Assembly: GCA_029834535.1 (NCBI GenBank)
Contig: JAQMWT010000373.1
Coordinates: 124,001-188,000 of the forward strand
Source of the DNA: Chrysophaeum taylorii
Lineage: Eukaryota; Sar; Pelagophyceae; Pelagomonadales; Pelagomonadaceae
Direction: 5' to 3'
DNA length: 64,000 bases
This document shows, one piece after another, positions 1 through 64,000 of this stretch; the first letter of the stretch is position 1; each line of letters opens with the position of its first letter. Made by a program: the position numbers and the translations under genes. The notes under the pieces were generated by a model. It had not been told where the DNA came from and searched no databases. It worked only from the letters and a program-made list of their open reading frames with translations.

Positions 1-572
1 CAGACCGAGTGGCGGCTAAAATAAGAACTCACGAACCCCACGCGAAGCTTGGGAGTACTTCTTCTTTCGACTTTGGCGGGCAGAAAGTTAGTTCGAAGCG
101 AAGGATAGGCTCTCGCGTAAGCGTTCTGGATCTTTGTCATCAGCGCCGCGTCGTTGTAGCCCATGTACACGACATAAAATGTCCCGGGCATCGAGAGGTG
201 GTCGAGCGCGTCGAGATGATGTCCGTCGAGAGCCGATACCTCTCGTTCCAAGCGATTTCTCGTTCTTACCAAATCGTCGAGGGATTCGTAGACGCCTGGG
301 ATCAGCAAAGCTTCGCGAAACCGCAACGCTGTCGTGTCGTTCTTCGCGCGCGCGAGCCCGAAGTGGCGCCGCGCTTTGTGGAATTCGCCCGAGTCAGCGA
401 GAAGCGTTCCGAGCGTCGTGTGGACATCAAACGACGGATCCTCAAAAAGTCTTCGGAGCAGAAATTCGCACGTCCGGTGGATGTCGTCGCACTCCTGACA
501 CGATGTCGCGGGGCCCTCGTAGAGCTGGAGAGCGACTTGGACATTCCCGTTGATCAAAGCATCGACAGCCAT
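1..572 (-). CDS. SPINDLY/O-GlcNAc-transferase-like protein, N-terminal part (runs off the left edge)
   Basis: Reading the minus strand from the ATG at 572 gives 190 open codons to the window edge. The protein starts MAVDALINGNVQVALQLYEG. It continues with a helical TPR-like stretch (LGTLLADSGEFHKARRHFGLA), then the segment LLIPGVYESLDDLVRTRNRL and, near the edge, KLRVGFVSSYFSRHSV. That last motif is the typical entry into the catalytic domain of GT41 (OGT/SPINDLY) glycosyltransferases, which read K-[IL]-R-[IV]-G-[FY]-[VI]-S-x-x-F-x-x-H-x-V. These enzymes transfer GlcNAc or fucose to Ser/Thr of nucleocytoplasmic proteins. The catalytic half lies outside the window, so the donor sugar cannot be judged. 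The gene is divergent from NTF2, with 143 bases between the start codons. Confidence 0.7.
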   Translation of the reverse strand, partial: MAVDALINGNVQVALQLYEGPATSCQECDDIHRTCEFLLRRLFEDPSFDVHTTLGTLLADSGEFHKARRHFGLARAKNDTTALRFREALLIPGVYESLDDLVRTRNRLEREVSALDGHHLDALDHLSMPGTFYVVYMGYNDAALMTKIQNAYARAYPSLRTNFLPAKVERRSTPKLRVGFVSSYFSRHSV

Positions 573-715
573 TTATTTAACGCTAGAACAACAACAACCC
601 TATATATATATACGCGTCTTGTAGGGTTGCCCACAACGCTCGAGGAGTGAATCTTGAACCCTAAAATTAATTTGAATACAGTAGGGTTAAGTGTTTAGGA
701 AGTTCGCCATCATCG
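573..715. promoter_or_regulatory. Short divergent promoter region between the GT41-like gene and NTF2
   Basis: The 143 bases separate two oppositely directed start codons, so both promoters must sit here or inside the genes. An alternating TA tract (TATATATATATA, about 600-612) is the only TATA-like element. It lies about 30 bases upstream of the minus-strand ATG. Direct repeats of the type AGGGTT(A/G) occur at 621-627 and 681-689. Assignment is by position only. Confidence 0.3.
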
Positions 716-1081
716 ATGTCGGCAGACGAAGTCGCAAATGCCTTTGTCGCACAGTACTACCGTTGCTTCGACCAGAACCGCGAAGGCATGGCTCCGTTGT
801 ACCGCGACCAGAGCTCCTTGACCTTCGAAGGCGACGGTCCCAAGCGCGGAACGCAACAAATTATGGACAAACTCCGCACACTCCCCCCCGTCGCTCACCA
901 GGTTCAGTCCGTCGAGGTCCAGCAGAGCGTCGCCCCCAACGCCATCCTCGTCTTCTGCACGGGCTCCATCCTCATCGAAGCGAACAAACCGCTCAAGTTC
1001 ACGCAGTGCTTTCAACTCGTCGCCGAAGCCCACAATCAATACTACCTCCACAACGACATCTTCAGGTTTAATTATGCCTAA
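716..1081 (+). CDS. NTF2: Nuclear transport factor 2 (NTF2)
   Basis: This 121-residue protein has the normal NTF2 length and fold signature. It starts MSADEVANAFVAQYYRCFDQ, with the ALYRDQSSLTFEG-like segment (here MAPLYRDQSSLTFEG) near residue 35. The middle has the GTQQIMDKLRTLPP helix, and the end is FTQCFQLVAEAHNQYYLHNDIFRFN. The family acts as a homodimer that binds RanGDP and FxFG nucleoporins and carries Ran back into the nucleus. The gene is a single frame. The start is the ATG of MSADEVANAF, and no earlier in-frame ATG gives a homologous extension. Confidence is high because the whole length fits the family. Confidence 0.93.
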   Translation: MSADEVANAFVAQYYRCFDQNREGMAPLYRDQSSLTFEGDGPKRGTQQIMDKLRTLPPVAHQVQSVEVQQSVAPNAILVFCTGSILIEANKPLKFTQCFQLVAEAHNQYYLHNDIFRFNYA

Positions 1082-1667
1082 TACTGAATCGACAACAAGC
1101 TCCGAAACACGACGACCAAAAAAAAAGACGACTACTCCGTCTCGTCTTTTTGTTGCGCACCCTGCCGCGGTATCCTGTGATGTGATGTGTGCGGGGCACC
1201 GCGCTCCAGACCTGATCGATCAACTGTCCGCACCGGAAAAAATGTTTATAATACACTTACCCTCCTTTTCGGAAGAAAAAAAACATTCCGTTGAATCTTG
1301 AGCAATCTTCTTGAAACGCGAGAGGCGTGTGCTTCTTGGACAAAAACAAACGAAGAAACACACGCGTCTGTCTCGACGTGTGAGTTTCTGTTGGCCACGT
1401 TCGCCTCGCTCGAAGAAGGATGGAGCCTCGTCGTCGTGACGTCGACTTGCGTCGTGCCGAAGACACCACCATGTCTTGGGATCACCTCTAGATCTCACCA
1501 TGCGCTCGCTCGCAGTTGGCTGTTGCTGGAAACACACACACACACACACACAGAGTGTCTCCCCCTTTCGCGGCGGGTAGCGTTGTTAGTTTTTCTGTCA
1601 ACAATCCAAAGCATGTATCTATAAATTTCCGATCGAAGTGCGTATAACATAACTGTGGTAGCATACA
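1082..1667. other. Intergenic, no gene recognised; (CA)n microsatellite
   Basis: No open frame here has a recognisable domain. A CA dinucleotide tract of about 20 bases sits at 1532-1552, and A-rich runs lie just after the NTF2 stop. The last 100 bases should contain the promoter of the DUF4116 gene. Confidence 0.5.
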
Positions 1668-2306
1668 ATGTTGCGCCTCTCTACAATGTTCCTTCTCCTC
1701 TACGTCTCCCTCGCCGCCGCAAGTCGTGAAGAGAAGGCGGTCGTCCTCGGCGACGTGAAGGCCCACGGACTCGCGCTCCGCAACGCCGATGCCGAGTACC
1801 GAAGCGATAGGGAGGTCGTGCTAGCCGCCGTGGCGCAAAACGGCCTCGCGATAGAATACGCCGCACCCGAACTCAAAGAAGATCGCGAGGTCGTCCTCAG
1901 AGCCGTCAATAGACACGGATGGGCCCTCGCCTTTGCGTCGTCCGAACTCCAGGAGGACAAGGACGTGGTGCTGGCGGCGGTGACGCAGAATGGCCGCGCG
2001 CTCCAGTACGCGAGAGGCTTGAACTCGAACGAGGATGTTGTCCTCGCGGCCGTGCGTCAGTCTGGCTGGGCCCTCGAATACGCGGACGATTATCTCGCCA
2101 ACAACAAGGGCGTCGTCCTCGCCGCTGTGCGCCAAAATGGATTGGCACTGCAGTTCGCGTCAGACGAGCTCAAGAGGGACAAGGACATCGTCCTCACTGC
2201 GCTCCAGACACACCCGAGCATCATCCGCTTCGCCCATCCCAGCCTCAGGGGGGACAAGGAAATCGTTGAGTTTACCATCGCGTACAAAGCCATACACCCC
2301 ATCTAG
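1668..2306 (+). CDS. Secreted DUF4116-repeat protein
   Basis: A 212-residue protein with a hydrophobic N terminus (MLRLSTMFLLLYVSLAAAS) that looks like a signal peptide. About seven tandem units of 24-26 residues follow, each of the form D-[KR]-[DE]-[VI]-VL-x-AV-x-x-[NH]-G-x-AL-x-[FY]-A, for example VVLAAVRQNGLALQFAS. This is the DUF4116 repeat, common as lone repeat proteins in algae and amoebae and often compared with leucine-rich or ankyrin-like solenoids. The molecular function is unknown. The repeat is unbroken to FAHPSLRGDKEIVEFTIA, so the C terminus is probably complete. The start was taken at the first ATG because it begins the signal peptide; a second ATG seven codons later is also possible. 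Confidence 0.8.
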   Translation: MLRLSTMFLLLYVSLAAASREEKAVVLGDVKAHGLALRNADAEYRSDREVVLAAVAQNGLAIEYAAPELKEDREVVLRAVNRHGWALAFASSELQEDKDVVLAAVTQNGRALQYARGLNSNEDVVLAAVRQSGWALEYADDYLANNKGVVLAAVRQNGLALQFASDELKRDKDIVLTALQTHPSIIRFAHPSLRGDKEIVEFTIAYKAIHPI

Positions 2307-3402
2307 AACCTCGACGACGACGTTCGCTCCCACATCTCGCTAGATCATCATCGCCGATGGTTTTACTGCTATAGACAGACAGACGCGCGGGCGCCATTTC
2401 TGTTGGAGTTTGCTAATATGGCCCTTGGCAGGCACTTTTTATTTCTATTGCTTACAAGAAGGGCCCAAGTTTTTTTTCCGTGATTCACCGCAACGTTCGG
2501 AGCAGGTTGTTTGAAAGCTTTGGAGATCTTTTTGAAACGCATACAGATTCTGCCCATTACTTTTTGTTATAGTCAACTCTCTCAAGCCCTCTCGCCAAAA
2601 AGAGTGATATAGTGTCGCGTGTCGTACGCACGAACAAGTGTGAGGCACCTGTGTTTGCACAGGCACCACCATTCTCTGGCTGCCAACAAGTTCTTCCAAT
2701 GCCCACCGCCCTCCTTGGAGAAGTAGTTAAAGATGGAAGGTAGGAGAAAGGTGGCAAAGGAACAACAATGGACGTCTTTTTCTGGACCATTTCTCGCTTT
2801 TGCGTGTTCCATCTCCTTGAGCTTGATTTCGATGGTCCAGGAACGTGGCGGCCAAACGATCGATGCAGCCGAGCTTCTTTTTTTGGGACTCGTTGGATGT
2901 AGAAATCAGACTGACACGAGAAGGCTGTGCGTCAAACGTTGAACCAAAGGCGCTCGTTGTTTTTTGTCTCCGATCGAAGAAAAATCTGCGTAACAGGACT
3001 TCTTCTTTTTCTTCTTCTTCTTCTTCTTCTTCTTCTTCTTTTCGCCTTCTCGCACGTCGCACGCGCTCTAGATCTACTGCGCATTCCCACCCCCCGTTTC
3101 CCATTCACATACCCATGGAAGCATTTTCCCGTTCTCGCGCGTTACGCGAAGGACGTCGACGACGATGAGAGGCGTCAAAAAAAAAATAATAAACGACATG
3201 ACGCGCCTCATCGCTGGGTTCTGCCCCGCAACGTCGTCGTCGTCGACCGCTACAACATCACGCCACCTCACCCTCAAGCTCACACCACGCGTGGCCCCGG
3301 CGGTATTTTTCTCTGGACGATCTTGGGAAATCACATCGCCGGGAGCTTATTATTATTATTATTATTATTATTATAAGACCAAGATAGGGAGAAGTGCCCC
3401 TC
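2307..3402. other. Low-complexity intergenic stretch
   Basis: No gene is supported. The stretch holds a CTT/TTC tract (about 3000-3041) and an ATT/TTA tract (about 3349-3374). Open frames crossing these tracts encode poly-Glu, poly-Ser or poly-Tyr and have no domain. Confidence 0.5.
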
Positions 3403-5529
3403 CTAGGTGGTGGTGGTGGTGGTGGTGGTGTCGTGGCAGTCGAAGGAGGAGATGGTGGGGGGAGCGCAGGCGGGGTCGAAGCACATGGCGCCGTGCGTCT
3501 TGCGTCCGTCGGTGTAGTACTTGGTAGTGCAGCCCGAGCCCGGCCAGGTAGGAGCGTCGGTAAAGTGATCGAACCATTCCGGATCTCGATAGTATTCTTT
3601 CGCATCACGAAGGATGTGGTGCGCCTGGGACTGATTGAGGGGCGTGGTGGTGCAGCGCGAGGTCCCCGGCGCTCTCTGGGCAGTCTGGATCGCGTCGAGC
3701 GTCGACGATCGAAGGTGCGAGAAGAGTTTTTGTTTGTAATCGCGGACGGCCGCGACCCTCGCTTCGAGGAGATTATTGTCGAGGGCGCCGGCCTCCAGGA
3801 TGGCCGACGGAAGGTCGGCCCACTTGCGGACGAAGACGAAGGGGGCGGGGTGGGGGAACTCGGGGCTGCCTTCTCTCCAGAATCTCGCCGCGTCGCCGCA
3901 GCCTTTTTGGGAGATGCCGTCCGCGAGGTAAGTTTCGTCGACGATAGGAATCGTGCCGCGGAGCATGGCCTCGAGGATGCGGCCCGAGCTCCAGGTGTCG
4001 CCCGCGGGCGCCAGCGAAAACCAAGCGTCGCCAGAAGAAGAAGAAGTAGTGTTTGTTGCGACCACGAAACTTCTCTCGGGAGTCGAGTCTAGACGCGAGA
4101 CCGAGACCTCGATCCGCAGATTGAGGTTAGCAGATTTTGCGATCCCCACCAACTCGTCCGCGTTGCGTTCGAGATACGAGAGGAGCGTCACGCGAGACGG
4201 CTTGCGCGGCGTCACGCTCAGGCCGCAGTCTACGAGGTAAGGTCTGCCGCCCGCGGCGGCGTCTGACCGAGAAGCGATCGAGAGCGCGTCGGCGGCAAAC
4301 CCTCCGGGGGATTGGACGGGCCCCAAGTCCCGTAGATTGTCGAGGCCCTCCAGACCCTCGGGCCACCACGCGCGCGTCGCAGCACCGCCATCGTTTGGAA
4401 ATATCACCGTATGATGCGTGCGGGGCAGCTTTTTTAATCGACAGTCGGCGTCGCCCGCCAAAACCAGAACCAACGGATCCTCGTACGCCAAGAGCGCTCG
4501 AAGGAGTGCGCTGCGTTTCAGGAGGTCGGGCGTGTGATGGTAGACGCACAAATAATCGAGCGCGCGCTCCTTGTTGGGTTCTGCTGTCAGGGGCGACGCT
4601 TCGAGATCGCCCGTCTGCAGCAGAACTTTCGGGTCGACGTCTTCTTTCAAAATATCGAAATCCCAGTCGGTGTCCATTGCTTCGAAAATCACGTCCACAA
4701 ACACCAAAGCCCCCGGCTTGAGCTCGCGCTGGGAGAGCGCGGTCATGAGGGCACCTCTGTCGCCGTACGCCCTCGTCGTCGCCGACACGCCTCTGCCGCG
4801 CGCGAACGTATCGGAATTCAGTACGTATCGCCAGAACGCGTACGCTTGCTTCACGAACACCGACGACAGCGTGAACGGTCTACCGTAGAGGTAGTGTTCC
4901 TCGATCTCCAGCACGGGCGCGCTCGTGCGCCAGGCTGACTGCAACGAGTAATCCTCCATAACTAGCGGCGTCGTCCACCTCTTGGGGACGCCTATTTTCT
5001 CGCACAACTCGTCCAAGTTCTCGTCGAGAGCGCGGATCGCACCGTGCTCGGCCGCCTTGCCACACGTGCTGCTGCTGCTGCTGCTGCAAGCGAGACACGT
5101 CTCCCGCGCGTCGCCGCAGCCATAACTATCGGGCTCCGTAGGCTGGAATTCGCCGGCGCACGTCGCTCGCAATCGCGAGACCGCCTGCCACGCGCACTGG
5201 GCCATCCATTTCCTCTTCCCGCCGACGCACGCGCTAAAGCACAACGCGTACGCATTCGACCGCACCGACACGGCCTCGCACAGGTTTTCCTTCTCGTCGC
5301 CGCACTCCTCGCACGCCGCGAAATTCTTCGACGGCGGGGACACGCGAAAGTTCCGGACCAGCGACAAGCCCACCAAGCTCGCGCTCAGCAGCCCGACGAC
5401 ACCAAACCACACGCACCGCTGCGTCGACCGGCGCTTCTTCCCCTTGCCGCCCACCACCACCACCAAAGGCTGCCTCTCGTCGTCGTCGTTTTCGTGGCTG
5501 GAGCTCATTTTCAGTGATGTCATCATCAT
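3403..5529 (-). CDS. Type II membrane glycosyltransferase, exostosin (GT47)-like
   Basis: A 708-residue protein. A basic cytosolic tail (KGKKRRSTQR) precedes one membrane segment at about residues 40-60 (VWFGVVGLLSASLVGLSLV), as in Golgi type II enzymes. A Cys-rich region follows (residues about 70-155, with CEECGDEKENLC and CSSSSSSTCG). Near residue 515 is FSLAPAGDTWSSGRILEAML followed by RGTIPIVDETY. This matches the nucleotide-sugar-binding signature of exostosin-like GT47 enzymes (F-x-L-x-P-x-G-D-x-x-S-x-R-[LI]-x-[ED]-A-[IM]-x-x-G-x-[IV]-P-[VI]). The gene therefore probably builds a Golgi glycan, with substrate unknown. Three Met codons lie close together at the N terminus (MMMTSLKM), so the exact start is uncertain. 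The C terminus ends in eight Thr encoded by a (GGT/ACC)n microsatellite running straight into the stop. Confidence 0.72.
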   Translation of the reverse strand: MMMTSLKMSSSHENDDDERQPLVVVVGGKGKKRRSTQRCVWFGVVGLLSASLVGLSLVRNFRVSPPSKNFAACEECGDEKENLCEAVSVRSNAYALCFSACVGGKRKWMAQCAWQAVSRLRATCAGEFQPTEPDSYGCGDARETCLACSSSSSSTCGKAAEHGAIRALDENLDELCEKIGVPKRWTTPLVMEDYSLQSAWRTSAPVLEIEEHYLYGRPFTLSSVFVKQAYAFWRYVLNSDTFARGRGVSATTRAYGDRGALMTALSQRELKPGALVFVDVIFEAMDTDWDFDILKEDVDPKVLLQTGDLEASPLTAEPNKERALDYLCVYHHTPDLLKRSALLRALLAYEDPLVLVLAGDADCRLKKLPRTHHTVIFPNDGGAATRAWWPEGLEGLDNLRDLGPVQSPGGFAADALSIASRSDAAAGGRPYLVDCGLSVTPRKPSRVTLLSYLERNADELVGIAKSANLNLRIEVSVSRLDSTPERSFVVATNTTSSSSGDAWFSLAPAGDTWSSGRILEAMLRGTIPIVDETYLADGISQKGCGDAARFWREGSPEFPHPAPFVFVRKWADLPSAILEAGALDNNLLEARVAAVRDYKQKLFSHLRSSTLDAIQTAQRAPGTSRCTTTPLNQSQAHHILRDAKEYYRDPEWFDHFTDAPTWPGSGCTTKYYTDGRKTHGAMCFDPACAPPTISSFDCHDTTTTTTTT
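3406..3430. repeat. (GGT)n microsatellite coding the poly-Thr C terminus
   Basis: Eight GGT units on the plus strand. On the minus strand they encode the terminal Thr run of the glycosyltransferase and directly abut its TAG stop (3403-3405). Confidence 0.85.
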
Positions 5530-5707
5530 AGGACCTTCCTTCTACGTCAAGAAAAGGACGTGAGCGCAAAAAAACCATCATGCTTTAAGACAAACCCTCA
5601 CCGCTTCCTTCCCCCGTTCGTTCGTTCCTTCAGAATCTCTAGGAATCCGGAAGAAGGAAGGTTTCTAGACGACGGGAGTTGAACGACGGCAGATGTTCAG
5701 AAAGTAA

Positions 5708-8356
5708 ATGGTGCTGCGGTCTCTGGTAGTTCGAGGCACCGCGCGCGGGGCGAGGTGGTTGAGCGCGTTTCGGAGCGAGTACGGCGCGCATGTGGAGGAG
5801 CGCGCGGCCATGGGGCTGGTCCCCAAGCCCCTCGACGCGGCGGCGACCTTGAAGCTCTGCGAGGAGCTGAAGAATCCGGGGAGCGAGGAGGATGGATCGT
5901 TTTTGCTCGATTTGCTGACGCACCGGGTGCCGCCGGGGGTCGACGAGGCAGCGTACGTGAAGGCGAATTTTTTGAAGGGTGTGGTCGACGGAAACGAGTC
6001 GTCGCCCGTCGTTTCGCGCCGTCTGGCCGTCGAGCTCTTGGGAACGATGCAGGGGGGGTACAACGTCGCGCCCCTCATCGATGCCCTCGACGACCCCGAA
6101 GTCCAGGATATCGCCGCCGAGGCTTTGAAGAAGACTATCCTGGTGTTCGACGCGTTCCACGACGTCGCCGAGAAGGAGAGCGAGAAAGCGAAGGAGGTGA
6201 TGCGGTCGTGGGCCGACGCCGAGTGGTTTTTGTCGCGCGACCCTTTGAAAGAAAAGATCACGGTGACGGTGTTTAAGGTGACGGGCGAGACAAACACCGA
6301 CGACCTGTCGCCGGCGCCCGACGCGTGGTCGCGACCCGACATACCCCTTCACGCGCTCGCGATGCTCAAGAATCCGCGCGAAGGCGTCGAGGACGCGCGC
6401 GCGCAGATCGCCCGACTCAAAAAAAAAGGACACGTGCTCGCGTATGTGGGGGATGTTGTGGGAACAGGATCCTCCCGCAAGTCGGCGACAAACTCGATCT
6501 TGTGGTATATGGGGGAGGATATTCCTTACGTGCCGAACAAGAGGCGTGGCGGGGTGTGCGTGGGCGGCAAAATCGCTCCCATCTTCTACAATACGATGGA
6601 GGACGCGGGGGCTTTGCCTCTGGAGATGGACGTCACCAAGATGGAGATGGGGGACGTCGTCGACATCTACCCCTACGAGGGCAAGGCCGTGAAGGATGGC
6701 GAGGTCGTCGCGACTTTCCAGATGAAAACGAAAGTGCTGGAAGACGAGGTACGCGCGGGCGGCAGAATTCCGTTGATCGTTGGTCGCGGCCTCACCGCCA
6801 AGGCCCGCGAGGCCCTCGATCTCCCTCCATCCACCGTCTTCCAGCACGCCGCAGCACCCCCGGCTATCACGTCCTTCACCCTCGCCCAGAAGATGGTGGG
6901 GAAGGCGTGCGGCGTCGACGGCGTCGCGCCCGGCGCCTACTGCGAACCCAAGATGACGACGGTCGGCTCGCAGGATACTACCGGTCCCATGACGCGCGAC
7001 GAGCTCAAGGATCTCGCGTGCCTCGGCTTCTCGGCGGACCTCGTGATGCAGTCCTTCTGTCACACCGCAGCCTACCCCAAGCCCGTCGACGTCGCGACGC
7101 ACGCGACGCTGCCAGACTTCGTTCGGACGCGGGGCGGCGTGTCCCTCAAGCCGGGGGATGGAATCATCCACTCGTGGCTCAACCGGATGCTCCTCCCCGA
7201 CACCGTCGGGACCGGCGGGGACTCCCATACCCGATTCCCCCTCGGAATCTCCTTCCCCGCGGGCTCGGGTCTCGTCGCCTTCGCGGCCGCGACGGGCGTC
7301 ATGCCGCTCGACATGCCCGAGTCGGTGCTCGTTCGTTTTTCGGGAACCATGCAGCCCGGAATCACCCTCCGAGATCTAGTCCACGCGATACCCTACGCGG
7401 CAATCCAACGGAATCTCCTCACGGTCGAAAAGCGCGGCAAGAAAAACGTCTTTTCCGGACGCGTCTTGGAAATCGAAGGCCTTCCTTTCCTAAAATGCGA
7501 ACAGGCCTTCGAACTCTCGGATGCCTCCGCCGAGCGCTCGGCTGCCGGCTGCACGATCAAGCTCGACAAGGAACCCATCATCGAGTACATCAACTCGAAC
7601 ATCGTCATGCTCAAGTGGATGGTCCAGGAAGGCTACGGCGATCGCCGCACGATCGAACGACGCGTCGCGCGCATGGAACAGTGGCTCGCCAACCCCGTCT
7701 TGATGGAGGCCGACAAAGACGCGCAATACGCCGAAATCATCGACATCAACCTCGACGACATCACCGAGCCCATCCTCTGCGCCCCCAACGACCCCGACGA
7801 CGCCCGTCTTCTCTCGGAAGTCCAGGATACGAAAATCGACGAAGTTTTTATCGGCTCCTGCATGACCAACATCGGACACTTCCGCGCCGCCGGCAAAGTC
7901 CTCAAGGATGCCGACACCCTCCCTACCCGCCTCTGGATCTGCCCTCCCACCAAGATGGACGCGGCCCAGCTCGTCGAAGAGGGTTACTATTCCATTTTTG
8001 GCAAGGTCGGCGCCAGAACCGAGATGCCCGGCTGCTCCCTCTGCATGGGGAACCAGGCCCGCGTCGCAGACAAGTCTACCGTCGTCTCCACATCGACCCG
8101 AAACTTCCCCAACCGCCTCGGCAAAGGCGCCAACGTCTTCCTCGCCTCCGCCGAGCTCGCCGCCGTCACCGCCAAGCTCGGACGACTCCCCACGCCAGAC
8201 GAGTACCGGGCGACCATGCAGCCCGTCGACACCACCGCCGCCGACACCTACCGCTACCTCAACTTCGACCACCTCCCCGCCTTCGTGCAAGCCGCGGACT
8301 TTGACCTCTCGCCCGAAGCCAAGGCCCAGGCTCTGAAAGCCTCTTCTTCAATATAA
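5708..8356 (+). CDS. acnB: Aconitate hydratase B (bacterial-type, probably mitochondrial)
   Basis: An 882-residue protein matching bacterial aconitase B along its length. It has the HEAT-like N-terminal domain ([22 protein letters not shown]), the swivel domain ([38 protein letters not shown]) and the catalytic domains ([34 protein letters not shown]). The 4Fe-4S cysteines are visible: GSCMTN at residue 718 and PGCSLCMGN at residues 776 and 779. The enzyme interconverts citrate and isocitrate, and in bacteria also hydrates 2-methylaconitate. About 30 residues precede the bacterial start ([21 protein letters not shown]). They are Arg-rich, lack acidic residues and look like a mitochondrial presequence. 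One continuous frame, no intron. The start is the ATG of that presequence. Confidence 0.95.
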
Positions 8357-8404
8357 CGAAGCCAAGGCCCAGGCTCTGAAATGAAAGCCTCTTCTTCAAT
8401 ATAA
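8314..8404 (+). repeat. Tandem duplication of the acnB 3' coding tail
   Basis: The last 43 bases of acnB including the stop (8314-8356) are repeated immediately downstream (8357-8404). The second copy has a 5-base insertion (TGAAA). The duplicate lies after the stop, so it is untranslated. Confidence 0.88.
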
Positions 8405-9371
8405 CGAAGCCTTCTTCTTCGTGCTTCTTCATGCTTCTTCTTCTTCTTCTTCATGCTTCTTCTGTTGTTTTGTTTTCTCTCTTTTTCCGCGGGCCGGCGG
8501 CCCTGCTGGCGGGCTGGAGGACACTTGGCGTAAGGTACATGGTATCGTCTTCCACCTCCTCGAGCGAGAGAGAGAGACAGAGAGAGAGAGATTTATTTGC
8601 GCGTCCGTGGAGGAAAGAGACCGTGCCAAGGGCGAAGAGAGTTGTGGCGACATTTCTTCTGGTTGTTGTTGTCGTCGTCGTCGTCAATGTGATCAGCAAC
8701 TTTTTTTTTTAATAATGAAAAAACTCTATCATCATCATCCCTCTTGACGTCCGAGCGGTTGCGAGGAGCTTTTGGTAAATCGATAATAATACCTTGGGCC
8801 GTTTGAATCGCGAAGCGTCCCGGTTTAAGTTTTATGTGTTGACGACGAAAAAAAACGAAAATTATGGGGTGGTTTGTTTTTTTTTTTTAATCAGACAGAA
8901 AAAAAAATTGCCCCGACGTGTTCGTTCACGAGCTTGTGGCTTTGATTTCAACTATATAGCTTTAGCCTCGCTCTAAAATCTTCCGGAAATAAGAAAGTCT
9001 TCTTGGTAGTTAGTACAATGATGCGATTTTGTCGCGCGATAATCATGCAAGTCCAATCTACCGGCTGTTATGAATACGCCACTCTCGCGGCAGGTTCGCA
9101 AAACGAGGCGCTCGGTCTGCTGCCGAGCGAGAGACTTGGTGTGCCGATGTCGATACATCATTCGTTGGCTAAAAAGGCGGTGACGACGAGGTGTCCCGGG
9201 CTTGGGCTGCGAGAAAGTTGCGTGTCGAAACGCACCAAACTGACGGCCTCTTGGAAATGTCGTAGGACACGACTCATGTGTACCGACCGCTTCAGGTGTT
9301 CGGTCGTTTTTTGCTTCTTGGTTGATAAGCAGAGGCACTTTCTAATAATAATAATAATAATAGGAAGTACG
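8405..9371. other. Intergenic between acnB and RPC1 (convergent), no gene seen
   Basis: Contains CTT-rich, GA-rich (about 8565-8590), GTT/GTC-rich and A/T homopolymer tracts and an AAT tract (9344-9362). Open frames of up to 124 codons in 9000-9377 show no domain or compositional support. Confidence 0.5.
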
Positions 9372-12300
9372 CTATGAGGAGGAGGAGGCGGCGGCGGCGG
9401 CTTTGGCCGCGTCGGCGGCGGCGTCGTGGTTCATGATGAGGCGTCTGCGCGTGGTAGGGATGGTCGGGTGTCCGTTGTTGCGCTTTTGGTGGGGATGCTT
9501 TTTGTCGTCGTCGCCCCTCTTGCCGTCGTCGTCGTTGAGGAGCTTGAAGGCGCCCGAGCCGAGGGGAATCGGGATGCCCATGATGATGCACTCCGAGACG
9601 CCGACGATGCTGTCGGTGCGGGAGTGGACGGCGGCGTCGAAGAGGTGATCTGTAGTGCGCTCGAAGGAGGCGAGCATGAGGACGCTCTCGCGCATTTTGG
9701 AGATACCGAATCTGGTGATGCCCAAGACCATGCCCTTGAAGGTCATGACGTCGGAGAGGAGGGAGAGGTGTCGCTGATCGATGCCAATGCCGTAGGCGCT
9801 CATGATGTAGGATATTTCGTTGGATATGGTCGACCTCGCGGCCTCGATACCCAAGGTGGATTCGACTTCGGCGACGTGGTTCGTCGTGGTCTCGCGGCCG
9901 TTGATGCCGTCGGCCGCCATGACGTCTTCCAGACCGTAGCCTTCGACCAAGAGGTTGTAGACGACGTTGTTGTTGTCGTCGTTCTTGTTGAGCACGGCGC
10001 GGTTGACCGAGGGAACGCCGTCGACGACGACGTCGGGAAGAGCTGCCTTGAGGGTCTGCATCCCGAAGAAGGAGGGGTCCGGAGGCACGATCCGGAGGGC
10101 GTGGGCGTGGTCCGGGTTGAGGAGGACGTGTTCGGCTCTGAGTTTGAGTTTCGAGCGGAGGATGGCAGCCCTGACCGAACGCGAGGTGATCTGGACGAGG
10201 TGGAGTTCGGCGACGAGGCGGGCGTCGATCTGGGCGAGAATGTAGACCGAGTCGGGGGCGTAAACCTGATGGAGCGTGGCGATCTCCCCCAGAGTCGTCC
10301 TTTCGATTCGAGCTTTCACGAGTCTCGCGGATACCTCGGATTTTGGGTTGTCGAGGGTCGCGGTAATAATTGGCGTCGAGATCGATTTGGCCGCGTTTAT
10401 GATTTCCGTGAGGCGCGGAACGCCGAGGGTTACGTTCATCGATGCGACCCCCGCGAAGTGGAAGGTCTTGAGGGTCATTTGGGTACCGGGTTCGGAGATG
10501 CATTGGGCTCCGATGGCACCTACCGCCTCGCCCGGCTGGACGCGCGACCTCGACACCTTGTCGGTCGCGATTCTCGCGAACGTCGACGCGTGCTCGGCAA
10601 CCGAGGGAATGTTGTCGAGGTGCTCGAGCGGCGCTTTTCGGCGCTCCTCTTCCTTCTTTTTCAGATAATCCCGTATCTCCTCCGGAGCCGTCGCCGTCGC
10701 CGTCGCCGTTCGTTGGTTAGGGTAGTCGCCCGCCTGGACGCGATAGAGCAGGCGGTCCATGTCGACCGGACGGTCGTTCGCTTCCATGCAGGAGGGATCG
10801 AGGCCGTCGTCCCCGTAAACGAGCTGCACGATCGCGCTCTCGGAATTCCGCACCGTACCGTCGTAATGCAGGGAGAGATCTTCGAGCGCCTTCATCAAAC
10901 GCCGCGCCATGTAGCCCGTCTGGGCGGTTTTGACGGCCGTGTCGACGAGTCCCTCGCGGCCGCCCATCGTGTGGAAGAAAAACTCCGTTGCAGTGAGGCC
11001 AGAGTAGAAGGAATTTCCCACGAATCCCCGAGCTTGAGGCCCGAGGGCGTCGACGGGGAAGTGAGGCAAGGTCCGCTTCACGAACCCGTTCGCAATCCGC
11101 TTGCCGTCGACGGCTTGCTGGCCCAAGCACGCGATCATCTGGGAAATGTTGATGGCGGACCCCTTGGAGCCGCAAGTTGCCATCACGGAGGCGGCGTTGG
11201 CGCGCAAGTGCGACATGAGGTTTTTCCCTGCTTTTTCTCTCACCGATCCAAGGAGACCCGCGAGTTCTGATTCGAGCGATTGGAGCGCGTCGCATCCCGG
11301 CTTTAGCGGAAGCCTGTCGTCCCGAAAGGTCGCGATGAGGGCTTCGGCCTCTTCGGACCCGGATTTCAGCAAACCCTCCTTCAGCGTCTGGACGGCGCGC
11401 GTCGGCGCTACGTCCGATATGCCGATCGAAAAGCCGTAGTGGTAGCCGAGATATCGAGCCGCCATTCTGGCGAGGCGGTTCATGCATCGAGCGGCCGCGG
11501 CGGGGCCGTGGTCGCGAAATAACGAATATATCAACCCTCTCTTCGAGCCGTCGCCAATTGTTTTCTTCGCAATGTTTCCTGCCAGCAGCATGGACCTGCG
11601 AAATACGACATACCCGTCGTTCGGACACGCGTCCAAGCCCGACGAATAGTTTCGCTCCTTGAGCTCGAAACTCAAGGTCTCCGTCGAGACGAGAAGGCTG
11701 AACAGCTGCTTTCCCGTCCACAGTCTTCGAGGTTTGAGGATCGCGGGCTTGGGGACTTTGATCGAATCGCGGGAATCGAAATACGTCGCGAGAGCGCAGT
11801 ATTGTTCCCTGTGGTAAAACGTATCCTTGGTCGTCATCAGAAAGCTCGCCGTGATGAAGTCCTGCGTTGCCGCCACCAGAGGTTCGCCGTTCCTCGGCGT
11901 GCACACGTTCGCGGCCACCCGCATCAGCTCGTCTGCCTCGGCGCGGGCTTCGTGGGTCTGCGGCACGTGCATGTTCATTTCGTCGCCGTCGAAGTCCGCG
12001 TTGTACGGCGCGCAGACGCACTCGTTAAAGCTGAAGGTTCGCGCCTCTTTCACGCGAACGCGGTGCGCCATTATCGATAACTTGTGGAGCGACGGCTGCC
12101 GGTTGAAGAGGACGAGGTCGCCATTCAGCAAGTGCCGTTCCACGATGTCCCCGATCTTCAACTCCTTCGCCACCTTGCGCCTATCGCCGTACTGCAGACT
12201 TCGTTTCATCGACGCCGTCTCCACGTAATTCGCGCCGGGGTAGATCTTTGGTCCGTTCAGCACGAGCTGGCGCACCTTGTCTATGTTCAGCGCGTTCACC

Positions 12301-13454
12301 CGTTCGGGAAAGGTCATGGTCGAGGCCACGTGCCGCGGTGTCCCGACCTCGTCGATCGACAGGTTGGGGTCGGGAGATATGACCGTTCGACCCGAAAAGT
12401 CCACGCGCTTCCCGCTCAAGTTCCCTCGAAACCGGCCCGTCTTGCCCTTGAGCCGCTGGCACAGCCCCCGGATCGGCTTCTTGCCCTCGCCGTTGATAAA
12501 TTGCCCGACCTGCATCTGGAGAAACGCCCACGTGTCCAGCACCATCTTGGTCGACCCTCCCTTGGTCACCGCCTGCCTCAAAGCCGCGTTCACGTCGATG
12601 ATCTCCTGCAGCTTCACCGTCAAGTCGTCCTCGTTCGACCCTCCGCCCCCGGGGGTGTCGACGGCCACCGATGGTCGAATCGACGTCGGCGGCACCAGCA
12701 GCGACGACACCACCAAATGCTCCGGCCGCGACTGCGCGGGCGACGACCACAGCAGCTCGCAGTCGTCGTCCGACGCGCGCTCGAACAGCCGCCGCACGTC
12801 CAGGGGATTCAGGTACTGCATCGCCCTTAGTTTTTCGTGGTGCGGGCATTCCCCGTCGTCGTCCAACCCGCCCTTCCACGCCTTGAACTTGTCGTGCGCG
12901 AGCTTCACGACGCCCTGATTTGAGATTTTCTTCACGGGGCCGTTCGCCGACCCGCAGTAAGGACACGTCGATACCACTTTACACCGCTCCACGACGCGCT
13001 TGAAAAGCGACGCCTTCCGGAGCGCGTCGGCCGCGGGAGATCGCATTCGCCGCAGCAGCGACTCGCGCTCCGTCGGTTTCACCAGCGCCCGAGAACACGT
13101 CTTGCACAAACACTGCAGCAACGTCAGGACGTGTTTAAGATATCCCGCGTGAAACACCGGCAGCACCAGCTGCACGACCCCAAAGTGACCCGCGCACTGG
13201 TCCATCCGCTTCCGGCACGTCTCGCAGGTCGTCGCCTTGTTCGCCGCGCCGAGGCGCATGTCCAAACACCCGTACCTCGCAGGATTCCGACTGGGCATCT
13301 GGTACAGTTCGCGATTGCAGCACTCCACCTCGGCGACCCGACTCATCTCCTCGGGCGACAGCAACCCGAACCCGACCTCCTTGATCTTCTTCCCGAACCC
13401 CTCGCTCCCGGCGGATCCATCGACGAGCTTGCTCACGCGACGAGTTGTGCTCAT
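9372..13454 (-). CDS. RPC1: RNA polymerase III largest subunit RPC1
   Basis: A 1360-residue protein, the expected size for the Pol III largest subunit. The N-terminal zinc clamp is seen as TTCETCRKRMDQCAGHFG (about residues 75-92), and CLCKTCSRAL and CPYCGSANG are Pol III-like. The catalytic magnesium loop NADFDGDEMN is at residues 485-494, followed by HVPQTHEARAEADELM. The bridge-helix and trigger-loop region is GFVGNSFYSGLTATEFFFHTMGGREG with VKTAQTGYMARRLMKALED. The jaw and C terminus contain GEAVGAIGAQCISEPGTQMTLKTFH written across two segments. There is no heptad CTD. The enzyme makes tRNA, 5S rRNA and other small RNAs. The gene is intronless. The C terminus is an Ala/Ser tail coded by GCC/AGG repeats. 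Confidence 0.96.
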   Translation of the reverse strand: MSTTRRVSKLVDGSAGSEGFGKKIKEVGFGLLSPEEMSRVAEVECCNRELYQMPSRNPARYGCLDMRLGAANKATTCETCRKRMDQCAGHFGVVQLVLPVFHAGYLKHVLTLLQCLCKTCSRALVKPTERESLLRRMRSPAADALRKASLFKRVVERCKVVSTCPYCGSANGPVKKISNQGVVKLAHDKFKAWKGGLDDDGECPHHEKLRAMQYLNPLDVRRLFERASDDDCELLWSSPAQSRPEHLVVSSLLVPPTSIRPSVAVDTPGGGGSNEDDLTVKLQEIIDVNAALRQAVTKGGSTKMVLDTWAFLQMQVGQFINGEGKKPIRGLCQRLKGKTGRFRGNLSGKRVDFSGRTVISPDPNLSIDEVGTPRHVASTMTFPERVNALNIDKVRQLVLNGPKIYPGANYVETASMKRSLQYGDRRKVAKELKIGDIVERHLLNGDLVLFNRQPSLHKLSIMAHRVRVKEARTFSFNECVCAPYNADFDGDEMNMHVPQTHEARAEADELMRVAANVCTPRNGEPLVAATQDFITASFLMTTKDTFYHREQYCALATYFDSRDSIKVPKPAILKPRRLWTGKQLFSLLVSTETLSFELKERNYSSGLDACPNDGYVVFRRSMLLAGNIAKKTIGDGSKRGLIYSLFRDHGPAAAARCMNRLARMAARYLGYHYGFSIGISDVAPTRAVQTLKEGLLKSGSEEAEALIATFRDDRLPLKPGCDALQSLESELAGLLGSVREKAGKNLMSHLRANAASVMATCGSKGSAINISQMIACLGQQAVDGKRIANGFVKRTLPHFPVDALGPQARGFVGNSFYSGLTATEFFFHTMGGREGLVDTAVKTAQTGYMARRLMKALEDLSLHYDGTVRNSESAIVQLVYGDDGLDPSCMEANDRPVDMDRLLYRVQAGDYPNQRTATATATAPEEIRDYLKKKEEERRKAPLEHLDNIPSVAEHASTFARIATDKVSRSRVQPGEAVGAIGAQCISEPGTQMTLKTFHFAGVASMNVTLGVPRLTEIINAAKSISTPIITATLDNPKSEVSARLVKARIERTTLGEIATLHQVYAPDSVYILAQIDARLVAELHLVQITSRSVRAAILRSKLKLRAEHVLLNPDHAHALRIVPPDPSFFGMQTLKAALPDVVVDGVPSVNRAVLNKNDDNNNVVYNLLVEGYGLEDVMAADGINGRETTTNHVAEVESTLGIEAARSTISNEISYIMSAYGIGIDQRHLSLLSDVMTFKGMVLGITRFGISKMRESVLMLASFERTTDHLFDAAVHSRTDSIVGVSECIIMGIPIPLGSGAFKLLNDDDGKRGDDDKKHPHQKRNNGHPTIPTTRRRLIMNHDAAADAAKAAAAASSSS

Positions 13455-13507
13455 TTTGCGCTTTTCGGGGGGCTCTGAGTGGTGGTGACTGAGGGTTAGT
13501 TAGTTAG

Positions 13508-13510
13508 TTT

Positions 13511-13541
<31 letters not shown>
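13508..13541. repeat. (TTTC)n microsatellite upstream of RPC1
   Basis: About eight uninterrupted TTTC units, 54 bases upstream of the RPC1 start codon. Confidence 0.9.
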
Positions 13542-13596
13542 CGTGTTGAGGTCATCATCCCGAGCGAGCGAGTGTTTGTGAGTTTGAGTTTGGCGA

Positions 13597-13893
13597 GGTC
13601 TAGGGTTATAAATAAGATTCTTAATTGTTGCGGCCCAGGCCTTTAGGCTTTGGGAGCTGGAGGCCCTGGGCCTCGGTCTAGGGTTATAAATAAGATTCTT
13701 AATTGTTGGCCCAGGCCTTTAGACTTTGGGAGCTGGAGGCCGTGGGCCTCGGTCTAGGGTTATAAATAAGATTCTTAATTGTTGGCCCAGGCCTTTTTGG
13801 GAGCTGGAGGCCGTGGGCCTCGGTCTAGGGTTATAAATAAGATTCTTATTAATTGTTGGCCCAGGCCTTTGGGAGCTGGAGGCCGTGGGCCTC
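13597..13893. repeat. Four-unit minisatellite derived from the 3' end of the phosphoglycerate mutase gene
   Basis: Four tandem units begin at 13597, 13675, 13751 and 13822 and are 78, 76, 71 and 72 bases long. Each reads GGTCTAGGGTTATAAATAAG, then an AT-rich stretch, then GGCCCAGGCCTTT and GGAGCTGGAGGCC. The fourth unit contains the last 15 codons and the stop of the minus-strand mutase gene (its C terminus HGLQLPKAWANN). The other three units are downstream copies of this coding tail plus about 30 bases of 3' flank. Spacing varies by small indels. Confidence 0.92.
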
Positions 13894-14775
13894 GCACTGG
13901 GACTGGATGTCGTCGCGGTTGAGGGCCGTAACGGGGTCGACGCGGCGGGCGAAGGTCTTGCGACGCTCGGTGATTGCTTCGAGGTTGGCGAGGTACTCGG
14001 CGTCGCGTTTGGTCTTGTCGATGAGAAATTTGCCGGTGAACCCGTTTTCCGAGGAGAGGTCCCCGACGGGGGCGAGGTTAGCGTCGAGGTCGTAGACGAG
14101 GGGAACGCCCGTGGGTATTTCGATTTCTCGAATCCGATCGACGGGGATCTTGTCGAGGTACTGGACGAGGCATCTCAGAACGTTGTTGTGGGCCGAGATG
14201 AGAACCCTCGACCCCCGGCGAATCGAGGGGGCGATCGCGTCCTGCCAATAGGGCAAAACCCGTTGCTGGCACATGCGGAGGGACTCGCCCGTGGGATGAA
14301 CGTCGGGTCCGAGCGTGTGGTATCTCCTGTCCCTACCCGTCCAGAAGGGGTGGTCTTCGCGCATCGCGATCGGCGGCTGGTCGAAGCCGCGGCGAAATTT
14401 CTGCAGGAGCTCCTCGCCCATTTGCCGCTTGACCTCGTCCTTCGACATGCCTTGGAGAGCACCGTAATGTCTTTCGTTTAGGCGCCACGAGCGCTTCACT
14501 TCGATCCAGTGCTGATCGCAGGCGTGCAGCGCGCTCCAGAGCGTCCTGACCGCGCGCTTCAGGAGACTCGTGTGCGCCTCGTCGAACTGAAACCCGTGAC
14601 GCTGCAACATCAGCCCGGCGTGAATAGCTTCGTCGCGGCCCTGTTCCGACAAATCAACGTCGACCCACCCCGTAAACCGCTTCATCGCGTTCCATTCGCT
14701 CTGCCCGTGACGCAGCAGCACCAGCCGATGCACCCCGCCCTCGGGGGGGGACACGAACCACCGCCGTATGATCAT
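13849..14775 (-). CDS. Phosphoglycerate mutase, cofactor (2,3-BPG)-dependent type
   Basis: A 308-residue protein of the dPGM (GpmA) family. The catalytic histidine motif LRHGQSEWNAMKRFTGW lies at about residues 21-37, followed by DVDLSEQGRDEAIHAG. The substrate-binding segment is SWRLNERHYGALQGMSKDE. The second active-site His is in SAHNNVLRCLVQYLD (about residue 198). The enzyme interconverts 3- and 2-phosphoglycerate in glycolysis. The N terminus (MIIRRWFVSPPEGG) is short and basic and is not a clear targeting signal. The C-terminal 15 codons lie inside the fourth unit of the adjacent minisatellite, so the stop and tail are also present in three non-coding copies. Intronless. Confidence 0.92.
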   Translation of the reverse strand: MIIRRWFVSPPEGGVHRLVLLRHGQSEWNAMKRFTGWVDVDLSEQGRDEAIHAGLMLQRHGFQFDEAHTSLLKRAVRTLWSALHACDQHWIEVKRSWRLNERHYGALQGMSKDEVKRQMGEELLQKFRRGFDQPPIAMREDHPFWTGRDRRYHTLGPDVHPTGESLRMCQQRVLPYWQDAIAPSIRRGSRVLISAHNNVLRCLVQYLDKIPVDRIREIEIPTGVPLVYDLDANLAPVGDLSSENGFTGKFLIDKTKRDAEYLANLEAITERRKTFARRVDPVTALNRDDIQSQCEAHGLQLPKAWANN

Positions 14776-14913
14776 CCGATCTCACTCACACCACCACCCC
14801 GATCTACGTGGCAAACATCAACTCCAAGGAAACAACTCACAAATACTTTACCCCCAACAAGATCGCGGAATTAATTTAACAACCCTTACTTACCCTCATT
14901 GAAGAAAAAAAGC

Positions 14914-15411
14914 ATGTTGTTGTTGTTGCTGCTGGTCGGCGAAGCACTCCAGGTGGTGGTGCCCCCTCGGCCGGTCCAAAGGACGGTCCTCTACGGCGTT
15001 CCGCCACGGTCGCCGCGGCCTTCCATGTTTTACGACGAGCAGAAGCTCGAGGTTCAGCTTGTGAAGAAGCACGGCCCGTACAACGACGAGTACGACGACG
15101 AGATCGCGAACGTGACGCGGCGGCTCTTCGAGCTCCGCATGCGCCAGAGCCAAAGGCTTCCCGTCAAAACCCACGAGTTCAAGATGCTGCGGAAGCACAT
15201 CGCGCGCCTCAAGACACAGAAGCGGCTCGACGAACTCCGGGCCCTCGGCCACGACCCCCTCAAACGAAAACCCCGGACGCGCCGCGAGCGCCGCCAGCTC
15301 CGCGAGAAGGAACGCCTCAAGGAAATCCGCCGGGCCAATAATCGCGAGCGCTACCGCCTCAACCAACTCAAAAAGCAACAAGACGCCGTGCCTTTTGCCG
15401 AGGTGTCTTAA
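14914..15411 (+). CDS. Ribosomal protein uL29 (L29), probably plastid, nuclear-encoded
   Basis: From the first ATG the protein is 165 residues. It begins with a strongly hydrophobic leader (MLLLLLLVGEALQVVV) followed by a basic segment, the pattern of a bipartite complex-plastid presequence. The conserved core is TRRLFELRMRQSQRLPVKTH and EFKMLRKHIARLKTQKRLDE, the two antiparallel helices of uL29 (LRxEL...LR...HxIRxxRrxIARikT). The protein binds 23S rRNA near the exit tunnel. A long basic C-terminal extension (RKPRTRRERRQLREKERLKE) exceeds the bacterial length of about 65 residues. Five in-frame codons precede the ATG but start only with TTG, so the ATG was chosen. Plastid rather than mitochondrial location is inferred from the leader. 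Confidence 0.75.
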   Translation: MLLLLLLVGEALQVVVPPRPVQRTVLYGVPPRSPRPSMFYDEQKLEVQLVKKHGPYNDEYDDEIANVTRRLFELRMRQSQRLPVKTHEFKMLRKHIARLKTQKRLDELRALGHDPLKRKPRTRRERRQLREKERLKEIRRANNRERYRLNQLKKQQDAVPFAEVS

Positions 15412-15621
15412 TTAATTCATTACGTAATTATTTAAGAACCTCCGTCCGTCCGTCCGTCCGTCCTCAATAGGGAGGGTTGGGTTTTCCTGTCTATCGCCTT
15501 GGGAAACTGCCACCATTTCAAGTGACAGATTATTAGAATGATCCAAGCGGCGGCGGCGGCGGCGGTATCACACACCACTGGACGAACGCGGCGTTCGGCA
15601 AGACACCGTACTGTAAGCTGA

Positions 15622-16068
15622 TTATTCGTCGAGCATGTCCCAGCATAGGTGGTGCTGCAATGGGGGGAAAAAGTACCCGCAGCGTCAGCAGTCGGAGGAG
15701 GTAATTGGGTGGAGGCATTGTTCGCAACGTACCCATGTCTGTCCGGATGAGTCTAATCGCGATTCGTGATGCCCACGCGCGCGCAGAATGTTGGACGCGA
15801 CACGAAAATCCTGGAAAAAATGCGCGTCGTCGCACCTATCCTCTCGTTGAATGTAGGCGTCGGATCCATCGGCCGTGACTCTCGAGAAGAGGAGGAACCA
15901 CAACGTAAAAGTTGTGGTAATTATGCATATCCACTTCGCCAAAGGCGGTGCCGCCGCGTTGCTGGCGTTCCTAAGGACGTCTCGGCGGAAGTAGTCCTGA
16001 CGGAGGAAGAAGGTTGGCGAATGCAAGGGGGTGGTTGTCTGTCTCAGTTGTCGACCTAATCTCTTCAT
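15622..16068 (-). CDS. Possible small membrane protein, with one candidate intron
   Basis: A 127-codon open frame (15685-16068) has one convincing hydrophobic segment, WICIITTTFTLWFLLF (about residues 46-61), then a polar C-terminal part. I do not recognise the protein. Near its end the minus strand reads TGG|GTACGTTGCG at 15733/15732, a good 5' splice site. A pyrimidine-rich run ending CATTGCAG lies at 15655, a good 3' splice site. Splicing those 78 bases (divisible by three) would replace the last 15 codons with about ten different ones ending at 15622. Without splicing the frame simply ends at 15685. Both forms are speculative. The region is otherwise devoid of genes. Confidence 0.3.
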
Positions 16069-16603
16069 TTAAATCGAACGAAACTTCGGCGCTGGAAACA
16101 GGTATCGCACATCGCAGTCTGCGAGGACGATGTCTTCTTCTTCGTCCAAAGTGAGTGCCCTCAATAAGTCGATTTTAGAAGTAAGTGCGTGTTCGTCGAC
16201 GAGGATTCGAAATAATCGAACATCGCCGCGAACAACAACAACAACACAGCCGTCAATTGGAGCACACAGCGCTGTCTTGCACTCGGGTCGAGTAGTCGCA
16301 CTCCACGTGGACGTTGTTTTTTAGTCCATCCATTGGACGCGCGGCGCACAACAACGAGATTTGTCTCGACTAGCCTCGTATGGTCGGTCGGGTTTGCGGC
16401 TCTGGAAGAAGAGGACTAGTAGTTATTGGTGAGCATCGGACCACGGGCAGTCAGTCTTCTCGTTCACCACACAGCAGTAGTAGTAGTAGTACTGTGCAAA
16501 AATCAAGGGTTTCGAGCTGATTTATTGAATTTAAAACGGCGCGGCGCTTTTATAATAATAATACAAAGAAGAAGAAGAAGATCTGCTGCAGCCAACCAAT
16601 CAT
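16069..16603. other. Intergenic, no gene supported
   Basis: Short frames on both strands lack domains. Two splice-donor-like strings (AAAGTGAGT at about 16147 and GAAGTAAGT at about 16178) occur close together, but I cannot build a gene around them. AAGAAG and AGT trinucleotide tracts are present. Confidence 0.4.
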
Positions 16604-17857
16604 ATGTTGCTGCTGCTGTTGTTGTTATTTGTGGGGGCGTCTTCCAACAACGTGCTGCAGGTACACCTCGCGCTGGCGGGGCGGAACCGCAGGGCCGTGT
16701 GCTGGCAGACGATGGATGCCGCCGAGTCGGTCGTTCGTTATGGACCGTCCCTCGAGTTGACGGCGTATGGAAGCGCTGTCCGATACTACGAATCGTACTC
16801 GCACACGGTCGTCCTCGAAGACCTCGCGCCGGGGGTCTGGAGGTACCAGGTTGGGAACCAGAGCTCGAACTTTACTATCTCCTCGGAGACGCCGCCGTTC
16901 AAGGTCGCGATCATCGGCGACAACGGTAGAAAAGAGTACGGAGGCGGTCAGGTGATCGAAATGCTGGGGCCGCAGTTCGACTTCGTGTGGCATAACGGCG
17001 ACATCGGGTACGCCGACGACGCGTTTTTGCATTCGGTTTTGGAGTTTGGATACGAGGACGCGTGGAACGAGTACGCGTCGCAAATGGATTGGGCGCCGCA
17101 AATACCGTGGATGGTCGCGCCCGGAAACCACGAGGCCGAATGCCACTCCCCCGCATGTCGGGTATCCTGGACTCGTCGCGAGTCGCTCCGAAACTTCTCC
17201 GCGTACCAGTCGCGCTTCCGAATGCCGTCGGAGGAGTCGGGAGGGTCGGGCAACATGTGGTATTCGTTCGAGTACGGCCCGCTGCATATCGCCGTCGTCA
17301 ACACCGAGACCGATTATCCCGACGCACCAATCGACAGTTACCTTTTGGGGGGGGGGCAGTACGGCGGCTTCTGCGACTCCTTTGGATGCGGGGACTGGCT
17401 CGAGTGGTTGGAAAACGATCTCAAAAACGTAGATAGGGAGAGGACGCCCTTCATTCTCGTGGGAGGTCATCGGCCCGTCTATTCCGTCGACGAGATGAAC
17501 GACGACGGGACTCCATCGGACGACGCCGCGGCCCTCCAGGCTGCTGTCGAGGATCTCTTCTACAAATACGGTGTCGACGTCTATTTCTGCGGCCACAAGC
17601 ACGCCTACGAGCGGACGTTTCCCGTCTACAAGAGCGTCTTAACCCCGAACGCAACCGTTTACGTCGTCGAGGGCGCTGCCGGCGGGGACGAGGGTCTCCA
17701 GAGCTACGCTGGCGACCCCTCCCCCGACTTCCTCGCCTACGTCAACGACACCCAGTATGCCATGGGGGTCCTTGACGTTCTCTCGCCCACCCACATCAAA
17801 TTCTCCCACGTAGGAGCGGGCGGCCTGGTGTTGGATTTCGTCGACCTTTATAAATAA
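16604..17857 (+). CDS. Secreted purple acid phosphatase
   Basis: A 417-residue protein with a signal peptide (MLLLLLLLFVGASS) and an N-terminal fibronectin-like region. It carries all five metal-binding motifs of purple acid phosphatases in order. These are GDNG (residue 106 region, where many members have GDxG), NGDIGYAD (about 131-138), APGNHEAE (172-179), VGGHRPVY and CGHKHAYERTFPVY. The family uses a binuclear Fe-Fe, Fe-Zn or Fe-Mn centre to hydrolyse phosphate esters at acid pH. A secreted form would release phosphate from organic P outside the cell. N-glycosylation sequons such as NQSS and NFT are present. A single frame with its stop just before a T-rich 3' flank. The start is the ATG of the signal peptide. 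Confidence 0.94.
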   Translation: MLLLLLLLFVGASSNNVLQVHLALAGRNRRAVCWQTMDAAESVVRYGPSLELTAYGSAVRYYESYSHTVVLEDLAPGVWRYQVGNQSSNFTISSETPPFKVAIIGDNGRKEYGGGQVIEMLGPQFDFVWHNGDIGYADDAFLHSVLEFGYEDAWNEYASQMDWAPQIPWMVAPGNHEAECHSPACRVSWTRRESLRNFSAYQSRFRMPSEESGGSGNMWYSFEYGPLHIAVVNTETDYPDAPIDSYLLGGGQYGGFCDSFGCGDWLEWLENDLKNVDRERTPFILVGGHRPVYSVDEMNDDGTPSDDAAALQAAVEDLFYKYGVDVYFCGHKHAYERTFPVYKSVLTPNATVYVVEGAAGGDEGLQSYAGDPSPDFLAYVNDTQYAMGVLDVLSPTHIKFSHVGAGGLVLDFVDLYK

Positions 17858-18421
17858 TTTACTTTTTTTCTGTACCACACCACGCGTGATGATTGATACA
17901 CACACTGTGATTCATTCCCCTCCAGAGAGTTGAGCTGCTCTCTACAGGCGGGTCGACACTAAAAATATTACTGTTTTGTTGTTGTTGTTGTTGTTGTTGT
18001 TGCGAAGGCCGTACCGTGTGGTGGACCGAACTCGACCAAAGAGGGATGTGAGGCGCTCAGGAGTACTCCCGACCCGGACAGACCTGGGGCACGCCACATA
18101 CCCCGTGTTTAATCGTGGTGGCATGGTGTGGGGTAATGTCTAGCAGTACCCGACACTAAAAATAACCAGTCGCGCAGAGGACGGCGAGCCACACTCGGCG
18201 TCGAAATACGCATTATGACCGTAGTTCCCGGAGTTTCGGTGGGGTCGCTGCTTTGGGCGGGTCTCAGGTAGCTGGTTGGTTCGTGGCTGGGGTCGGCGGC
18301 GACGATCGTGACCGATCTCCTCGCGCTCGAATTCAATGCGTTGCTGTCCTCCTCCTCCTCCTCTTCGGCATCATCCGGCACGGCAAATGCAAGATCCTCC
18401 AGCACATTTTTGCACGCCTTC
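17858..18421. other. Intergenic, (GTT)n tract, no gene seen
   Basis: A GTT tract occupies about 17976-18002. Two copies of GACACTAAAAATA lie at about 17956 and 18151. No coding signal is visible. Confidence 0.45.
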
Positions 18422-18784
18422 TTACTGCGCCGCTTCTATTTGAGGAAGGGTCCCCGCAGATCTCGCCGTACTTGAGTTTGCTGGCATCGCACGCGGCGGT
18501 CGTCGTCGAGGCCGCAGACGCAGCCGTCCTTGCAGCGCTGCCCCGCGCCTCGAAGAAGCATGCCGAGAAAAAAGCCGCCGACGCGGCCCGCACAGGCCCC
18601 AGCACATCATGACAGTGTTGTTGCACTCGCGGTAGTCGCAGGCCTCGGCCCAGCAGACGTCACCCTTGTTGCCGGACTTGGTCTTGGCGTTCCCTTTGTT
18701 GTTGTCGGCGTAGACCACAAACTGGGGCATCTCGTCGAGGTTCAGGACAAGGCGGGGGTCCGATATGGCGCCGCGCTCGTCCAT
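18422..18784 (-). pseudogene. DDE-transposase-like relic
   Basis: The first about 70 codons (from MDERGAISDPRLVLNLDEMP) contain N-x-DEMPQFVVY followed by KGDVCWAEACDYRECNNTV. This resembles a transposase-like DDE family of protists whose first catalytic Asp lies in N-x-DE-x-PQF-x-x-Y, followed by K-G-x-x-C and R-E-C. After CWGLCG the frame becomes Arg-rich and loses likeness. A plausible continuation lies in the next frame (about 18333-18626), which implies a frameshift. No terminal repeats were found. This is a family-level call from motif memory, so confidence is moderate. Confidence 0.45.
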
Positions 18785-19003
18785 AATCCCCGCGGCCTTG
18801 AGAGCTCAAGTGTTTTACTCCGTAAAGTACTCCTCGACCATATCTTGTCGCAAGCTGAAGAGCGGGTAATTCTTTTTAGTAGTGTCGGTTGAGTGTCGAC
18901 GACAATAATACATCCTTAATAATAATAATAACCCTGAGAGACCCGAGGCCAGACCAACGTCAGGTTGAGGTTGCGAGCTCGCGTATCGAAAAAGAAAGGA
19001 AAG

Positions 19004-19351
19004 ATGTTCAAAGGGATCGTGTTTGCGTTGGTCGCCACCGCGGCGTCGGCCCTCGTCCCGAGCCAGACGTCGTCGAACCCCCTGAAGACGAACCCCCTCG
19101 CGAGCTCGGCGGCGAAGACGATCGCGACCGTCGGCGCCGCCGTGACGACTGCTCAGGTTCATGTCGGCGCAGCCATCGCCGGCGGGCAATCCGAAGGCAC
19201 GGGCCTGAGCTTTGGCATCGACGACGACCGCGAGACCCTGGTCCTCGCCGTCGTGTTCTTTGGGTTCTTCACGCTCTACTACAACTGGGCCAAGGACCAG
19301 CCCGACTCGAACTCGGACTTCTTCGGCGAGTACGACGAGCGCCGCCTTTAG
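19004..19351 (+). CDS. Plastid-targeted thylakoid protein, PsbW-like
   Basis: From the ATG at 19004 the protein has 115 residues. It begins MFKGIVFALVATAASALVPS, a signal peptide with the ASA-x-x-x cleavage style, then an Ala/Thr-rich transit region. After the segment SEGTGLSFGIDDD comes one membrane span (TLVLAVVFFGFFTLYYNWA) and an acidic tail ending EYDERRL. PsbW, a small photosystem II subunit, has the motif STEGTGLxxGL followed by a single span, and the spacing here agrees. The tail is longer than in plant PsbW. An in-frame extension upstream starts only with TTG and would hide the signal peptide, so I rejected it. Other single-span thylakoid proteins remain possible. Confidence 0.5.
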   Translation: MFKGIVFALVATAASALVPSQTSSNPLKTNPLASSAAKTIATVGAAVTTAQVHVGAAIAGGQSEGTGLSFGIDDDRETLVLAVVFFGFFTLYYNWAKDQPDSNSDFFGEYDERRL

Positions 19352-19436
19352 TAGTAGAGCAACAAGTATTATACGCATAACAACAAAGGCCGCTCCCATA
19401 TCATCATCATCATCATCAGAGGTAACAACAAAAAAA

Positions 19437-19471
19437 TCCATCCATCCATCCATCCATCCATCCATCCATCC
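19437..19471. repeat. (ATCC)n microsatellite
   Basis: Eight to nine tandem ATCC/CATC units between the PsbW-like gene and the EGF-protein gene, followed by a short GAT/ATG tract at 19478-19494. Confidence 0.9.
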
Positions 19472-19496
19472 TCTAGATGATGATGATGATCATCGT

Positions 19497-22400
19497 CTAG
19501 AGGTCGACGCGCTCGGAATGGAAGGGGGAGACGGTGTCGGAGACGGGGCGCATCTCGTTGAATTTGGGGATGGGGGTGTCCCCCAGGGTGGTCGTAGTAG
19601 GGGTGGGGGCGTTGTAGTCTCCCGAGGCCGTGATGATGGTGCTGGAGGCGGCGCCGACCTCGCGGACGAGGCGCTCGTAGCGCGAAATTTCGCGCTTGCG
19701 GCGCTCGGCGAGGAGGACGGCGGCGACGGCGAGGACGAGGAGCGCGACGGCCGTGGCGGCGAGACCTGCCGAGGCCGCGCGGCCGAAGCCTCCGGCTTGG
19801 TGTTTGGTGGTGCTGGTCGAAGTTTTCTTCTTTTTTTTGGAGGTGGTCGCCTCCTCCTCCTCCTCGTCGACGGTGGTAGCGTTGAGCGGCTCGTCGCAGG
19901 CGGTGCCCCGGAAGCCCGCGAAGCACTCGCAGAAGGCGGACGCGTCGTCCTCCGACGACAGGGTGCAGACGCCGTTGCCCGCGCACTCGAGAGCCTCGGG
20001 GGCGCCGGCGAAGGGACACTGGAGGTCGCAGTCCGTGCCGTGGTAAGCGTCGTCGCACTCGCAGGCCGCGCGGAGCGGGTCGCCGTGGTACGAGTGAACG
20101 ACGACGCAACGGCCGCGGGACGAGCAGACGCCCCCGCCCGGACACTCGAACTCGCAGACGTCTCCGACATACCCGTCGTCGCAGACGCAGGCGTGGTCGG
20201 CGAAGGAGCAGCGGCCGTTCGGGCCGCAGGACTCGGGGCACGCGTCGGCGCACGCCGGGCCGCCGTAGGGGGGTTCGCAAACGCACGTCGCTTCGCCGTC
20301 AGAGAGGTCGCAGACGCCGCGACCCGAGCAGAATTCGTCGTGGTGGTCGTCGTTGCTTTTGGTGGGGCAGCTCAGTTCGCACTCGGCACCGACAAAACCG
20401 TCGTCGCACGAGCAGAGGGGTGGACTGGTGGTTTGTGAACACGCGCCGTTGCCAGAACAGACCGAATCCGTTCCCGAGGGAGAGTTCGAGTAGACGTCCA
20501 CGGGCGCGACGCCGGGGCAAGGCTCTTCGCAGGCCCTTCCCGCAAATCCCTCGGCACAGTTCGTGCAGATCTTCTTTTCCACAGCAGACGATGTGAACGA
20601 CACCGATATTTCCATCGAGTAATCGACGATAGACTCGCCCGCGATCGGCAGGTTGTAGACGCCGACGTAGTATACTCCGGGTTGGGGCGCGCCCGTCGAA
20701 AAAGAGGTTCCGGGGTATAAAGGAGACACGCAGCATCCGCTCGGACAAGCCTCGTAGCAGGCGGTGACTTGGATGATTTGGGTTGGTTCGTTGCCGTTTT
20801 CGCCCGTGTAGTAGTCCCAGTAGTCGTAGGTCCCGGTGGCCATCAACGGAAGCTTGCCGCGACGCATCACGAGGAACGGAAGCGCGCCGTCGTTCCACGT
20901 ATGAAAAGTGACTTTCACTTTGCGATCCTCGCACCCCACGACGATCGACCAAAAGGCCCAGTCGTCGGGGGCTATGGGCGGCCCGCTGTTCGTACTGGGG
21001 TTGTCTCGCGACAGCCGAAACACGCCGTCCGCGCTGCAGTCGTCCATCGCGAACCCGTCGTCGCAGTCGCATCTTCCCAACGAAGCGACGCACGCGCCGG
21101 CATCCGAGCAGGTCAGGTTGTTTTTTGCAGGACACGGGACCTCGGCCGCCCAGAGCACAGAAATGGAAAAATCCAGCGACGACTGCGAGGATTCGGGATT
21201 GTTGACGGCGACGTACCAGTCTCCGGGCCCGGCAGATTCGAGTTCCTCCGCGTCCAACAGAATTTGGTGCGTCGGGTCGTGGTAGAACGTCGAGAGGAGA
21301 TCGTGATCGTCGTACTTTGAGAGGTCGTTCGGAAACGGAAGATCCCCAAACCGCGCCAAAACCACGGGGGTTGTTGTTTGCGAAGAAGAAGAAGAAGATA
21401 CCTTTACGGTGACGACGACGTTTTTTTTCGCGTCGAGGTCGGCTCGCGACAAAGATACCAGAAAATATTCCGTATCTTCGACGGCGAGCGCCCGTCTAGA
21501 AATCGTAGCTCCGTTTTTGATGAGAGTCTCGGCAACAAACGAACAGTCGCGCCAGAGACGGGTGGACGGGCAGGCGCATTCGCCCGAATTGAAATCGCAC
21601 GCGAATCCGTCGCAAAAGCCGTTCGCCGTCGAAGGACACGGCGTGCCGGCCGAGAAAAAATTCGCCTCTATTCTATACGTGCACGTGTCGTGGGAATTAT
21701 ACTGCTCCGCGCCGTTGTGGCCCCAGATGTTGTAGACGCCCACGTACCACACCCCCGCCCGCAGCACCGAGCTGTTCAACAACAAAACCTGCCGCTGTCC
21801 CTGAACGAGCTCGAACCCGGCTCTATCGCCAACGTCGGCGTCGAACGCGTCGTACGTCGGCAGATACCCTTGCCACAGTCGCGGCACCTCGCCGTAACGC
21901 GCGAAAACCACGGGATAAGAGTGCGGGCTCAGGCTCGCGAATTCCACGAATAACGTCGTCCTAAGAGTACTCTTCGACGACGACGGCACAGAAATCGCGT
22001 AGTAGTCCCAATTGCCGATCCGCACGGAAGACTCGAGCGGCCCTTCTAGCACCAGATCCTGGTTTATCTCGAACTGACAGGTATCGGGGGCGTTGACCTC
22101 GGACCCCTCCCACCCCTCGTCGCACGCGCAATCGCCCGTAGACGTATCGCACGTCCCGTGCCCGTTGCAGTCGAGGAGACACCTGTACTCGCCCGGGGTC
22201 GTGCCGACGCGCAGCGTCAAGTTCGCGAACAGTCCGTCATCCTTCGCCCTAAACCGGTCGTTCGTGACGCCAACAAAGTAAGTTCCCGGACCAATATCCC
22301 CCCGGAGGTAATGGATGTCGCTGCAATCGTAGTACCAATTAAACCAGTCGTTGTACCTGTAGTGCGACAAAGTCGGCACCGTGTCCCGGGCGATCATGAG

Positions 22401-23060
22401 CCGGGGATCGGCGTCGACGCCGCCGTAATCAACCAGCTCCACCAGCACGGTCTCGGTATGAGGAACATCGAACCGAAAGTACGCCCAAGCCCCGATCGTG
22501 AGGTTTTGTATTTGGAACGTAAAATCGTTCGTGAGTTTCGTCGTCGCGATCGAGCAGTCGGTCGTTCCGTCGGGGCCCCACTCCTCCTCGCAATCGCAGA
22601 GTCCGTTCGTGCACACCCCGTGCTTTTGGTTGCACTCGTTCACGCATCTACCATCGCTCGAATCAAAGTAACTGGCCCTGAACCCTAATTGCATCGTCAG
22701 AGGCTCGGAATGATACGTCTCGTCCGCCGAGAACTCTACGCTAATCTTCCGCGTTTCGACGCGGACGACGTAGGGCGTCGTCAGCTCGCCGCTCAACTCG
22801 ATCTCCACCTCCCCGTCATCCCTCACAACTCTCACAAAATCCCGTTGGAACTCGGTGTGGACGAAGTCGAAGCTTACTGTGATCGCAGACCCCTCCACCT
22901 CAAGCACCCAGCACGCGACCGCGCCGTCCTCGTATCCACCGCCGTGCTCCGACCCGATCCCAAACGACCCGCCGCTCGGAGGGTACTCCACCACCTCGGA
23001 CGGACACTCGCCCACTGCTGCGCGCGTCCACCCGAGGAACAACACAACCACCCGCCACAT
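19497..23060 (-). CDS. Large EGF-repeat type I membrane protein with N-terminal CUB-like domain
   Basis: A 1187-residue protein. A signal peptide (MWRVVVLFLGWTRAAVG) is followed by a CUB-like domain (about residues 20-130; CWVLEVEG...FDFVHTEFQRDFVRV). Three or more beta-rich domains come next, each beginning with a W-x-Y/F-F segment and containing GTYFVGVTN or GVWYVGVYN. These resemble pre-peptidase C-terminal-like domains. They are separated by EGF modules such as CNGHGTCDTSTGDCACDEGW. From about residue 820 there is a run of EGF modules, for example CGPNGRCSFADHACVCDDGY. A Thr/Lys-rich stalk, one membrane span (about 1090-1115, ATAVALLVLAVAAVLLAE) and a 70-residue cytosolic tail follow. This architecture suggests an adhesion or receptor role at the cell surface. 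One intronless frame of 3.56 kb. Confidence 0.85.
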   Translation of the reverse strand: MWRVVVLFLGWTRAAVGECPSEVVEYPPSGGSFGIGSEHGGGYEDGAVACWVLEVEGSAITVSFDFVHTEFQRDFVRVVRDDGEVEIELSGELTTPYVVRVETRKISVEFSADETYHSEPLTMQLGFRASYFDSSDGRCVNECNQKHGVCTNGLCDCEEEWGPDGTTDCSIATTKLTNDFTFQIQNLTIGAWAYFRFDVPHTETVLVELVDYGGVDADPRLMIARDTVPTLSHYRYNDWFNWYYDCSDIHYLRGDIGPGTYFVGVTNDRFRAKDDGLFANLTLRVGTTPGEYRCLLDCNGHGTCDTSTGDCACDEGWEGSEVNAPDTCQFEINQDLVLEGPLESSVRIGNWDYYAISVPSSSKSTLRTTLFVEFASLSPHSYPVVFARYGEVPRLWQGYLPTYDAFDADVGDRAGFELVQGQRQVLLLNSSVLRAGVWYVGVYNIWGHNGAEQYNSHDTCTYRIEANFFSAGTPCPSTANGFCDGFACDFNSGECACPSTRLWRDCSFVAETLIKNGATISRRALAVEDTEYFLVSLSRADLDAKKNVVVTVKVSSSSSSQTTTPVVLARFGDLPFPNDLSKYDDHDLLSTFYHDPTHQILLDAEELESAGPGDWYVAVNNPESSQSSLDFSISVLWAAEVPCPAKNNLTCSDAGACVASLGRCDCDDGFAMDDCSADGVFRLSRDNPSTNSGPPIAPDDWAFWSIVVGCEDRKVKVTFHTWNDGALPFLVMRRGKLPLMATGTYDYWDYYTGENGNEPTQIIQVTACYEACPSGCCVSPLYPGTSFSTGAPQPGVYYVGVYNLPIAGESIVDYSMEISVSFTSSAVEKKICTNCAEGFAGRACEEPCPGVAPVDVYSNSPSGTDSVCSGNGACSQTTSPPLCSCDDGFVGAECELSCPTKSNDDHHDEFCSGRGVCDLSDGEATCVCEPPYGGPACADACPESCGPNGRCSFADHACVCDDGYVGDVCEFECPGGGVCSSRGRCVVVHSYHGDPLRAACECDDAYHGTDCDLQCPFAGAPEALECAGNGVCTLSSEDDASAFCECFAGFRGTACDEPLNATTVDEEEEEATTSKKKKKTSTSTTKHQAGGFGRAASAGLAATAVALLVLAVAAVLLAERRKREISRYERLVREVGAASSTIITASGDYNAPTPTTTTLGDTPIPKFNEMRPVSDTVSPFHSERVDL

Positions 23061-23155
23061 CCTCTACTTGTTTCCTTCCTTCCTTCCTGAAGCTTGAAGC
23101 TTGAAGAGAAGAGAGAGACAAAAATAAAACAACTCTAACCCGCGTTGTCGCTCTT

Positions 23156-23899
23156 ATGAGAACGAAGATGCGTACGAAAAAGGTGTTGACCAAGCGACGC
23201 CCCCTGTTGAACACTACTACTGAGGAGGACAATGCGGTGGTGGTGGCGGCGGCGGCGGCGTCGAAAGAAGGCGGCGTCAAACGCCGCCCCCCCAACAAAA
23301 ACGCGGTGGAGCGGGGCGTCAAAAAAGAGCGCGCGATGCGCCGCGTCCGGGAGCTCGTGCCCGACACGCCCTTGCGCGAGATACCGTATCGCTGCGGCGG
23401 CGATAACAACAAGCGAAAACGGTCGCACGTCGGATACGACGCGCGACCCCTGCCCGCGTCCTTCGGGGACGTCCGGTACGCTTTGCTGGACGTTTTTTTG
23501 ACGGGACCGACGCTCGGCATCAAGGTGAAGAACATCGACGAGCGTTGCGTCGTCCGAAGAATTTCCGCTTCTTCTTCTTGGCGGCTTCGCGTCAACGATG
23601 TCGTCGTTTCCGTCGGTAACCTCGACGCGCGGGCGTTTAGCTTCAACGACGTCGTCGCTCGTCTCGCGACGGAAGCGAAAAAAAAGTCGCAGGTTGTGGT
23701 CCGGGTCGCGAGACCAGAAGTAGTAGTAGTGAGCCCTCCTCCTCCTCCTCCTCCCCCTGAAGACGACGAACCAGCGCCGCCGCCGAGCGTCCAGCGCATC
23801 GTGCGGCCCGCGCTGCGGCGGCGCAGTCCTTCTCTTAGCGCCAAAAAAAGGAAGCCGACACCCGAAATAATGACTACTACGACGACGACGACGCCATGA
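23156..23899 (+). CDS. Basic PDZ-like protein
   Basis: A 247-residue protein with a Lys/Arg-rich N terminus. A single PDZ-like domain lies at about residues 105-182: LLDVFLTGPTLGIKVKN provides the carboxylate-binding-like turn, then RISASSSWRLRVNDVVVSVGN and FNDVVARLATEA, ending VVVRVARP. PDZ domains bind C-terminal peptides. The rest is Pro-rich (eight Pro in a row at about 192-199) and basic, which could suit a nuclear or scaffold protein. The gene lies head-to-head with the EGF-protein gene (95 bases between starts). Its last 23 bases overlap the 3' end of the ABC1 kinase gene on the other strand. Function unknown. Confidence 0.68.
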   Translation: MRTKMRTKKVLTKRRPLLNTTTEEDNAVVVAAAAASKEGGVKRRPPNKNAVERGVKKERAMRRVRELVPDTPLREIPYRCGGDNNKRKRSHVGYDARPLPASFGDVRYALLDVFLTGPTLGIKVKNIDERCVVRRISASSSWRLRVNDVVVSVGNLDARAFSFNDVVARLATEAKKKSQVVVRVARPEVVVVSPPPPPPPPEDDEPAPPPSVQRIVRPALRRRSPSLSAKKRKPTPEIMTTTTTTTP

Positions 23900-25268
23900 A
23901 AATCCGGAGCGCGTGAGGGTAGGCTGCTTGGAATATGTCGAAGTCGGCGTCCCCGAGGAGGGCGATGCCCTCGAGAATAATGAGGGCGCGCGTGATGAGG
24001 GCAAAGTACTCCGGCACGCGGAAGGGGTAGTTAAAGAAGATGTCGTTCAACTCGCGCGACACGCGCCTAAAAGTTTCTCTCCTTTCTTTCGAAGATTCTG
24101 CGAGCTTCGCGGCGTCGAAGACGCGCTGGAGGACTGGAAGGAGCGCGTCTCGGTCGACGTCTGGGGGCAGAAAGTCGAGGTCGATCGCGGCGTCGAGGAG
24201 ACCCGGGACATCTCCCCGCGCTAAAGTAAGCACGGCTCGCGTCATCGCTCGAGCGTTCGGCGCCGCTACTTGGCAGCACAACCCAAAGTCTATGAGCGCC
24301 AATGATGATGATGATGATGCGAAGAGATTCCCGACGTGAGGGTCGCAGTGGTAGTACCCGAACTCGAGGAGCTGCCACGCGAAGAGCTCCACTCCGAGCG
24401 GGACGAGAGCCCGGACGGCCGAAGGGGGCGCGTCCGACAGTTTCTCCCCTTCCACCCAGTCCGTCGCGAGGACTTTCCGCGTCGCCACACGCACAGCGGG
24501 TACGATGATCCGGGTCCTCAACGCCCGAGACCGAGCTCGTTCGAGACCCCGCGCCATACGCGTCTGATGAGCCGCTTCCATCTCGTAATCGAGCTCTCCC
24601 CACGCGCCTCTCGCGAAAGCTTCGACCAACTTCACATCGTACGGTCGCTGCCTCGTCCCGTACTTCTTCGCAAACTCCACAACGTGCGCCCACCACCACA
24701 ACAACGTCAAGTCCAGCGAGACGGCGGAGATAATATTCGGTCTCTGGACTTTGACGGCCACCGTCTTTCCCTCGTACTCGCACCTGTACACTTGCCCCAA
24801 AGACGCGGCGGCGACGGGGGGGGTGTCGGCATCGAGGAACCCAAAGGGCACGCTCCCGAGTTCCTCGCGAATGATGCGAATTGCGTCGGCCGTCGGAACG
24901 TGCGGCACAGCGTCGCACAGCATCCTCAGTTCGTCTAAGTATTCCTGCGGCAGGAGGTCGGGTCTGATAGAAAGCGCCTGCCCGAGCTTCACAAAGGCGG
25001 GCCCCAGCGCCGTCAGTGCGCCGCGCAGCGACCGCGCGGCCTCTTTGCGCTCTCCGAACTGCGCTCGCACATACACTGGCACCAGTCGACGCGCGACCTC
25101 CATCCCGCGCGCACCGCACCGCAATGGCCGTTCCTTCCAAACCCGAGCGACCTCCTCCGCACACCACGCGCGGGGCAATTCTTTCTCCTCGGGGGGTCGC
25201 TTCTTCTCGGCAACGACGATCGCGATACCGACGCCGCCGCCGCCAACAATACCAACGCGCCGCCACAT
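23877..25268 (-). CDS. ABC1/ADCK/UbiB-family atypical kinase
   Basis: From the ATG at 25268 the protein is 463 residues. The family signatures are present in order: LGPAFVKLGQALSIRPDLLP (the KxGQ motif), AAASLGQVYR (the Ala-rich nucleotide loop), TVAVKVQRP (invariant Lys), ELDYEMEA, YYHCDPHVGNLF (catalytic loop) and LALIDFGLCC (metal-binding DFG). These kinases support ubiquinone or plastoquinone/tocopherol metabolism in mitochondria and plastids. The N terminus (MWRRVGIVGGGGVGIAIVVA) has a hydrophobic stretch that could be a signal or membrane anchor, so a plastid location is plausible but not shown. One codon upstream is a GTG, which I did not use. Convergent with, and overlapping by 23 bases, the PDZ-like gene. 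Confidence 0.93.
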   Translation of the reverse strand: MWRRVGIVGGGGVGIAIVVAEKKRPPEEKELPRAWCAEEVARVWKERPLRCGARGMEVARRLVPVYVRAQFGERKEAARSLRGALTALGPAFVKLGQALSIRPDLLPQEYLDELRMLCDAVPHVPTADAIRIIREELGSVPFGFLDADTPPVAAASLGQVYRCEYEGKTVAVKVQRPNIISAVSLDLTLLWWWAHVVEFAKKYGTRQRPYDVKLVEAFARGAWGELDYEMEAAHQTRMARGLERARSRALRTRIIVPAVRVATRKVLATDWVEGEKLSDAPPSAVRALVPLGVELFAWQLLEFGYYHCDPHVGNLFASSSSSLALIDFGLCCQVAAPNARAMTRAVLTLARGDVPGLLDAAIDLDFLPPDVDRDALLPVLQRVFDAAKLAESSKERRETFRRVSRELNDIFFNYPFRVPEYFALITRALIILEGIALLGDADFDIFQAAYPHALRIFMASSSS

Positions 25269-25552
25269 CACCTCACCACGTCACCATCAAATTTATTTAT
25301 TTATATAAAATAGCCCCTTCAATTCAATCCAATTCAATTCAATTCAATTCACGAGGCGCGCACCAGCCAGAACTTGGACCGTGCGGCTCCGGGATCGTCG
25401 GATTGACCCCCGTACTGCGTGCGTGCTCTGGCCCCCCAGTGTGGCGGACCACTGGAGTCGCTTTATTGAGACGAGTTTATTACTGGAGAGAGAACGTGGA
25501 TGATGCGAGTAGTGTCTGTCTTGTTTTCGTTACGCATGCGAGGGGTTGCACA

Positions 25553-26040
25553 AAATTATTGCTGTCTGGCCCGGAGGTAATAAGAGTCTTGTGCTCGCTT
25601 GCCGTCGAGAGCCTCCCACTCAAAAAATGGAATGGATGCAAGCCCCTGCAATATTCGGGACTTACTTAGAGAAGTTCTCGACCCTCGTTCTCTCGAGATA
25701 GTGATGGATGGCCCGTCGACTTCGACCGCGCGCTTTGTGTCTGGTTGAAAGACAATTGGTCGCGTGTTCGAAGACGTGCGCCCACCTAACTCGGTCGAGA
25801 AGATGTCCCGACGTTGATATGCCGCCAGGAGCATCTCCGGGTGGTTTGACGGCGGGTTATAACGATCCGGAGATTAAAGTGCAATGAGCAAGGGGAAGCT
25901 GCGAGACAAAACGAGATCATCGAGGGCATCGAGACCTTCCACAGTAAACGACGACGAAGTTCCGGGGTGTCCTCATTCCAGTCGACGCGGGCAAATGCCC
26001 GAGTAGTGTTAGCGAGAGCGCCCGCGGACCGAACTCCCCT
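25553..26040 (-). pseudogene. Relic of a RAP-domain repeat protein
   Basis: The minus strand holds a decayed copy of the C-terminal part of the repeat/RAP proteins found at 30.0, 53.1 and 58.3 kb. Still visible are ALANTTRAFARVDWNEDTPE (last repeat, about 25975-26025), KRAVEVDGPS and LASIPFFEWEALDGKRAQDS (RAP core, about 25580-25730). Two or more frameshifts separate them, and the helix between repeat and RAP domain is scrambled. The lower boundary coincides with the point where the intact genes end. No repeats remain upstream of the last one. Confidence 0.75.
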
Positions 26041-27140
26041 GACCTTGGTTCGGGCACCTGCCCTGCGACTCTTACTGCCCGGTTTCCGATATGGGCCTCG
26101 CCTCGTTCTGCGCGTAATGGCCGCGGTGCTCGACCGCCCGCCGATCATCTATGCGACGGATCCGCGTCCAAACTCAAAAAAAGGGCGGAGCCCCCGTGGA
26201 AATTTCTGTCGCCCCACGCCTCTACGCTTTGCGGGTCACTCCCGGTCCCTGAGACTCTATCTGCGGCTATATCGTGCTGATCTCGGGGGCATCCTATCTA
26301 TCTATCTATCTCTTCGCCACGAGCTTCACTTTGGTTACTTGGAGATGTACTCCCTCGGTTACGCGCGAAAAAAGCTGCTGTCCTTAACAATAAAGGCGCT
26401 GTGCTCGCACATTCTGGCCTCTCGCAGCGCGTGCCGGTCACACGATCCAGCGATATTTGGGATGAGATTGCGCTCCGGGCCTATCGGCGCGTTTTGCTTC
26501 AATTGACCTTGTGCGTGGCCACCCCGAACGAACGTCGTAAATCTTCTTCCCAGTTCACCTTTGTCGAGTCTCTCCACGCGGCGCGTGGCCGGTGTGGAGC
26601 TGATGACCCTTCTTGCACGCTTTTCAGCCATTGCCGACGTTGGTTTGTCACCTTCCAGCGGCGCCGTCTGTTGGATGGAGTTTGCTCCACTTTGGTGACG
26701 GAGCTTGGCATTCTACGCCTTCGCGCGTATGATCCCGCGGACGTCGATCCTCTCACTTTGCTCTTCCGCCGTGCAAGTCATTACAGGGTACGTTCCTGAT
26801 GGCGCAATTAGCCACCCGAGAGCGTTCTGCTACGCGGGGATTAGTTGTCCCTGATCACACGCGTCGCTGTTGTCGCCGCCCTAGTTCTTCCGAGTCGCTT
26901 CACCATCTTCCGAGTCGCTTCACCATCTACTGAATACAACATCCCGCGAAGGACAGACAGAGACTTATGAGGCTGCTGCTCCCATCCATCCTCCTGTACT
27001 TGAAAGCACGACTTTATGGGACTATTTGACTTCCCGTCTCCCTGCTCCCAAAACCTCCCTTACTCTTGATTTGCGACCGCGACGTTCCGTCCTTCCCTTA
27101 TGGCACCGACGCTGCTTCGTGGTCGTTTGCTGGAGGAGCT

Positions 27141-27186
<46 letters not shown>

Positions 27187-27838
27187 ACAGGCCTACAAAG
27201 AGGACTGGCAAGTCTCGCGACTGCACACTTACAAAGGCCGTGCAGCGCGGAGGTTGGATAACATGTTGGAGGTCGGTCCCCCGTCGGTAGGTTTTGCGAC
27301 TACCCTCCCCCTCGAGAATCCCACTTGTGCGACTACGTACGTCGAGCCTCCTCCTGCAGGCGTGCTACTCCGAGAACTAGACTCCCAAGGCGCAAGGACG
27401 CCCGTCCTTTGAACTACTGGGACATGAGCTGGGGCTGCCCGTCCAATCCCACCTACCGACTTCTACCCGTCGACGGCCCGTTGCAACCCTGCCAACGACA
27501 CCACGGTGTTCAAATCACGGTGCGGCATGGAGCTTCGCTCGTCTGTCACTGCTGAGGACCCCTTTGAGACTGTCGCAATGGCTGCTCTTCGCACTTCCGA
27601 CTCCGAGATGGTCACCGCGTACTGGCGTCGTGATGTCAACATCCCCTGTGGCGGCCGCCAATGCCAGCCGTCGACACCGGGACTTTAGTTTCCCGGCGCC
27701 CGCTTTCCCCGCCTCGTAGACCGCACTTCCTTCTGCTTCCCTCCTGCGAACGTCCCGTCTTCCAGCCGGCGAGGCGAACAGATCGAGTGCGGATGCCCAC
27801 GACCAACCAGGGTAAGGGTTTCTTTCTCCGCAAAAAGC
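26041..27838. other. Degenerate region, no gene recognised
   Basis: Frames of up to 132 codons exist on the plus strand (26401-26799; 27026-27412) but show no domain, and they shift and stop often. A CTAT tract (26296-26312), a tandem 22-base duplication (about 26886-26929, TCTTCCGAGTCGCTTCACCA) and a 41-base GA tract (27142-27182) are present. The look is of decayed mobile DNA. Confidence 0.45.
27142..27182. repeat. (GA)n microsatellite
   Basis: About twenty AG units without interruption. Confidence 0.95.
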
Positions 27839-29041
27839 TCAATGATTCAGAGGACTCAATGATTGATTCAGAGGACTCATCAGAGTCGAAAAGATGCTGG
27901 GGTCGAGGCGACCCCGAATGCACTTTACTACTCTTGCTCGAGAGGAGGCAGCGGCGATGGTTTCGACACGCTCCTCCGTATTGATGCGAGCGTACACAAA
28001 TTGCAACCTCGAAAGTTCTGGATAGTCGTTGCTTTTGTTTTTGATGCCAGATAGGGCGGGAAAGGCGTGGTCGACGAGATTGGCGACGACCGTTTTCAGG
28101 GCTAGGGCTTCTTCTGCGACGATACCGGAGTTTCCATCAACTTCTCGGCGCCTCTTCTCGTAGAAGCTGAAGAGCGCGTCGTAGAGCGCGACGTCGAGCT
28201 CGAGGGTTTCGGGTAAGCGGTCGCGGACGAGAGTGCTAGGTTTGCTGATTTTCTTTTGCCCCTTCTGCTGGTCAACTGGATGGACTAGTGGAAGCGGAAT
28301 AACGTCGCGAAAAGACCATTGGAAGCGCCGACGGAGGACGACGAGAGCTTCGTCGAGGCGTTCGAGCGGGACGACGAGGAGGCCCGCAGCAATCTCGAAG
28401 TGACGTCGGAGAGCCTGGATGTCAGAGATCGAGCGAAGGTGGAGATCCTGAGACAACGGATTCCACAAATTTTGGTCTTCGTCGTACTTCTTCCACGCGA
28501 CGCCGTAGTAGTGGATCACCGATTCGAGGTGCGATGCCGGATCGCGAATAGGCAGAACGACCGCGACGTCCTCCCCGAAAACCTTGCGCCACATCTCGTA
28601 GGCCTCGAAAAACCAGCGGCCCGGCTCGGTCGTAGGACAATCGCGCATCGGCCACCATTGCCCGCGCGGGTAAACGTGGCGTACCGACATCTCGAAGCAA
28701 CCGCTCGCGTTAACCCATCGCTCCAGCCTCTTCGGGCACTCCGCGTCCCTCCAGAGGTGGTCACCATGGTTCATCACGCTCTCGGCGAATGAGGCGCCCA
28801 ACCCAACGCCTGCCATCGAGATCACGCGCTCGATCGTAGACGACGCTGTCTTGTGCGTCTTCATCAGCACAACCCGCCGATGTTTTTGCGCGCCTGCCGC
28901 CGGAAAACCGCCGTCGTTCGCCAACGCGGCCTCCAACCGACGCAACCTCTCGCGCCCCCACATTCCATCTGCTTTCGAGATGCACGCCTCGTCGACGCCG
29001 CCGACGACCGCTTTGGCTCCAACCACGATGAGGAGCCACAT
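27839..29041 (-). CDS. Sulfotransferase-like protein, copy A
   Basis: A 400-residue protein with a short hydrophobic start (MWLLIVVGAKAVVGGVD). The 5'-phosphosulfate-binding loop is RVVLMKTHKTASSTIERVI (about residues 56-74). The 3'-phosphate-binding segment is VAVVLPIRDPASHLESVIHY (about residues 164-183). These match the galactose-3-O-sulfotransferase type of Golgi enzymes (KTHKTxSSTxxxIL; RDPxxxxxSxxxY), which use PAPS to sulfate glycans. It is nearly identical to the 381-residue copy at 40633-41778. The two differ at a handful of residues over the body but strongly in the last 50, where copy A ends SPLNQSLSPLNH. The gene is followed upstream (to the right) by an LTR only 26 bases from its start codon. 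Confidence 0.75.
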   Translation of the reverse strand: MWLLIVVGAKAVVGGVDEACISKADGMWGRERLRRLEAALANDGGFPAAGAQKHRRVVLMKTHKTASSTIERVISMAGVGLGASFAESVMNHGDHLWRDAECPKRLERWVNASGCFEMSVRHVYPRGQWWPMRDCPTTEPGRWFFEAYEMWRKVFGEDVAVVLPIRDPASHLESVIHYYGVAWKKYDEDQNLWNPLSQDLHLRSISDIQALRRHFEIAAGLLVVPLERLDEALVVLRRRFQWSFRDVIPLPLVHPVDQQKGQKKISKPSTLVRDRLPETLELDVALYDALFSFYEKRRREVDGNSGIVAEEALALKTVVANLVDHAFPALSGIKNKSNDYPELSRLQFVYARINTEERVETIAAASSRARVVKCIRGRLDPSIFSTLMSPLNQSLSPLNH

Positions 29042-29066
29042 TATTATACTTCAATTGACTGACTCC

Positions 29067-29410
29067 TGTGGTGGTGGAAACTCCCGCCTCCTAAGGCTTG
29101 CTTACCCCTCCTTTACAGCCCCTTCTTATCAGAAGCACCCCCTACTCCGTTCTGATGATGTCAGTTTTCTCTATGACATCATCTTCCCTGATTTCTGGTG
29201 CGATTCAAGTGTTCTTAATCATAAATGTTCTTAATCATAAAGCAACAGACGATCCTCAAGTTGAGAGGACCAGGCACGGAAGTTGTGTTTGTGGTTGTGT
29301 GGCGAGAGAACGGCCTTCCACGTCCTGCGACTCGATAAAGGGCACGGGCGTGAGAAGCGAGCCTAGATTTGAAGGTGAGCCAGGTAGGCATAATTTCCTG
29401 TTACGCCACA
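29067..29410 (+). mobile_element. Solo LTR of the Gypsy-DNMT element
   Basis: 344 bases beginning TGTGGTGGTGGAAACTCC and ending GTTACGCCACA (TG...CA). They are homologous to the LTRs at 41804-42131 and 52238-52551. The flanking five bases are ACTCC on the left and ACTAC on the right, the same flanks that surround the full element in the right-hand duplicate. The solo copy resembles the left LTR in its first half and the right LTR near its end (CCTGCGACTC, AAGGTGAGCC, ATTTCCTGTT). A 15-base internal tandem duplication (TGTTCTTAATCATAA) is unique to this copy. Confidence 0.9.
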
Positions 29411-30002
29411 ACTACCATGGTACAACAAGGTTGTTGTTTTCTTTGTGGAAAACTAAAACTTCACAAAAAGAAAATCATTTTGTGGAGAGAACGCACCGTC
29501 GCGATGGAGGGCGGTGCCTTGTGAACCCGCGCCGGCGTGTAGGTTTTTTAAGGTTAGCCGGAGAAAAAAAGTCTGCATGTTATGGCCGGCCGCGGGGCGC
29601 AGAACCAAGTTGAAGTTGACGGCCAAGTCAGAATGTCCGCGGTCTCAAAAAAGGAGTTCACGTGCGGCCGGGGTCTCAACAAGGCACTCCACAACTTCCT
29701 ACTTGAGAGACATCGCTCGTTACGACAGACCATCAACTCGCCCTCTGGTTGACTCGTTTCCCTCTCGCCTCGTCGCCATGGCTAGCCTACGCCCCATGCA
29801 CTGGTTACTTAGCTCGTTAGTTCCCGGTCCATTAGGGACCTCCCTCCCATGGTGGTCTTCACGTCGGCTTGCCTGCGCCCGGAAGAGAAGCTTTCTTTAA
29901 ATAATGCCCTGTTCTTTTGTCTCGGATCTTTGGCTGCTCGCATATTCATTGCGACCTCCCTCCCAGTCTGCCTTTAAAACGCAGTAACCTCCTTTGTTGC
30001 TG
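29411..30002. other. Duplicated 3' flank of RAP-repeat gene 1
   Basis: Almost identical to 52552-53143. Its second half is also similar to 57950-58275 beside the third RAP gene. It therefore travels with the RAP genes. No coding evidence: the open frame at 29514-29900 has no domain. Confidence 0.7.
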
Positions 30003-33000
30003 TTACGCACGTGTCGTCCTTGCAAATATTTGCAGCCTGGCCCGGAGATAAGAGTCTTGTTCTCGCTCACCGTCGAGAGCGCCCCATTCAAAGAAAGGAA
30101 TGTGGGCAACGTCCCAGCCAAGCCGCCGCAACAGTCGGGACTTGAAGCGCGTAGGACCGTTCTCGATCCTCGTTCTCTCGAGATAGTGGGATGGCCCGTC
30201 GACTTCGACCGCGCGCTTTGCGTCTGGTTGAGCCATGTCGAGCGACAATCCCTCTTCAGTCACGTGCTCGAAGACGTGCGTCCACCCAACTCGGTCGAGC
30301 GCGGTCGCAACGTTGCGTTGGAACTGGGACGGTGTTGGGTCCTGGCATTGATGTGCCGCCAGGAGCATCTGCTGGTGGTTCGACAGCGGCCAGCTCCGGT
30401 CGGGCCACTCAAGATTAAAGTGCACTGAGGCAAGGTGGAGCTGCGACAAAAGGTGATCATCGAGGGTATCGAGATCTGCCACAACGAGAAATGCGATCTC
30501 GGCGAAAATCCCGGGGTCATTATTCCAGTCGACGCAGGCAAATGCCCACGCAGCGTTGGCGAGCTCCTGCGGATTGAACTCGCCCAGCCGCGAAGGGACC
30601 GTACCGGCTATCGCCGCGAGAAGCTGTGGTGCCTCGATGCCCGACTTCGCGAAGGCCCACACCGTGTTGGCGAGGTCCTGCGCGTTGAATTCGCCCAGCC
30701 GTGAAGGGGCCGCGCCGGCGATTGCCGCAAAAAGCTGTGGTGCCTCGATGCTCGCCATCGCGAAGGCCCACGCCGTGTTGGCGAGCTCCTGCGGATTGAA
30801 CTCGCCTAGCCGCGAAGGGGCAGCGCCAGCGATCGCCGCAAAAAGCTGCGGTGCCTCGATGCCCGCCGTCGCGAAGGCCCACGCCGTGTTGGCGAGGTCC
30901 TGCGGATTGAACTCGCCCAGCCGCGAAGGGACCGCCCTGGAGATCGCCGCGAATAACTGTGGTGCCTTAATGCGTGCCTTTGCGAAGGCCCACGCCGTGT
31001 TGGCGAGCTGTCGCGGGTTGAACTCGCCAAGCCGCGAAGGGACCGCGCCGGCAATCGCCACGAAGAGCTGCGGTGCCTCGATGCGTGCCGTCGCGAAGGC
31101 CCACGCCGTGTTGGCGAGCTGTCGCGGGTTGAACTCGCCAAGCCGCGAAGGGACCGCGCCGGCAATCGCCACGAAGAGCTGCGGTGCCTCGATGCGTGCC
31201 GTCGCGAAGGCCCACGCCGTGTTGGCGAGCTCCTGCGGCTTGAACTCGCCAAGCCGCGAAGGGACCGCGCCGGCGATCGCCACGAAGAGCTGTGGTGCCT
31301 CGATGCGTGCCGTGGCGAATGCCCACGACGTGTTGGCGAGCGCCTGCGGATCGAACTCGCCCAGCCGCGAAGGGACCGCGCCGGCGATCGCCGCAAAAAG
31401 CTGTGGTGCCTCCATGCCTGCCGTCGCGAAGGCCCACGCCGTGTTGGCGAGCGCCTGCGAATTGAACTCGCCCAGCCGCGAAGGGGCCGCGCCGGCTATC
31501 GCGACAAAGAGTCGTGGTGCATCGATGCCCGCCGTCGCGAAGGCCCAAGCTGTGTTGGCGAGGTTCTGCGGGTTGAACTCGCGAAGCCGCGAAGGGACCG
31601 TGCCAGCGATCGCCGCGAAGAGCTGCGGTGCCTCAATGCCTGCTGTCGCGAAGGCCCACGCCGTGTTGGCGAGCGCCTGCGGATTGAACTCCCCGAGCCG
31701 CGAAGGGGCTGCGCCAGCGATCGCCACGAAGAGCTTTGGTGCCTTGATGCCCGCCGTCGCGAAGGCCCACGCCATGTTGGCGAGGTTCTGCGGATTGAAC
31801 TCGCGAAGCCGCGAAGGGACCGCGCCGGCGATCGCCGCGAAAAGCTGTGGAGCCTCGATGCCTGCCGTGGCGAAGGCCCACGCCGTGTTGGCGAGCTCCT
31901 GTGGATTGAACTCCTCCAGCCGCGAAGGGGCCGCGCCGGCGATCCCCGCGTAAAGGTGTGGTGCCTCGATGCCCGCCGTCGCGAAGGCCCACGCAGTGTT
32001 GGCGAGGTTCTGCGGGTTGAACTCGCAAAGCCGCGAAGGGACCGTGCCAGCGATCGCCGCGAAGAGCTGCGGTGCCTCGATGCCCGCCGTCGCGAAGGCC
32101 CACGCCGTGTTGGCGAGGTCCTGCGGATTGAACTCGCCCAGCCGCGAAGGGGCTGCGCCAGCGATCGCCGTGAAAAGCTTCGGTGCCTTGATGCCCGCCG
32201 TCGCGAAGACCCACGCAGTGTTGGCGAGCTCCTGCGGCTTGAACTCGCCAAGCCGCGAAGGGACCGCGCCGGCGATCGCCACGAAGAGCTGTGGTGCCTC
32301 GATGCGTGCCGTGGCGAATGCCCACGACGTGTTGGCGAGCGCCTGCGGATCGAACTCGCCCAGCCGCGAAGGGACCGCGCCGGCGATCGCCGCAAAAAGC
32401 TGTGGTGCCTCGATGCCTGCCGTCGCGAAGGCCCACGCCGTGGTGGCGAGCGCCTGCGAATTGAACTCGCCCAGCCGCGAAGGGGCCGCGCCGGTTATCG
32501 CGACAAAGAGTCGTGGTGCATCGATGCCCGCCGTCGCGAAGGCCCAAGCTGTGTTGGCGAGGTTCTGCGGGTTGAACTCGCGAAGCCGCGAAGGGACCAT
32601 GCCAGCGATCGCCGCGAGGAGCTGAGGTGCCTCGATGCCCGCCGTCGCGAAGGCCCACGCCGTGTTGGCGAGGTCCTGCGGATTGAACTCGCCCAGCCGC
32701 GAAGAGGCTGCGCCAGCGATCGCCGTGAAAAGCTTCGGTGCCTTGATGCCCGCCGTCGCGAAGGCCCACGCAGTGTTGGCGAGCTCCTGCGGCTTGAACT
32801 CGCCAAGCCGCGAAGGGACCGCGCCGGCGATCGCCACGAAGAGCTGCGGTGCCTCGATGCGTGCCGTGGCGAATGCCCACGCCGTGTTGGCGAGCGCCTG
32901 CGGATCGAACTCGCCCAGCCGCGAAGGGACCGCGCCGGCTATCGCGACAAAGAGTCGCGGTGCCTCGATGCGTGCCGTCGCAAAGGCCCACGCCGTGTTG

Positions 33001-33302
33001 GCGAGCTGTTGCGGATGGAACTTGTGGATGCAGCGCTGACAAGTGTCTGCGAGGGCCATCGCGCGGCGATCGCGTCGCACGTCGCGGTTTCGGCCTCTAA
33101 ACTTCGCAACACGGTGCGCCGTAGTCGACAAGTTCCGAGCATCAAATTTGTCGCCTCGAGCCGCGAAGAGTGATAGAATCGTTTCGGGAGTTGCACCGCG
33201 GCCCGTCATCTGTTTCCCCCCACTCAACTTGTTGCCATCGGTGTGCCTCGGAACTGCTGCCTCGCGTGTGGCTCGAGCGAGCGTCGATGCCGCGACAGTC
33301 AT
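30003..33302 (-). CDS. OPR/HPR-type helical-repeat protein with RAP domain, copy 1 (22 repeats)
   Basis: The frame encodes 1099 residues. From about residue 100 to 915 there are 22 full tandem repeats of 37 residues (111 bases) of the form LANTAWAFATAGIEAPQLF-A-AIAG-A-PSRLGEFNPQ, and a 23rd partial repeat (LANAAWAFACVDW). A linker and a C-terminal RAP domain follow, with KRAVEVDGPSHYL (about 1027-1039), RRLGWDVAHIPFFEW and REQDSYLRARL. Repeats of this class (octotricopeptide, 38 residues; heptatricopeptide, 37) bind RNA base by base, and RAP has an endonuclease-like fold. Such proteins act on organelle RNAs. The N terminus is disturbed: a sixth C in a run at 33216-33221 shifts the frame relative to copy 2. 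Translation may start at 33302 in the wrong frame or at MTGRGATPET (33208). Confidence 0.88.
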   Translation of the reverse strand: MTVAASTLARATREAAVPRHTDGNKLSGGKQMTGRGATPETILSLFAARGDKFDARNLSTTAHRVAKFRGRNRDVRRDRRAMALADTCQRCIHKFHPQQLANTAWAFATARIEAPRLFVAIAGAVPSRLGEFDPQALANTAWAFATARIEAPQLFVAIAGAVPSRLGEFKPQELANTAWAFATAGIKAPKLFTAIAGAASSRLGEFNPQDLANTAWAFATAGIEAPQLLAAIAGMVPSRLREFNPQNLANTAWAFATAGIDAPRLFVAITGAAPSRLGEFNSQALATTAWAFATAGIEAPQLFAAIAGAVPSRLGEFDPQALANTSWAFATARIEAPQLFVAIAGAVPSRLGEFKPQELANTAWVFATAGIKAPKLFTAIAGAAPSRLGEFNPQDLANTAWAFATAGIEAPQLFAAIAGTVPSRLCEFNPQNLANTAWAFATAGIEAPHLYAGIAGAAPSRLEEFNPQELANTAWAFATAGIEAPQLFAAIAGAVPSRLREFNPQNLANMAWAFATAGIKAPKLFVAIAGAAPSRLGEFNPQALANTAWAFATAGIEAPQLFAAIAGTVPSRLREFNPQNLANTAWAFATAGIDAPRLFVAIAGAAPSRLGEFNSQALANTAWAFATAGMEAPQLFAAIAGAVPSRLGEFDPQALANTSWAFATARIEAPQLFVAIAGAVPSRLGEFKPQELANTAWAFATARIEAPQLFVAIAGAVPSRLGEFNPRQLANTAWAFATARIEAPQLFVAIAGAVPSRLGEFNPRQLANTAWAFAKARIKAPQLFAAISRAVPSRLGEFNPQDLANTAWAFATAGIEAPQLFAAIAGAAPSRLGEFNPQELANTAWAFAMASIEAPQLFAAIAGAAPSRLGEFNAQDLANTVWAFAKSGIEAPQLLAAIAGTVPSRLGEFNPQELANAAWAFACVDWNNDPGIFAEIAFLVVADLDTLDDHLLSQLHLASVHFNLEWPDRSWPLSNHQQMLLAAHQCQDPTPSQFQRNVATALDRVGWTHVFEHVTEEGLSLDMAQPDAKRAVEVDGPSHYLERTRIENGPTRFKSRLLRRLGWDVAHIPFFEWGALDGEREQDSYLRARLQIFARTTRA

Positions 33303-33660
33303 TGCGGCTGGAGTCGCCGCGGCGCTGCGTGTTACCTCCTTGTCGCGCCGGCGACTGAGATCGGTGCCAGTCTTGACCGTCGCGCCCCAGGTTGCCGTTC
33401 GCGCCAGACAGTCGTCGCCTCGGCGACCGAGAGCGGTGCGCCAAGTCTGGACTGTTGCGCCAGCCGCCCCCGGAACACATGTCGTCGGCGTGGTTAGGGA
33501 TTCGTCGTATCGGGGACTGCAAACGGCTTCTATGGTCTCGATCGGCGCGCCACCGGTCGTCTTGCCCGTGGCGGTCTTCGCACCTCCGGCGGTTTTGCCT
33601 TTGGTAGTGGTGGCGCTCGTCGTCGCGTCGCGCCTACCGCACCTCCCGGTTTTTTACAGG
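33219..33660 (-). pseudogene. Displaced N-terminal coding segment of RAP-repeat gene 1
   Basis: In a different frame from the body, this strand encodes an Arg/Ser-rich segment (LQSPIRRIPNHADDM, then RSRSPRRRLSGANGN and RSSHTRGSSSEAHRWQQVEW). It matches the in-frame N terminus of copy 2 almost residue for residue. The join is broken by the six-C run at 33216-33221; copies 2 and 3 have five. Homology to copy 2 stops near 33660. Confidence 0.7.
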
Positions 33661-33680
33661 GGTAGTTTTAACCTACTACC

Positions 33681-33724
33681 GGCCCAGCCTGGCTCCCATG
33701 CCCGGGAGAGGTCCGAAGTTAGTT
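33681..33724 (+). repeat. Terminal fragment of the short non-autonomous element
   Basis: The string GGCTCCCATGCCCGGGAGAG followed by GTCCGAAGTTAG matches the 3' end of the element at 45674-46020 and, inverted, the left end of the copy at 39771. Only the end is present here. Confidence 0.65.
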
Positions 33725-33768
33725 TTTGGGTTTTCTTCCGGTAGAAAACAACACCAAATCTTGGGGGG

Positions 33769-34468
33769 TTAGGATTCGTACCGCCGCGTCAGCTCACAAT
33801 GTACACTCTTCGTGCTAACCCCGAGTTGAGCGCCGGCCTCAGTCTTTAAGACGTCGAACCTAATGGTTCGAGCGAAGTTGCCGGTGGCGAACCACATCTT
33901 GTTGATATTGTGTACGGTCTCTTCAAAAAGCCGTGGCGCCCACGTGCGCCGAAAGGCCTCGGACTTGGGCAAGCGCTTGACGTAGGCCGCGTTGAGCGCC
34001 TTGATCATATCGATGGAGAAAAAGGTGTTGACGATGCTGAAAGGCAGAGCGCAACCAACCATGAATTTGGTGATCTTCTCGTTGATAAGATTGGCACGGC
34101 GCGTATCACACCTGTCAGTGACTTCGGTGACTCTAGCTTGCTTCGACACGACTTGCGACGGAGCCGTCCCAGTCTTCGGCAACAACGAAGGCACGGACGA
34201 TGTCGCTGTCGAGGCGCGAAGGTCGTGGACAGCGGCGGGCCGCTTATTCGTAGCCCATACACACCCCGAGAACATTCTTAGCTGACGACTTGCTCGCGAG
34301 CGTGCACTTAACGCCATCGGGTGTGTGGTTGCAATCCAGGACGATGTGCTCAACCCATTGAGTTGGCTTGAGCTTTTTGCTCGTGCGTGAGTGCGTGCAG
34401 CCGCGTGCCGCACATCTCCATTCGAACGTGCCGTCGCCCTTAGGCGTTGTGATCACGTAGTCGCTCAC
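33769..34468 (-). pseudogene. hAT-family transposase N-terminal relic
   Basis: Two overlapping frames form one broken gene. Upstream (34244-34468) is a BED-like zinc-finger segment, FEWRCAARGCTHSRTSKKLK with a following C-x-H pair. Downstream (33769-34413 frame) is a Thr/Ser-rich linker, then INEKITKFMVGCALPFSIVN and TFFSIDMIKALNAAYVKRLP. This matches the conserved hAT region after the BED finger (A-x-x-x-F-x-[IV]-x-x-x-LPF-x-x-V). The frame stops before the catalytic core and hATC dimerisation region, which are absent. A frameshift separates the two parts. The lower edge lies just above the end fragment of the short element. Confidence 0.65.
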
Positions 34469-34698
34469 CGAACTCCTGGGGGGGACCGTCCCCCCTTGAA
34501 CATGCTCACCATAATAACTGTCTCCAGCGTGTGCAACTTCAACAGGAGGCAGCGAGCGTGTGGCACAGAAGAGAAATGGAAGAGAAAATGCTCCCTGACC
34601 ACAAACGGACGTCCTGCAATGTTTTCTGTGAGGAAGCTATGACACTTACCCCTGCACCTCGTACCCAGTGTCCCTACGTCATTCCCTTATCGCTAGTG

Positions 34699-34778
34699 TA
34701 ACGCCCCATTCCAGTTGTCACATGGCAGCAGGTGTTCGTTAACGCCCGATTCCAGTTGTCACATGGCAGCAGGTGTTC
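34699..34778. repeat. Two-unit 40-bp tandem duplication
   Basis: TAACGCCC(C/G)ATTCCAGTTG with the following CACATGGCAGCAGGTGTTC is repeated at 34699 and 34740, just upstream of the Copia gag frame. It may be part of a decayed Copia leader or LTR. Confidence 0.75.
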
Positions 34779-34865
34779 TCCACGGTCGAGCCTGTGCTTG
34801 ACTTCGTGGCGACACCTCCTCGGCTTCAGTTCATTGCTACGTGTTCGGTCCGTTATCGTTTATCA

Positions 34866-35560
34866 TGTCCTCGATCGAAATTAAAGATAGCAAGCTTTCG
34901 CAAAAACTCGATGCCTTCAGTGGTGAGCGACATCTTTTTCACCAATGGACCCGGCGCCTGGAAAACATGATCATTTCCACCGGTGATCGCATTATCTTGA
35001 CCAATGACACTTGGACTAGCATTTCCGCCTCTGGCTGCTCTGAAGAAGAATTTGGTCTTAAGCAGCAACGCTGGTACTCTGCACTCTTCATGGCGCTACC
35101 CATGCATGATACTGATCGTGCGGATATCCGAGAAAACCGCGATATGAACTTCACGCGGCTTTACAAGCACATTACCGATGTCTACATGGGCCATGGGGAT
35201 CGCGTAGCTCAGTCTGCAATTGCTTCACTGCATTCCTTGGTGTGCAATAATCTCGATGAAATCGTGTCTTTTCTTAACAAGTTCATCACCGGTGTTCAAG
35301 TTGCTCGGTATCATCAAGATTTCCCTGACGCTCTTGCATTGCAATTGCTTCAGACTAAAATCCCGGACTCGATCTTGTCTAAGGATCTCATTGCACTTGA
35401 CCCTAAACTGCGCACATATGATGGTTTCGTTGATCGCCTCAACAGCAAAGTCTTCGATTATCTTCATACCAAGTCTCCGCTTGTCAACGTTACTATATGT
35501 GAGGGTCCCCGCCGTCGCGATCGTTGTGACTTTTGTGGTCGCACCAACCATCCTATAAAT
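34866..35560 (+). pseudogene. Copia Gag domain
   Basis: Begins MSSIEIKDSKLSQKLDAFSG. It has the Copia-Gag pattern HLFHQWTRRLENMIISTGD, then FTRLYKHITDVYMG, SLHSLVCNNLDEIVSFLNKF and KIPDSILSKDLIAL. It ends in the first zinc knuckle, CDFCGRTNHPIN, whose last Cys falls in the next frame (KCLHRPNA). A one-base frameshift near 35560 therefore cuts the CCHC motif. An ORF continues to 36223 in the gag frame but is out of register with the protein. A start five residues upstream of MSS (at 34841) is also open. Confidence 0.85.
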
Positions 35561-36945
35561 GCCTTCATCGTCCCAATGCTTTGCGCTTCCATCCACGTTC
35601 CCGCCCTCGCCCACCTTTGCGTTCCAGGCCTCAGCCTCCATTTTCCCGTGGCTCTCCTTATCCCAAGCGCCCACGCCCTACTGACCTTTCTCACTTTTGT
35701 GGCATTCCTGGTCATCACAAGAAAGATTGTCGCAAGCGCCAACGCTACTTACTCTCCCAAGCCGCCACCCGCCCTCTTTCTCGTCCCCCATACCCACCTC
35801 GCCAACGTCCCCAATACCACCTCGCCCCAATCCACCCTTCTACCAAAACTATCTCTCCGCCGCTTCTTGCGTTGCCACCCTCCACCACACTCTCTGTCCC
35901 GCCTCCCACCGCCATATCTTCGCCTCCTGTCCCATCTTTTTCTGCACCCACCTATCCGTCTTTCAATTTCCATCTTTTTTCCATCTCCCCCTCCATTCAC
36001 CAAGTCCTTTCATCCACCAATGCCCTTACCGCTCTGCTCACCGCCCGTGAGCGCGATTATCTTCACTTCAACAATCTTCGCCTCGTTGTCTACGATACAG
36101 GTGCCAACGTCAATCTCTTCAATTCCCCTGCTGGTTTTACTGACCTTGATAACACTCAACAGCACTCAATCAGTTCGGCTCTCGGCACTGGCTCTGTTTC
36201 TGGTTCTGGCACTGCTCACTTAACGTTCCCTTCCATTGGTCCTCTTGACAATCGTGGTCTTTCTTCTCCTGCACCAACTCTTTCCGCCCCTCATGGCATC
36301 CATGTCGCGTTCCCGCATACCCTCATCTCTCCTGGCCTTGGTGACAAACGGATTCTTTCTGATCATGCCCTTGAACAAGTTGGTTACGATTGTCATACGA
36401 TCCAGGATGTTGGCCCTCCTCATCCTCAACGAATCTTACGTCACCACCAGACGCATCATGACATTCCTCTGCTTCGTCGCTGTGGTCTTCTCTTGATCGT
36501 CTGTTGGATCGGCAATACGACCGCTGCGCCCTACGCGGACTTTGATTCCCCATTTGTGGCATTTTCTTCTTGCCCTCGCGTACATGACCCTTGTGCGTTT
36601 CCCGTTGTGTCTCCACGCGCTCAACTCACCTATGACGTTTGGCATGCTCGTCTTGGTCATTATAGTCCTCCCTATATTCGGCGTTTGTCTTCTCTCGCTG
36701 TTGGTGCACCGCTTTTCCCAAGCTCCGCGTCTCTTTCTTTTTGTCCTGCTTGTGCTTTAGGTAAAATGCATGCTACGCATGTTGGCCAACGTAAAACACG
36801 TGCATCCACTCCCAGCTCTCTTCCTGCAAACGAAATTTTGTCCTGCCCACGTGCCGTTGCCCCCTATCTTATTATCCACGCTCATGTTTACCGGTGTTCC
36901 TTCTTTCATTTACCAAGACCGTGCCATCCTTGCGTTTGTCGATGA
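35533..36945 (+). pseudogene. Copia protease and GAG-pre-integrase region
   Basis: This frame carries a Pro-rich linker and a second zinc knuckle in which the first Cys is replaced (SHFCGIPGHHKKDC). It then has the retropepsin motif RLVVYDTGANVNLF (Asp-Thr-Gly at about residue 191) and the GAG-pre-integrase domain with YDVWHARLGHYSPPYIRRLS and CPACALGKMHATHVG. After about 36870 the reading moves to another frame. Between protease and pre-integrase there is a segment where the frame is open but the sequence is unlike other Copia proteins. Confidence 0.85.
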
Positions 36946-37830
36946 TCATACGCGCCGCCGCACACGTTACTTTGTCCCACGCCACGATGCACTTACGAAC
37001 GCTCGTCAACTCGAACTTTTTCTGTCTACTGTAGTTCGCCCCTTTGGGTATCGAATAGCCCTCATCTACACAGATCGTGACAAATCTTTTATGGGCCAAT
37101 TCGAAACCTTCTGTCTGGGCAACAACATCGCCATCAAACGGGCTCCAGCTGCTCAGTCTAAGACTTCCCAGGCGCACGCTTTTTCTGGTGTTGTGGAACA
37201 CTCTCATCATCGCGCAACTGCTGATATTACTCGCACTCTTTTGGTGCATGCGCACCGTCCACCTGATTTTGGCGTTGGGCCATGGAAACGGCTGACTTCA
37301 TCTCCGAGCGCATGCCAAACGCCTCCAACCCTGGTTCCATGACGCCATATGAAATGCTTCACGAAACCTTGCCCCGCGTCGATTTTCTTCGTGTTTGGGG
37401 CTGCCCTGCTGCTATTCTTACTGGCGACAAATGGCCTACCAACGCTATTACTGGCATATTCATTGGGTATCCCTCTGCAGGACCTGGTTACCGCATTCTG
37501 CTTCAACGCTCCACCCGTCCCGTCATCCATATTTCTATTGATGTCGTTTTCGACGAGAATTTTGCTGTGCGTAAGTCCCTGTCCTCCCAACCCCTTCCTC
37601 CTCCTCTTGTGGATTCTCGTTTCCCCGACTTATTCTATTATGACCCTCGTTTGTCTTCCGCTGTTGCTCCCTTGTCTCCTGTTTTTGATGCTCAGGAGCC
37701 GGCCTTATCGGGACTGATCACCCCAGAAACAATATCACAACCATCAGCAAACAATCCGAAAAGTGCACCATTACGTCGAGCCAAAACGGAGCCGACAGCG
37801 CAAAGTCGACCACCGCGCATATCACGCTGA
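36860..37830 (+). pseudogene. Copia integrase core and C-terminal part
   Basis: In one frame (to 37342) are AILAFVDDHTRRRTRYFVPR, IALIYTDRDKSFMGQFETFC and FSGVVEHSHHRATADITRTL. These are the D, D and E regions of a Copia integrase, with E in VEHSHH. After a second shift (37282-37830 frame) follow MTPYEMLHETLPRVDFLRVW and GCPAAILTGD, the conserved region after the core. The frame ends at 37830 without reaching reverse transcriptase. Confidence 0.85.
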
Positions 37831-37920
37831 AACAGCACCTACTCACAAACCTTCGAACTCACATTCTAGCGTTTGTCCACAACGCAATGTCGATTCTGTT
37901 TCCTCCTGTCACTCTCTGTA

Positions 37921-38011
37921 TGTCTTTAAATGTCGACTGCTAAAAGAGGGGGGGGGGTGTGTGGGGAGCATGAAGGATGTGGGTGGGTTTGTGGGGTATG
38001 AGGGATGTGCC
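37921..38011 (+). repeat. Left arm of a 90-bp inverted repeat
   Basis: Begins TGTCTTTAAATGTCGACTGC, has a G9-10 run and GGTGGGTTTGTGGGGTATG, and ends GGATGTGCC. It is the reverse complement of 39142-39230 and 39560-39648. The arms flank a Helitron helicase relic. Confidence 0.85.
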
Positions 38012-38054
38012 ACTTATTTTAGCTTTCGTTTGTTAGTTCATTACAAGTGCAGGC

Positions 38055-38392
38055 CAGTAAGTTCGCCAGTAAGTTCACCTGGTCCCAATCTCTAACCCCA
38101 GTAAGTTCACCTGGCCCCAGTAAGTTCACCTAGTCCCAATCTCTAACCCCAGTAAGTTCGGTGTAAGCCCACTCGTGCTCACATCCACTCACCCCACTCT
38201 CCTTCGAGCTCGTCGCTCTCACCTCCGCCAATCTAAGCTGCTTTGATCCGTACACGCCGCTCGCCTTTGCGTTCACTCTAAAAAACCCTGTAAGTTCACT
38301 TGGTCTCAGTAAGTTCACCTGGTCACTAAGTTCACCTAGTCCCAATCTCAAACCCCAGTAAGTTCACCTGGTCCCAGTAAGTTCACCTACCG
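38055..38392. repeat. Degenerate minisatellite, CAGTAAGTTCACCTGGTCC units
   Basis: About ten scattered copies of CCAGTAAGTTCACCTGGTC with variants (CTAGTCC, GTTCGCC). Some are adjacent, and one 120-base non-repeat insert lies at about 38160-38285. Confidence 0.8.
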
Positions 38393-38418
38393 TGCGCGTG
38401 TAGACGCCGGGAGGGGGC

Positions 38419-38991
38419 TTATCGGTATTGCGCAGCACGTGTGGGGTAGGGTGGAGTCGTCGACTCAGAAGAGGATATCCTCGGGGTTGCCGATCGACAG
38501 AGAGCCACGTAGAGCTGGACGTGGCAGAAGACGGGCTTGGGCAAGAGGACGCCGACCTCGCGGGGCGTCTGCCTCTGGCTCTTGTTGATCGTTTGGCGTC
38601 GGTGGGGCTTGAGGGATACAGGTTGGAGGAGCCTCGGTGACACGACACTATCGATGATGTATCTGGTACCGTTGCAGTCGCCGTGCGACGGGTCGAGGTT
38701 GCGAAGACTTTAAGCTCGCGATCAAAGTCAGCATGCCGTTGGTTGTCAGGGAGTCGAAAACTCGACTGTAAAGAGCGAGGCGTCGGCTTCCGACCCAACC
38801 TAGTCGGCCGAAAAGAACTCCGACGCCTCGTCTCCGGGAAAAAAAGGCCGCGGTCATGCGCGCGTTGTCAGCATCGACAACATCGTTTCGACGGGGCGTG
38901 AGAATGGCGCGCTGAAAGAGCCGCCGCGGGTCGTGGAAATAGTCTGCGAGGTCGCCGTAGACGGCTTGGAGGATCACTGTCTGGCTCTCGC
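38419..38991 (-). pseudogene. Helitron PIF1-like helicase relic
   Basis: Two pieces in different frames carry C-terminal helicase motifs of Helitron RepHel proteins. The upper piece (about 38860-38991) reads AVYGDLADYFHDPRRLFQRA then ILTPRRNDVVDADNARM, the conserved ER-A-I-L-x-P-x-N-x-x-V-x-x-[IL]-N region. The lower piece (38419-38643) reads TINKSQRQTPREVGVLLPKP then FCHVQLYVALCR. This corresponds to TINKSQGQTL...VG...P.PVF.HGQLYVALSR (helicase motifs V-VI). The middle is deleted, and Gly and Ser positions of the motifs are mutated. No Rep part was seen. The relic lies between the inverted 90-base arms. Confidence 0.65.
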
Positions 38992-39049
38992 GCCTACCTG
39001 ATCCTTTACTCTCGCGCCTATCTGATCCTTGCCCTAAATCGAGGGACAG

Positions 39050-39648
39050 ACGACCTACGGGCGGGGCCCGTCCTCTCTTCGCCTGCCCCACGCCTCGGCG
39101 ATGACCCCGACTAGGTCCCGCGTACTTATCTCCGCCCGTCAGGCACATCCCTCATACCCCACAAACCCACCCACATCCTTCATGCTCCCCACACACACCC
39201 CCCCCTCTTAGCAGTCGACATTTAAAGACAGACAGACAAACAAACAGCGAACCTGGGTGACAAGCGGCTGCGCCAACTTCACAGAGGCAAAGGCGGCCCA
39301 AACTCGCCGCATCTACCGTGAGTGGGGGATCGCCAACGCATTAGGCCGGGCTCGCTGTGCCCTCACCGCCCTCACCCATGTCGCCGCCTCGGGGAACCCC
39401 GCCCAGGCCGCCCGATCCCAGCAGGACGTCACCCTTCGTCGCACATACGTCCGGCGGCAGCATGCGTACGACCTACGGGCGGGGCCCGTCCTCTCTTCGC
39501 CTGCCCCACGCCTCGGCGATGACCCCGACTAGGTCCCGCGTACTTATCTCCGCCCGTCAGGCACATCCCTCCTACCCCACAAACCCACCCACATCCTTCA
39601 TGCTCCCCACACACACACCCCCCTCTTAGCAATCGACATTTAAAGACA
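39050..39648. repeat. Direct repeat pair (181 bp) containing the right inverted arms
   Basis: 39050-39230 and 39468-39648 are direct copies beginning ACGACCTACGGGCGGGGCCC. Each ends in an inverted-repeat arm (39142-39230; 39560-39648) complementary to 37921-38011. The 237 bases between them have no recognisable content. Confidence 0.85.
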
Positions 39649-39770
39649 AACAAACAGACAAACAAACAAACATCTGTCGATTAGTAGTTAAGATGTCTTC
39701 CTTCCCCTTTGTCTAGGCCATACCCTTGTTGATCCCCAATCTGTCCACGTTCATTACTCTGCTTCCGAAG

Positions 39771-40110
39771 TAACTAACTAACTAACTTCAGACCTCTCCC
39801 GAGCATGGGAGCCAGGCCGGACCGACAGGTGCCAGTCCGGAATCACGGGCCTGTAGACGAGGGGCGCCGAAAGGTGGGTCGGCGGAGAGTGATCATCAAG
39901 CTTGTCGCCATGCGACGAGGAGACCGCGATGTGACTGACAACCAACTCGTCGATAACCTTCCGTCTGCGCCCCCCGGCCATACCCCGTCCCACTGCGAAC
40001 GTTCCGGCTGCCAACCGGCCCGCCCGAGAGGCGAATAGGTGCCAACCTACGCCGGGAGGGCGGATGCCCTCGCAAGGCTCAGGATTCATGAGGCACCGTC
40101 CTCCATCGCA
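39771..40110. mobile_element. Short non-autonomous element, copy with inverted end
   Basis: The left end is TAACTAACTAACTAACTTCA followed by GACCTCTCCCGAGCATGGGA, the reverse complement of the right end of the copy at 45674-46020. From CCAGTCCGGAATCACGGG (about 39833) to CCTCCATCGCA (40110) the body runs in the same orientation as that copy, with about ten substitutions and the loss of its right end. An open frame on the minus strand (MNPEPCEGIRPPGVGW...) is present in both copies but has no domain. Confidence 0.65.
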
Positions 40111-40632
40111 GCCATGCGGTCGGCGATCAGTCCACGAAAACCACCACTTAAAGGGACATGATCAGGAGGCAGAGCGAGTCAATGCACAAGGGACCGAAGT
40201 CGAAACGACGTTTCGATCGTCGAAGGACGAGGCTGCGGCGAAGCCCTCGACTGTGCCTTGCTACCAGGGCCGAGGCCACTCATGAAAACTTGTTGTAAAC
40301 GGCTGCAATATCACGCATCTACACAATGATCGATCGCACTTCAGGCTCAGCAACATCGTTCCATCGAGATCCCGAGCCGGTCCGATGGATTAGGATCAGC
40401 ACCGACACGACTTAGGTCGACACACAGATTTCGTACGCACCAAGCACGTAGCGCCGTGTCCTGAAACACGTTGAGGAGGTAAGTCGGGTCATCGACGGAC
40501 GCGTCGTCACTCGCCGCGGCCTCGTGCGGACCCGCCAAGTCTCAAGGGTGTTCAGCAGGCCTCGTCATTTTAAAGCACAAACTAGAGTTTCAGAAGTTCG
40601 AGCCGAGCAAAAAGACACAGAGGCGCCTGCGT
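40111..40632. other. Intergenic, nothing recognised
   Basis: No coding or repeat signal is visible between the short element and sulfotransferase copy B. Confidence 0.4.
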
Positions 40633-41778
40633 TTATTGATATCCCCTTGCCCGAATGCAGTTCACTACTCGATCTCGAGAGGAGGCAGCGGCGAAGGCTT
40701 CGGCACGCTTCTCCGTCTTGATGTGAGTGTACACGTGTTGCAACCTCGAAAGTTCTGGATAGTCGTTGCTTTTGTTTTTGATGCCAGATAGGGCGGGAAA
40801 GGCGTGGTCGACGAGATTGGCGACGACCGTTTTCAGGGCTAGGGCTTCTTCTGCGACGGTACCGGAGTTTCCATCAACTTCTCGGCGCCTCTTCTCGTAG
40901 AAGCTTAAGAGCACGTCGTAGAGCGCGACGTCGAGCTCGAGGGTTTCGGGTAAGCGGTCGCGGACGAGAGTGCTAGGTTTGCTGATTTTCTTTTGCCCCT
41001 TCTGCTGGTCAACTGGATGGACTAGTGGAAGCGGAATAACGTCGCGAAAAGACCATTGGAAGCGCCGACGGAGGACGACGAGAGCTTCGTCGAGGCGTTC
41101 GAGCGGGACGACGAGGAGGCCCGCAGCAATCTCGAAGTGACGTCGGAGAGCCTGGATGTCAGAGATCGAGCGAAGGTGGAGATCCTGAGACAACGGATTC
41201 CACAAATTTTGGTCTTCGTCGTACTTCTTCCACGCGACGCCGTAGTAGTGGATCACCGATTCGAGGTGCGATGCCGGATCGCGAATAGGCAGAACGACCG
41301 CGACGTCCTCCCCGAAAACCTTGCGCCACATCTCGTAGGCCTCGAAAAACCAGCGGCCCGGCTCGGTCGTAGGACAATCGCGCATCGGCCACCATTGCCC
41401 GCGCGGGTAAACGTGGCGTACCGACATCTCGAAGCAACCGCTCGCGTTAACCCATCGCTCCAGCCTCTTCGGGCACTCCGCGTCCCTCCAGAGGTGGTCA
41501 CCATGGTTCATCACGCTCTCGGCGAATGAGGCGCCCAACCCAACGCCTGCCATCGCGATCACGCGCTCGATCGTAGACGACGCTGTCTTGTGCGTCTTCA
41601 TCAGCACAACCCGCCGATGTTTTTGCGCGCCTGCCGCCGGAAAACCGCAGTCGTTCGCCAACGCGGCCTCCAACCGACGCAACCTCTCGCGCCCCCACAT
41701 TCCATCTGCTTTCGAGATGCACGCCTCGTCGACGCCGCCGACGACCACTTTGGCTCCAACCACGATGAGGAGCCACAT
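40633..41778 (-). CDS. Sulfotransferase-like protein, copy B
   Basis: A 381-residue near-copy of the protein at 27839-29041, with the same PAPS-binding segments (MKTHKTASSTIERVI; LPIRDPASHLESVIHY). In the body the two differ at only a few residues, for example KVVVGG for KAVVGG, ANDCGF for ANDGGF, VIAMAG for VISMAG and YDVLLSF for YDALFSF. After LSRLQ the C termini diverge abruptly (HVYTHIKTEKRAEAFAAASS against FVYARINTEERVETIAAASS), and this copy ends 19 residues earlier. The start codon lies 25 bases from the 5' LTR of the Gypsy element. Both copies keep open frames and the cofactor-binding residues, so both could be functional. Confidence 0.75.
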   Translation of the reverse strand: MWLLIVVGAKVVVGGVDEACISKADGMWGRERLRRLEAALANDCGFPAAGAQKHRRVVLMKTHKTASSTIERVIAMAGVGLGASFAESVMNHGDHLWRDAECPKRLERWVNASGCFEMSVRHVYPRGQWWPMRDCPTTEPGRWFFEAYEMWRKVFGEDVAVVLPIRDPASHLESVIHYYGVAWKKYDEDQNLWNPLSQDLHLRSISDIQALRRHFEIAAGLLVVPLERLDEALVVLRRRFQWSFRDVIPLPLVHPVDQQKGQKKISKPSTLVRDRLPETLELDVALYDVLLSFYEKRRREVDGNSGTVAEEALALKTVVANLVDHAFPALSGIKNKSNDYPELSRLQHVYTHIKTEKRAEAFAAASSRDRVVNCIRARGYQ

Positions 41779-41803
41779 TATTATACTTCAATTGACTGAC
41801 TCC

Positions 41804-42131
41804 TGTGGTGGTGGAAACTCCCGCCTCCTAAGGCTTGCTTACCCCTCCTTTACAGCCCCTTCTTATCAGAAGCACCCCCTACTCCGTTCTGATGATGTCA
41901 GTTTTCTCTATGACATCATCTTCCCTGATTTCTGGTGCGATTCAAGTGTTCTTAATCATAAAGCAACAGACGATCCTCAAGTTGAGAGGACCAGGCACGG
42001 AAGTTGTGTTTGTGGTTGTGTGGCGAGAGAACGGCCTTCCACGTCCAGTGACTCGATAAAGGGCACGGGCGTGAGAAGCGAGCCTAGATTTGAAGGCGAG
42101 CCAGGTAGGCATAATTTCTTGTTACGCCACA
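41804..42131 (+). repeat. 5' LTR of the Gypsy-DNMT element
   Basis: 328 bases, TGTGGTGGTGG...TTACGCCACA. They align with the 3' LTR and the solo LTR at 29067. Confidence 0.92.
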
Positions 42132-42133
42132 GG

Positions 42134-42156
42134 TGGTGGAGGAATACGAGATTCGA
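42134..42156 (+). promoter_or_regulatory. tRNA primer-binding site
   Basis: Two bases after the LTR comes TGGTGGAGGAATACGAGA followed by TTCGA. Its reverse complement ends TTCCTCCACCA and contains TTCGAA-type T-loop sequence at the right distance from CCA. It therefore reads as the acceptor arm and T-loop side of a tRNA 3' end over 23 bases. The acceptor TTCCTCC is like that of some serine tRNAs. The identity is inferred, not checked against a local tRNA. Confidence 0.75.
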
Positions 42157-42534
42157 GCGACCATATCGGTCGCAGCGGACGAGTGCATCTTGCATTCTCT
42201 ACGCGGTCCGGACAAGCCGTGCGCGCCCTGATCAAGCGCGCCGACGAAGAGTTCGAGAGGGACCATCGCTGTGGGAAAGTTCCCCGGCCGGATACGCGTT
42301 AGTCGTCGGAGGTGACGACGCGCGGATCGGTTCGAGCCGACGTGCAACCCGGCTACCGCTGCCGCAGGCGAGCGGAGTGAGATCGCAACTCACTGAGGCA
42401 TTAATTTCCGGGCAGAGACGGATTCTGCCGCCCACCGGAACGGATAGATTAGTCGGGTGGAAGACGCACGCGGCGACGATATTGCGCGTGACGTGGACGA
42501 GTAGAAGTCCCAGAGTCGGAGGAACACGAGAACG

Positions 42535-42676
42535 ATGGCGACTCAGCCTTTTTGGACCCGTTCTGACTTTGGCCGATTGGAGCGAGTCGGAGCCGACATG
42601 GAGGAAGATGACGCTGCTGACGAGCAGATACGAGAAACCGAACCTTCAAGTCGTCCCGAGGGGACGAACGAACGGC

Positions 42677-42716
<40 letters not shown>

Positions 42717-45673
42717 GGAAGAAGGGCTGAACTACAACGGCGATGAACCGCCGAGGGCGCCGCCGGCGAGGCAACCGGCTGCCCATCCAGAACGTGCGCT
42801 AGACGATGAACCACCGAACGTTACAGAGATTTACGAAGCCCATTTACGCGAGATACGCCGGGAAAGTAAGCGCGCACAAGAGATCCTCATCCAGCTGATA
42901 GAAAAAGAGAATATGCGGCATGAATGGCTACACCAGAATGAGATAAAAGAAATGCAAGAGTAACTGCGGCACGAACACGCTCGATTAGATGAGATACATG
43001 AGCAAGTACGATGGTTGACCCGCGAGAGGGATGAGTTGCGTACGCCGAGTCGCTCGAGGCGAGCGAGCAGTCCTGAGGGAGAATTCCGACCCTCGGAGGA
43101 ACCGCCGCCTACACGAACGCGCGCGAAAGTTAGGAAGCCGCGCGACGACGACGACGAGTCGTCCGAGATGACCGAAACGTCGTTAATCTACGAGCAAGAG
43201 CCATCCAAGTCGAAGGAGCTCACCCAAACCAAAATCCCCACAGGATCGGAGAATCTGACCGAAACGTCGTTAAACTACGGGCCGAAGCCAACAACCGCTT
43301 CTGACACGGTGTCACCGTTTGTGGCACGATATGATTTGTCGTCAGCTGACACAACCCTTTGTTTTGACGACACGCCGGAGTTATGTTTGAATCCAATTTA
43401 CGAGCCCCGTGCAGCCGATGAAGCCCAGAGGAATGGACCCGCCGCTGCTACGCTCGATGCTATGAGTTTACCTCCGGACATTCAGGTGGATGACACTTCG
43501 TCTCCACGATCGATCAACGATGCGTCGCAGAGGATTATCTCGAATGATAAGCGCGCATCTGTTTACACGCCCATCGAACGTCACGTGCCCTTTGGTGGCT
43601 ATTTCTTGACAGACATGACGTCGGGGACGACGCCTTCTTCTTTTGCAGCCCCCCCCAACGAACCGATTGCAGACGTTTTTGCATACGCATTCTTCTTTTT
43701 GACGATGGCAGACATTTCGTGTGCCGACATTTTTAGTGACAAGACGATTGCCGATATTCTAAGCGATGGAGCGGATGATAGGCCGAGGGAAGCGGCCGAG
43801 AAAGTGGATACGAAATCTGAAGAGGTGAAGAACCTTATAATGCATGAACCGCCTTTGGAGCTCTGCGAAAGCCCTGGAGTATATATAGAGTTCAAAGAAT
43901 TTCAGCCGGCATATGATGATGGCTATGTGGGAAAGAAAGATCCCGAACAGACTATGAGGGATGAGTATAGCTGCCGCCCAGAATCGAATTTGGATGGGAC
44001 GATCAGCATGGATATGAGGAAGATGAGCGTGCCGATGATATGGATACGAGCTCACTATTTTCTGAGGAAGAAACCGCCAGAACGGAAAGAAGTACGATTC
44101 CGACCCCGAGGCATGGATTTATTTGCCAACGGAGAGTTAAATTACGTTTGGTCGGAGTTTTGGCAAGAAGACGACGCGTGTGTCGATGTTTCGATAGACG
44201 AGACGATTGAGGCAGTTCGAATAGGCTTGGGAGCACCAGTCGCCTACAGGGACGATCCAGAGATACTAGGACCTGTCGAACTGACGCCAGAGTGAGACAA
44301 AGATAACAAAAGCCCCAGTCGAAGTTCGCGCCGGCACAGACGACGCCGATCGCGCGACGACGAATACGACGGAGGCCGATACCAATATAATTTGGGTTCT
44401 TTGAGCGCTACGCTCGCGTTTACGACCCCGTGCGGTCAACAGTTACCATTAGGAGTGATGATGTACCCGAACACGGACACCCGCTCCGACGACGCAGCCG
44501 ACGCCCTTGCCGCGGCGGCATTCGAAGATCGTGCTCGTCCGCCGCCGGACGAGCCACCCAACGAAGTGCTGACCGACCGTCGGTCTTTGGCACGGGTTTA
44601 CGAGGAGATGTCGGGCGATGAACCCGAAGAGTCGAGCGATGATCTTGAAGCTCCACGATACTGGGAAGGCGATTCGGACTCGGAAGACGAAGAAGCCGCA
44701 CTTTGTGAACCAGTGCCCTCGATTACGTTACTTGGCAAGTCGTCCAAGGACGACCCACCGTTTGTTTTTGACGAGGAAGCCCTCGACGCTAACGGCCTAT
44801 CCTTGGATCCCCCCGAGATGACCTTTGGCGACCGGACTGGCAGCGAACCAGACATGGATTTCAGCAGCGATAGCACGGATGATCATTCGACAGATGAGAC
44901 GATGACCATTGCGAGTGATGCAGACGACGATCTTACGATAGAGTTGACGTCGGAGACGACGCCATCTTTTCCTGCGGACCCCCCCGAAACGGTTTCGGTT
45001 ACGACGGATCGAGCCACGGATACACCGCCGGAAGTAAAGGATGCGAAATCGAATAGTGCGTCGGACGAGAAGCTACGTGCACGGTCCGAAGACGAAAGGG
45101 ACGCTTCTCCAATTGAGCTATGCCTGGAATTGTCACCGCCAAGAGAAGAGAGCAGTGACGGCGTTGCCGGAGTCGAGCCGAACCCGACCGAAGAAGATGG
45201 ATGTATGAAGAAGATTAGCAGCGTTCTCGATTGGGACGAAGATGAGCCGACGTGGAACCCGCAGGATTGGTGGACGAGAACTCGGAACTTCTTGCTAAAG
45301 AAGCCACCAGAACGACCGCTCAGCTACGGAATCGAAGCCGCAGCCGACATGGAGCCGATCGGCACCGACTGTGACGATCAACCGATGACGAATGAATCTA
45401 CGGATGCATTCTGGAAAGACGAAATGAACGAGTTATGGGAGAGGTCCTTTGCTTCCGAGAACGCCGAAGACCAGGATCCCCTACCAGCATTGATTTCCTC
45501 CGAAATTGTCATGGAGGAAGAGCGGAAGCCACCAGATAAAGAGGCTGCCGCGAGCACTGCGTCGATGACGCCGACGACAGATGACACGAGAGCTCAAGCC
45601 GCGGTGTCGAAGCCCAACCCCGGCGACGAACGAGTCAGAGCCCAATGTTCTCACATTTCGTTGACGCCGCGAG
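42535..45673 (+). pseudogene. Gypsy gag-like acidic polyprotein, two in-frame stops
   Basis: A single reading frame runs from MATQPFWTRSDFGRLERVGA to the insertion point at 45673. It is broken only by TAA at 42961-42963 and TGA at 44293-44295. The first part has a run of about 12 Asp coded by a GAT/ATG repeat (42677-42715) and a coiled-coil-like segment (THLREIRRESKRAQEILIQL region). The rest is long, acidic and Ser/Thr/Pro-rich, with two similar modules (WWTRTRNFLLKKPPERP and IRAHYFLRKKPPERK). No CCHC knuckle was seen. The position after the primer-binding site makes it the gag region. I do not recognise the fold. Confidence 0.7.
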
Positions 45674-46020
45674 CCAGTCCGGAATCACGGGCCTGTAGAC
45701 GAGGAGCGCCGAAAGGTCGGTCGGCGGAGAGTGACCATCAAGCTTATCGCCATGCGACGAGGAGACCGCGATGTGACTGACAACCAACTCGTCGATAACC
45801 TTCCGTCTTCGCCCCCCGGCCATACCCCGTCCCACTGCGAACGTTCCGGCTGCCAACCGGCCCGCCCGGGAGGCGAATAGGTGCCAACCTACGCCGGGAG
45901 GGCGGATGCCCTCGCAAGGCTCAGGATTCATGAGGCACCGTCCTCCATCGCAACCGCAGTCGGCGTGCAGGGTCCGGCCTGGCTCCCATGCTCGGGAGAG
46001 GTCTGAAGTTAGTTAGTTAG
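45674..46020 (+). mobile_element. 347-bp non-autonomous element inserted in gag, 17-bp target duplication
   Basis: Begins CCAGTCCGGAATCACGGGCC and ends GTCTGAAGTTAGTTAGTTAG. The exact 17-base string TTCGTTGACGCCGCGAG precedes it (45657-45673) and follows it (46021-46037). A long target duplication and a short simple-repeat tail (TTAG)n favour a SINE/LINE-type insertion. It is related to the copy at 39771-40110 and the end fragment at 33681. Confidence 0.8.
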
Positions 46021-46525
46021 TTCGTTGACGCCGCGAGATGGCAAGACTATCGAAGATGATTTGGTTACCCTCCGTTGTTTGGATACGGGTACTCTTACGT
46101 TTATGGTCTTTCACATCTACAGGAATCGTGACGGACCAAAATTCTCGACGACCATCGGTGTCGATGGAATGGCAGATGTTTCTTATATTTGGCGCGAAAT
46201 GGTCAGAAAGTCGGCCAAAGATAAGTTGATTTTCGATGAAGGCGAGCTTCCGATTAAGCGCAAGCTATATGGATCGGGGTTGAATACGACGACGATCTAT
46301 CGTTGGGTCGCGATCCGGGTTGCCCTCGCCGACGACATCGCTGCCCCCATTGTCGCTATTGTGGCCGACACCAACTATCTGTTCCTGTTGGGAGGGCACG
46401 ATATCCGAGTTTTAGGAGCCGTCGTGGACTACCCCCACGATCGGATCTGTTTTATCGAACCCAAGTCGTCTACCGACGCAAGAAGATTTAAGTCAAGGGT
46501 GAACGAGTCGATGCACCCATTGTGA
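46021..46525 (+). pseudogene. Retropepsin-like region of the Gypsy polyprotein
   Basis: Continues the gag frame across the target duplication (both copies of the 17 bases are in the same codon phase for LTPR). It reads KFSTTIGVDGMADVSYIWRE, then YLFLLGGHDIRVLGAVVDYP and DRICFIEP. The second part fits the retropepsin C-terminal signature (LxGxDxLRxLGxxxDYxxxxIxF). The catalytic position that should be D-[ST]-G-A reads D-G-M-A, so activity is doubtful. The frame stops at 46525, and the protein continues one frame over. Confidence 0.6.
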
Positions 46526-47177
46526 CCTTTCGATCTGTTTACGATCGAGACCCGATAACCGAGCCGATTTACAATCATCAGCACGACGACTTTCGGTAGA
46601 GTCTCGACCTGGTCAAGACTCGAGTTTACGCTCGTCTGAGCACGGTTAAAGATCTCCGCAGCCCGCCGCCAGAACGAGCGGTAGCCTTGGCGACGCGGGG
46701 ACATTCTACGACCAAACTCTCCCTAGCTCCGGCAGAAGCCGCGCAGGAAGTAGTTGCTTACGATGCGCGCACGTTGCGAATCGAGCCCGGTCGAACGTAC
46801 AATTTACCGGTTATTTTGTCGAATCCTATGGAAAAAGGACAGGTCTTCGTCGCTACGTTTGCTGCAAACGAGCAGTTGGGAGTTGTCGAAGGGATGTGTT
46901 CTTCTTGCGAAGAGCACGACAGGTCATCTGCTCGCGTGGCTGTTACTTCCATACAAGAAGTGCCGACGGTCGTCACTCAAGGCGAGGTTCTCGCAATTGG
47001 CGACATCGTTCGGTACGAAGATGAGTTGAACGTTTCTACGATCATCGAGCTTATGAAAGAATGTGAAGAAGGGTACGACAAGGGGAGTCTTTCCTTCACC
47101 GTTTCCGTCGCTAGTCACTTGACGTGCTGCGATGAATCTCCCCCGCCGATGTTCAGAAGGACGCTCCAGCCGCCGCT
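46526..47177 (+). pseudogene. Linker of the Gypsy polyprotein between protease and methyltransferase
   Basis: The frame starting near 46501 (ERVDAPIVTFRSVYDRDP) has one TAG at about 46597. It is then open through TYNLPVILSNPMEKGQVFVA and GEVLAIGDIVRYEDELNVST to 47334. It leaves register with the methyltransferase frame at a C-rich string near 47140. No domain was recognised. The segment is beta-rich and could be a chromatin- or capsid-related module. Confidence 0.6.
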
Positions 47178-48248
47178 GTGGGCGTGTCTTCCCCCAAACG
47201 ACCTAAGCAAGACGACGATTTCGCTCGACGGTCTGAAGAAGATGAGAAAAAGTGCCGCGAGATCACCGAAGCGGAGATCCGCCTCCGATACGAAAAGGCT
47301 CAATGGCTTCCGATCACTTATCGCAAGGTGGTGATGCTGTTCAGTGGAGCCGGGGGCAGCACTTTATGTCTCCAACGAGCCAACGAAATGTGTAGGACGT
47401 CGTTTCGAGTAGTCGTGTTAGCACTCGATGCGTCGGACACCGCCAACAAGATTCGCCGCAAGAACTTTCCGAATATTCCTATGGTGCAGCACACGCTTTG
47501 TGGTCGCTATGTTACAACCCTACGGTTGATCGAATCTTATTTACCTTACGCGGAATGGTCGTCGTCGATGTGTATCGCGTCGCCACCCTGCGTACACTCC
47601 GCTCTGTGCAACTTGACTTCCAGAGAGGCTGGGAAGGGAGTCACCGCTAACCACTGGACGATGAAATTATGCAAGATGGCTGGTTTCTTCATGTGGTTGA
47701 TAGAGCGGGAGGCCTCGATTATTTCTTATGCTGCGCGTTTGCACCCTTACGTGTACGTCGTCAATTTCTACGACATAACGCCCAGTTTGATGAGCTGTCG
47801 CGTGCGGTTGTTGGTTTCCAGCCATCCGCTCCATTTGCGCGCAGTTCCCAAGACTTGCAAGAATATGCAACAAGAGTTCGCCGCTGCGCTTGGCTACGCA
47901 GACGAACGGCATTTACTTCAGATGAACAATTTTGGATCATCACGAGCCGCGACAGACGCAGCTTATACCGTTACGCGTGTCCCGCTTCGCGTAGGACCGC
48001 ACCGTTCCGATTACAGATCCCTGAATCTGAAAATGACTTCGGAGTCGCTGACGATGCCCCTTGATTTTGATTGGGCCGGCTTCTCCAGGACGACCTCGTT
48101 GAAACACTTGGCGTCCGTCGTGCCACCAGACACGATGGCTTTATTAGTACTCGATCTGCTCAACTCTGTGACCAAGGATTTTCACTTGAGCGGCGAGGCT
48201 TTGCCGTCCGCGTTGAGTCCTCCAGACCAACCGTTCGATTATTATTAG
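47178..48248 (+). CDS. C5-cytosine DNA methyltransferase domain inside the Gypsy element
   Basis: A 356-codon open frame. Motif I, the AdoMet-binding turn, is VVMLFSGAGGSTLCLQRANE (residues 51-70; canonical DLFxGxGGxxxG). Motif II/III region is LALDASDTANKIRRKNFPNI (81-100), where canonical enzymes have an acidic residue and A-x-x-x-x-x-NFP. Motif IV, with the catalytic cysteine, is IASPPCVHSALC (residues 133-144; PPC). A motif-VIII-like stretch is DITPSLMSCRVRLLVSSHPL (199-218), and a motif-X-like stretch is LKHLASVVPPDTMALLVLDL (308-327; canonical GNxVPP). A clear ENV (motif VI) was not found; LIERE at 174-178 is the only candidate. The domain sits in pol between protease and reverse transcriptase. 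The frame starts with GTG because it is an internal polyprotein part. Confidence 0.82.
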   Translation: MGVSSPKRPKQDDDFARRSEEDEKKCREITEAEIRLRYEKAQWLPITYRKVVMLFSGAGGSTLCLQRANEMCRTSFRVVVLALDASDTANKIRRKNFPNIPMVQHTLCGRYVTTLRLIESYLPYAEWSSSMCIASPPCVHSALCNLTSREAGKGVTANHWTMKLCKMAGFFMWLIEREASIISYAARLHPYVYVVNFYDITPSLMSCRVRLLVSSHPLHLRAVPKTCKNMQQEFAAALGYADERHLLQMNNFGSSRAATDAAYTVTRVPLRVGPHRSDYRSLNLKMTSESLTMPLDFDWAGFSRTTSLKHLASVVPPDTMALLVLDLLNSVTKDFHLSGEALPSALSPPDQPFDYY

Positions 48249-48867
48249 CAAATCGATGAAACCACCCTTCGTCACGTACAAGTTCCGCTGCTAAACACGC
48301 GCACACGTGTCGTAAGATGGGTGTCTACTGATGATCTCCAAGATCGCTCCAAATGGAAACCTCCAGAGGTGCCGTTGATTCCGCCTGCAACAGATGAGCC
48401 GGGGACCTCTCATGCTTCTTCTGCTGCCGCCCCCCGACAACCAAATTTGGACGTTCCGCCAGATCCTGAGCGAGATCGGGAACCGAAGATTAAGAGCGAG
48501 CCGAGCGTTCGTGTCAAAGGCGAGAAGATCAAAAAAAGCCACTAGGAAGTGAGATTAAAATACGAGAATAAGTTCGATGTGCCATGGAAAGACGCGCCGC
48601 GCGATGCTGAGGGTGCACCGCTGCGGCAAACCCCCGAGCATGTCAAGGATAACCCCGTTATGAACGTGAAGATTCCTACGAAGGAAGAAGCTGACAAGGT
48701 TGTTCAGGAGCTTGGAATTCCTGACAATCCGCAGTTAGATGACGATGCGAAGCTGATGCTCCGTCACTGTGTGCAATACTCTTGGGCCTTTTTCGACCCG
48801 ATTATGAAACCTGTGGACTCGCCTCCTGTGTCTGCGATTCAAAGACGCGAATCCGCGACCGATTAAG
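48249..48867 (+). pseudogene. Linker between methyltransferase and reverse transcriptase
   Basis: Same frame as the methyltransferase, interrupted by TAG at 48246-48248 and at 48543-48545. It contains a Pro-rich stretch (RSKWKPPEVPLIPPATDEPG) and then the typical pre-RT region (DPIMKPVDSPPVSAIQ). The frame shifts near 48840 into the reverse transcriptase frame. Confidence 0.7.
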
Positions 48868-50592
48868 ATGACGCCCTACCGACTGACGCTTGCGAAGCTC
48901 GATTGTCTCCGCAAGCAGATCAGTGAGTGGTGTCGGGATGGAGTCATTCGCCCGGCCAACTCACCTTGGGGCTTTCCTGTCTTGATGCTTCCCAAGAAAG
49001 GAGCTGAGATTGGAACGTCAAACGCGTTCCGTGCTGCAGTTGACTTACGTCAGCTCAACGATCAATTGGTCAATGACAGTTGGCCGAACATTCGACAAGA
49101 CGATGCTTTAGCTTTTCTCGCCATGCGACGCTGGCGGACATGCATTGATATTAGATGGGGATACCACAACCTTCGTCTGGATCCGGCAGCGCAAGACGCT
49201 GTCACGATGGTTAGCCCACTTGGCGCTCATAGTTTCTTGCGATTACCTCGGGGTGTGAAGACGGCCGGAGCTCTTTTCTGCAAGCAAATGGCGAGCGATC
49301 TTTCGAAATGGATGTATCGAGACTTGGTTGCGTATGTTGATGATATTATGATGGGATCCGATGATCTTCATCGACACTTACAAGTTTTGATCGAAGTTAT
49401 GTGTCATTTGGCACAGAGAGGGCACGGCGGTCGAACCGCAAAGTCCCACCTTCTCAAGGATGATATAGAATTTCTGGGACACATTTCGACCCCAGGAGGC
49501 TTAAAGCCGAATCCGAAGACGCTGGAAGCACTGCAGAAGATGCCGATTCCAGGTACTTTACCGAAGACTTCTCCGAAGACCCAGGTACGATCTTTCATCG
49601 GCATGAGCAATTACTGCCGGCGATATGTGAAAGGCTACGCGAAGATCGTGGAACCGCTGAGACGATTATGTCTCGAAGGCGTAAAGTTCGAGTGGACGCC
49701 CGAGTATCGAAAAGCTTGGGATGCGATTATTGAAGCTTTGGTTGATTCCAGAGGAGTCTACCACCCCGATTATGATCTGCCCTTTCAGATCCGATCCGAT
49801 GCTTCCAAGGATGGACTTGGAGCATATCTCTTCCAGATTGTCGAAGTCAAGGACAAGGCAGGAAAAGTGACTCGAGAAGAAAGAGTGATTGAATACTGGA
49901 GCCGAGCCGTGCCGAAGGAGATGCGCAATTATGAGCCCCGTCGACTGGAGCTGCTTGCAGTTATCCTTTCTCTGGAGCACTATCGAGCCTATATCGAAGG
50001 GCACCGGACTGTTTTGGAGGCCGATCACCGAAATTTGACGTTTTTACGTAAGGCGACGCACTCGTCTGGGCAGCTTGCTCGTAGGGCGATGCGCCTCGCC
50101 AACATTGACCCTGAACTTGGTTACAAGCCGGGAAAGTCACCGGGAATGAGTATCCCTGACTGTCTCTCCCGCAATCCGATAGATCATGTCATCGAGACTG
50201 ACGAGTTTGGAGAGCCTTTGAACCACGCTTATTTGGTGTTTCAAGAGCTTTCCCGACCTACTGATGACCAAGGAATTCCTGCATCCGGCTGTCACTTCGT
50301 ATTGTCGTTTGTCACGACCGAACTGCCGGAAGACGAGGAAGAAGATCCCGAAAAAGATCCGATGAGATTGGCTACGTCTCACGCTACGAGACAACGTCGG
50401 AAGAACCGCGTGCGCGATGAGCCGCAGGTCTTCAAGGACGCAGCCGCTTACCAGGATTATATTGATAAAATTCCCGATAATATGACGCTCGCCGAAATCG
50501 CACGTGAGCAAGAATCTGATGCTACTTGCGAGGATATTCGCTATCGGATGGCCCAAGGTCAGACGCCGCGACGTTCTCGAGCGAACGAATGA
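48868..50592 (+). CDS. Gypsy reverse transcriptase-RNase H
   Basis: 574 open codons. RT motifs: WGFPVLMLPKKG (34-45), FRAAVDLRQLNDQ (54-66), CIDIRWGYHNLRLDP with catalytic Asp (92-106), LPRGVKTAGALFCKQM (126-141) and VAYVDDIMMGSDD with the YVDD box (154-166). Then come the thumb/connection SFIGMSNYCRRYVKGYAKIV and RNase H: QIRSDASKDGLGAYLFQ (Asp 311), RRLELLAVILSLEHYRAYIE (Glu) and TVLEADHRNLTFL (Asp). All catalytic carboxylates are kept, so this part is intact. The C-terminal part is acidic linker toward integrase. The translation start is nominal, because the true upstream protein joins through a frameshift near 48840. Confidence 0.94.
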   Translation: MTPYRLTLAKLDCLRKQISEWCRDGVIRPANSPWGFPVLMLPKKGAEIGTSNAFRAAVDLRQLNDQLVNDSWPNIRQDDALAFLAMRRWRTCIDIRWGYHNLRLDPAAQDAVTMVSPLGAHSFLRLPRGVKTAGALFCKQMASDLSKWMYRDLVAYVDDIMMGSDDLHRHLQVLIEVMCHLAQRGHGGRTAKSHLLKDDIEFLGHISTPGGLKPNPKTLEALQKMPIPGTLPKTSPKTQVRSFIGMSNYCRRYVKGYAKIVEPLRRLCLEGVKFEWTPEYRKAWDAIIEALVDSRGVYHPDYDLPFQIRSDASKDGLGAYLFQIVEVKDKAGKVTREERVIEYWSRAVPKEMRNYEPRRLELLAVILSLEHYRAYIEGHRTVLEADHRNLTFLRKATHSSGQLARRAMRLANIDPELGYKPGKSPGMSIPDCLSRNPIDHVIETDEFGEPLNHAYLVFQELSRPTDDQGIPASGCHFVLSFVTTELPEDEEEDPEKDPMRLATSHATRQRRKNRVRDEPQVFKDAAAYQDYIDKIPDNMTLAEIAREQESDATCEDIRYRMAQGQTPRRSRANE

Positions 50593-50601
50593 TATGAAGC
50601 T

Positions 50602-52210
50602 GTGAAAGACATTATTTACCGCATTTCTGCTGATTTGCACCCGATGATTGTGGCCCCTGCCACGTTGCGTAAGCGCATTATTCGACTCTACCATGACACT
50701 CCGGTTAACGGTGGTCATATGGGACGTCACAGTACTGTCCAGGCTATCCAAGAACGATTTTGGTGGCCCCACATGTCGAACGAAGTCGGAGTCTTCATTG
50801 CTGAATGTTTTGTTGCCAGAAAGCTCGTACGCCCGAGCCGAAACGAGCTGGACTCTTGCAACAGCCTGTCTACGATGGTGATGGCGCTGTTCTATGCATG
50901 GATTTATTTGGACCTTTGTCCAGCGCTGGTCCCGAGACGTATCTTCTATTGTTTTTTGATCTGTTCTCGCACTTCTTGATTTTGGATGTTTTGAACGATA
51001 AGACTGCTGAGTCCGTTCTCGAGTCTTTGTCATTAACATCCTCCTCAAGGGCTACTTGCCCCAGATGATTCGTACCGACAACGGAAAAGAGTTCGTGAAC
51101 AAGTTGATGCGCGAGTTTTCCCATCTCTTCAACACACGATACCAAACTACGATTCCCTATCATGCCCATTCGAACCCTGCTGAGCGTGTGAACCGATTTA
51201 TCGAGGCCTTCCTCCGTGCCTGCCTTCAGGGCCGGAAAATCACGGATTGGCCTGACTTTGCCCACTATATCGCGTTTTGCTACAACCGCAAGTTTATTCC
51301 AGGCACGCGCAGATTTCTCCCTTTATGCTACGCCTGACTCGTCAGCCGATGTTACCGACTGACTACACGCTTATGGACTTTGATACCCGACTGCTGCCAG
51401 AGACTCGTTCTGATGCAGTCGCTGAAACTCGTGAACGATTGAAGTATTATACGAAGATCGTCCGCGAAGCTCGTGATAAGGCTTTGAAGAAACAACGATT
51501 GGCCTACAACGCCGATCATGTCGATGTTGAATACAAGGAAGAATCGCATGTTTTGCTCTACATTCCTTTCCTTCAGAACAAGCTTCGACCGGAATGGCGA
51601 GGACCTTTTATTATCAAGGAACGCCTATCCCCGGTCACCTATAGGATTGAGTCTCTCGACTCCCCGCCCGAAGAACGACGTGTTCATGTTAGTCAGATCA
51701 CGCCTGTGATGGTACCCCCGATCATTGATCAAGCCATCCGCAAACCCGAAGAAACCTTACGTGATGATTGATTATCAGCACGGTAAGTTTGTTGTCTTCC
51801 GGATTCCTGACCGGAAGCGCTCTGATTGGCGCAAAAAGGTCTATGTTGCTGAAGTTTACGAGCCTTACGATTACCAGAATGATCGTGTTGCTCTACATTT
51901 CTATTCCGATTTGGGTCCGAACGATGATGTCGCTTATTTCAAGCCGACCTCTCACCTTTCGAACCGCAAGCTCAAGCCTGAGTACAAGGACGTTGACGGT
52001 CGCAGTTTCACCGACAAGTCCAAGATCTCATCCAGCACAACTCCTTGTGTCACGGATTTCGCTCCGCACGAGATTGATGTGTTGGTCCCCAAGTTTACTT
52101 TACGCAGTGGTCGCGTTCCGAACCGATCATCGCCCACGTTTACAAGAAGATTCGTTCACGAGATGCTCGTAAGGCGAAGCCGCGCTCCTCGCGCTAGCCG
52201 CTCGCTGAGG
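50602..52210 (+). pseudogene. Gypsy integrase, broken by frameshifts
   Basis: Successive frames give the HHCC region (LYHDTPVNGGHMGRHSTVQA then IQERFWWPHMSNEVGVFIAE; the CxxC pair is damaged, CFVARKL), the core first Asp (VLCMDLFGPLSSAGPETYLL, 50805-51068 frame) and the second Asp and Glu (MIRTDNGKEF; SNPAERVNRFIEAF, 51056-51337 frame). The 51277-51771 frame has a C-terminal SH3-like region (LRPEWRGPFIIKERLSPVTY). A further frame to about 52210 carries a chromodomain-position segment (YQHGKFVVFRIPDRKRSDW). At least four frameshifts make the integrase non-functional. Confidence 0.85.
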
Positions 52211-52237
52211 CAGCTCGAATTCTCACCAGGGGAGTCC

Positions 52238-52551
52238 TGTGGCGGAAACTCCCGCCTCCTAAGGCTTACCCCTCCTTTAGGGCCCCCTCTTATCAGGGGC
52301 ACCCTACTCCGTTCTGATGATGTCAGTTTTCTCTATGACATCATCTTCCCTGATTTGTGCGATTCAAGTGTTCTTAATCATAAAGCAACAGCCGATCCTC
52401 AAGTTGAGAGGACCAGGCACGGAAGTTGTTTGTGGTTGTGTGGCGAGAGAACGGCTTTCCACGTCCTGCGACTCGATCAAGGGCACGGACGTGAGCGGCG
52501 AGCCTAGATTTGAAGGTGAGCCAGGTAGGCATAATTTCCTGTTACGCCACA
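52238..52551 (+). repeat. 3' LTR of the Gypsy-DNMT element
   Basis: 314 bases, TGTGGCGGAAACTCC...GTTACGCCACA, preceded by a purine run (AGGGGAG, 52229-52235) that could be the polypurine tract. Compared with the 5' LTR it lacks several short strings, for example GTG near the start and TTGC after AAGGC. Confidence 0.92.
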
Positions 52552-53143
52552 ACTACCATGGTACAACAAGGCTGTTGTTTTCTTTGTGGAAAACTAAAAC
52601 TTCACAAAAAGAAAATCATTTTGTGGAGAGAACGCACCGTCGCGATGGAGGGCGGTGCCTTGTGAACCCGCGCCGGCGTGTAGGTTTTTTAAGGTTAGCC
52701 GGAGAAAAAAAGTCTGCATGTTATGGCCGGCCGCGGGGCGCAGAACCAAGTTGAAGTTGACGGCCAAGTCAGAATGTCCGCGGTCTCAAAAAAGGAGTTC
52801 ACGTGCGGCCGGGGTCTCAACAAGGCACTCCACAACTTCCTACTTGAGAGACATCGCTCGTTACGACAGACCATCAACTCGCCCTCTGGTTGACTCGTTT
52901 CCCTCTCGCCTCGTCGCCATGGCTAGCCTACGCCCCATGCACTGGTTACTTAGCTCGTTAGTTCCCGGTCCATTAGGGACCTCCCTCCCATGGTGGTCTT
53001 CACGTCGGCTTGCCTGCGCCCGGAAGAGAAGCTTTCTTTAAATAATGCCCTGTTCTTTTGTCTCGGATCTTTGGCTGCTCGCATATTCATTGCGACCTCC
53101 CTCCCAGTCTGCCTTTAAAACGCAGTAACCTCCTTTGTTGCTG
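52552..53143. other. Duplicated 3' flank of RAP-repeat gene 2
   Basis: Nearly identical to 29411-30002 (I noticed a single T/C difference near the LTR end). No gene recognised. Confidence 0.7.
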
Positions 53144-56137
53144 TTACGCACGTGTCGTCCTTGCAAATATTTGCAGCCTGGCCCGGAGATAAGAGTCTTG
53201 TTCTCGCTCACCGTCGAGAGCGCCCCATTCAAAGAAAGGAATGTGGGCAACGTCCCAGCCAAGCCGCCGCAACAGTCGGGACTTGAAGCGCGTAGGACCG
53301 TTCTCGATCCTCGTTCTCTCGAGATAGTGGGATGGCCCGTCGACTTCGACCGCGCGCTTTGCGTCTGGTTGAGCCATGTCGAGCGACAATCCCTCTTCAG
53401 TCACGTGCTCGAAGACGTGCGTCCACCCAACTCGGTCGAGCGCGGTCGCAACGTTGCGTTGGAACTGGGACGGTGTTGGGTCCTGGCATTGATGTGCCGC
53501 CAGGAGCATCTGCTGGTGGTTCGACAGCGGCCAGCTCCGGTCGGGCCACTCAAGATTAAAGTGCACTGAGGCAAGGTGGAGCTGCGACAAAAGGTGATCA
53601 TCGAGGGTATCGAGATCTGCCACAACGAGAAATGCGATCTCGGCGAAAATCCCGGGGTCATTATTCCAGTCGACGCAGGCAAATGCCCACGCAGCGTTGG
53701 CGAGCTCCTGCGGATTGAACTCGCCCAGCCGCGAAGGGACCGTACCGGCTATCGCCGCGAGAAGCTGTGGTGCCTCGATGCCCGACTTCGCGAAGGCCCA
53801 CACCGTGTTGGCGAGGTCCTGCGCGTTGAATTCGCCCAGCCGTGAAGGGGCCGCGCCGGCGATTGCCGCAAAAAGCTGTGGTGCCTCGATGCTCGCCATC
53901 GCGAAGGCCCACGCCGTGTTGGCGAGCTCCTGCGGATTGAACTCGCCTAGCCGCGAAGGGGCAGCGCCAGCGATCGCCGCAAAAAGCTGCGGTGCCTCGA
54001 TGCCCGCCGTCGCGAAGGCCCACGCCGTGTTGGCGAGGTCCTGCGGATTGAACTCGCCCAGCCGCGAAGGGACCGCCCTGGAGATCGCCGCGAATAACAG
54101 TGGTGCCTTAATGCGTGCCTTCGCGAAGGCCCACGCCGTGTTGGCGAGCTGTCGCGGGTTGAACTCGCCAAGCCGCGAAGGGACCGCGCCGGCAATCGCC
54201 ACGAAGAGCTGCGGTGCCTCGATGCGTGCCGTCGCGAAGGCCCACGCCGTGTTGGCGAGCTCCTGCGGCTTGAACTCGCCAAGCCGCGAAGGGACCGCGC
54301 CGGCGATCGCCACGAAGAGCTGTGGTGCCTCGATGCGTGTCGTGGCGAATGCCCACGACGTGTTGGCGAGCGCCTGCGGATCGAACTCGCCAAGCCGCGA
54401 AGGGACCGCGCCGGCGATCGCCGCAAAAAGCTGCGGTGCCTCGATGCCTGCCGTCGCGAAGGCCCACGCCGTGTTGGCGAGCGCCTGCGAATTGAACTCG
54501 CCCAGCCGCGAAGGGGCCGCGCCGGCTATCGCGACAAAGAGTCGTGGTGCATCGATGCCCGCCGTCGCGAAGGCCCAAGCTGTGTTGGCGAGGTTCTGCG
54601 GGTTGAACTCGCGAAGCCGCGAAGGGACCGTGCCAGCGATCGCCGCGAAGAGCTGCGGTGCCTCAATGCCTGCTGTCGCGAAGGCCCACGCCGTGTTGGC
54701 GAGCGCCTGCGGATTGAACTCCCCGAGCCGCGAAGGGGCTGCGCCAGCGATCGCCACGAAGAGCTTTGGTGCCTTGATGCCCGCCGTCGCGAAGGCCCAC
54801 GCCATGTTGGCGAGGTTCTGCGGATTGAACTCGCGAAGCCGCGAAGGGACCGCGCCGGCGATCGCCGCGAAAAGCTGTGGAGCCTCGATGCCTGCCGTGG
54901 CGAAGGCCCACGCCGTGTTGGCGAGCTCCTGTGGATTGAACTCCTCCAGCCGCGAAGGGGCCGCGCCGGCGATCGCCGCGTAAAGGTGTGGTGCCTCGAT
55001 GCCCGCCGTCGCGAAGGCCCACGCAGTGTTGGCAAGCTCTTGCGGATTGAACTCGCCAAGCCGAAAAGGGACCGCGCCGGCGATCGCCACGAAGAGCTGC
55101 GGTGCCTCGATGCCTGCCGTCGCGAAGGCCCACGCAGTGTTGGCGAGGTTCTGCGGCTTGAACTCGCCAAGCCGCGAAGGGACCGCGCCGGCGATCGCCA
55201 CGAAGAGCTGCGGTGCCTCGATGCGTGCCGTCGCAAACGCCCACGCCGTGTTGGCGAGCTCCTGCGGCTTGAACTCGTCAAGCCGCGAAGGGACCGCGCC
55301 GGCGATCGCCACGAAGAGCTGCGGTGCCTCGATGCGTGCCGTCGCGAAGGCCCACGCCGTGTTGGCGAGCTGTTGCGGATGGAACTTGTGGATGCAGCGC
55401 TGACAAGCGTCTGCGAGGGCCGTCACGCGGCGATCGCGTCGCACGTCGCGGTTTCGGCCTCCAAACTTGGCAACACGGTGCGCCGCAGTCGACAAGTTCC
55501 GAGCATCGAATTTGTCGCCTCGAGCCGCGAAGAGTGATAGAATCGTTTCGGGAGTTGCACCGCGGCCCGTCATCTGTTTCCCCCACTCAACTTGTTGCCA
55601 TCGCGGTGCCTCGGAACTGCTGGCTCGCGTGTGGCTCGAGCGAGCGTCGATGCCGCGACGGTCATTGCGGCTGGAGTCGCCGCGGCGCTGCGTGTTACCT
55701 CCTCGTCGCGCCGGCGACTGAGATCGGTGCCAGTCTTGACCGTCGCGCCTCGGGTTGCCGTTCGCGCCAGACTGTCGTCGCCTCGGCGACCGAGAGCGGT
55801 GCGCCAAGTCTGGACTGTTGCGCCAGGCGCCCCCGGGACACATGTCGTCGGCGTGGTTAGGGATTCGTCGTATCGGGGACTGCAAACGGCTTCTATGGTC
55901 TCGATCGGCGCGCCACCGGTCGTCTCGCCCCTGGCGGTCTTCGCACCTCCGACGGTTTACCCTTTGTGGTAGTGGTGGCGCTCGTCGTCGCGTCGAACCT
56001 ACCGCACCTCTCGTTTTTTTACAGGGCGACCGTCGTCGCCAGCTCACTATATCAGTATAAACTAAACGGATCGCAAGAAACGGGAAGTTCAATGTGCGTC
56101 CCCTGCGTCGGTCGGTTACGGTGTTCTTCCGCCGCAT
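53144..56137 (-). CDS. OPR/HPR-type helical-repeat protein with RAP domain, copy 2 (15 repeats)
   Basis: From the first ATG (56137) the protein is 997 residues. A basic N terminus is followed by an Arg/Ser-rich segment (RSRSPRRRQSGANGNPRRDG), then MTGRGATPETILSLFAARGD. Next come 15 full 37-residue repeats (LANTAWAFATAGIEAPQLF type) plus a partial one, the linker and the RAP domain (KRAVEVDGPSHYLERTRIEN; FFEWGALDGEREQDSYLRAR). The whole chain is in one frame, so this is the best candidate for the functional member. Such proteins bind organelle RNA and promote its cleavage, stability or translation. The first 45 residues have no counterpart in copy 1, because homology stops near 56023. An in-frame TTG at 56194 was not used. 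Confidence 0.9.
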   Translation of the reverse strand: MRRKNTVTDRRRGRTLNFPFLAIRLVYTDIVSWRRRSPCKKTRGAVGSTRRRAPPLPQRVNRRRCEDRQGRDDRWRADRDHRSRLQSPIRRIPNHADDMCPGGAWRNSPDLAHRSRSPRRRQSGANGNPRRDGQDWHRSQSPARRGGNTQRRGDSSRNDRRGIDARSSHTRASSSEAPRWQQVEWGKQMTGRGATPETILSLFAARGDKFDARNLSTAAHRVAKFGGRNRDVRRDRRVTALADACQRCIHKFHPQQLANTAWAFATARIEAPQLFVAIAGAVPSRLDEFKPQELANTAWAFATARIEAPQLFVAIAGAVPSRLGEFKPQNLANTAWAFATAGIEAPQLFVAIAGAVPFRLGEFNPQELANTAWAFATAGIEAPHLYAAIAGAAPSRLEEFNPQELANTAWAFATAGIEAPQLFAAIAGAVPSRLREFNPQNLANMAWAFATAGIKAPKLFVAIAGAAPSRLGEFNPQALANTAWAFATAGIEAPQLFAAIAGTVPSRLREFNPQNLANTAWAFATAGIDAPRLFVAIAGAAPSRLGEFNSQALANTAWAFATAGIEAPQLFAAIAGAVPSRLGEFDPQALANTSWAFATTRIEAPQLFVAIAGAVPSRLGEFKPQELANTAWAFATARIEAPQLFVAIAGAVPSRLGEFNPRQLANTAWAFAKARIKAPLLFAAISRAVPSRLGEFNPQDLANTAWAFATAGIEAPQLFAAIAGAAPSRLGEFNPQELANTAWAFAMASIEAPQLFAAIAGAAPSRLGEFNAQDLANTVWAFAKSGIEAPQLLAAIAGTVPSRLGEFNPQELANAAWAFACVDWNNDPGIFAEIAFLVVADLDTLDDHLLSQLHLASVHFNLEWPDRSWPLSNHQQMLLAAHQCQDPTPSQFQRNVATALDRVGWTHVFEHVTEEGLSLDMAQPDAKRAVEVDGPSHYLERTRIENGPTRFKSRLLRRLGWDVAHIPFFEWGALDGEREQDSYLRARLQIFARTTRA

Positions 56138-56385
56138 TTTCTTTTTGCGTGCTAGAAAGAGAAAATTATCTATAGGACGCAACACTGCTTCCAAACCAGG
56201 AAAGAAAGAAGATAAAGAACAAAGATTAAGCCGTAAGCAACTTTACTAATAAACTTGCTAGAAAGAGAAATTACCTATAGGACGCAAGACTGCTTAGGAC
56301 GTCTTCCGGTTTTTTTTTCTCGCGGTGAACCGCGTCATGGCTCGCGCCTCCGTGAGAGCGACGGCGGACCGCCGCGCGGCCCGCG

Positions 56386-57141
56386 ATGACGAGACAAACC
56401 GACCGTCTTCGAGACGATGGCTTTCTCGAGCGCGAACGTGCGGTCAATCGCGAGAAGGTCGGGCGCTTGCGGGCCGCTCGTCGTGAAGCTGCTGCCGCGG
56501 GCGACGAGGATGCGGCGATGGTAGTAGAGCGTCAACGCGAGGCCGAGCGTGTTGCAATTGCACAGCGGCGTGATGATCGATTAGAAGAAGCGCAAGGTGG
56601 CGACGAGGAAGCGATTCGAGCGCTCGAGGACGAACGCGAGGCTGATCGTCTGCGCGCCGTCGCAACGCGCGACTCGCAGGGAAGCTACACGAGTTGGTGA
56701 CGAGGCTGCGATCTTGCATGTCAGCGGGAACGAGAGGGCAATCAATCGTCGTAGTCACCAGCAGCGGCGTGATGATTGTTTAGAAGAAGCGCAAGGTGGC
56801 GTCGAGGACTCGATTCGCGCGCGCTCGAGGACGAACGCGAGGCTGATCGTCTGCGTCACGAGCGAGTGCGCGATGCTACAAAGAAACAAGCTGATGCTGG
56901 TACCGAGTCTGCAATCTTGGCGTTGGACCGCGAGCACGAAGCGCAGCGTGCGCGCGCATGCGTCGTCTTCGTCGCGAACGTATGGACGAATTCCTCTGAG
57001 TACGTGGCGGAGGACGCAACAAGACTTGGCGGCCTCGACGACGAGGAAACCGCCTATTTGTTGCAAAATGAGAAAGATTGGCGCAACGCCGAAGTAATTG
57101 CAACGCAGTGCCAAGCTCGTGCTTTACGCCACCTGTGCTAA
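56386..57141 (+). pseudogene. Decayed charged coiled-coil repeat gene
   Basis: Three frames together give a repeated Arg/Glu-rich chain: QRRDDRLEEAQGGDEEAIRA with LEDEREADRLR at about 56565-56660, and the same motif (QRRDDCLEEAQGGVEDSIRA) again at about 56762. The DNA period is about 197 bases. Each unit has lost register by small indels. The last part ends ETAYLLQNEKDWRNAEVIAT. I do not recognise the family. It lies upstream of, and divergent from, RAP copy 2. Confidence 0.4.
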
Positions 57142-57940
57142 ACTTTTAACTCGACTCGCTTCCACTACCCCCACCCTAGCCCCTCTTTCAACCAAAAGCC
57201 CTGCCGCGCGGCCCTAATTAACGAGTGCCGATTCGAAAGTCGCCCCGAGGTCGAGGTCATGATGGAAGCCGTCAACCAGAGACTGGAGCATGTGGCTGTA
57301 CGCAGCTTGGCGGCGAGTACAGCAAACGGCTGCTTGACCGGCCGGCAAAGTTTCTCGAATTCGGCATCTTTCTTCGAAAGCGCGAACATCATGCCCAGTG
57401 CTCTCGATGCACCGCCCTCGGGATGCCTCTTTTTCTCAGCGGCGTAAACTCAGTATAAAGCGTGCGCCCGGAACGCGATGAACTTGTCGAAATTCGACCC
57501 GCGCAATCGCGCGATGCACTCCTTTTTACAGCTCTTGCTGACGCGCGGGCCAGCTTGAACGGTAGCAGCCTCCGTTTGAGCTCCTCGACGGCCTTTAAGT
57601 CGGTCCACGCCGCCTAGTTCGCCAAGTCCACTAACGATATAATCCCTTCGTCGAGCCCGGGCGCCGCATTTGTGACGCCAGCTTGCTCAACCGACGATAG
57701 CTTCGGCACGAGCTGATCGTGTTATCGTCCTCGTCGTCGTGCCGTAAGATCGACGCCAAGCCAACAAACCCACATCGAAAAGCTTCATCGTCAGCCACAG
57801 GCCACCCTCGACGTCTCCGCCGCACGTCCATGTCCAAGCGCTGCAGGCCCGGCGCCCTAGAGGATCGTCAGATCCCTGCCACCACCAAGTCCGCAAACCA
57901 GGACTTAAAAGTGGTTTAGGTCAAGTGACTTCTGCTCATG
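57142..57940. other. No gene recognised
   Basis: Frames up to 77 codons without domains. The GC-rich, coding-like texture suggests decayed exons, but nothing is identifiable. Confidence 0.4.
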
Positions 57941-58275
57941 AAACCCGCTCTCTCAACAAGGCACTCCACAAATTCCAACTTATGAGACGCCGCTCATAGC
58001 GACAGACCATCAACGCGCCCTCTGGTTAACGCCTTTCCCACGGCGAAGGGGCTAGCCTACACCCCATGCACTGGTTACTTAGCTCGTTAGTTTCCGGTCC
58101 ATTAGGGACCTCCCCTCCCATGGTGGTCTTCACGTCGGCTTGCCTAGGCCTGAAAGAGAGAAGCTTTCTTTAAATAATGCCCTGTTCTTTTGTCTCGGAT
58201 CTTTGGCTGCTCGTATATTCATTGCGACCTCCCTCCCAGTCTGCCTTTAAAACGCAGCAACCTCCTTTGTTGTTC
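57941..58275. other. Third, diverged copy of the RAP-gene 3' flank
   Basis: Similar to 29670-30002 and 52811-53143 (for example CCATGCACTGGTTACTTAGC and TTTAAATAATGCCCTG), with more substitutions. It shows that the flank and RAP gene were copied together. Confidence 0.7.
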
Positions 58276-60693
58276 TTACGCACGTGTCGTCCTCGCAAAT
58301 ATTTGCAGCCTGGCCCGGAGATAAGAGTCTTGTTCTCGCTCGCCGTCGAGAGCGCCCCATTCAAAGAAAGGAATGTGGGCAACGTCCCAGCCAAGCCGCC
58401 GCAACAGTCGGGACTTGAAGCGCGTAGGACCGTTCTCGATCCTCGTTCTCTTGAGATAGTGGGATGGCCCGTCGACTTCGACCGCGCGCTTTGTGTCTGT
58501 TTGAGCCGTGTCGAGCGACAATCCCTCTTCAGTCACGTGCTCGAAGACGTGCGTCCACCCACCTCGGTCGAGCGCGGTCGCAACGTCGCGTTGGAACTGG
58601 GACGGTTTTGGGTCCTGGCGTAGATATGCAGCCAGGAGCATCTGCTGGTGGTTTGACAGCGGGTAGCTCCGGTCGGGCCATTCAAGATTAAAACCCAGTG
58701 AGGCAAGGTGGAGCTGCGACAAATGGTGATAATCGAAGTTATCGAGATCTGCTGCCGCAGCGCGAAACGCAATCTCGGCGAAAATCCCGAGGTCCTTTTT
58801 CCAGTCGACGCAGGCAAATGCCCAAGCAGTGTTGGCGAGGTCCTGCTGATTGAACTCGTCCAGCCGCGAAGGTGCCGCGCCGGCAATCGCCGCGAAAAGC
58901 TGTGGTGCCTCGATCCCTATAGCCGTCGCGAAGGCCCAAGCCGTGTTGGCGAGGTCCTGCGGATGGAACTCGCCCAGCCGCAAATGGGCCGCGCCGGCAA
59001 TCGCCGCGAAAAGCTGTGGTGCCTCGATGCCCGCTGCTGCGAAGGCCCACGACGTGCTGGCGAGGTCCTGTGGATTGAACTCGCCTAGCCGAGAAGGGGC
59101 CGCGCCGGCGATCGACGCGAAGAGTCGCGGTGCGTCTATACCCGCCGTCGCGAAGGAGCCGCGGCGGCGATCGACGCAAAAAGCTGTGGTGCCTCGATGC
59201 CCGCCGTCGTGAAGGCCCACGCCGTGTTGGCGAGCTCCTGCGAATTGAACTCGTCCAGCCGCGAAGGAGCCGCGGCGGCGATCGCCGCAAAAAGCTGTGG
59301 TGCCTCGATGCCCGCTGTTGAGAAGGCCCACGTCGTGTTAGAGAGTGCCTGCGGATTGAACTTGTCCAGCCGCCGCGAAGGAGCCGCGCCGGCTATCGCC
59401 GCGAAAAGCTGTGGTGCCTCGATGCCAGCCGTCGCGCGAAGGCCCACGCCGTATTGGCGAGGTTTTGCGGATTGAACTCCTCCAGCCGTGAAGCGGCCGC
59501 GCCGGCGATCGCCGCGAAAAGCTTTGGCGCCGTGATGCCTGCTGTCGCGAAGGCCCGTGCCGTGTTGGCGAGGTTCTGGGGATTGAACTCGCCCAGCCGC
59601 GATAATGCCGTGCCAGCGATCGCCGCGAAAAGCTGCGGTGCCTCGATGCCTGCCGTCGCGAAGGCCCGTGCCGTGTTGGCGAGGTTCTGGGGATTGAACT
59701 CGCCCAGCCGCGATAATGCCGTGCCAGCGATCGCCACGAAGAGCTGCGGTGCATCGATGCGTGCCGTCGCGAAGGCCCACGCCGTGTTGGCGAGGTCCTG
59801 AGGATTGAACTCGCCAAGCCGCGAAGGGACCGCGCCGGCGATCACCACGAAGAGCTGCGGTGCCTCGACGCGTGCCGTCGCGAAGGCCCACGCCGTGTTG
59901 GCGAGCGCCTGCTGATTGAACTCGTCCAGCCGCGAAGGTGCCGCGCCGGCAATCGCCGCGAAAAGCTGTGGTGCCTCGATCCCTATAGCCGTCGCGAAGG
60001 CCCACGCCGTGTTGGCGAGGTCCTGCGACTTGAAATCCCCCAGCCGCGAAGGTACCGCGCCGGCGATCGCCACGAAGAAGAGCTGCGGTGCGTCTATACC
60101 CGCCGTCGCGAAGGCCCACGCCGTGTTGGCGAGGTCCTGCGGATTGAACTTGTGGATGCAGCGCAGACAAGCGTCTGCGAGGGCCATCACGCGGCGATCG
60201 CGTCGCACGTCGCGGGTTTGGCCCCCACAAAGTTGGCAACGCCACCGGTGCGCCGGAGTCGCCAAGTTCCGAGCATCGAATTTGTCGCCTCGTCGAGCCG
60301 CGAAGAGTGATAGAATCGTTTCGGGAGTTGCACCGCGGCCTGTCATCTGTTTCCCCCACTCAACTTGTTGGCATCGCGGTGCCTCGGAACTGCTGGCTCG
60401 CGCGCGGGGGCTCGAGCGAGCGTCGACGCCGCATTGCGGCAAGCGTCGCCGCGGCGCTGCGTGTTGTTACCTCCTTGTCGTGCCGGCGATCGGCGCCAGT
60501 CTCGACCGTCGCGCTGCAGGTAGTCGTTCGCGCCAGACAGTCGTCGCCTCGGCGACCGAGAGCGGCGCACCGAGCCTGCTGGACCGTCGTCGCGCCACCC
60601 GTCCCCGGGGCACACGTCGTCGTCGGCGAGGTTAGGGATTCGTCGTATCGGGGACTGCAAACGGCTTCTTTTTGGTCTCGATCGGCGCGCCAC
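58276..60693 (-). pseudogene. OPR/HPR-type repeat protein with RAP domain, copy 3 (broken)
   Basis: The same architecture as copies 1 and 2 but in several frames. The Arg/Ser-rich N terminus is at 60343-60693. The conserved start MTGRGATPETILSLFAARRG and about eight repeats are in the 59393-60442 frame. Further repeats lie in the 59136-60359 frame, and the last repeats, linker and RAP domain (KRAVEVDGPSHYLKRTRIEN) in the 58276-59331 frame. Breaks are a 2-base GC insertion at 59431-59440 and a deletion junction at 59149-59156. Several single-codon insertions keep frame (for example AIGIEAP). The RAP domain itself is intact. Repeats are more diverged from each other than in copies 1 and 2. Confidence 0.85.
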
Positions 60694-61034
60694 CGGACCG
60701 GTCGTCTCGTCCCTGGCGTTTTTTTTGCCTGTTGTGGCGCTCGTCGTCGTCGTCGTCGTTCACGCCGCCTCCGGGTTGTTGTAGTTAGTTGCCTCCCAGT
60801 TCCCTCCTTGTGGACGGGTATCATCGGTGCGCCACCGGCGCCGCCAGTCCACCATCTGTCGACGGCGTGGCGATGGCTCGTCGACGCGCCAAAAATTCCG
60901 ATCGTGGCGCATTTTTTTTTTTCCGGTCGGTGGATCCATCATCCTCTCTTTTTGCCAACAAAAAACAATCTTCTTTACCCTCATACCCTCGTCTCGCCTT
61001 TTTTTTTTTTCCCACCAACCCCGCACCAACAACA

Positions 61035-62120
61035 ATGGCAGCTCATCCAAAGAGTCTGGGAATCGTGGGCGGGGGCCAGCTCGGGAGGATGATCGCGCTC
61101 GCGGCGATGGAGCTAGACGTCAAGGTGGTGGTCGTGGGGCGCGGGGATCCGTGCGGGTTTCTCGAGAGCGGCGGCAGCGACCTTTTGAACGCCGATGATG
61201 TGGCTAGTCTCGCAGCCTGCGACGGCGCGACGATCGAGGTCGAGGAGGTGTCGGTCGAGGGTCTCGAGCGGATTCCGCGGATCGTGCCGCGGGCCGCGCA
61301 CGTGCGGCTGATCCAGGACAAGGGTTTGCAGAAGGAATTTTTTAGCGACCGAGGAATTCCGACGGCCGATTTTTCGGTGTCGACGAACGCGTCGATCCGC
61401 GGGTTTCCTGTCGTCCAGAAACTCCGGCGCGGCGGCTACGACGGGCGCGGGGTGAAGGTGCTGCGATCCCCGGAGGACGCGGCATTTTCGGGCGAGTGTC
61501 TGTTGGAGGATTTGATCGACGTGAAAGCCGAGTTGTCTGTTATCGTGGCTCGCGACGAGACCACCGCCAAGACCTATCCGTGCGTGGAGCAGGTGTTTAC
61601 CCCCGACCACCTCGCTGCATACATCGTATCTCCCGCGCCGCGGCCCGAACGATTAGAAGCCGAGCGCCTCGCCTCGAGGGTCGCCGAGGAGATGGACTTC
61701 GTCGGTTTGTTGGCGGTCGAGTTTTTTTTGGAGGACGGAACCGGCCGCCTCCTCGTGAACGAGGTCGCCCCGCGACCCCACAACAGCGGCCACCACACGA
61801 TCGAAGCGAACGCGACCTCGCAGTTTCACCAAATTACCAGGATAGCGCTGGGCTTGGCTTTGGGCGACACGACGCAGACTCGGCCGTTCGCCGCGACGGT
61901 CAATTTGCTTGGCGGCCAAGACTCGGGGGTTCCCGAATACCAGAACCTCGAGAAGCTTCTGGCGACCCCCGACGTCTACCCCCACATCTACGGCAAGACC
62001 ACCGTCTCGCCTAACCGCAAGATGGGCCACGTCACCGTCCTCGCCGACGACCTACCCACCCTCCGAGCCAAGGTCGACTTCGTCCGTGCCAACAGCAAAG
62101 TGATAGCGCGACCACCATAA
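61035..62120 (+). CDS. purK: 5-(carboxyamino)imidazole ribonucleotide synthase (PurK)
   Basis: From the ATG at 61035 the protein has 361 residues. The N-terminal Rossmann-like start is LGIVGGGQLGRMIALAAMEL (about 8-27), as in PurK. The ATP-grasp body has QDKGLQKEFFSDRGIPTADF, VQKLRRGGYDGRGVKVLRSP and FVGLLAVEFFLEDG. The metal-binding end is NEVAPRPHNSGHHTIEANAT. The enzyme uses ATP and bicarbonate to make N5-CAIR from AIR in purine synthesis. Here it stands alone without PurE. An in-frame ATG upstream (60873) would add 54 residues rich in Phe and Ser (a possible targeting peptide). I chose the downstream ATG because homology begins there. The stop lies 10 bases from the convergent aminotransferase. 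Confidence 0.93.
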   Translation: MAAHPKSLGIVGGGQLGRMIALAAMELDVKVVVVGRGDPCGFLESGGSDLLNADDVASLAACDGATIEVEEVSVEGLERIPRIVPRAAHVRLIQDKGLQKEFFSDRGIPTADFSVSTNASIRGFPVVQKLRRGGYDGRGVKVLRSPEDAAFSGECLLEDLIDVKAELSVIVARDETTAKTYPCVEQVFTPDHLAAYIVSPAPRPERLEAERLASRVAEEMDFVGLLAVEFFLEDGTGRLLVNEVAPRPHNSGHHTIEANATSQFHQITRIALGLALGDTTQTRPFAATVNLLGGQDSGVPEYQNLEKLLATPDVYPHIYGKTTVSPNRKMGHVTVLADDLPTLRAKVDFVRANSKVIARPP

Positions 62121-62130
62121 ATTCATCATT

Positions 62131-63198
62131 TCAAACAAGGTCGGCGACGTCCTCCATCCAGGAGAAGGGGTCGGGGGCCTCTCCGCGCTGAATGTCCGTG
62201 AGTTCCGTGAAGAGGGCCGTCGAGACGGGATGGGTCGGGAACTCGGCAATGACGCGGTCGTCGAGGGATATGGAGGCGATCGGCGTGACGACGACCGCCG
62301 TGCCGCAGGCGGCGACTTCGTCGAAATCTGCGAGCTCGTCTAAACGCACGGGCCGTCGACGCGAGGTTAGCCCTTTCTTTTCGGCGAGTTTCATGAGGGA
62401 GTCGTTCGTTATGGAGGGGAGGACCGCATTCGAGTCCGGGGTGATGTACTCGGCGTCCTTGATGGCCAGGAAGTTGCTGGTCGAGAACTCCTCGACGTAC
62501 GTCCGCGACTTGGCGTCGAGATAGAGCGATATCGGATACCCCAATTTTTTCGAGGCGAGGTTTGGTTGGAGGTCGGGGGCGTAGTTGCCGGCGAGCTTGA
62601 CGTTGCCGACGCCGCGCGGCGCAGCGCGGTCCGCGTCGACGATGCGCGCTCGGACGGGCTCGACGCCGCCGCCGCCGCCGTAGTACTCGCCGACGGGGGT
62701 CGCGATCACCGCGAAGTCGTAAGCGTCCGCCGGCTGTAGGCCAATGCGCGGACCAGAGCCGAAAAGGAGGGGCCGCACGTAGAGGGCGCCGCCCGAGCCG
62801 TAGGGCGGAACGTAATCGAGATTCGCTCGCACCGTCCGCGCGCACGCCGAAACAAACAGCTCGGGGGGGGGACACGCCATCAACGTTCGCTCGGCGCCGC
62901 GCTGCATGCGGTGGGCGTTTGCGTAGGGTCGGAACAGCTTGACTTTATTATCGGGCGTCGCGAAGGCCTTGAGTCCCTCGAAGAGCGACTGGCCATAATG
63001 CAAGGCCGTAGCGCCAACATGAACAGGCAAGTACGGCTCCTTCACCTCGCGGCCGTCGTTCCACGCGCCGTCCCGGTACTCGTAGTGAACGAAACACCGC
63101 GTCGTTCGGTATTCGAACCCAATCTTGGCCCACTCCAGCCCCTGGGACCCCACCTCGAGCGCTGCCGCTCCGACGACCAGCAACAACAACAACAACAT
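62131..63198 (-). CDS. Branched-chain amino acid aminotransferase
   Basis: A 355-residue fold-type IV PLP enzyme of the BCAT family. Signatures are LHYGQSLFEGLKAFATPDNK (about 66-85), RPYANAHRMQRGAERTLM, YVRPLLFGSGPRIGL, VGNVKLAGNYAPDLQ with the PLP lysine, EEFSTSNFLAIKD (cofactor-phosphate region) and ACGTAVVVTPI. It reversibly transaminates leucine, isoleucine and valine. The N terminus (MLLLLLLVVGAAALEVG) is a signal peptide, which in an alga with a complex plastid suggests plastid delivery. The start codon is separated by a single base from the stop of the next gene upstream on the same strand, so its promoter must lie inside that gene. Confidence 0.93.
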   Translation of the reverse strand: MLLLLLLVVGAAALEVGSQGLEWAKIGFEYRTTRCFVHYEYRDGAWNDGREVKEPYLPVHVGATALHYGQSLFEGLKAFATPDNKVKLFRPYANAHRMQRGAERTLMACPPPELFVSACARTVRANLDYVPPYGSGGALYVRPLLFGSGPRIGLQPADAYDFAVIATPVGEYYGGGGGVEPVRARIVDADRAAPRGVGNVKLAGNYAPDLQPNLASKKLGYPISLYLDAKSRTYVEEFSTSNFLAIKDAEYITPDSNAVLPSITNDSLMKLAEKKGLTSRRRPVRLDELADFDEVAACGTAVVVTPIASISLDDRVIAEFPTHPVSTALFTELTDIQRGEAPDPFSWMEDVADLV

Positions 63199-63199
63199 A

Positions 63200-63991
63200 T
63201 TAGCCTATGATAGAAGCAGATCCGTTGGATTTGCTGCCGGTGTCGAGGCAAATCGCCCGACGAAGCTGCTCGACATCCGCGCGGCGCACCCTTGCCTTTT
63301 GGTTGCTGGGGGACCTGTTCGGCTGGACGGGACCGGGAACCCACGGGTCTTGGAAGGAGGCTCGGATGCCGTCGTCGTCTTCGCTATCGAGATCCGATGT
63401 CCTGATCATGACGAGATACTTGAGCGGGTTCGAGCTAAGGCTTGGGAGCGGCGGCGGATAGGCCGCTCGGCAGTCCAACGCGGGGTAGAGGGACGTGCAC
63501 TCGTGCTTTGCGGGCGAGACCTTGGCGAGGACGGGCCCGGGCGGCGGCGGCGCGGGCGGCAACGGCGTCCGCTTCGTCTCGAGGAACGGCGGCGCCGCAT
63601 CTACCTCGCGCGATCCCCTCCTCCTCCTCCTCCGGAACTGCTGCTTGAACCGCTGCCACATCGACGACTTCCGCTGGGGCCCCTCGACCTCCGCGCGTTC
63701 CGCAGCCTTTGCCGCCTCCCGGTTGCGCTGGGCGTGCATGGCCCGCCGTCCGATGACCATGGCGCACTTGGTCGCGTCCAGCGACAGGTCAGACAGCGTC
63801 TCCCGCAACTGGTCGAAGAGTTCTTCGTTGTTGTCGTCGTACAGTTCGCAGAGCAGTCTCCGCACGCACTCGGCTTGTTCGCCCACGTCAACCCGTAGCC
63901 CTTCGAGACGCCCAATCAACGCTTCGATACACGGCCTGCTGTCCGCCGCAACGCTCTTCGTCGTGCCGCTGCTCGTCGCCGACGACTCCAT
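63200..63991 (-). CDS. Unknown basic, proline-rich protein
   Basis: A 263-residue protein I do not recognise. Residues about 20-105 are predicted helical (ALIGRLEGLRVDVGEQAECV, then LLCELYDDNNEELFDQLRET), perhaps a coiled-coil or helical bundle. Next is a strongly basic patch (RFKQQFRRRRRRGSREVD) and a Pro-rich stretch (PLPPAPPPPGPVLAKVS). The C terminus is Ser/Asp-rich with DLDSEDDDG. No signal peptide or membrane span. It is clearly coding by its uniform composition and uninterrupted frame up to the right edge. It is followed after one base by the aminotransferase on the same strand. Confidence 0.6.
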   Translation of the reverse strand: MESSATSSGTTKSVAADSRPCIEALIGRLEGLRVDVGEQAECVRRLLCELYDDNNEELFDQLRETLSDLSLDATKCAMVIGRRAMHAQRNREAAKAAERAEVEGPQRKSSMWQRFKQQFRRRRRRGSREVDAAPPFLETKRTPLPPAPPPPGPVLAKVSPAKHECTSLYPALDCRAAYPPPLPSLSSNPLKYLVMIRTSDLDSEDDDGIRASFQDPWVPGPVQPNRSPSNQKARVRRADVEQLRRAICLDTGSKSNGSASIIG

Positions 63992-64000
63992 GGAATCAGA

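Follow-up and report, generated by a model that had tools for sequence, protein, structure and literature searches.

Cytosine methyltransferases carried by retroelements are known from dinoflagellates and a charophyte, and the system closest to the one reported here is KnitGypsy-Dnmt3 of Klebsormidium nitens, presented in the sections of de Mendoza et al. that deal with it as a Gypsy Pol fusion with an in-frame C5-cytosine methyltransferase (C5-MTase) (PMC5890265). The first-pass annotation of our locus had pointed to dinoflagellate and charophyte precedents, rightly, but the kinship is closer than it supposed, KnitGypsy-Dnmt3 being itself a gypsy Pol fusion. The two families have in common a gypsy Pol, an in-frame C5-MTase, several copies and purifying selection (PMC5890265). 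In KnitGypsy-Dnmt3, however, the methyltransferase is a Dnmt3, the repeats are arranged as in DIRS elements (Fig. 4c legend) and copies are fewer than in Symbiodinium (PMC5890265), whereas in our family the window copy and the contig C5 copy have direct LTRs of plain structure, DIRS-like repeats being absent, the methyltransferase is long-stemmed with no DNMT3 among its weak structure matches, and hundreds of matches are listed.

The same sections describe two further systems from dinoflagellates. SymbioDIRS-Dnmt3, like the present family, has its methyltransferase in Pol beside the reverse transcriptase (RT), but it belongs to the DIRS class and has a tyrosine recombinase where our family has an rve integrase and LTRs; its domains carried out de novo CG methylation in yeast, while KnitGypsy-Dnmt3 and SymbioLINE-Dnmt showed no activity there, a result that the authors termed inconclusive (PMC5890265). 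SymbioLINE-Dnmt is likewise a high-copy retroelement with a methyltransferase outside the classical DNMT families, and differs in being a LINE, with the methyltransferase mostly in a separate upstream ORF and with no pre-integration cDNA (PMC5890265). The Ectocarpus Sola1 transposon, as a passage of PMC12477816 describes it, is also a stramenopile mobile element with a DNA methyltransferase; unlike our family it is a DNA transposon, and its enzyme is an N4/N6 methyltransferase in a gene of its own, together with a ParB-like protein. A passage of PMC12344493 names 'LTR Copia and DIRS' where the 2018 paper (PMC5890265) says Gypsy, and is ambiguous as to whether a copia case is meant. In the literature searched, with bioRxiv and most subscription journals lying outside it, we found no report of cytosine methyltransferases in stramenopile LTR retrotransposons. 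DNMT-bearing gypsy elements are already known; what we describe here is plain LTRs, a methyltransferase of unplaced type, three high-copy lineages and a copia counterpart, apparently of separate origin.

The element in the window

The window, by which we mean the whole stretch of 64,000 nucleotides analysed (contig C373:124001-188000), belongs to a genome of 70.8 Mb in 697 contigs. The host had been taken for a stramenopile alga, and the single rbcL gene, on contig C697, agrees, its closest matches among solved structures being chains that we take to be diatom enzymes; the alga is probably an ochrophyte. A Ty3/gypsy LTR element spans 41804-52551 of the window and has a C5-cytosine methyltransferase (DNMT) domain in its pol:

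41804-42131 (+): 5' LTR, ends TGTGG...CCACA, read directly
42505-45658 (+): gag with the N-terminal polyprotein region, an interrupted frame in the window copy
45674-46022 (unstranded): 349-bp insertion with (GTTA)n at its end, flanked by a target duplication of 15 bp, CGTTGACGCCGCGAG, at 45659-45673 and 46023-46037
46013-46525 (+): frame with a protease-like region (VDGMAD ... LLGGHDIRVLG), so named from its position and by eye alone
47136-48248 (+): DNMT frame of 370 codons (P0001 = 47178-48248, 356 codons), recognized by its open frame, motifs and profile matches
48808-50592 (+): RT and RNase H frame (RVT_1 1.4e-12, RT_RNaseH 2e-22)
50593-50979 (+): integrase zinc-binding domain, H2C2 (PF17921 2.6e-15)
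51011-51337 (+): integrase core, partial (rve 4.2e-5, under its cut-off)
51256-51771 (+): integrase C-terminal region (Integrase_p58_C 7e-7)
52238-52551 (+): 3' LTR, paired with the 5' LTR, ends read directly

The LTRs are direct, plain repeats (297/324 identity, gaps counted), and RT-RNase H stands ahead of integrase in pol, as in Ty3/gypsy elements. The LTR pair, RT, RNase H, the integrase zinc-binding domain and the sub-cut-off integrase core, in gypsy order, bear out the earlier assignment of an LTR-bounded Ty3/Gypsy element; in the C49 copy the rve match reaches 2.1e-12. A guessed primer sequence found no match as tRNA primer site. Both gag and integrase frames are broken in the window copy, as the first-pass annotation had said. 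The gag region lies in three open pieces (42505-42963, 42964-44295 and 44296-45780), of which the first, the only one scanned, has no Pfam match over the cut-off, and it forms with the N-terminal region one continuous frame in the C5 copy. The DNMT frame had been placed between a protease-like region and RT: the RT side is firm by its RVT_1 match, but the protease-like frame has no Pfam match, its pattern having been seen by eye.

The 349-bp insertion is probably a short retroposon, and it has a relative at 39772-40113, the pair, of about 350 bp, being direct over most of its length with one end inverted. Elsewhere in the window, the open frame at 34802-36220 (+) weakly resembles a caulimovirus coat domain (E 0.0095, short of the cut-off) and is perhaps the gag of another retroelement. 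A RAP-domain protein at 53147-56242 (-) has many 37-residue repeats, seen in the DNA as a 111-bp period with 15 copies at 53568-55421, and the regions at 30006-33653 (-) and 58279-60466 (-) look by eye like its paralogues. Two frames, at 27842-29050 (-) and 40636-41787 (-), have near-identical starts, which suggests a duplicated gene; the latter matches galactose-3-O-sulfotransferase (PF06990, 5.4e-11). The RNA polymerase large subunit at 9375-13499 (-), with Rpb1 domains 1-5, occupies one 1375-codon frame, and at least some host genes are therefore without introns.

Identity of the methyltransferase domain

Every motif named in the first-pass annotation is present in the open frame: LFSGAGG at residues 54-60, KNFPN at 95-99, PPC at 136-138 and VVPPD at 314-318. 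The following assignments draw on alignment A3, which holds nine sequences from three lineages, 40-81% identical to its first row; motifs VI-VIII were positioned by alignment only.

47337-47357 (+): motif I, LFSGAGG (AdoMet); F and GAGG invariant in the nine A3 sequences
47583-47591 (+): motif IV, PPC (catalytic Cys); invariant in A3, HMM-aligned
47703-47711 (+): motif VI-like ERE, proposed catalytic Glu; EQE in most copies
47799-47807 (+): motif VIII-like RVR; RxR invariant in A3, aligned with QxRxR
48117-48131 (+): motif X-like VVPPD; aligned with GNAVPPL, PF00145 positions 261-321 matching in the lineage 3 copy L093

Motif I, the catalytic PC of motif IV and the RxR of motif VIII are all present and in order. 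Motif VI reads EQE (ERE in the window copy) in place of ENV, with the Glu kept, and motif X is without GN, since AS or GS precedes the V/M-VPP stretch, with VPP kept. Invariant throughout A3 are F43, G45-G48 (GAGG), D71, P123-P124-C125 and E163-Q164, and further R195, R197, T251, V252 and R254 (TVxR) and V302-P303-P304. From its spacing and its conservation in lineage 3, which is 40% identical, we infer that E163 is the motif VI Glu.

The first-pass annotation had proposed an HMM search of 47178-48248, and the outcome is carried by the relatives of the window copy. Taken as METHYLTRANSFERASE, that copy by itself is doubtful by Pfam (PF00145 E=0.055, 13.3 bits versus a cut-off of 22). PF00145 is matched at E<=1 by 10/10 members of alignment A1, which comprises nine sister copies and the window copy (best 4.4e-6), and the sister copy L025 lies above the cut-off at 25.4 bits. 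Both lineage 3 copies scanned, L090 and L093, exceed it too (37.4 and 37.9 bits; 2.7e-9 and 1.8e-9), each with two PF00145 stretches; the best stretch of one copy covers motifs I-IV, that of the other IX-X. Because these divergent copies match PF00145, we regard the DNMT identity as settled.

Six reference enzymes, four from phages and two from host genes, were used for a C5-MTase HMM, which gave the window copy 12.8 bits over residues 50-139, from motif I through PPC, and four other copies 19.5-20.6 bits over the same motifs, scores that 0/1000 shuffles reached in each case; with two further phage enzymes, chosen as the sole phage matches, it gave 25.7-26.7 bits. Past motif II, the domain of lineages 1 and 2 scores weakly when taken alone (8-22/1000 shuffles reach the score), and motifs IX-X alone are reached by 0-8/1000. 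Among phage records, two proteins annotated as DNA methyltransferases match the domain of lineage 2 (E 0.03 and 0.2), and a viral-contig scan with the gypsy domain gave no match. Two protein homology searches with the gypsy domain gave none at E 1e-3 among the proteins scored, in a method that needs shared exact words and may exclude records from the same or near genomes. Against solved structures, the best match of the A1 profile has E 0.11 (DNMT2); the weak best matches overall are DNMT2/TRDMT1 (E 0.11-0.25), with no DNMT3 among them, and neither the A3 profile nor the copia profile A2 had a match at E<=0.1. A single-sequence AlphaFold2 model of the domain has a pLDDT of 33. Homology, place and invariant residues agree with the earlier proposal that a Ty3/gypsy element captured a C5-MTase, and we hold the anatomy of the element and the identity of the domain as a C5-cytosine methyltransferase to be close to certain.

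Copies in three gypsy lineages and selection on the domain

A genome search with P0001 returned at least 114 matches (114/1049 candidates scored), some of them pieces of one copy; among the matches listed, most are 82-93% identical (lineage 1) and 16 are 76-78% identical (lineage 2). Lineage 3, first recognized in the sequence preceding an RNase H match on contig C553, accounts for at least 135 of 150 matches listed, at 69-100% identity (150/664 candidates scored), the remaining 15, at 48-51%, being lineages 1-2; here too, some matches belong to one and the same copy. The order protease-like region, DNMT, RT is the same in all three. Intact copies with this order, which the first-pass annotation had suggested seeking, exist on contig C5 as two open frames of 3063 and 3067 codons, each including DNMT and RT; the first, read through, runs from gag to integrase, and its LTRs are 98.2% identical over 341 bases.

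Among 74 listed RT matches, 38 have a listed DNMT match upstream on the same strand, at 259-765 (mostly about 585) bases, and 36 have none; all five of these 36 that were read retain a broken or rearranged DNMT, and six further stretches without a listed DNMT, taken from 150 RNase H matches, all retain the whole or part of it. The remnants comprise about the last 51 residues in L084, a domain without about its first 100 residues in L048 and one with its N-terminal part inverted in L049, others being frameshifted. Related elements lacking the domain, which the first-pass annotation had named as grounds for seeing an unrelated linker, did not appear: 11/11 upstream stretches read keep at least a piece, in a check that covered 5/36 unpaired RT matches and families that are close gypsy relatives.

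In 39 lineage 1-2 copies C125, E163, R195 and R197 are unchanged throughout, and PPC and RxR vary just twice, by one P124L and one V196A. The DNMT of lineage 1 differs from that of lineage 2 by a median dN of 0.113 and dS of 2.01, hence a dN/dS of about 0.06, with dS saturated (about 2). Against one lineage 2 copy the ratio is 0.060 for DNMT (a figure that includes 5/38 pairs within lineage 2), 0.031 for RT and 0.130 for the protease-like region. The branch leading to the window copy itself has ratios of 0.19, 0.15 and 0.25, respectively, and was therefore probably passed for the most part in lineages that were replicating. The within-family ratio, 0.156, is biased downward because the lineage 1 copies were picked by DNMT similarity. 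Identity between lineages 1 and 3 is 41% for DNMT, 28% for the protease-like region and 61-68% for RT, and the linker after DNMT is alignable over about half or less of its length. These substitution ratios indicate that the DNMT is under purifying selection (dN/dS about 0.06-0.19), approaching that on RT, and the C5-MTase domain belongs to the gypsy-family Pol as a fixed constituent, kept by selection, between the protease-like region and RT. The well-preserved frame had earlier been read as a hint of longer constraint. The constraint itself is upheld by dN/dS and the A3 invariants, but the preserved frame of a single copy is weak evidence for it, because the window DNMT has one codon more beside motif II as well as other substitutions, and the 349-bp insertion lies elsewhere in the element.

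A copia family and the host methyltransferases

A PF00145 search of the genome gave at least 57 matches (123/474 candidates scored), namely two host genes and 55 matches that belong to a second family, family B, of which 38 overlap the family B list, 15 match by tblastn and two (L003 and L005) align. An example at C96:63096-68951 (L042:3597-9452) is a single 1952-residue frame with, in order, a protease-like LIDGGAS, DNA_methylase at 349-475 (1.1e-7), rve at 1016-1110 (below its own cut-off) and RVT_2 at 1686-1933 (1.6e-38); integrase before RVT_2 marks the family as Ty1/copia. Its methyltransferase has PCQ, ENV and then, past an insertion of very large size that separates motifs VIII and IX, NAV (by eye and alignment). 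At least 103 matches to family B were found (95/697 candidates scored), fragments of one copy being counted separately in some cases; one match lies just outside the window (C373:192643-193875). The copia methyltransferase sits at the same step of Pol as the gypsy one, after the protease-like part. A protein search with the copia domain gave none at E 1e-3 and a viral-contig scan gave none. The methyltransferase-bearing copia family in the same genome is new here.

One capture common to gypsy and copia finds no support, as profile comparison gave a probability of 0.3% and the two form separate long-stemmed clades in a tree of 15 rows, which has long branches and unsure deep placement and is without a Dnmt3 reference. 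By these comparisons the copia C5-MTase is apparently a capture independent of the gypsy one; a very old common source may nonetheless lie behind both, because the deep placement is unsettled. The earlier description of the locus as a further capture was thus correct as to capture and understated, there being three gypsy lineages and an apparently independent copia capture.

Non-transposon C5-MTases among the matches listed are one DNMT2-like and one DNMT5 gene only. The former encodes 360 residues (PF00145 4.1e-19) and is presumably a DNMT2, a label that we attach on account of a PPCQP motif; a viral-contig scan with it gave no match. The latter, on contig C621, encodes a 2086-residue DNMT5-type protein (MTase 9.1e-17, SNF2 3.3e-13), which shares the C5-MTase superfamily with the retroelement enzymes but is a host gene with SNF2 and groups with neither of them in the 15-row tree, where deep branches are unsure. 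At least 12 matches to TIGR00675 (122/327 candidates scored) are the same two host genes and ten family B copies. No host DNMT1, DNMT3 or DNMT6 is among the PF00145 and TIGR00675 matches listed, which is not proof of absence, because lineage 3 copies that pass PF00145 were also missed and introns split genes.

The CpG observed/expected ratio is 1.28 in the window element and 1.28 and 1.34 in its flanks. Across 27 copies (27/30, with L029, L031 and L037 left out for large gaps), transitions do not occur more often at CpG than at other places. An element ratio equal to that of the flanks and the lack of excess transitions thus give no sign of long-standing CG methylation with deamination, a footprint that is silent on short-lived marks, efficient repair and other sequence contexts. 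Family B and lineage 3 stretches have ratios of 0.99-1.04 versus 1.26 and 1.41 in two host-gene stretches, with composition and coding constraint uncontrolled.

Discussion

We propose that the DNMT domain would be carried with RT into the particle and would methylate cytosines in the element's freshly synthesized DNA, either ahead of integration or as it takes place; the new copy would arrive marked as host-like DNA, or would pass its marks to a host maintenance enzyme. A precedent that would support such a mechanism for the window DNMT is the de novo CG methylation by SymbioDIRS-Dnmt3 in yeast. Against it we weighed EQE in place of ENV, the missing GN, the weak structure matches and the lack of a CpG footprint, and we also counted the silence of KnitGypsy-Dnmt3 in yeast. 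Overall, the odds that the gypsy DNMT methylates the element's own new DNA seem to us evenly balanced. In a host with a DNMT5-type gene, the elements could be a main source of new methylation, because DNMT5 of Cryptococcus, in the part of PMC10538959 that treats it, maintains methylation and lacks de novo activity. The copia methyltransferase need not share the gypsy one's job. More tentative, and rather unlikely in our view, is the wider picture in which two unrelated LTR classes captured different C5-MTases at the same Pol step, the host keeps only the maintenance enzyme DNMT5, and retroelements are the main or only source of new cytosine methylation, the host copying the marks.

Other activities could be assigned to the domain. 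Many copies in a small genome and the possible lack of host de novo enzymes (among the matches listed) would suit an enzyme whose target is the host chromatin in and around insertion sites, where it would dampen or shape silencing, and not the element's own cDNA; however, no chromatin-targeting domain is among the Pfam matches of the pieces scanned and the DNA flanking the window element is not CpG-depleted, and we think such a role unlikely. Methylation of RNA, be it element RNA or the tRNA primer, in the manner of DNMT2, would fit the weak structure matches to DNMT2/TRDMT1 and the missing CpG mutation footprint in element DNA, and de Mendoza et al., in the portion concerned, discuss RNA methylation for SymbioLINE-Dnmt (PMC5890265). 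Yet DNMT2/TRDMT1 match only motifs I-II with the profile, or up to motif IV with the single sequence, and the place beside RT in an LTR element, which makes its DNA ahead of integration, suits DNA equally well; RNA is to our mind a distinctly unlikely substrate.

The departures in motifs VI and X, together with the extra codon and substitutions of the window copy, could also mean that catalysis has been lost and that the domain is retained to bind DNA or RNA or for a structural role. This we judge improbable: PPC, E163 and RxR are invariant in nine sequences from three lineages, down to about 40% identity, and E163 is constant in the 39 lineage 1-2 copies with their two changes in PPC and RxR. 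Scarcely credible is an unrelated linker with chance motifs, a reading that the sub-cut-off Pfam score of the window copy and the two homology searches without a scored protein at E 1e-3 would allow, but that is refuted by the PF00145 matches in A1 (10/10) and lineage 3, the C5-MTase HMM with its 0/1000 shuffles and the A3 invariants; a true linker, the one after the DNMT, is alignable over only about half or less in lineage 3.

Cytosine methylation often silences transposons. If their DNMT does methylate the DNA that they newly make, these elements may write the very mark that usually silences them. A further eukaryotic lineage with methyltransferase-bearing elements, and two apparently unrelated captures in one genome, point to a repeatable advantage rather than an accident. 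Moreover, in a compact genome where hundreds of copies are listed and where, among the matches listed, DNMT5 is the host's only enzyme for DNA, one could ask directly how new methylation arises under a maintenance-only host.
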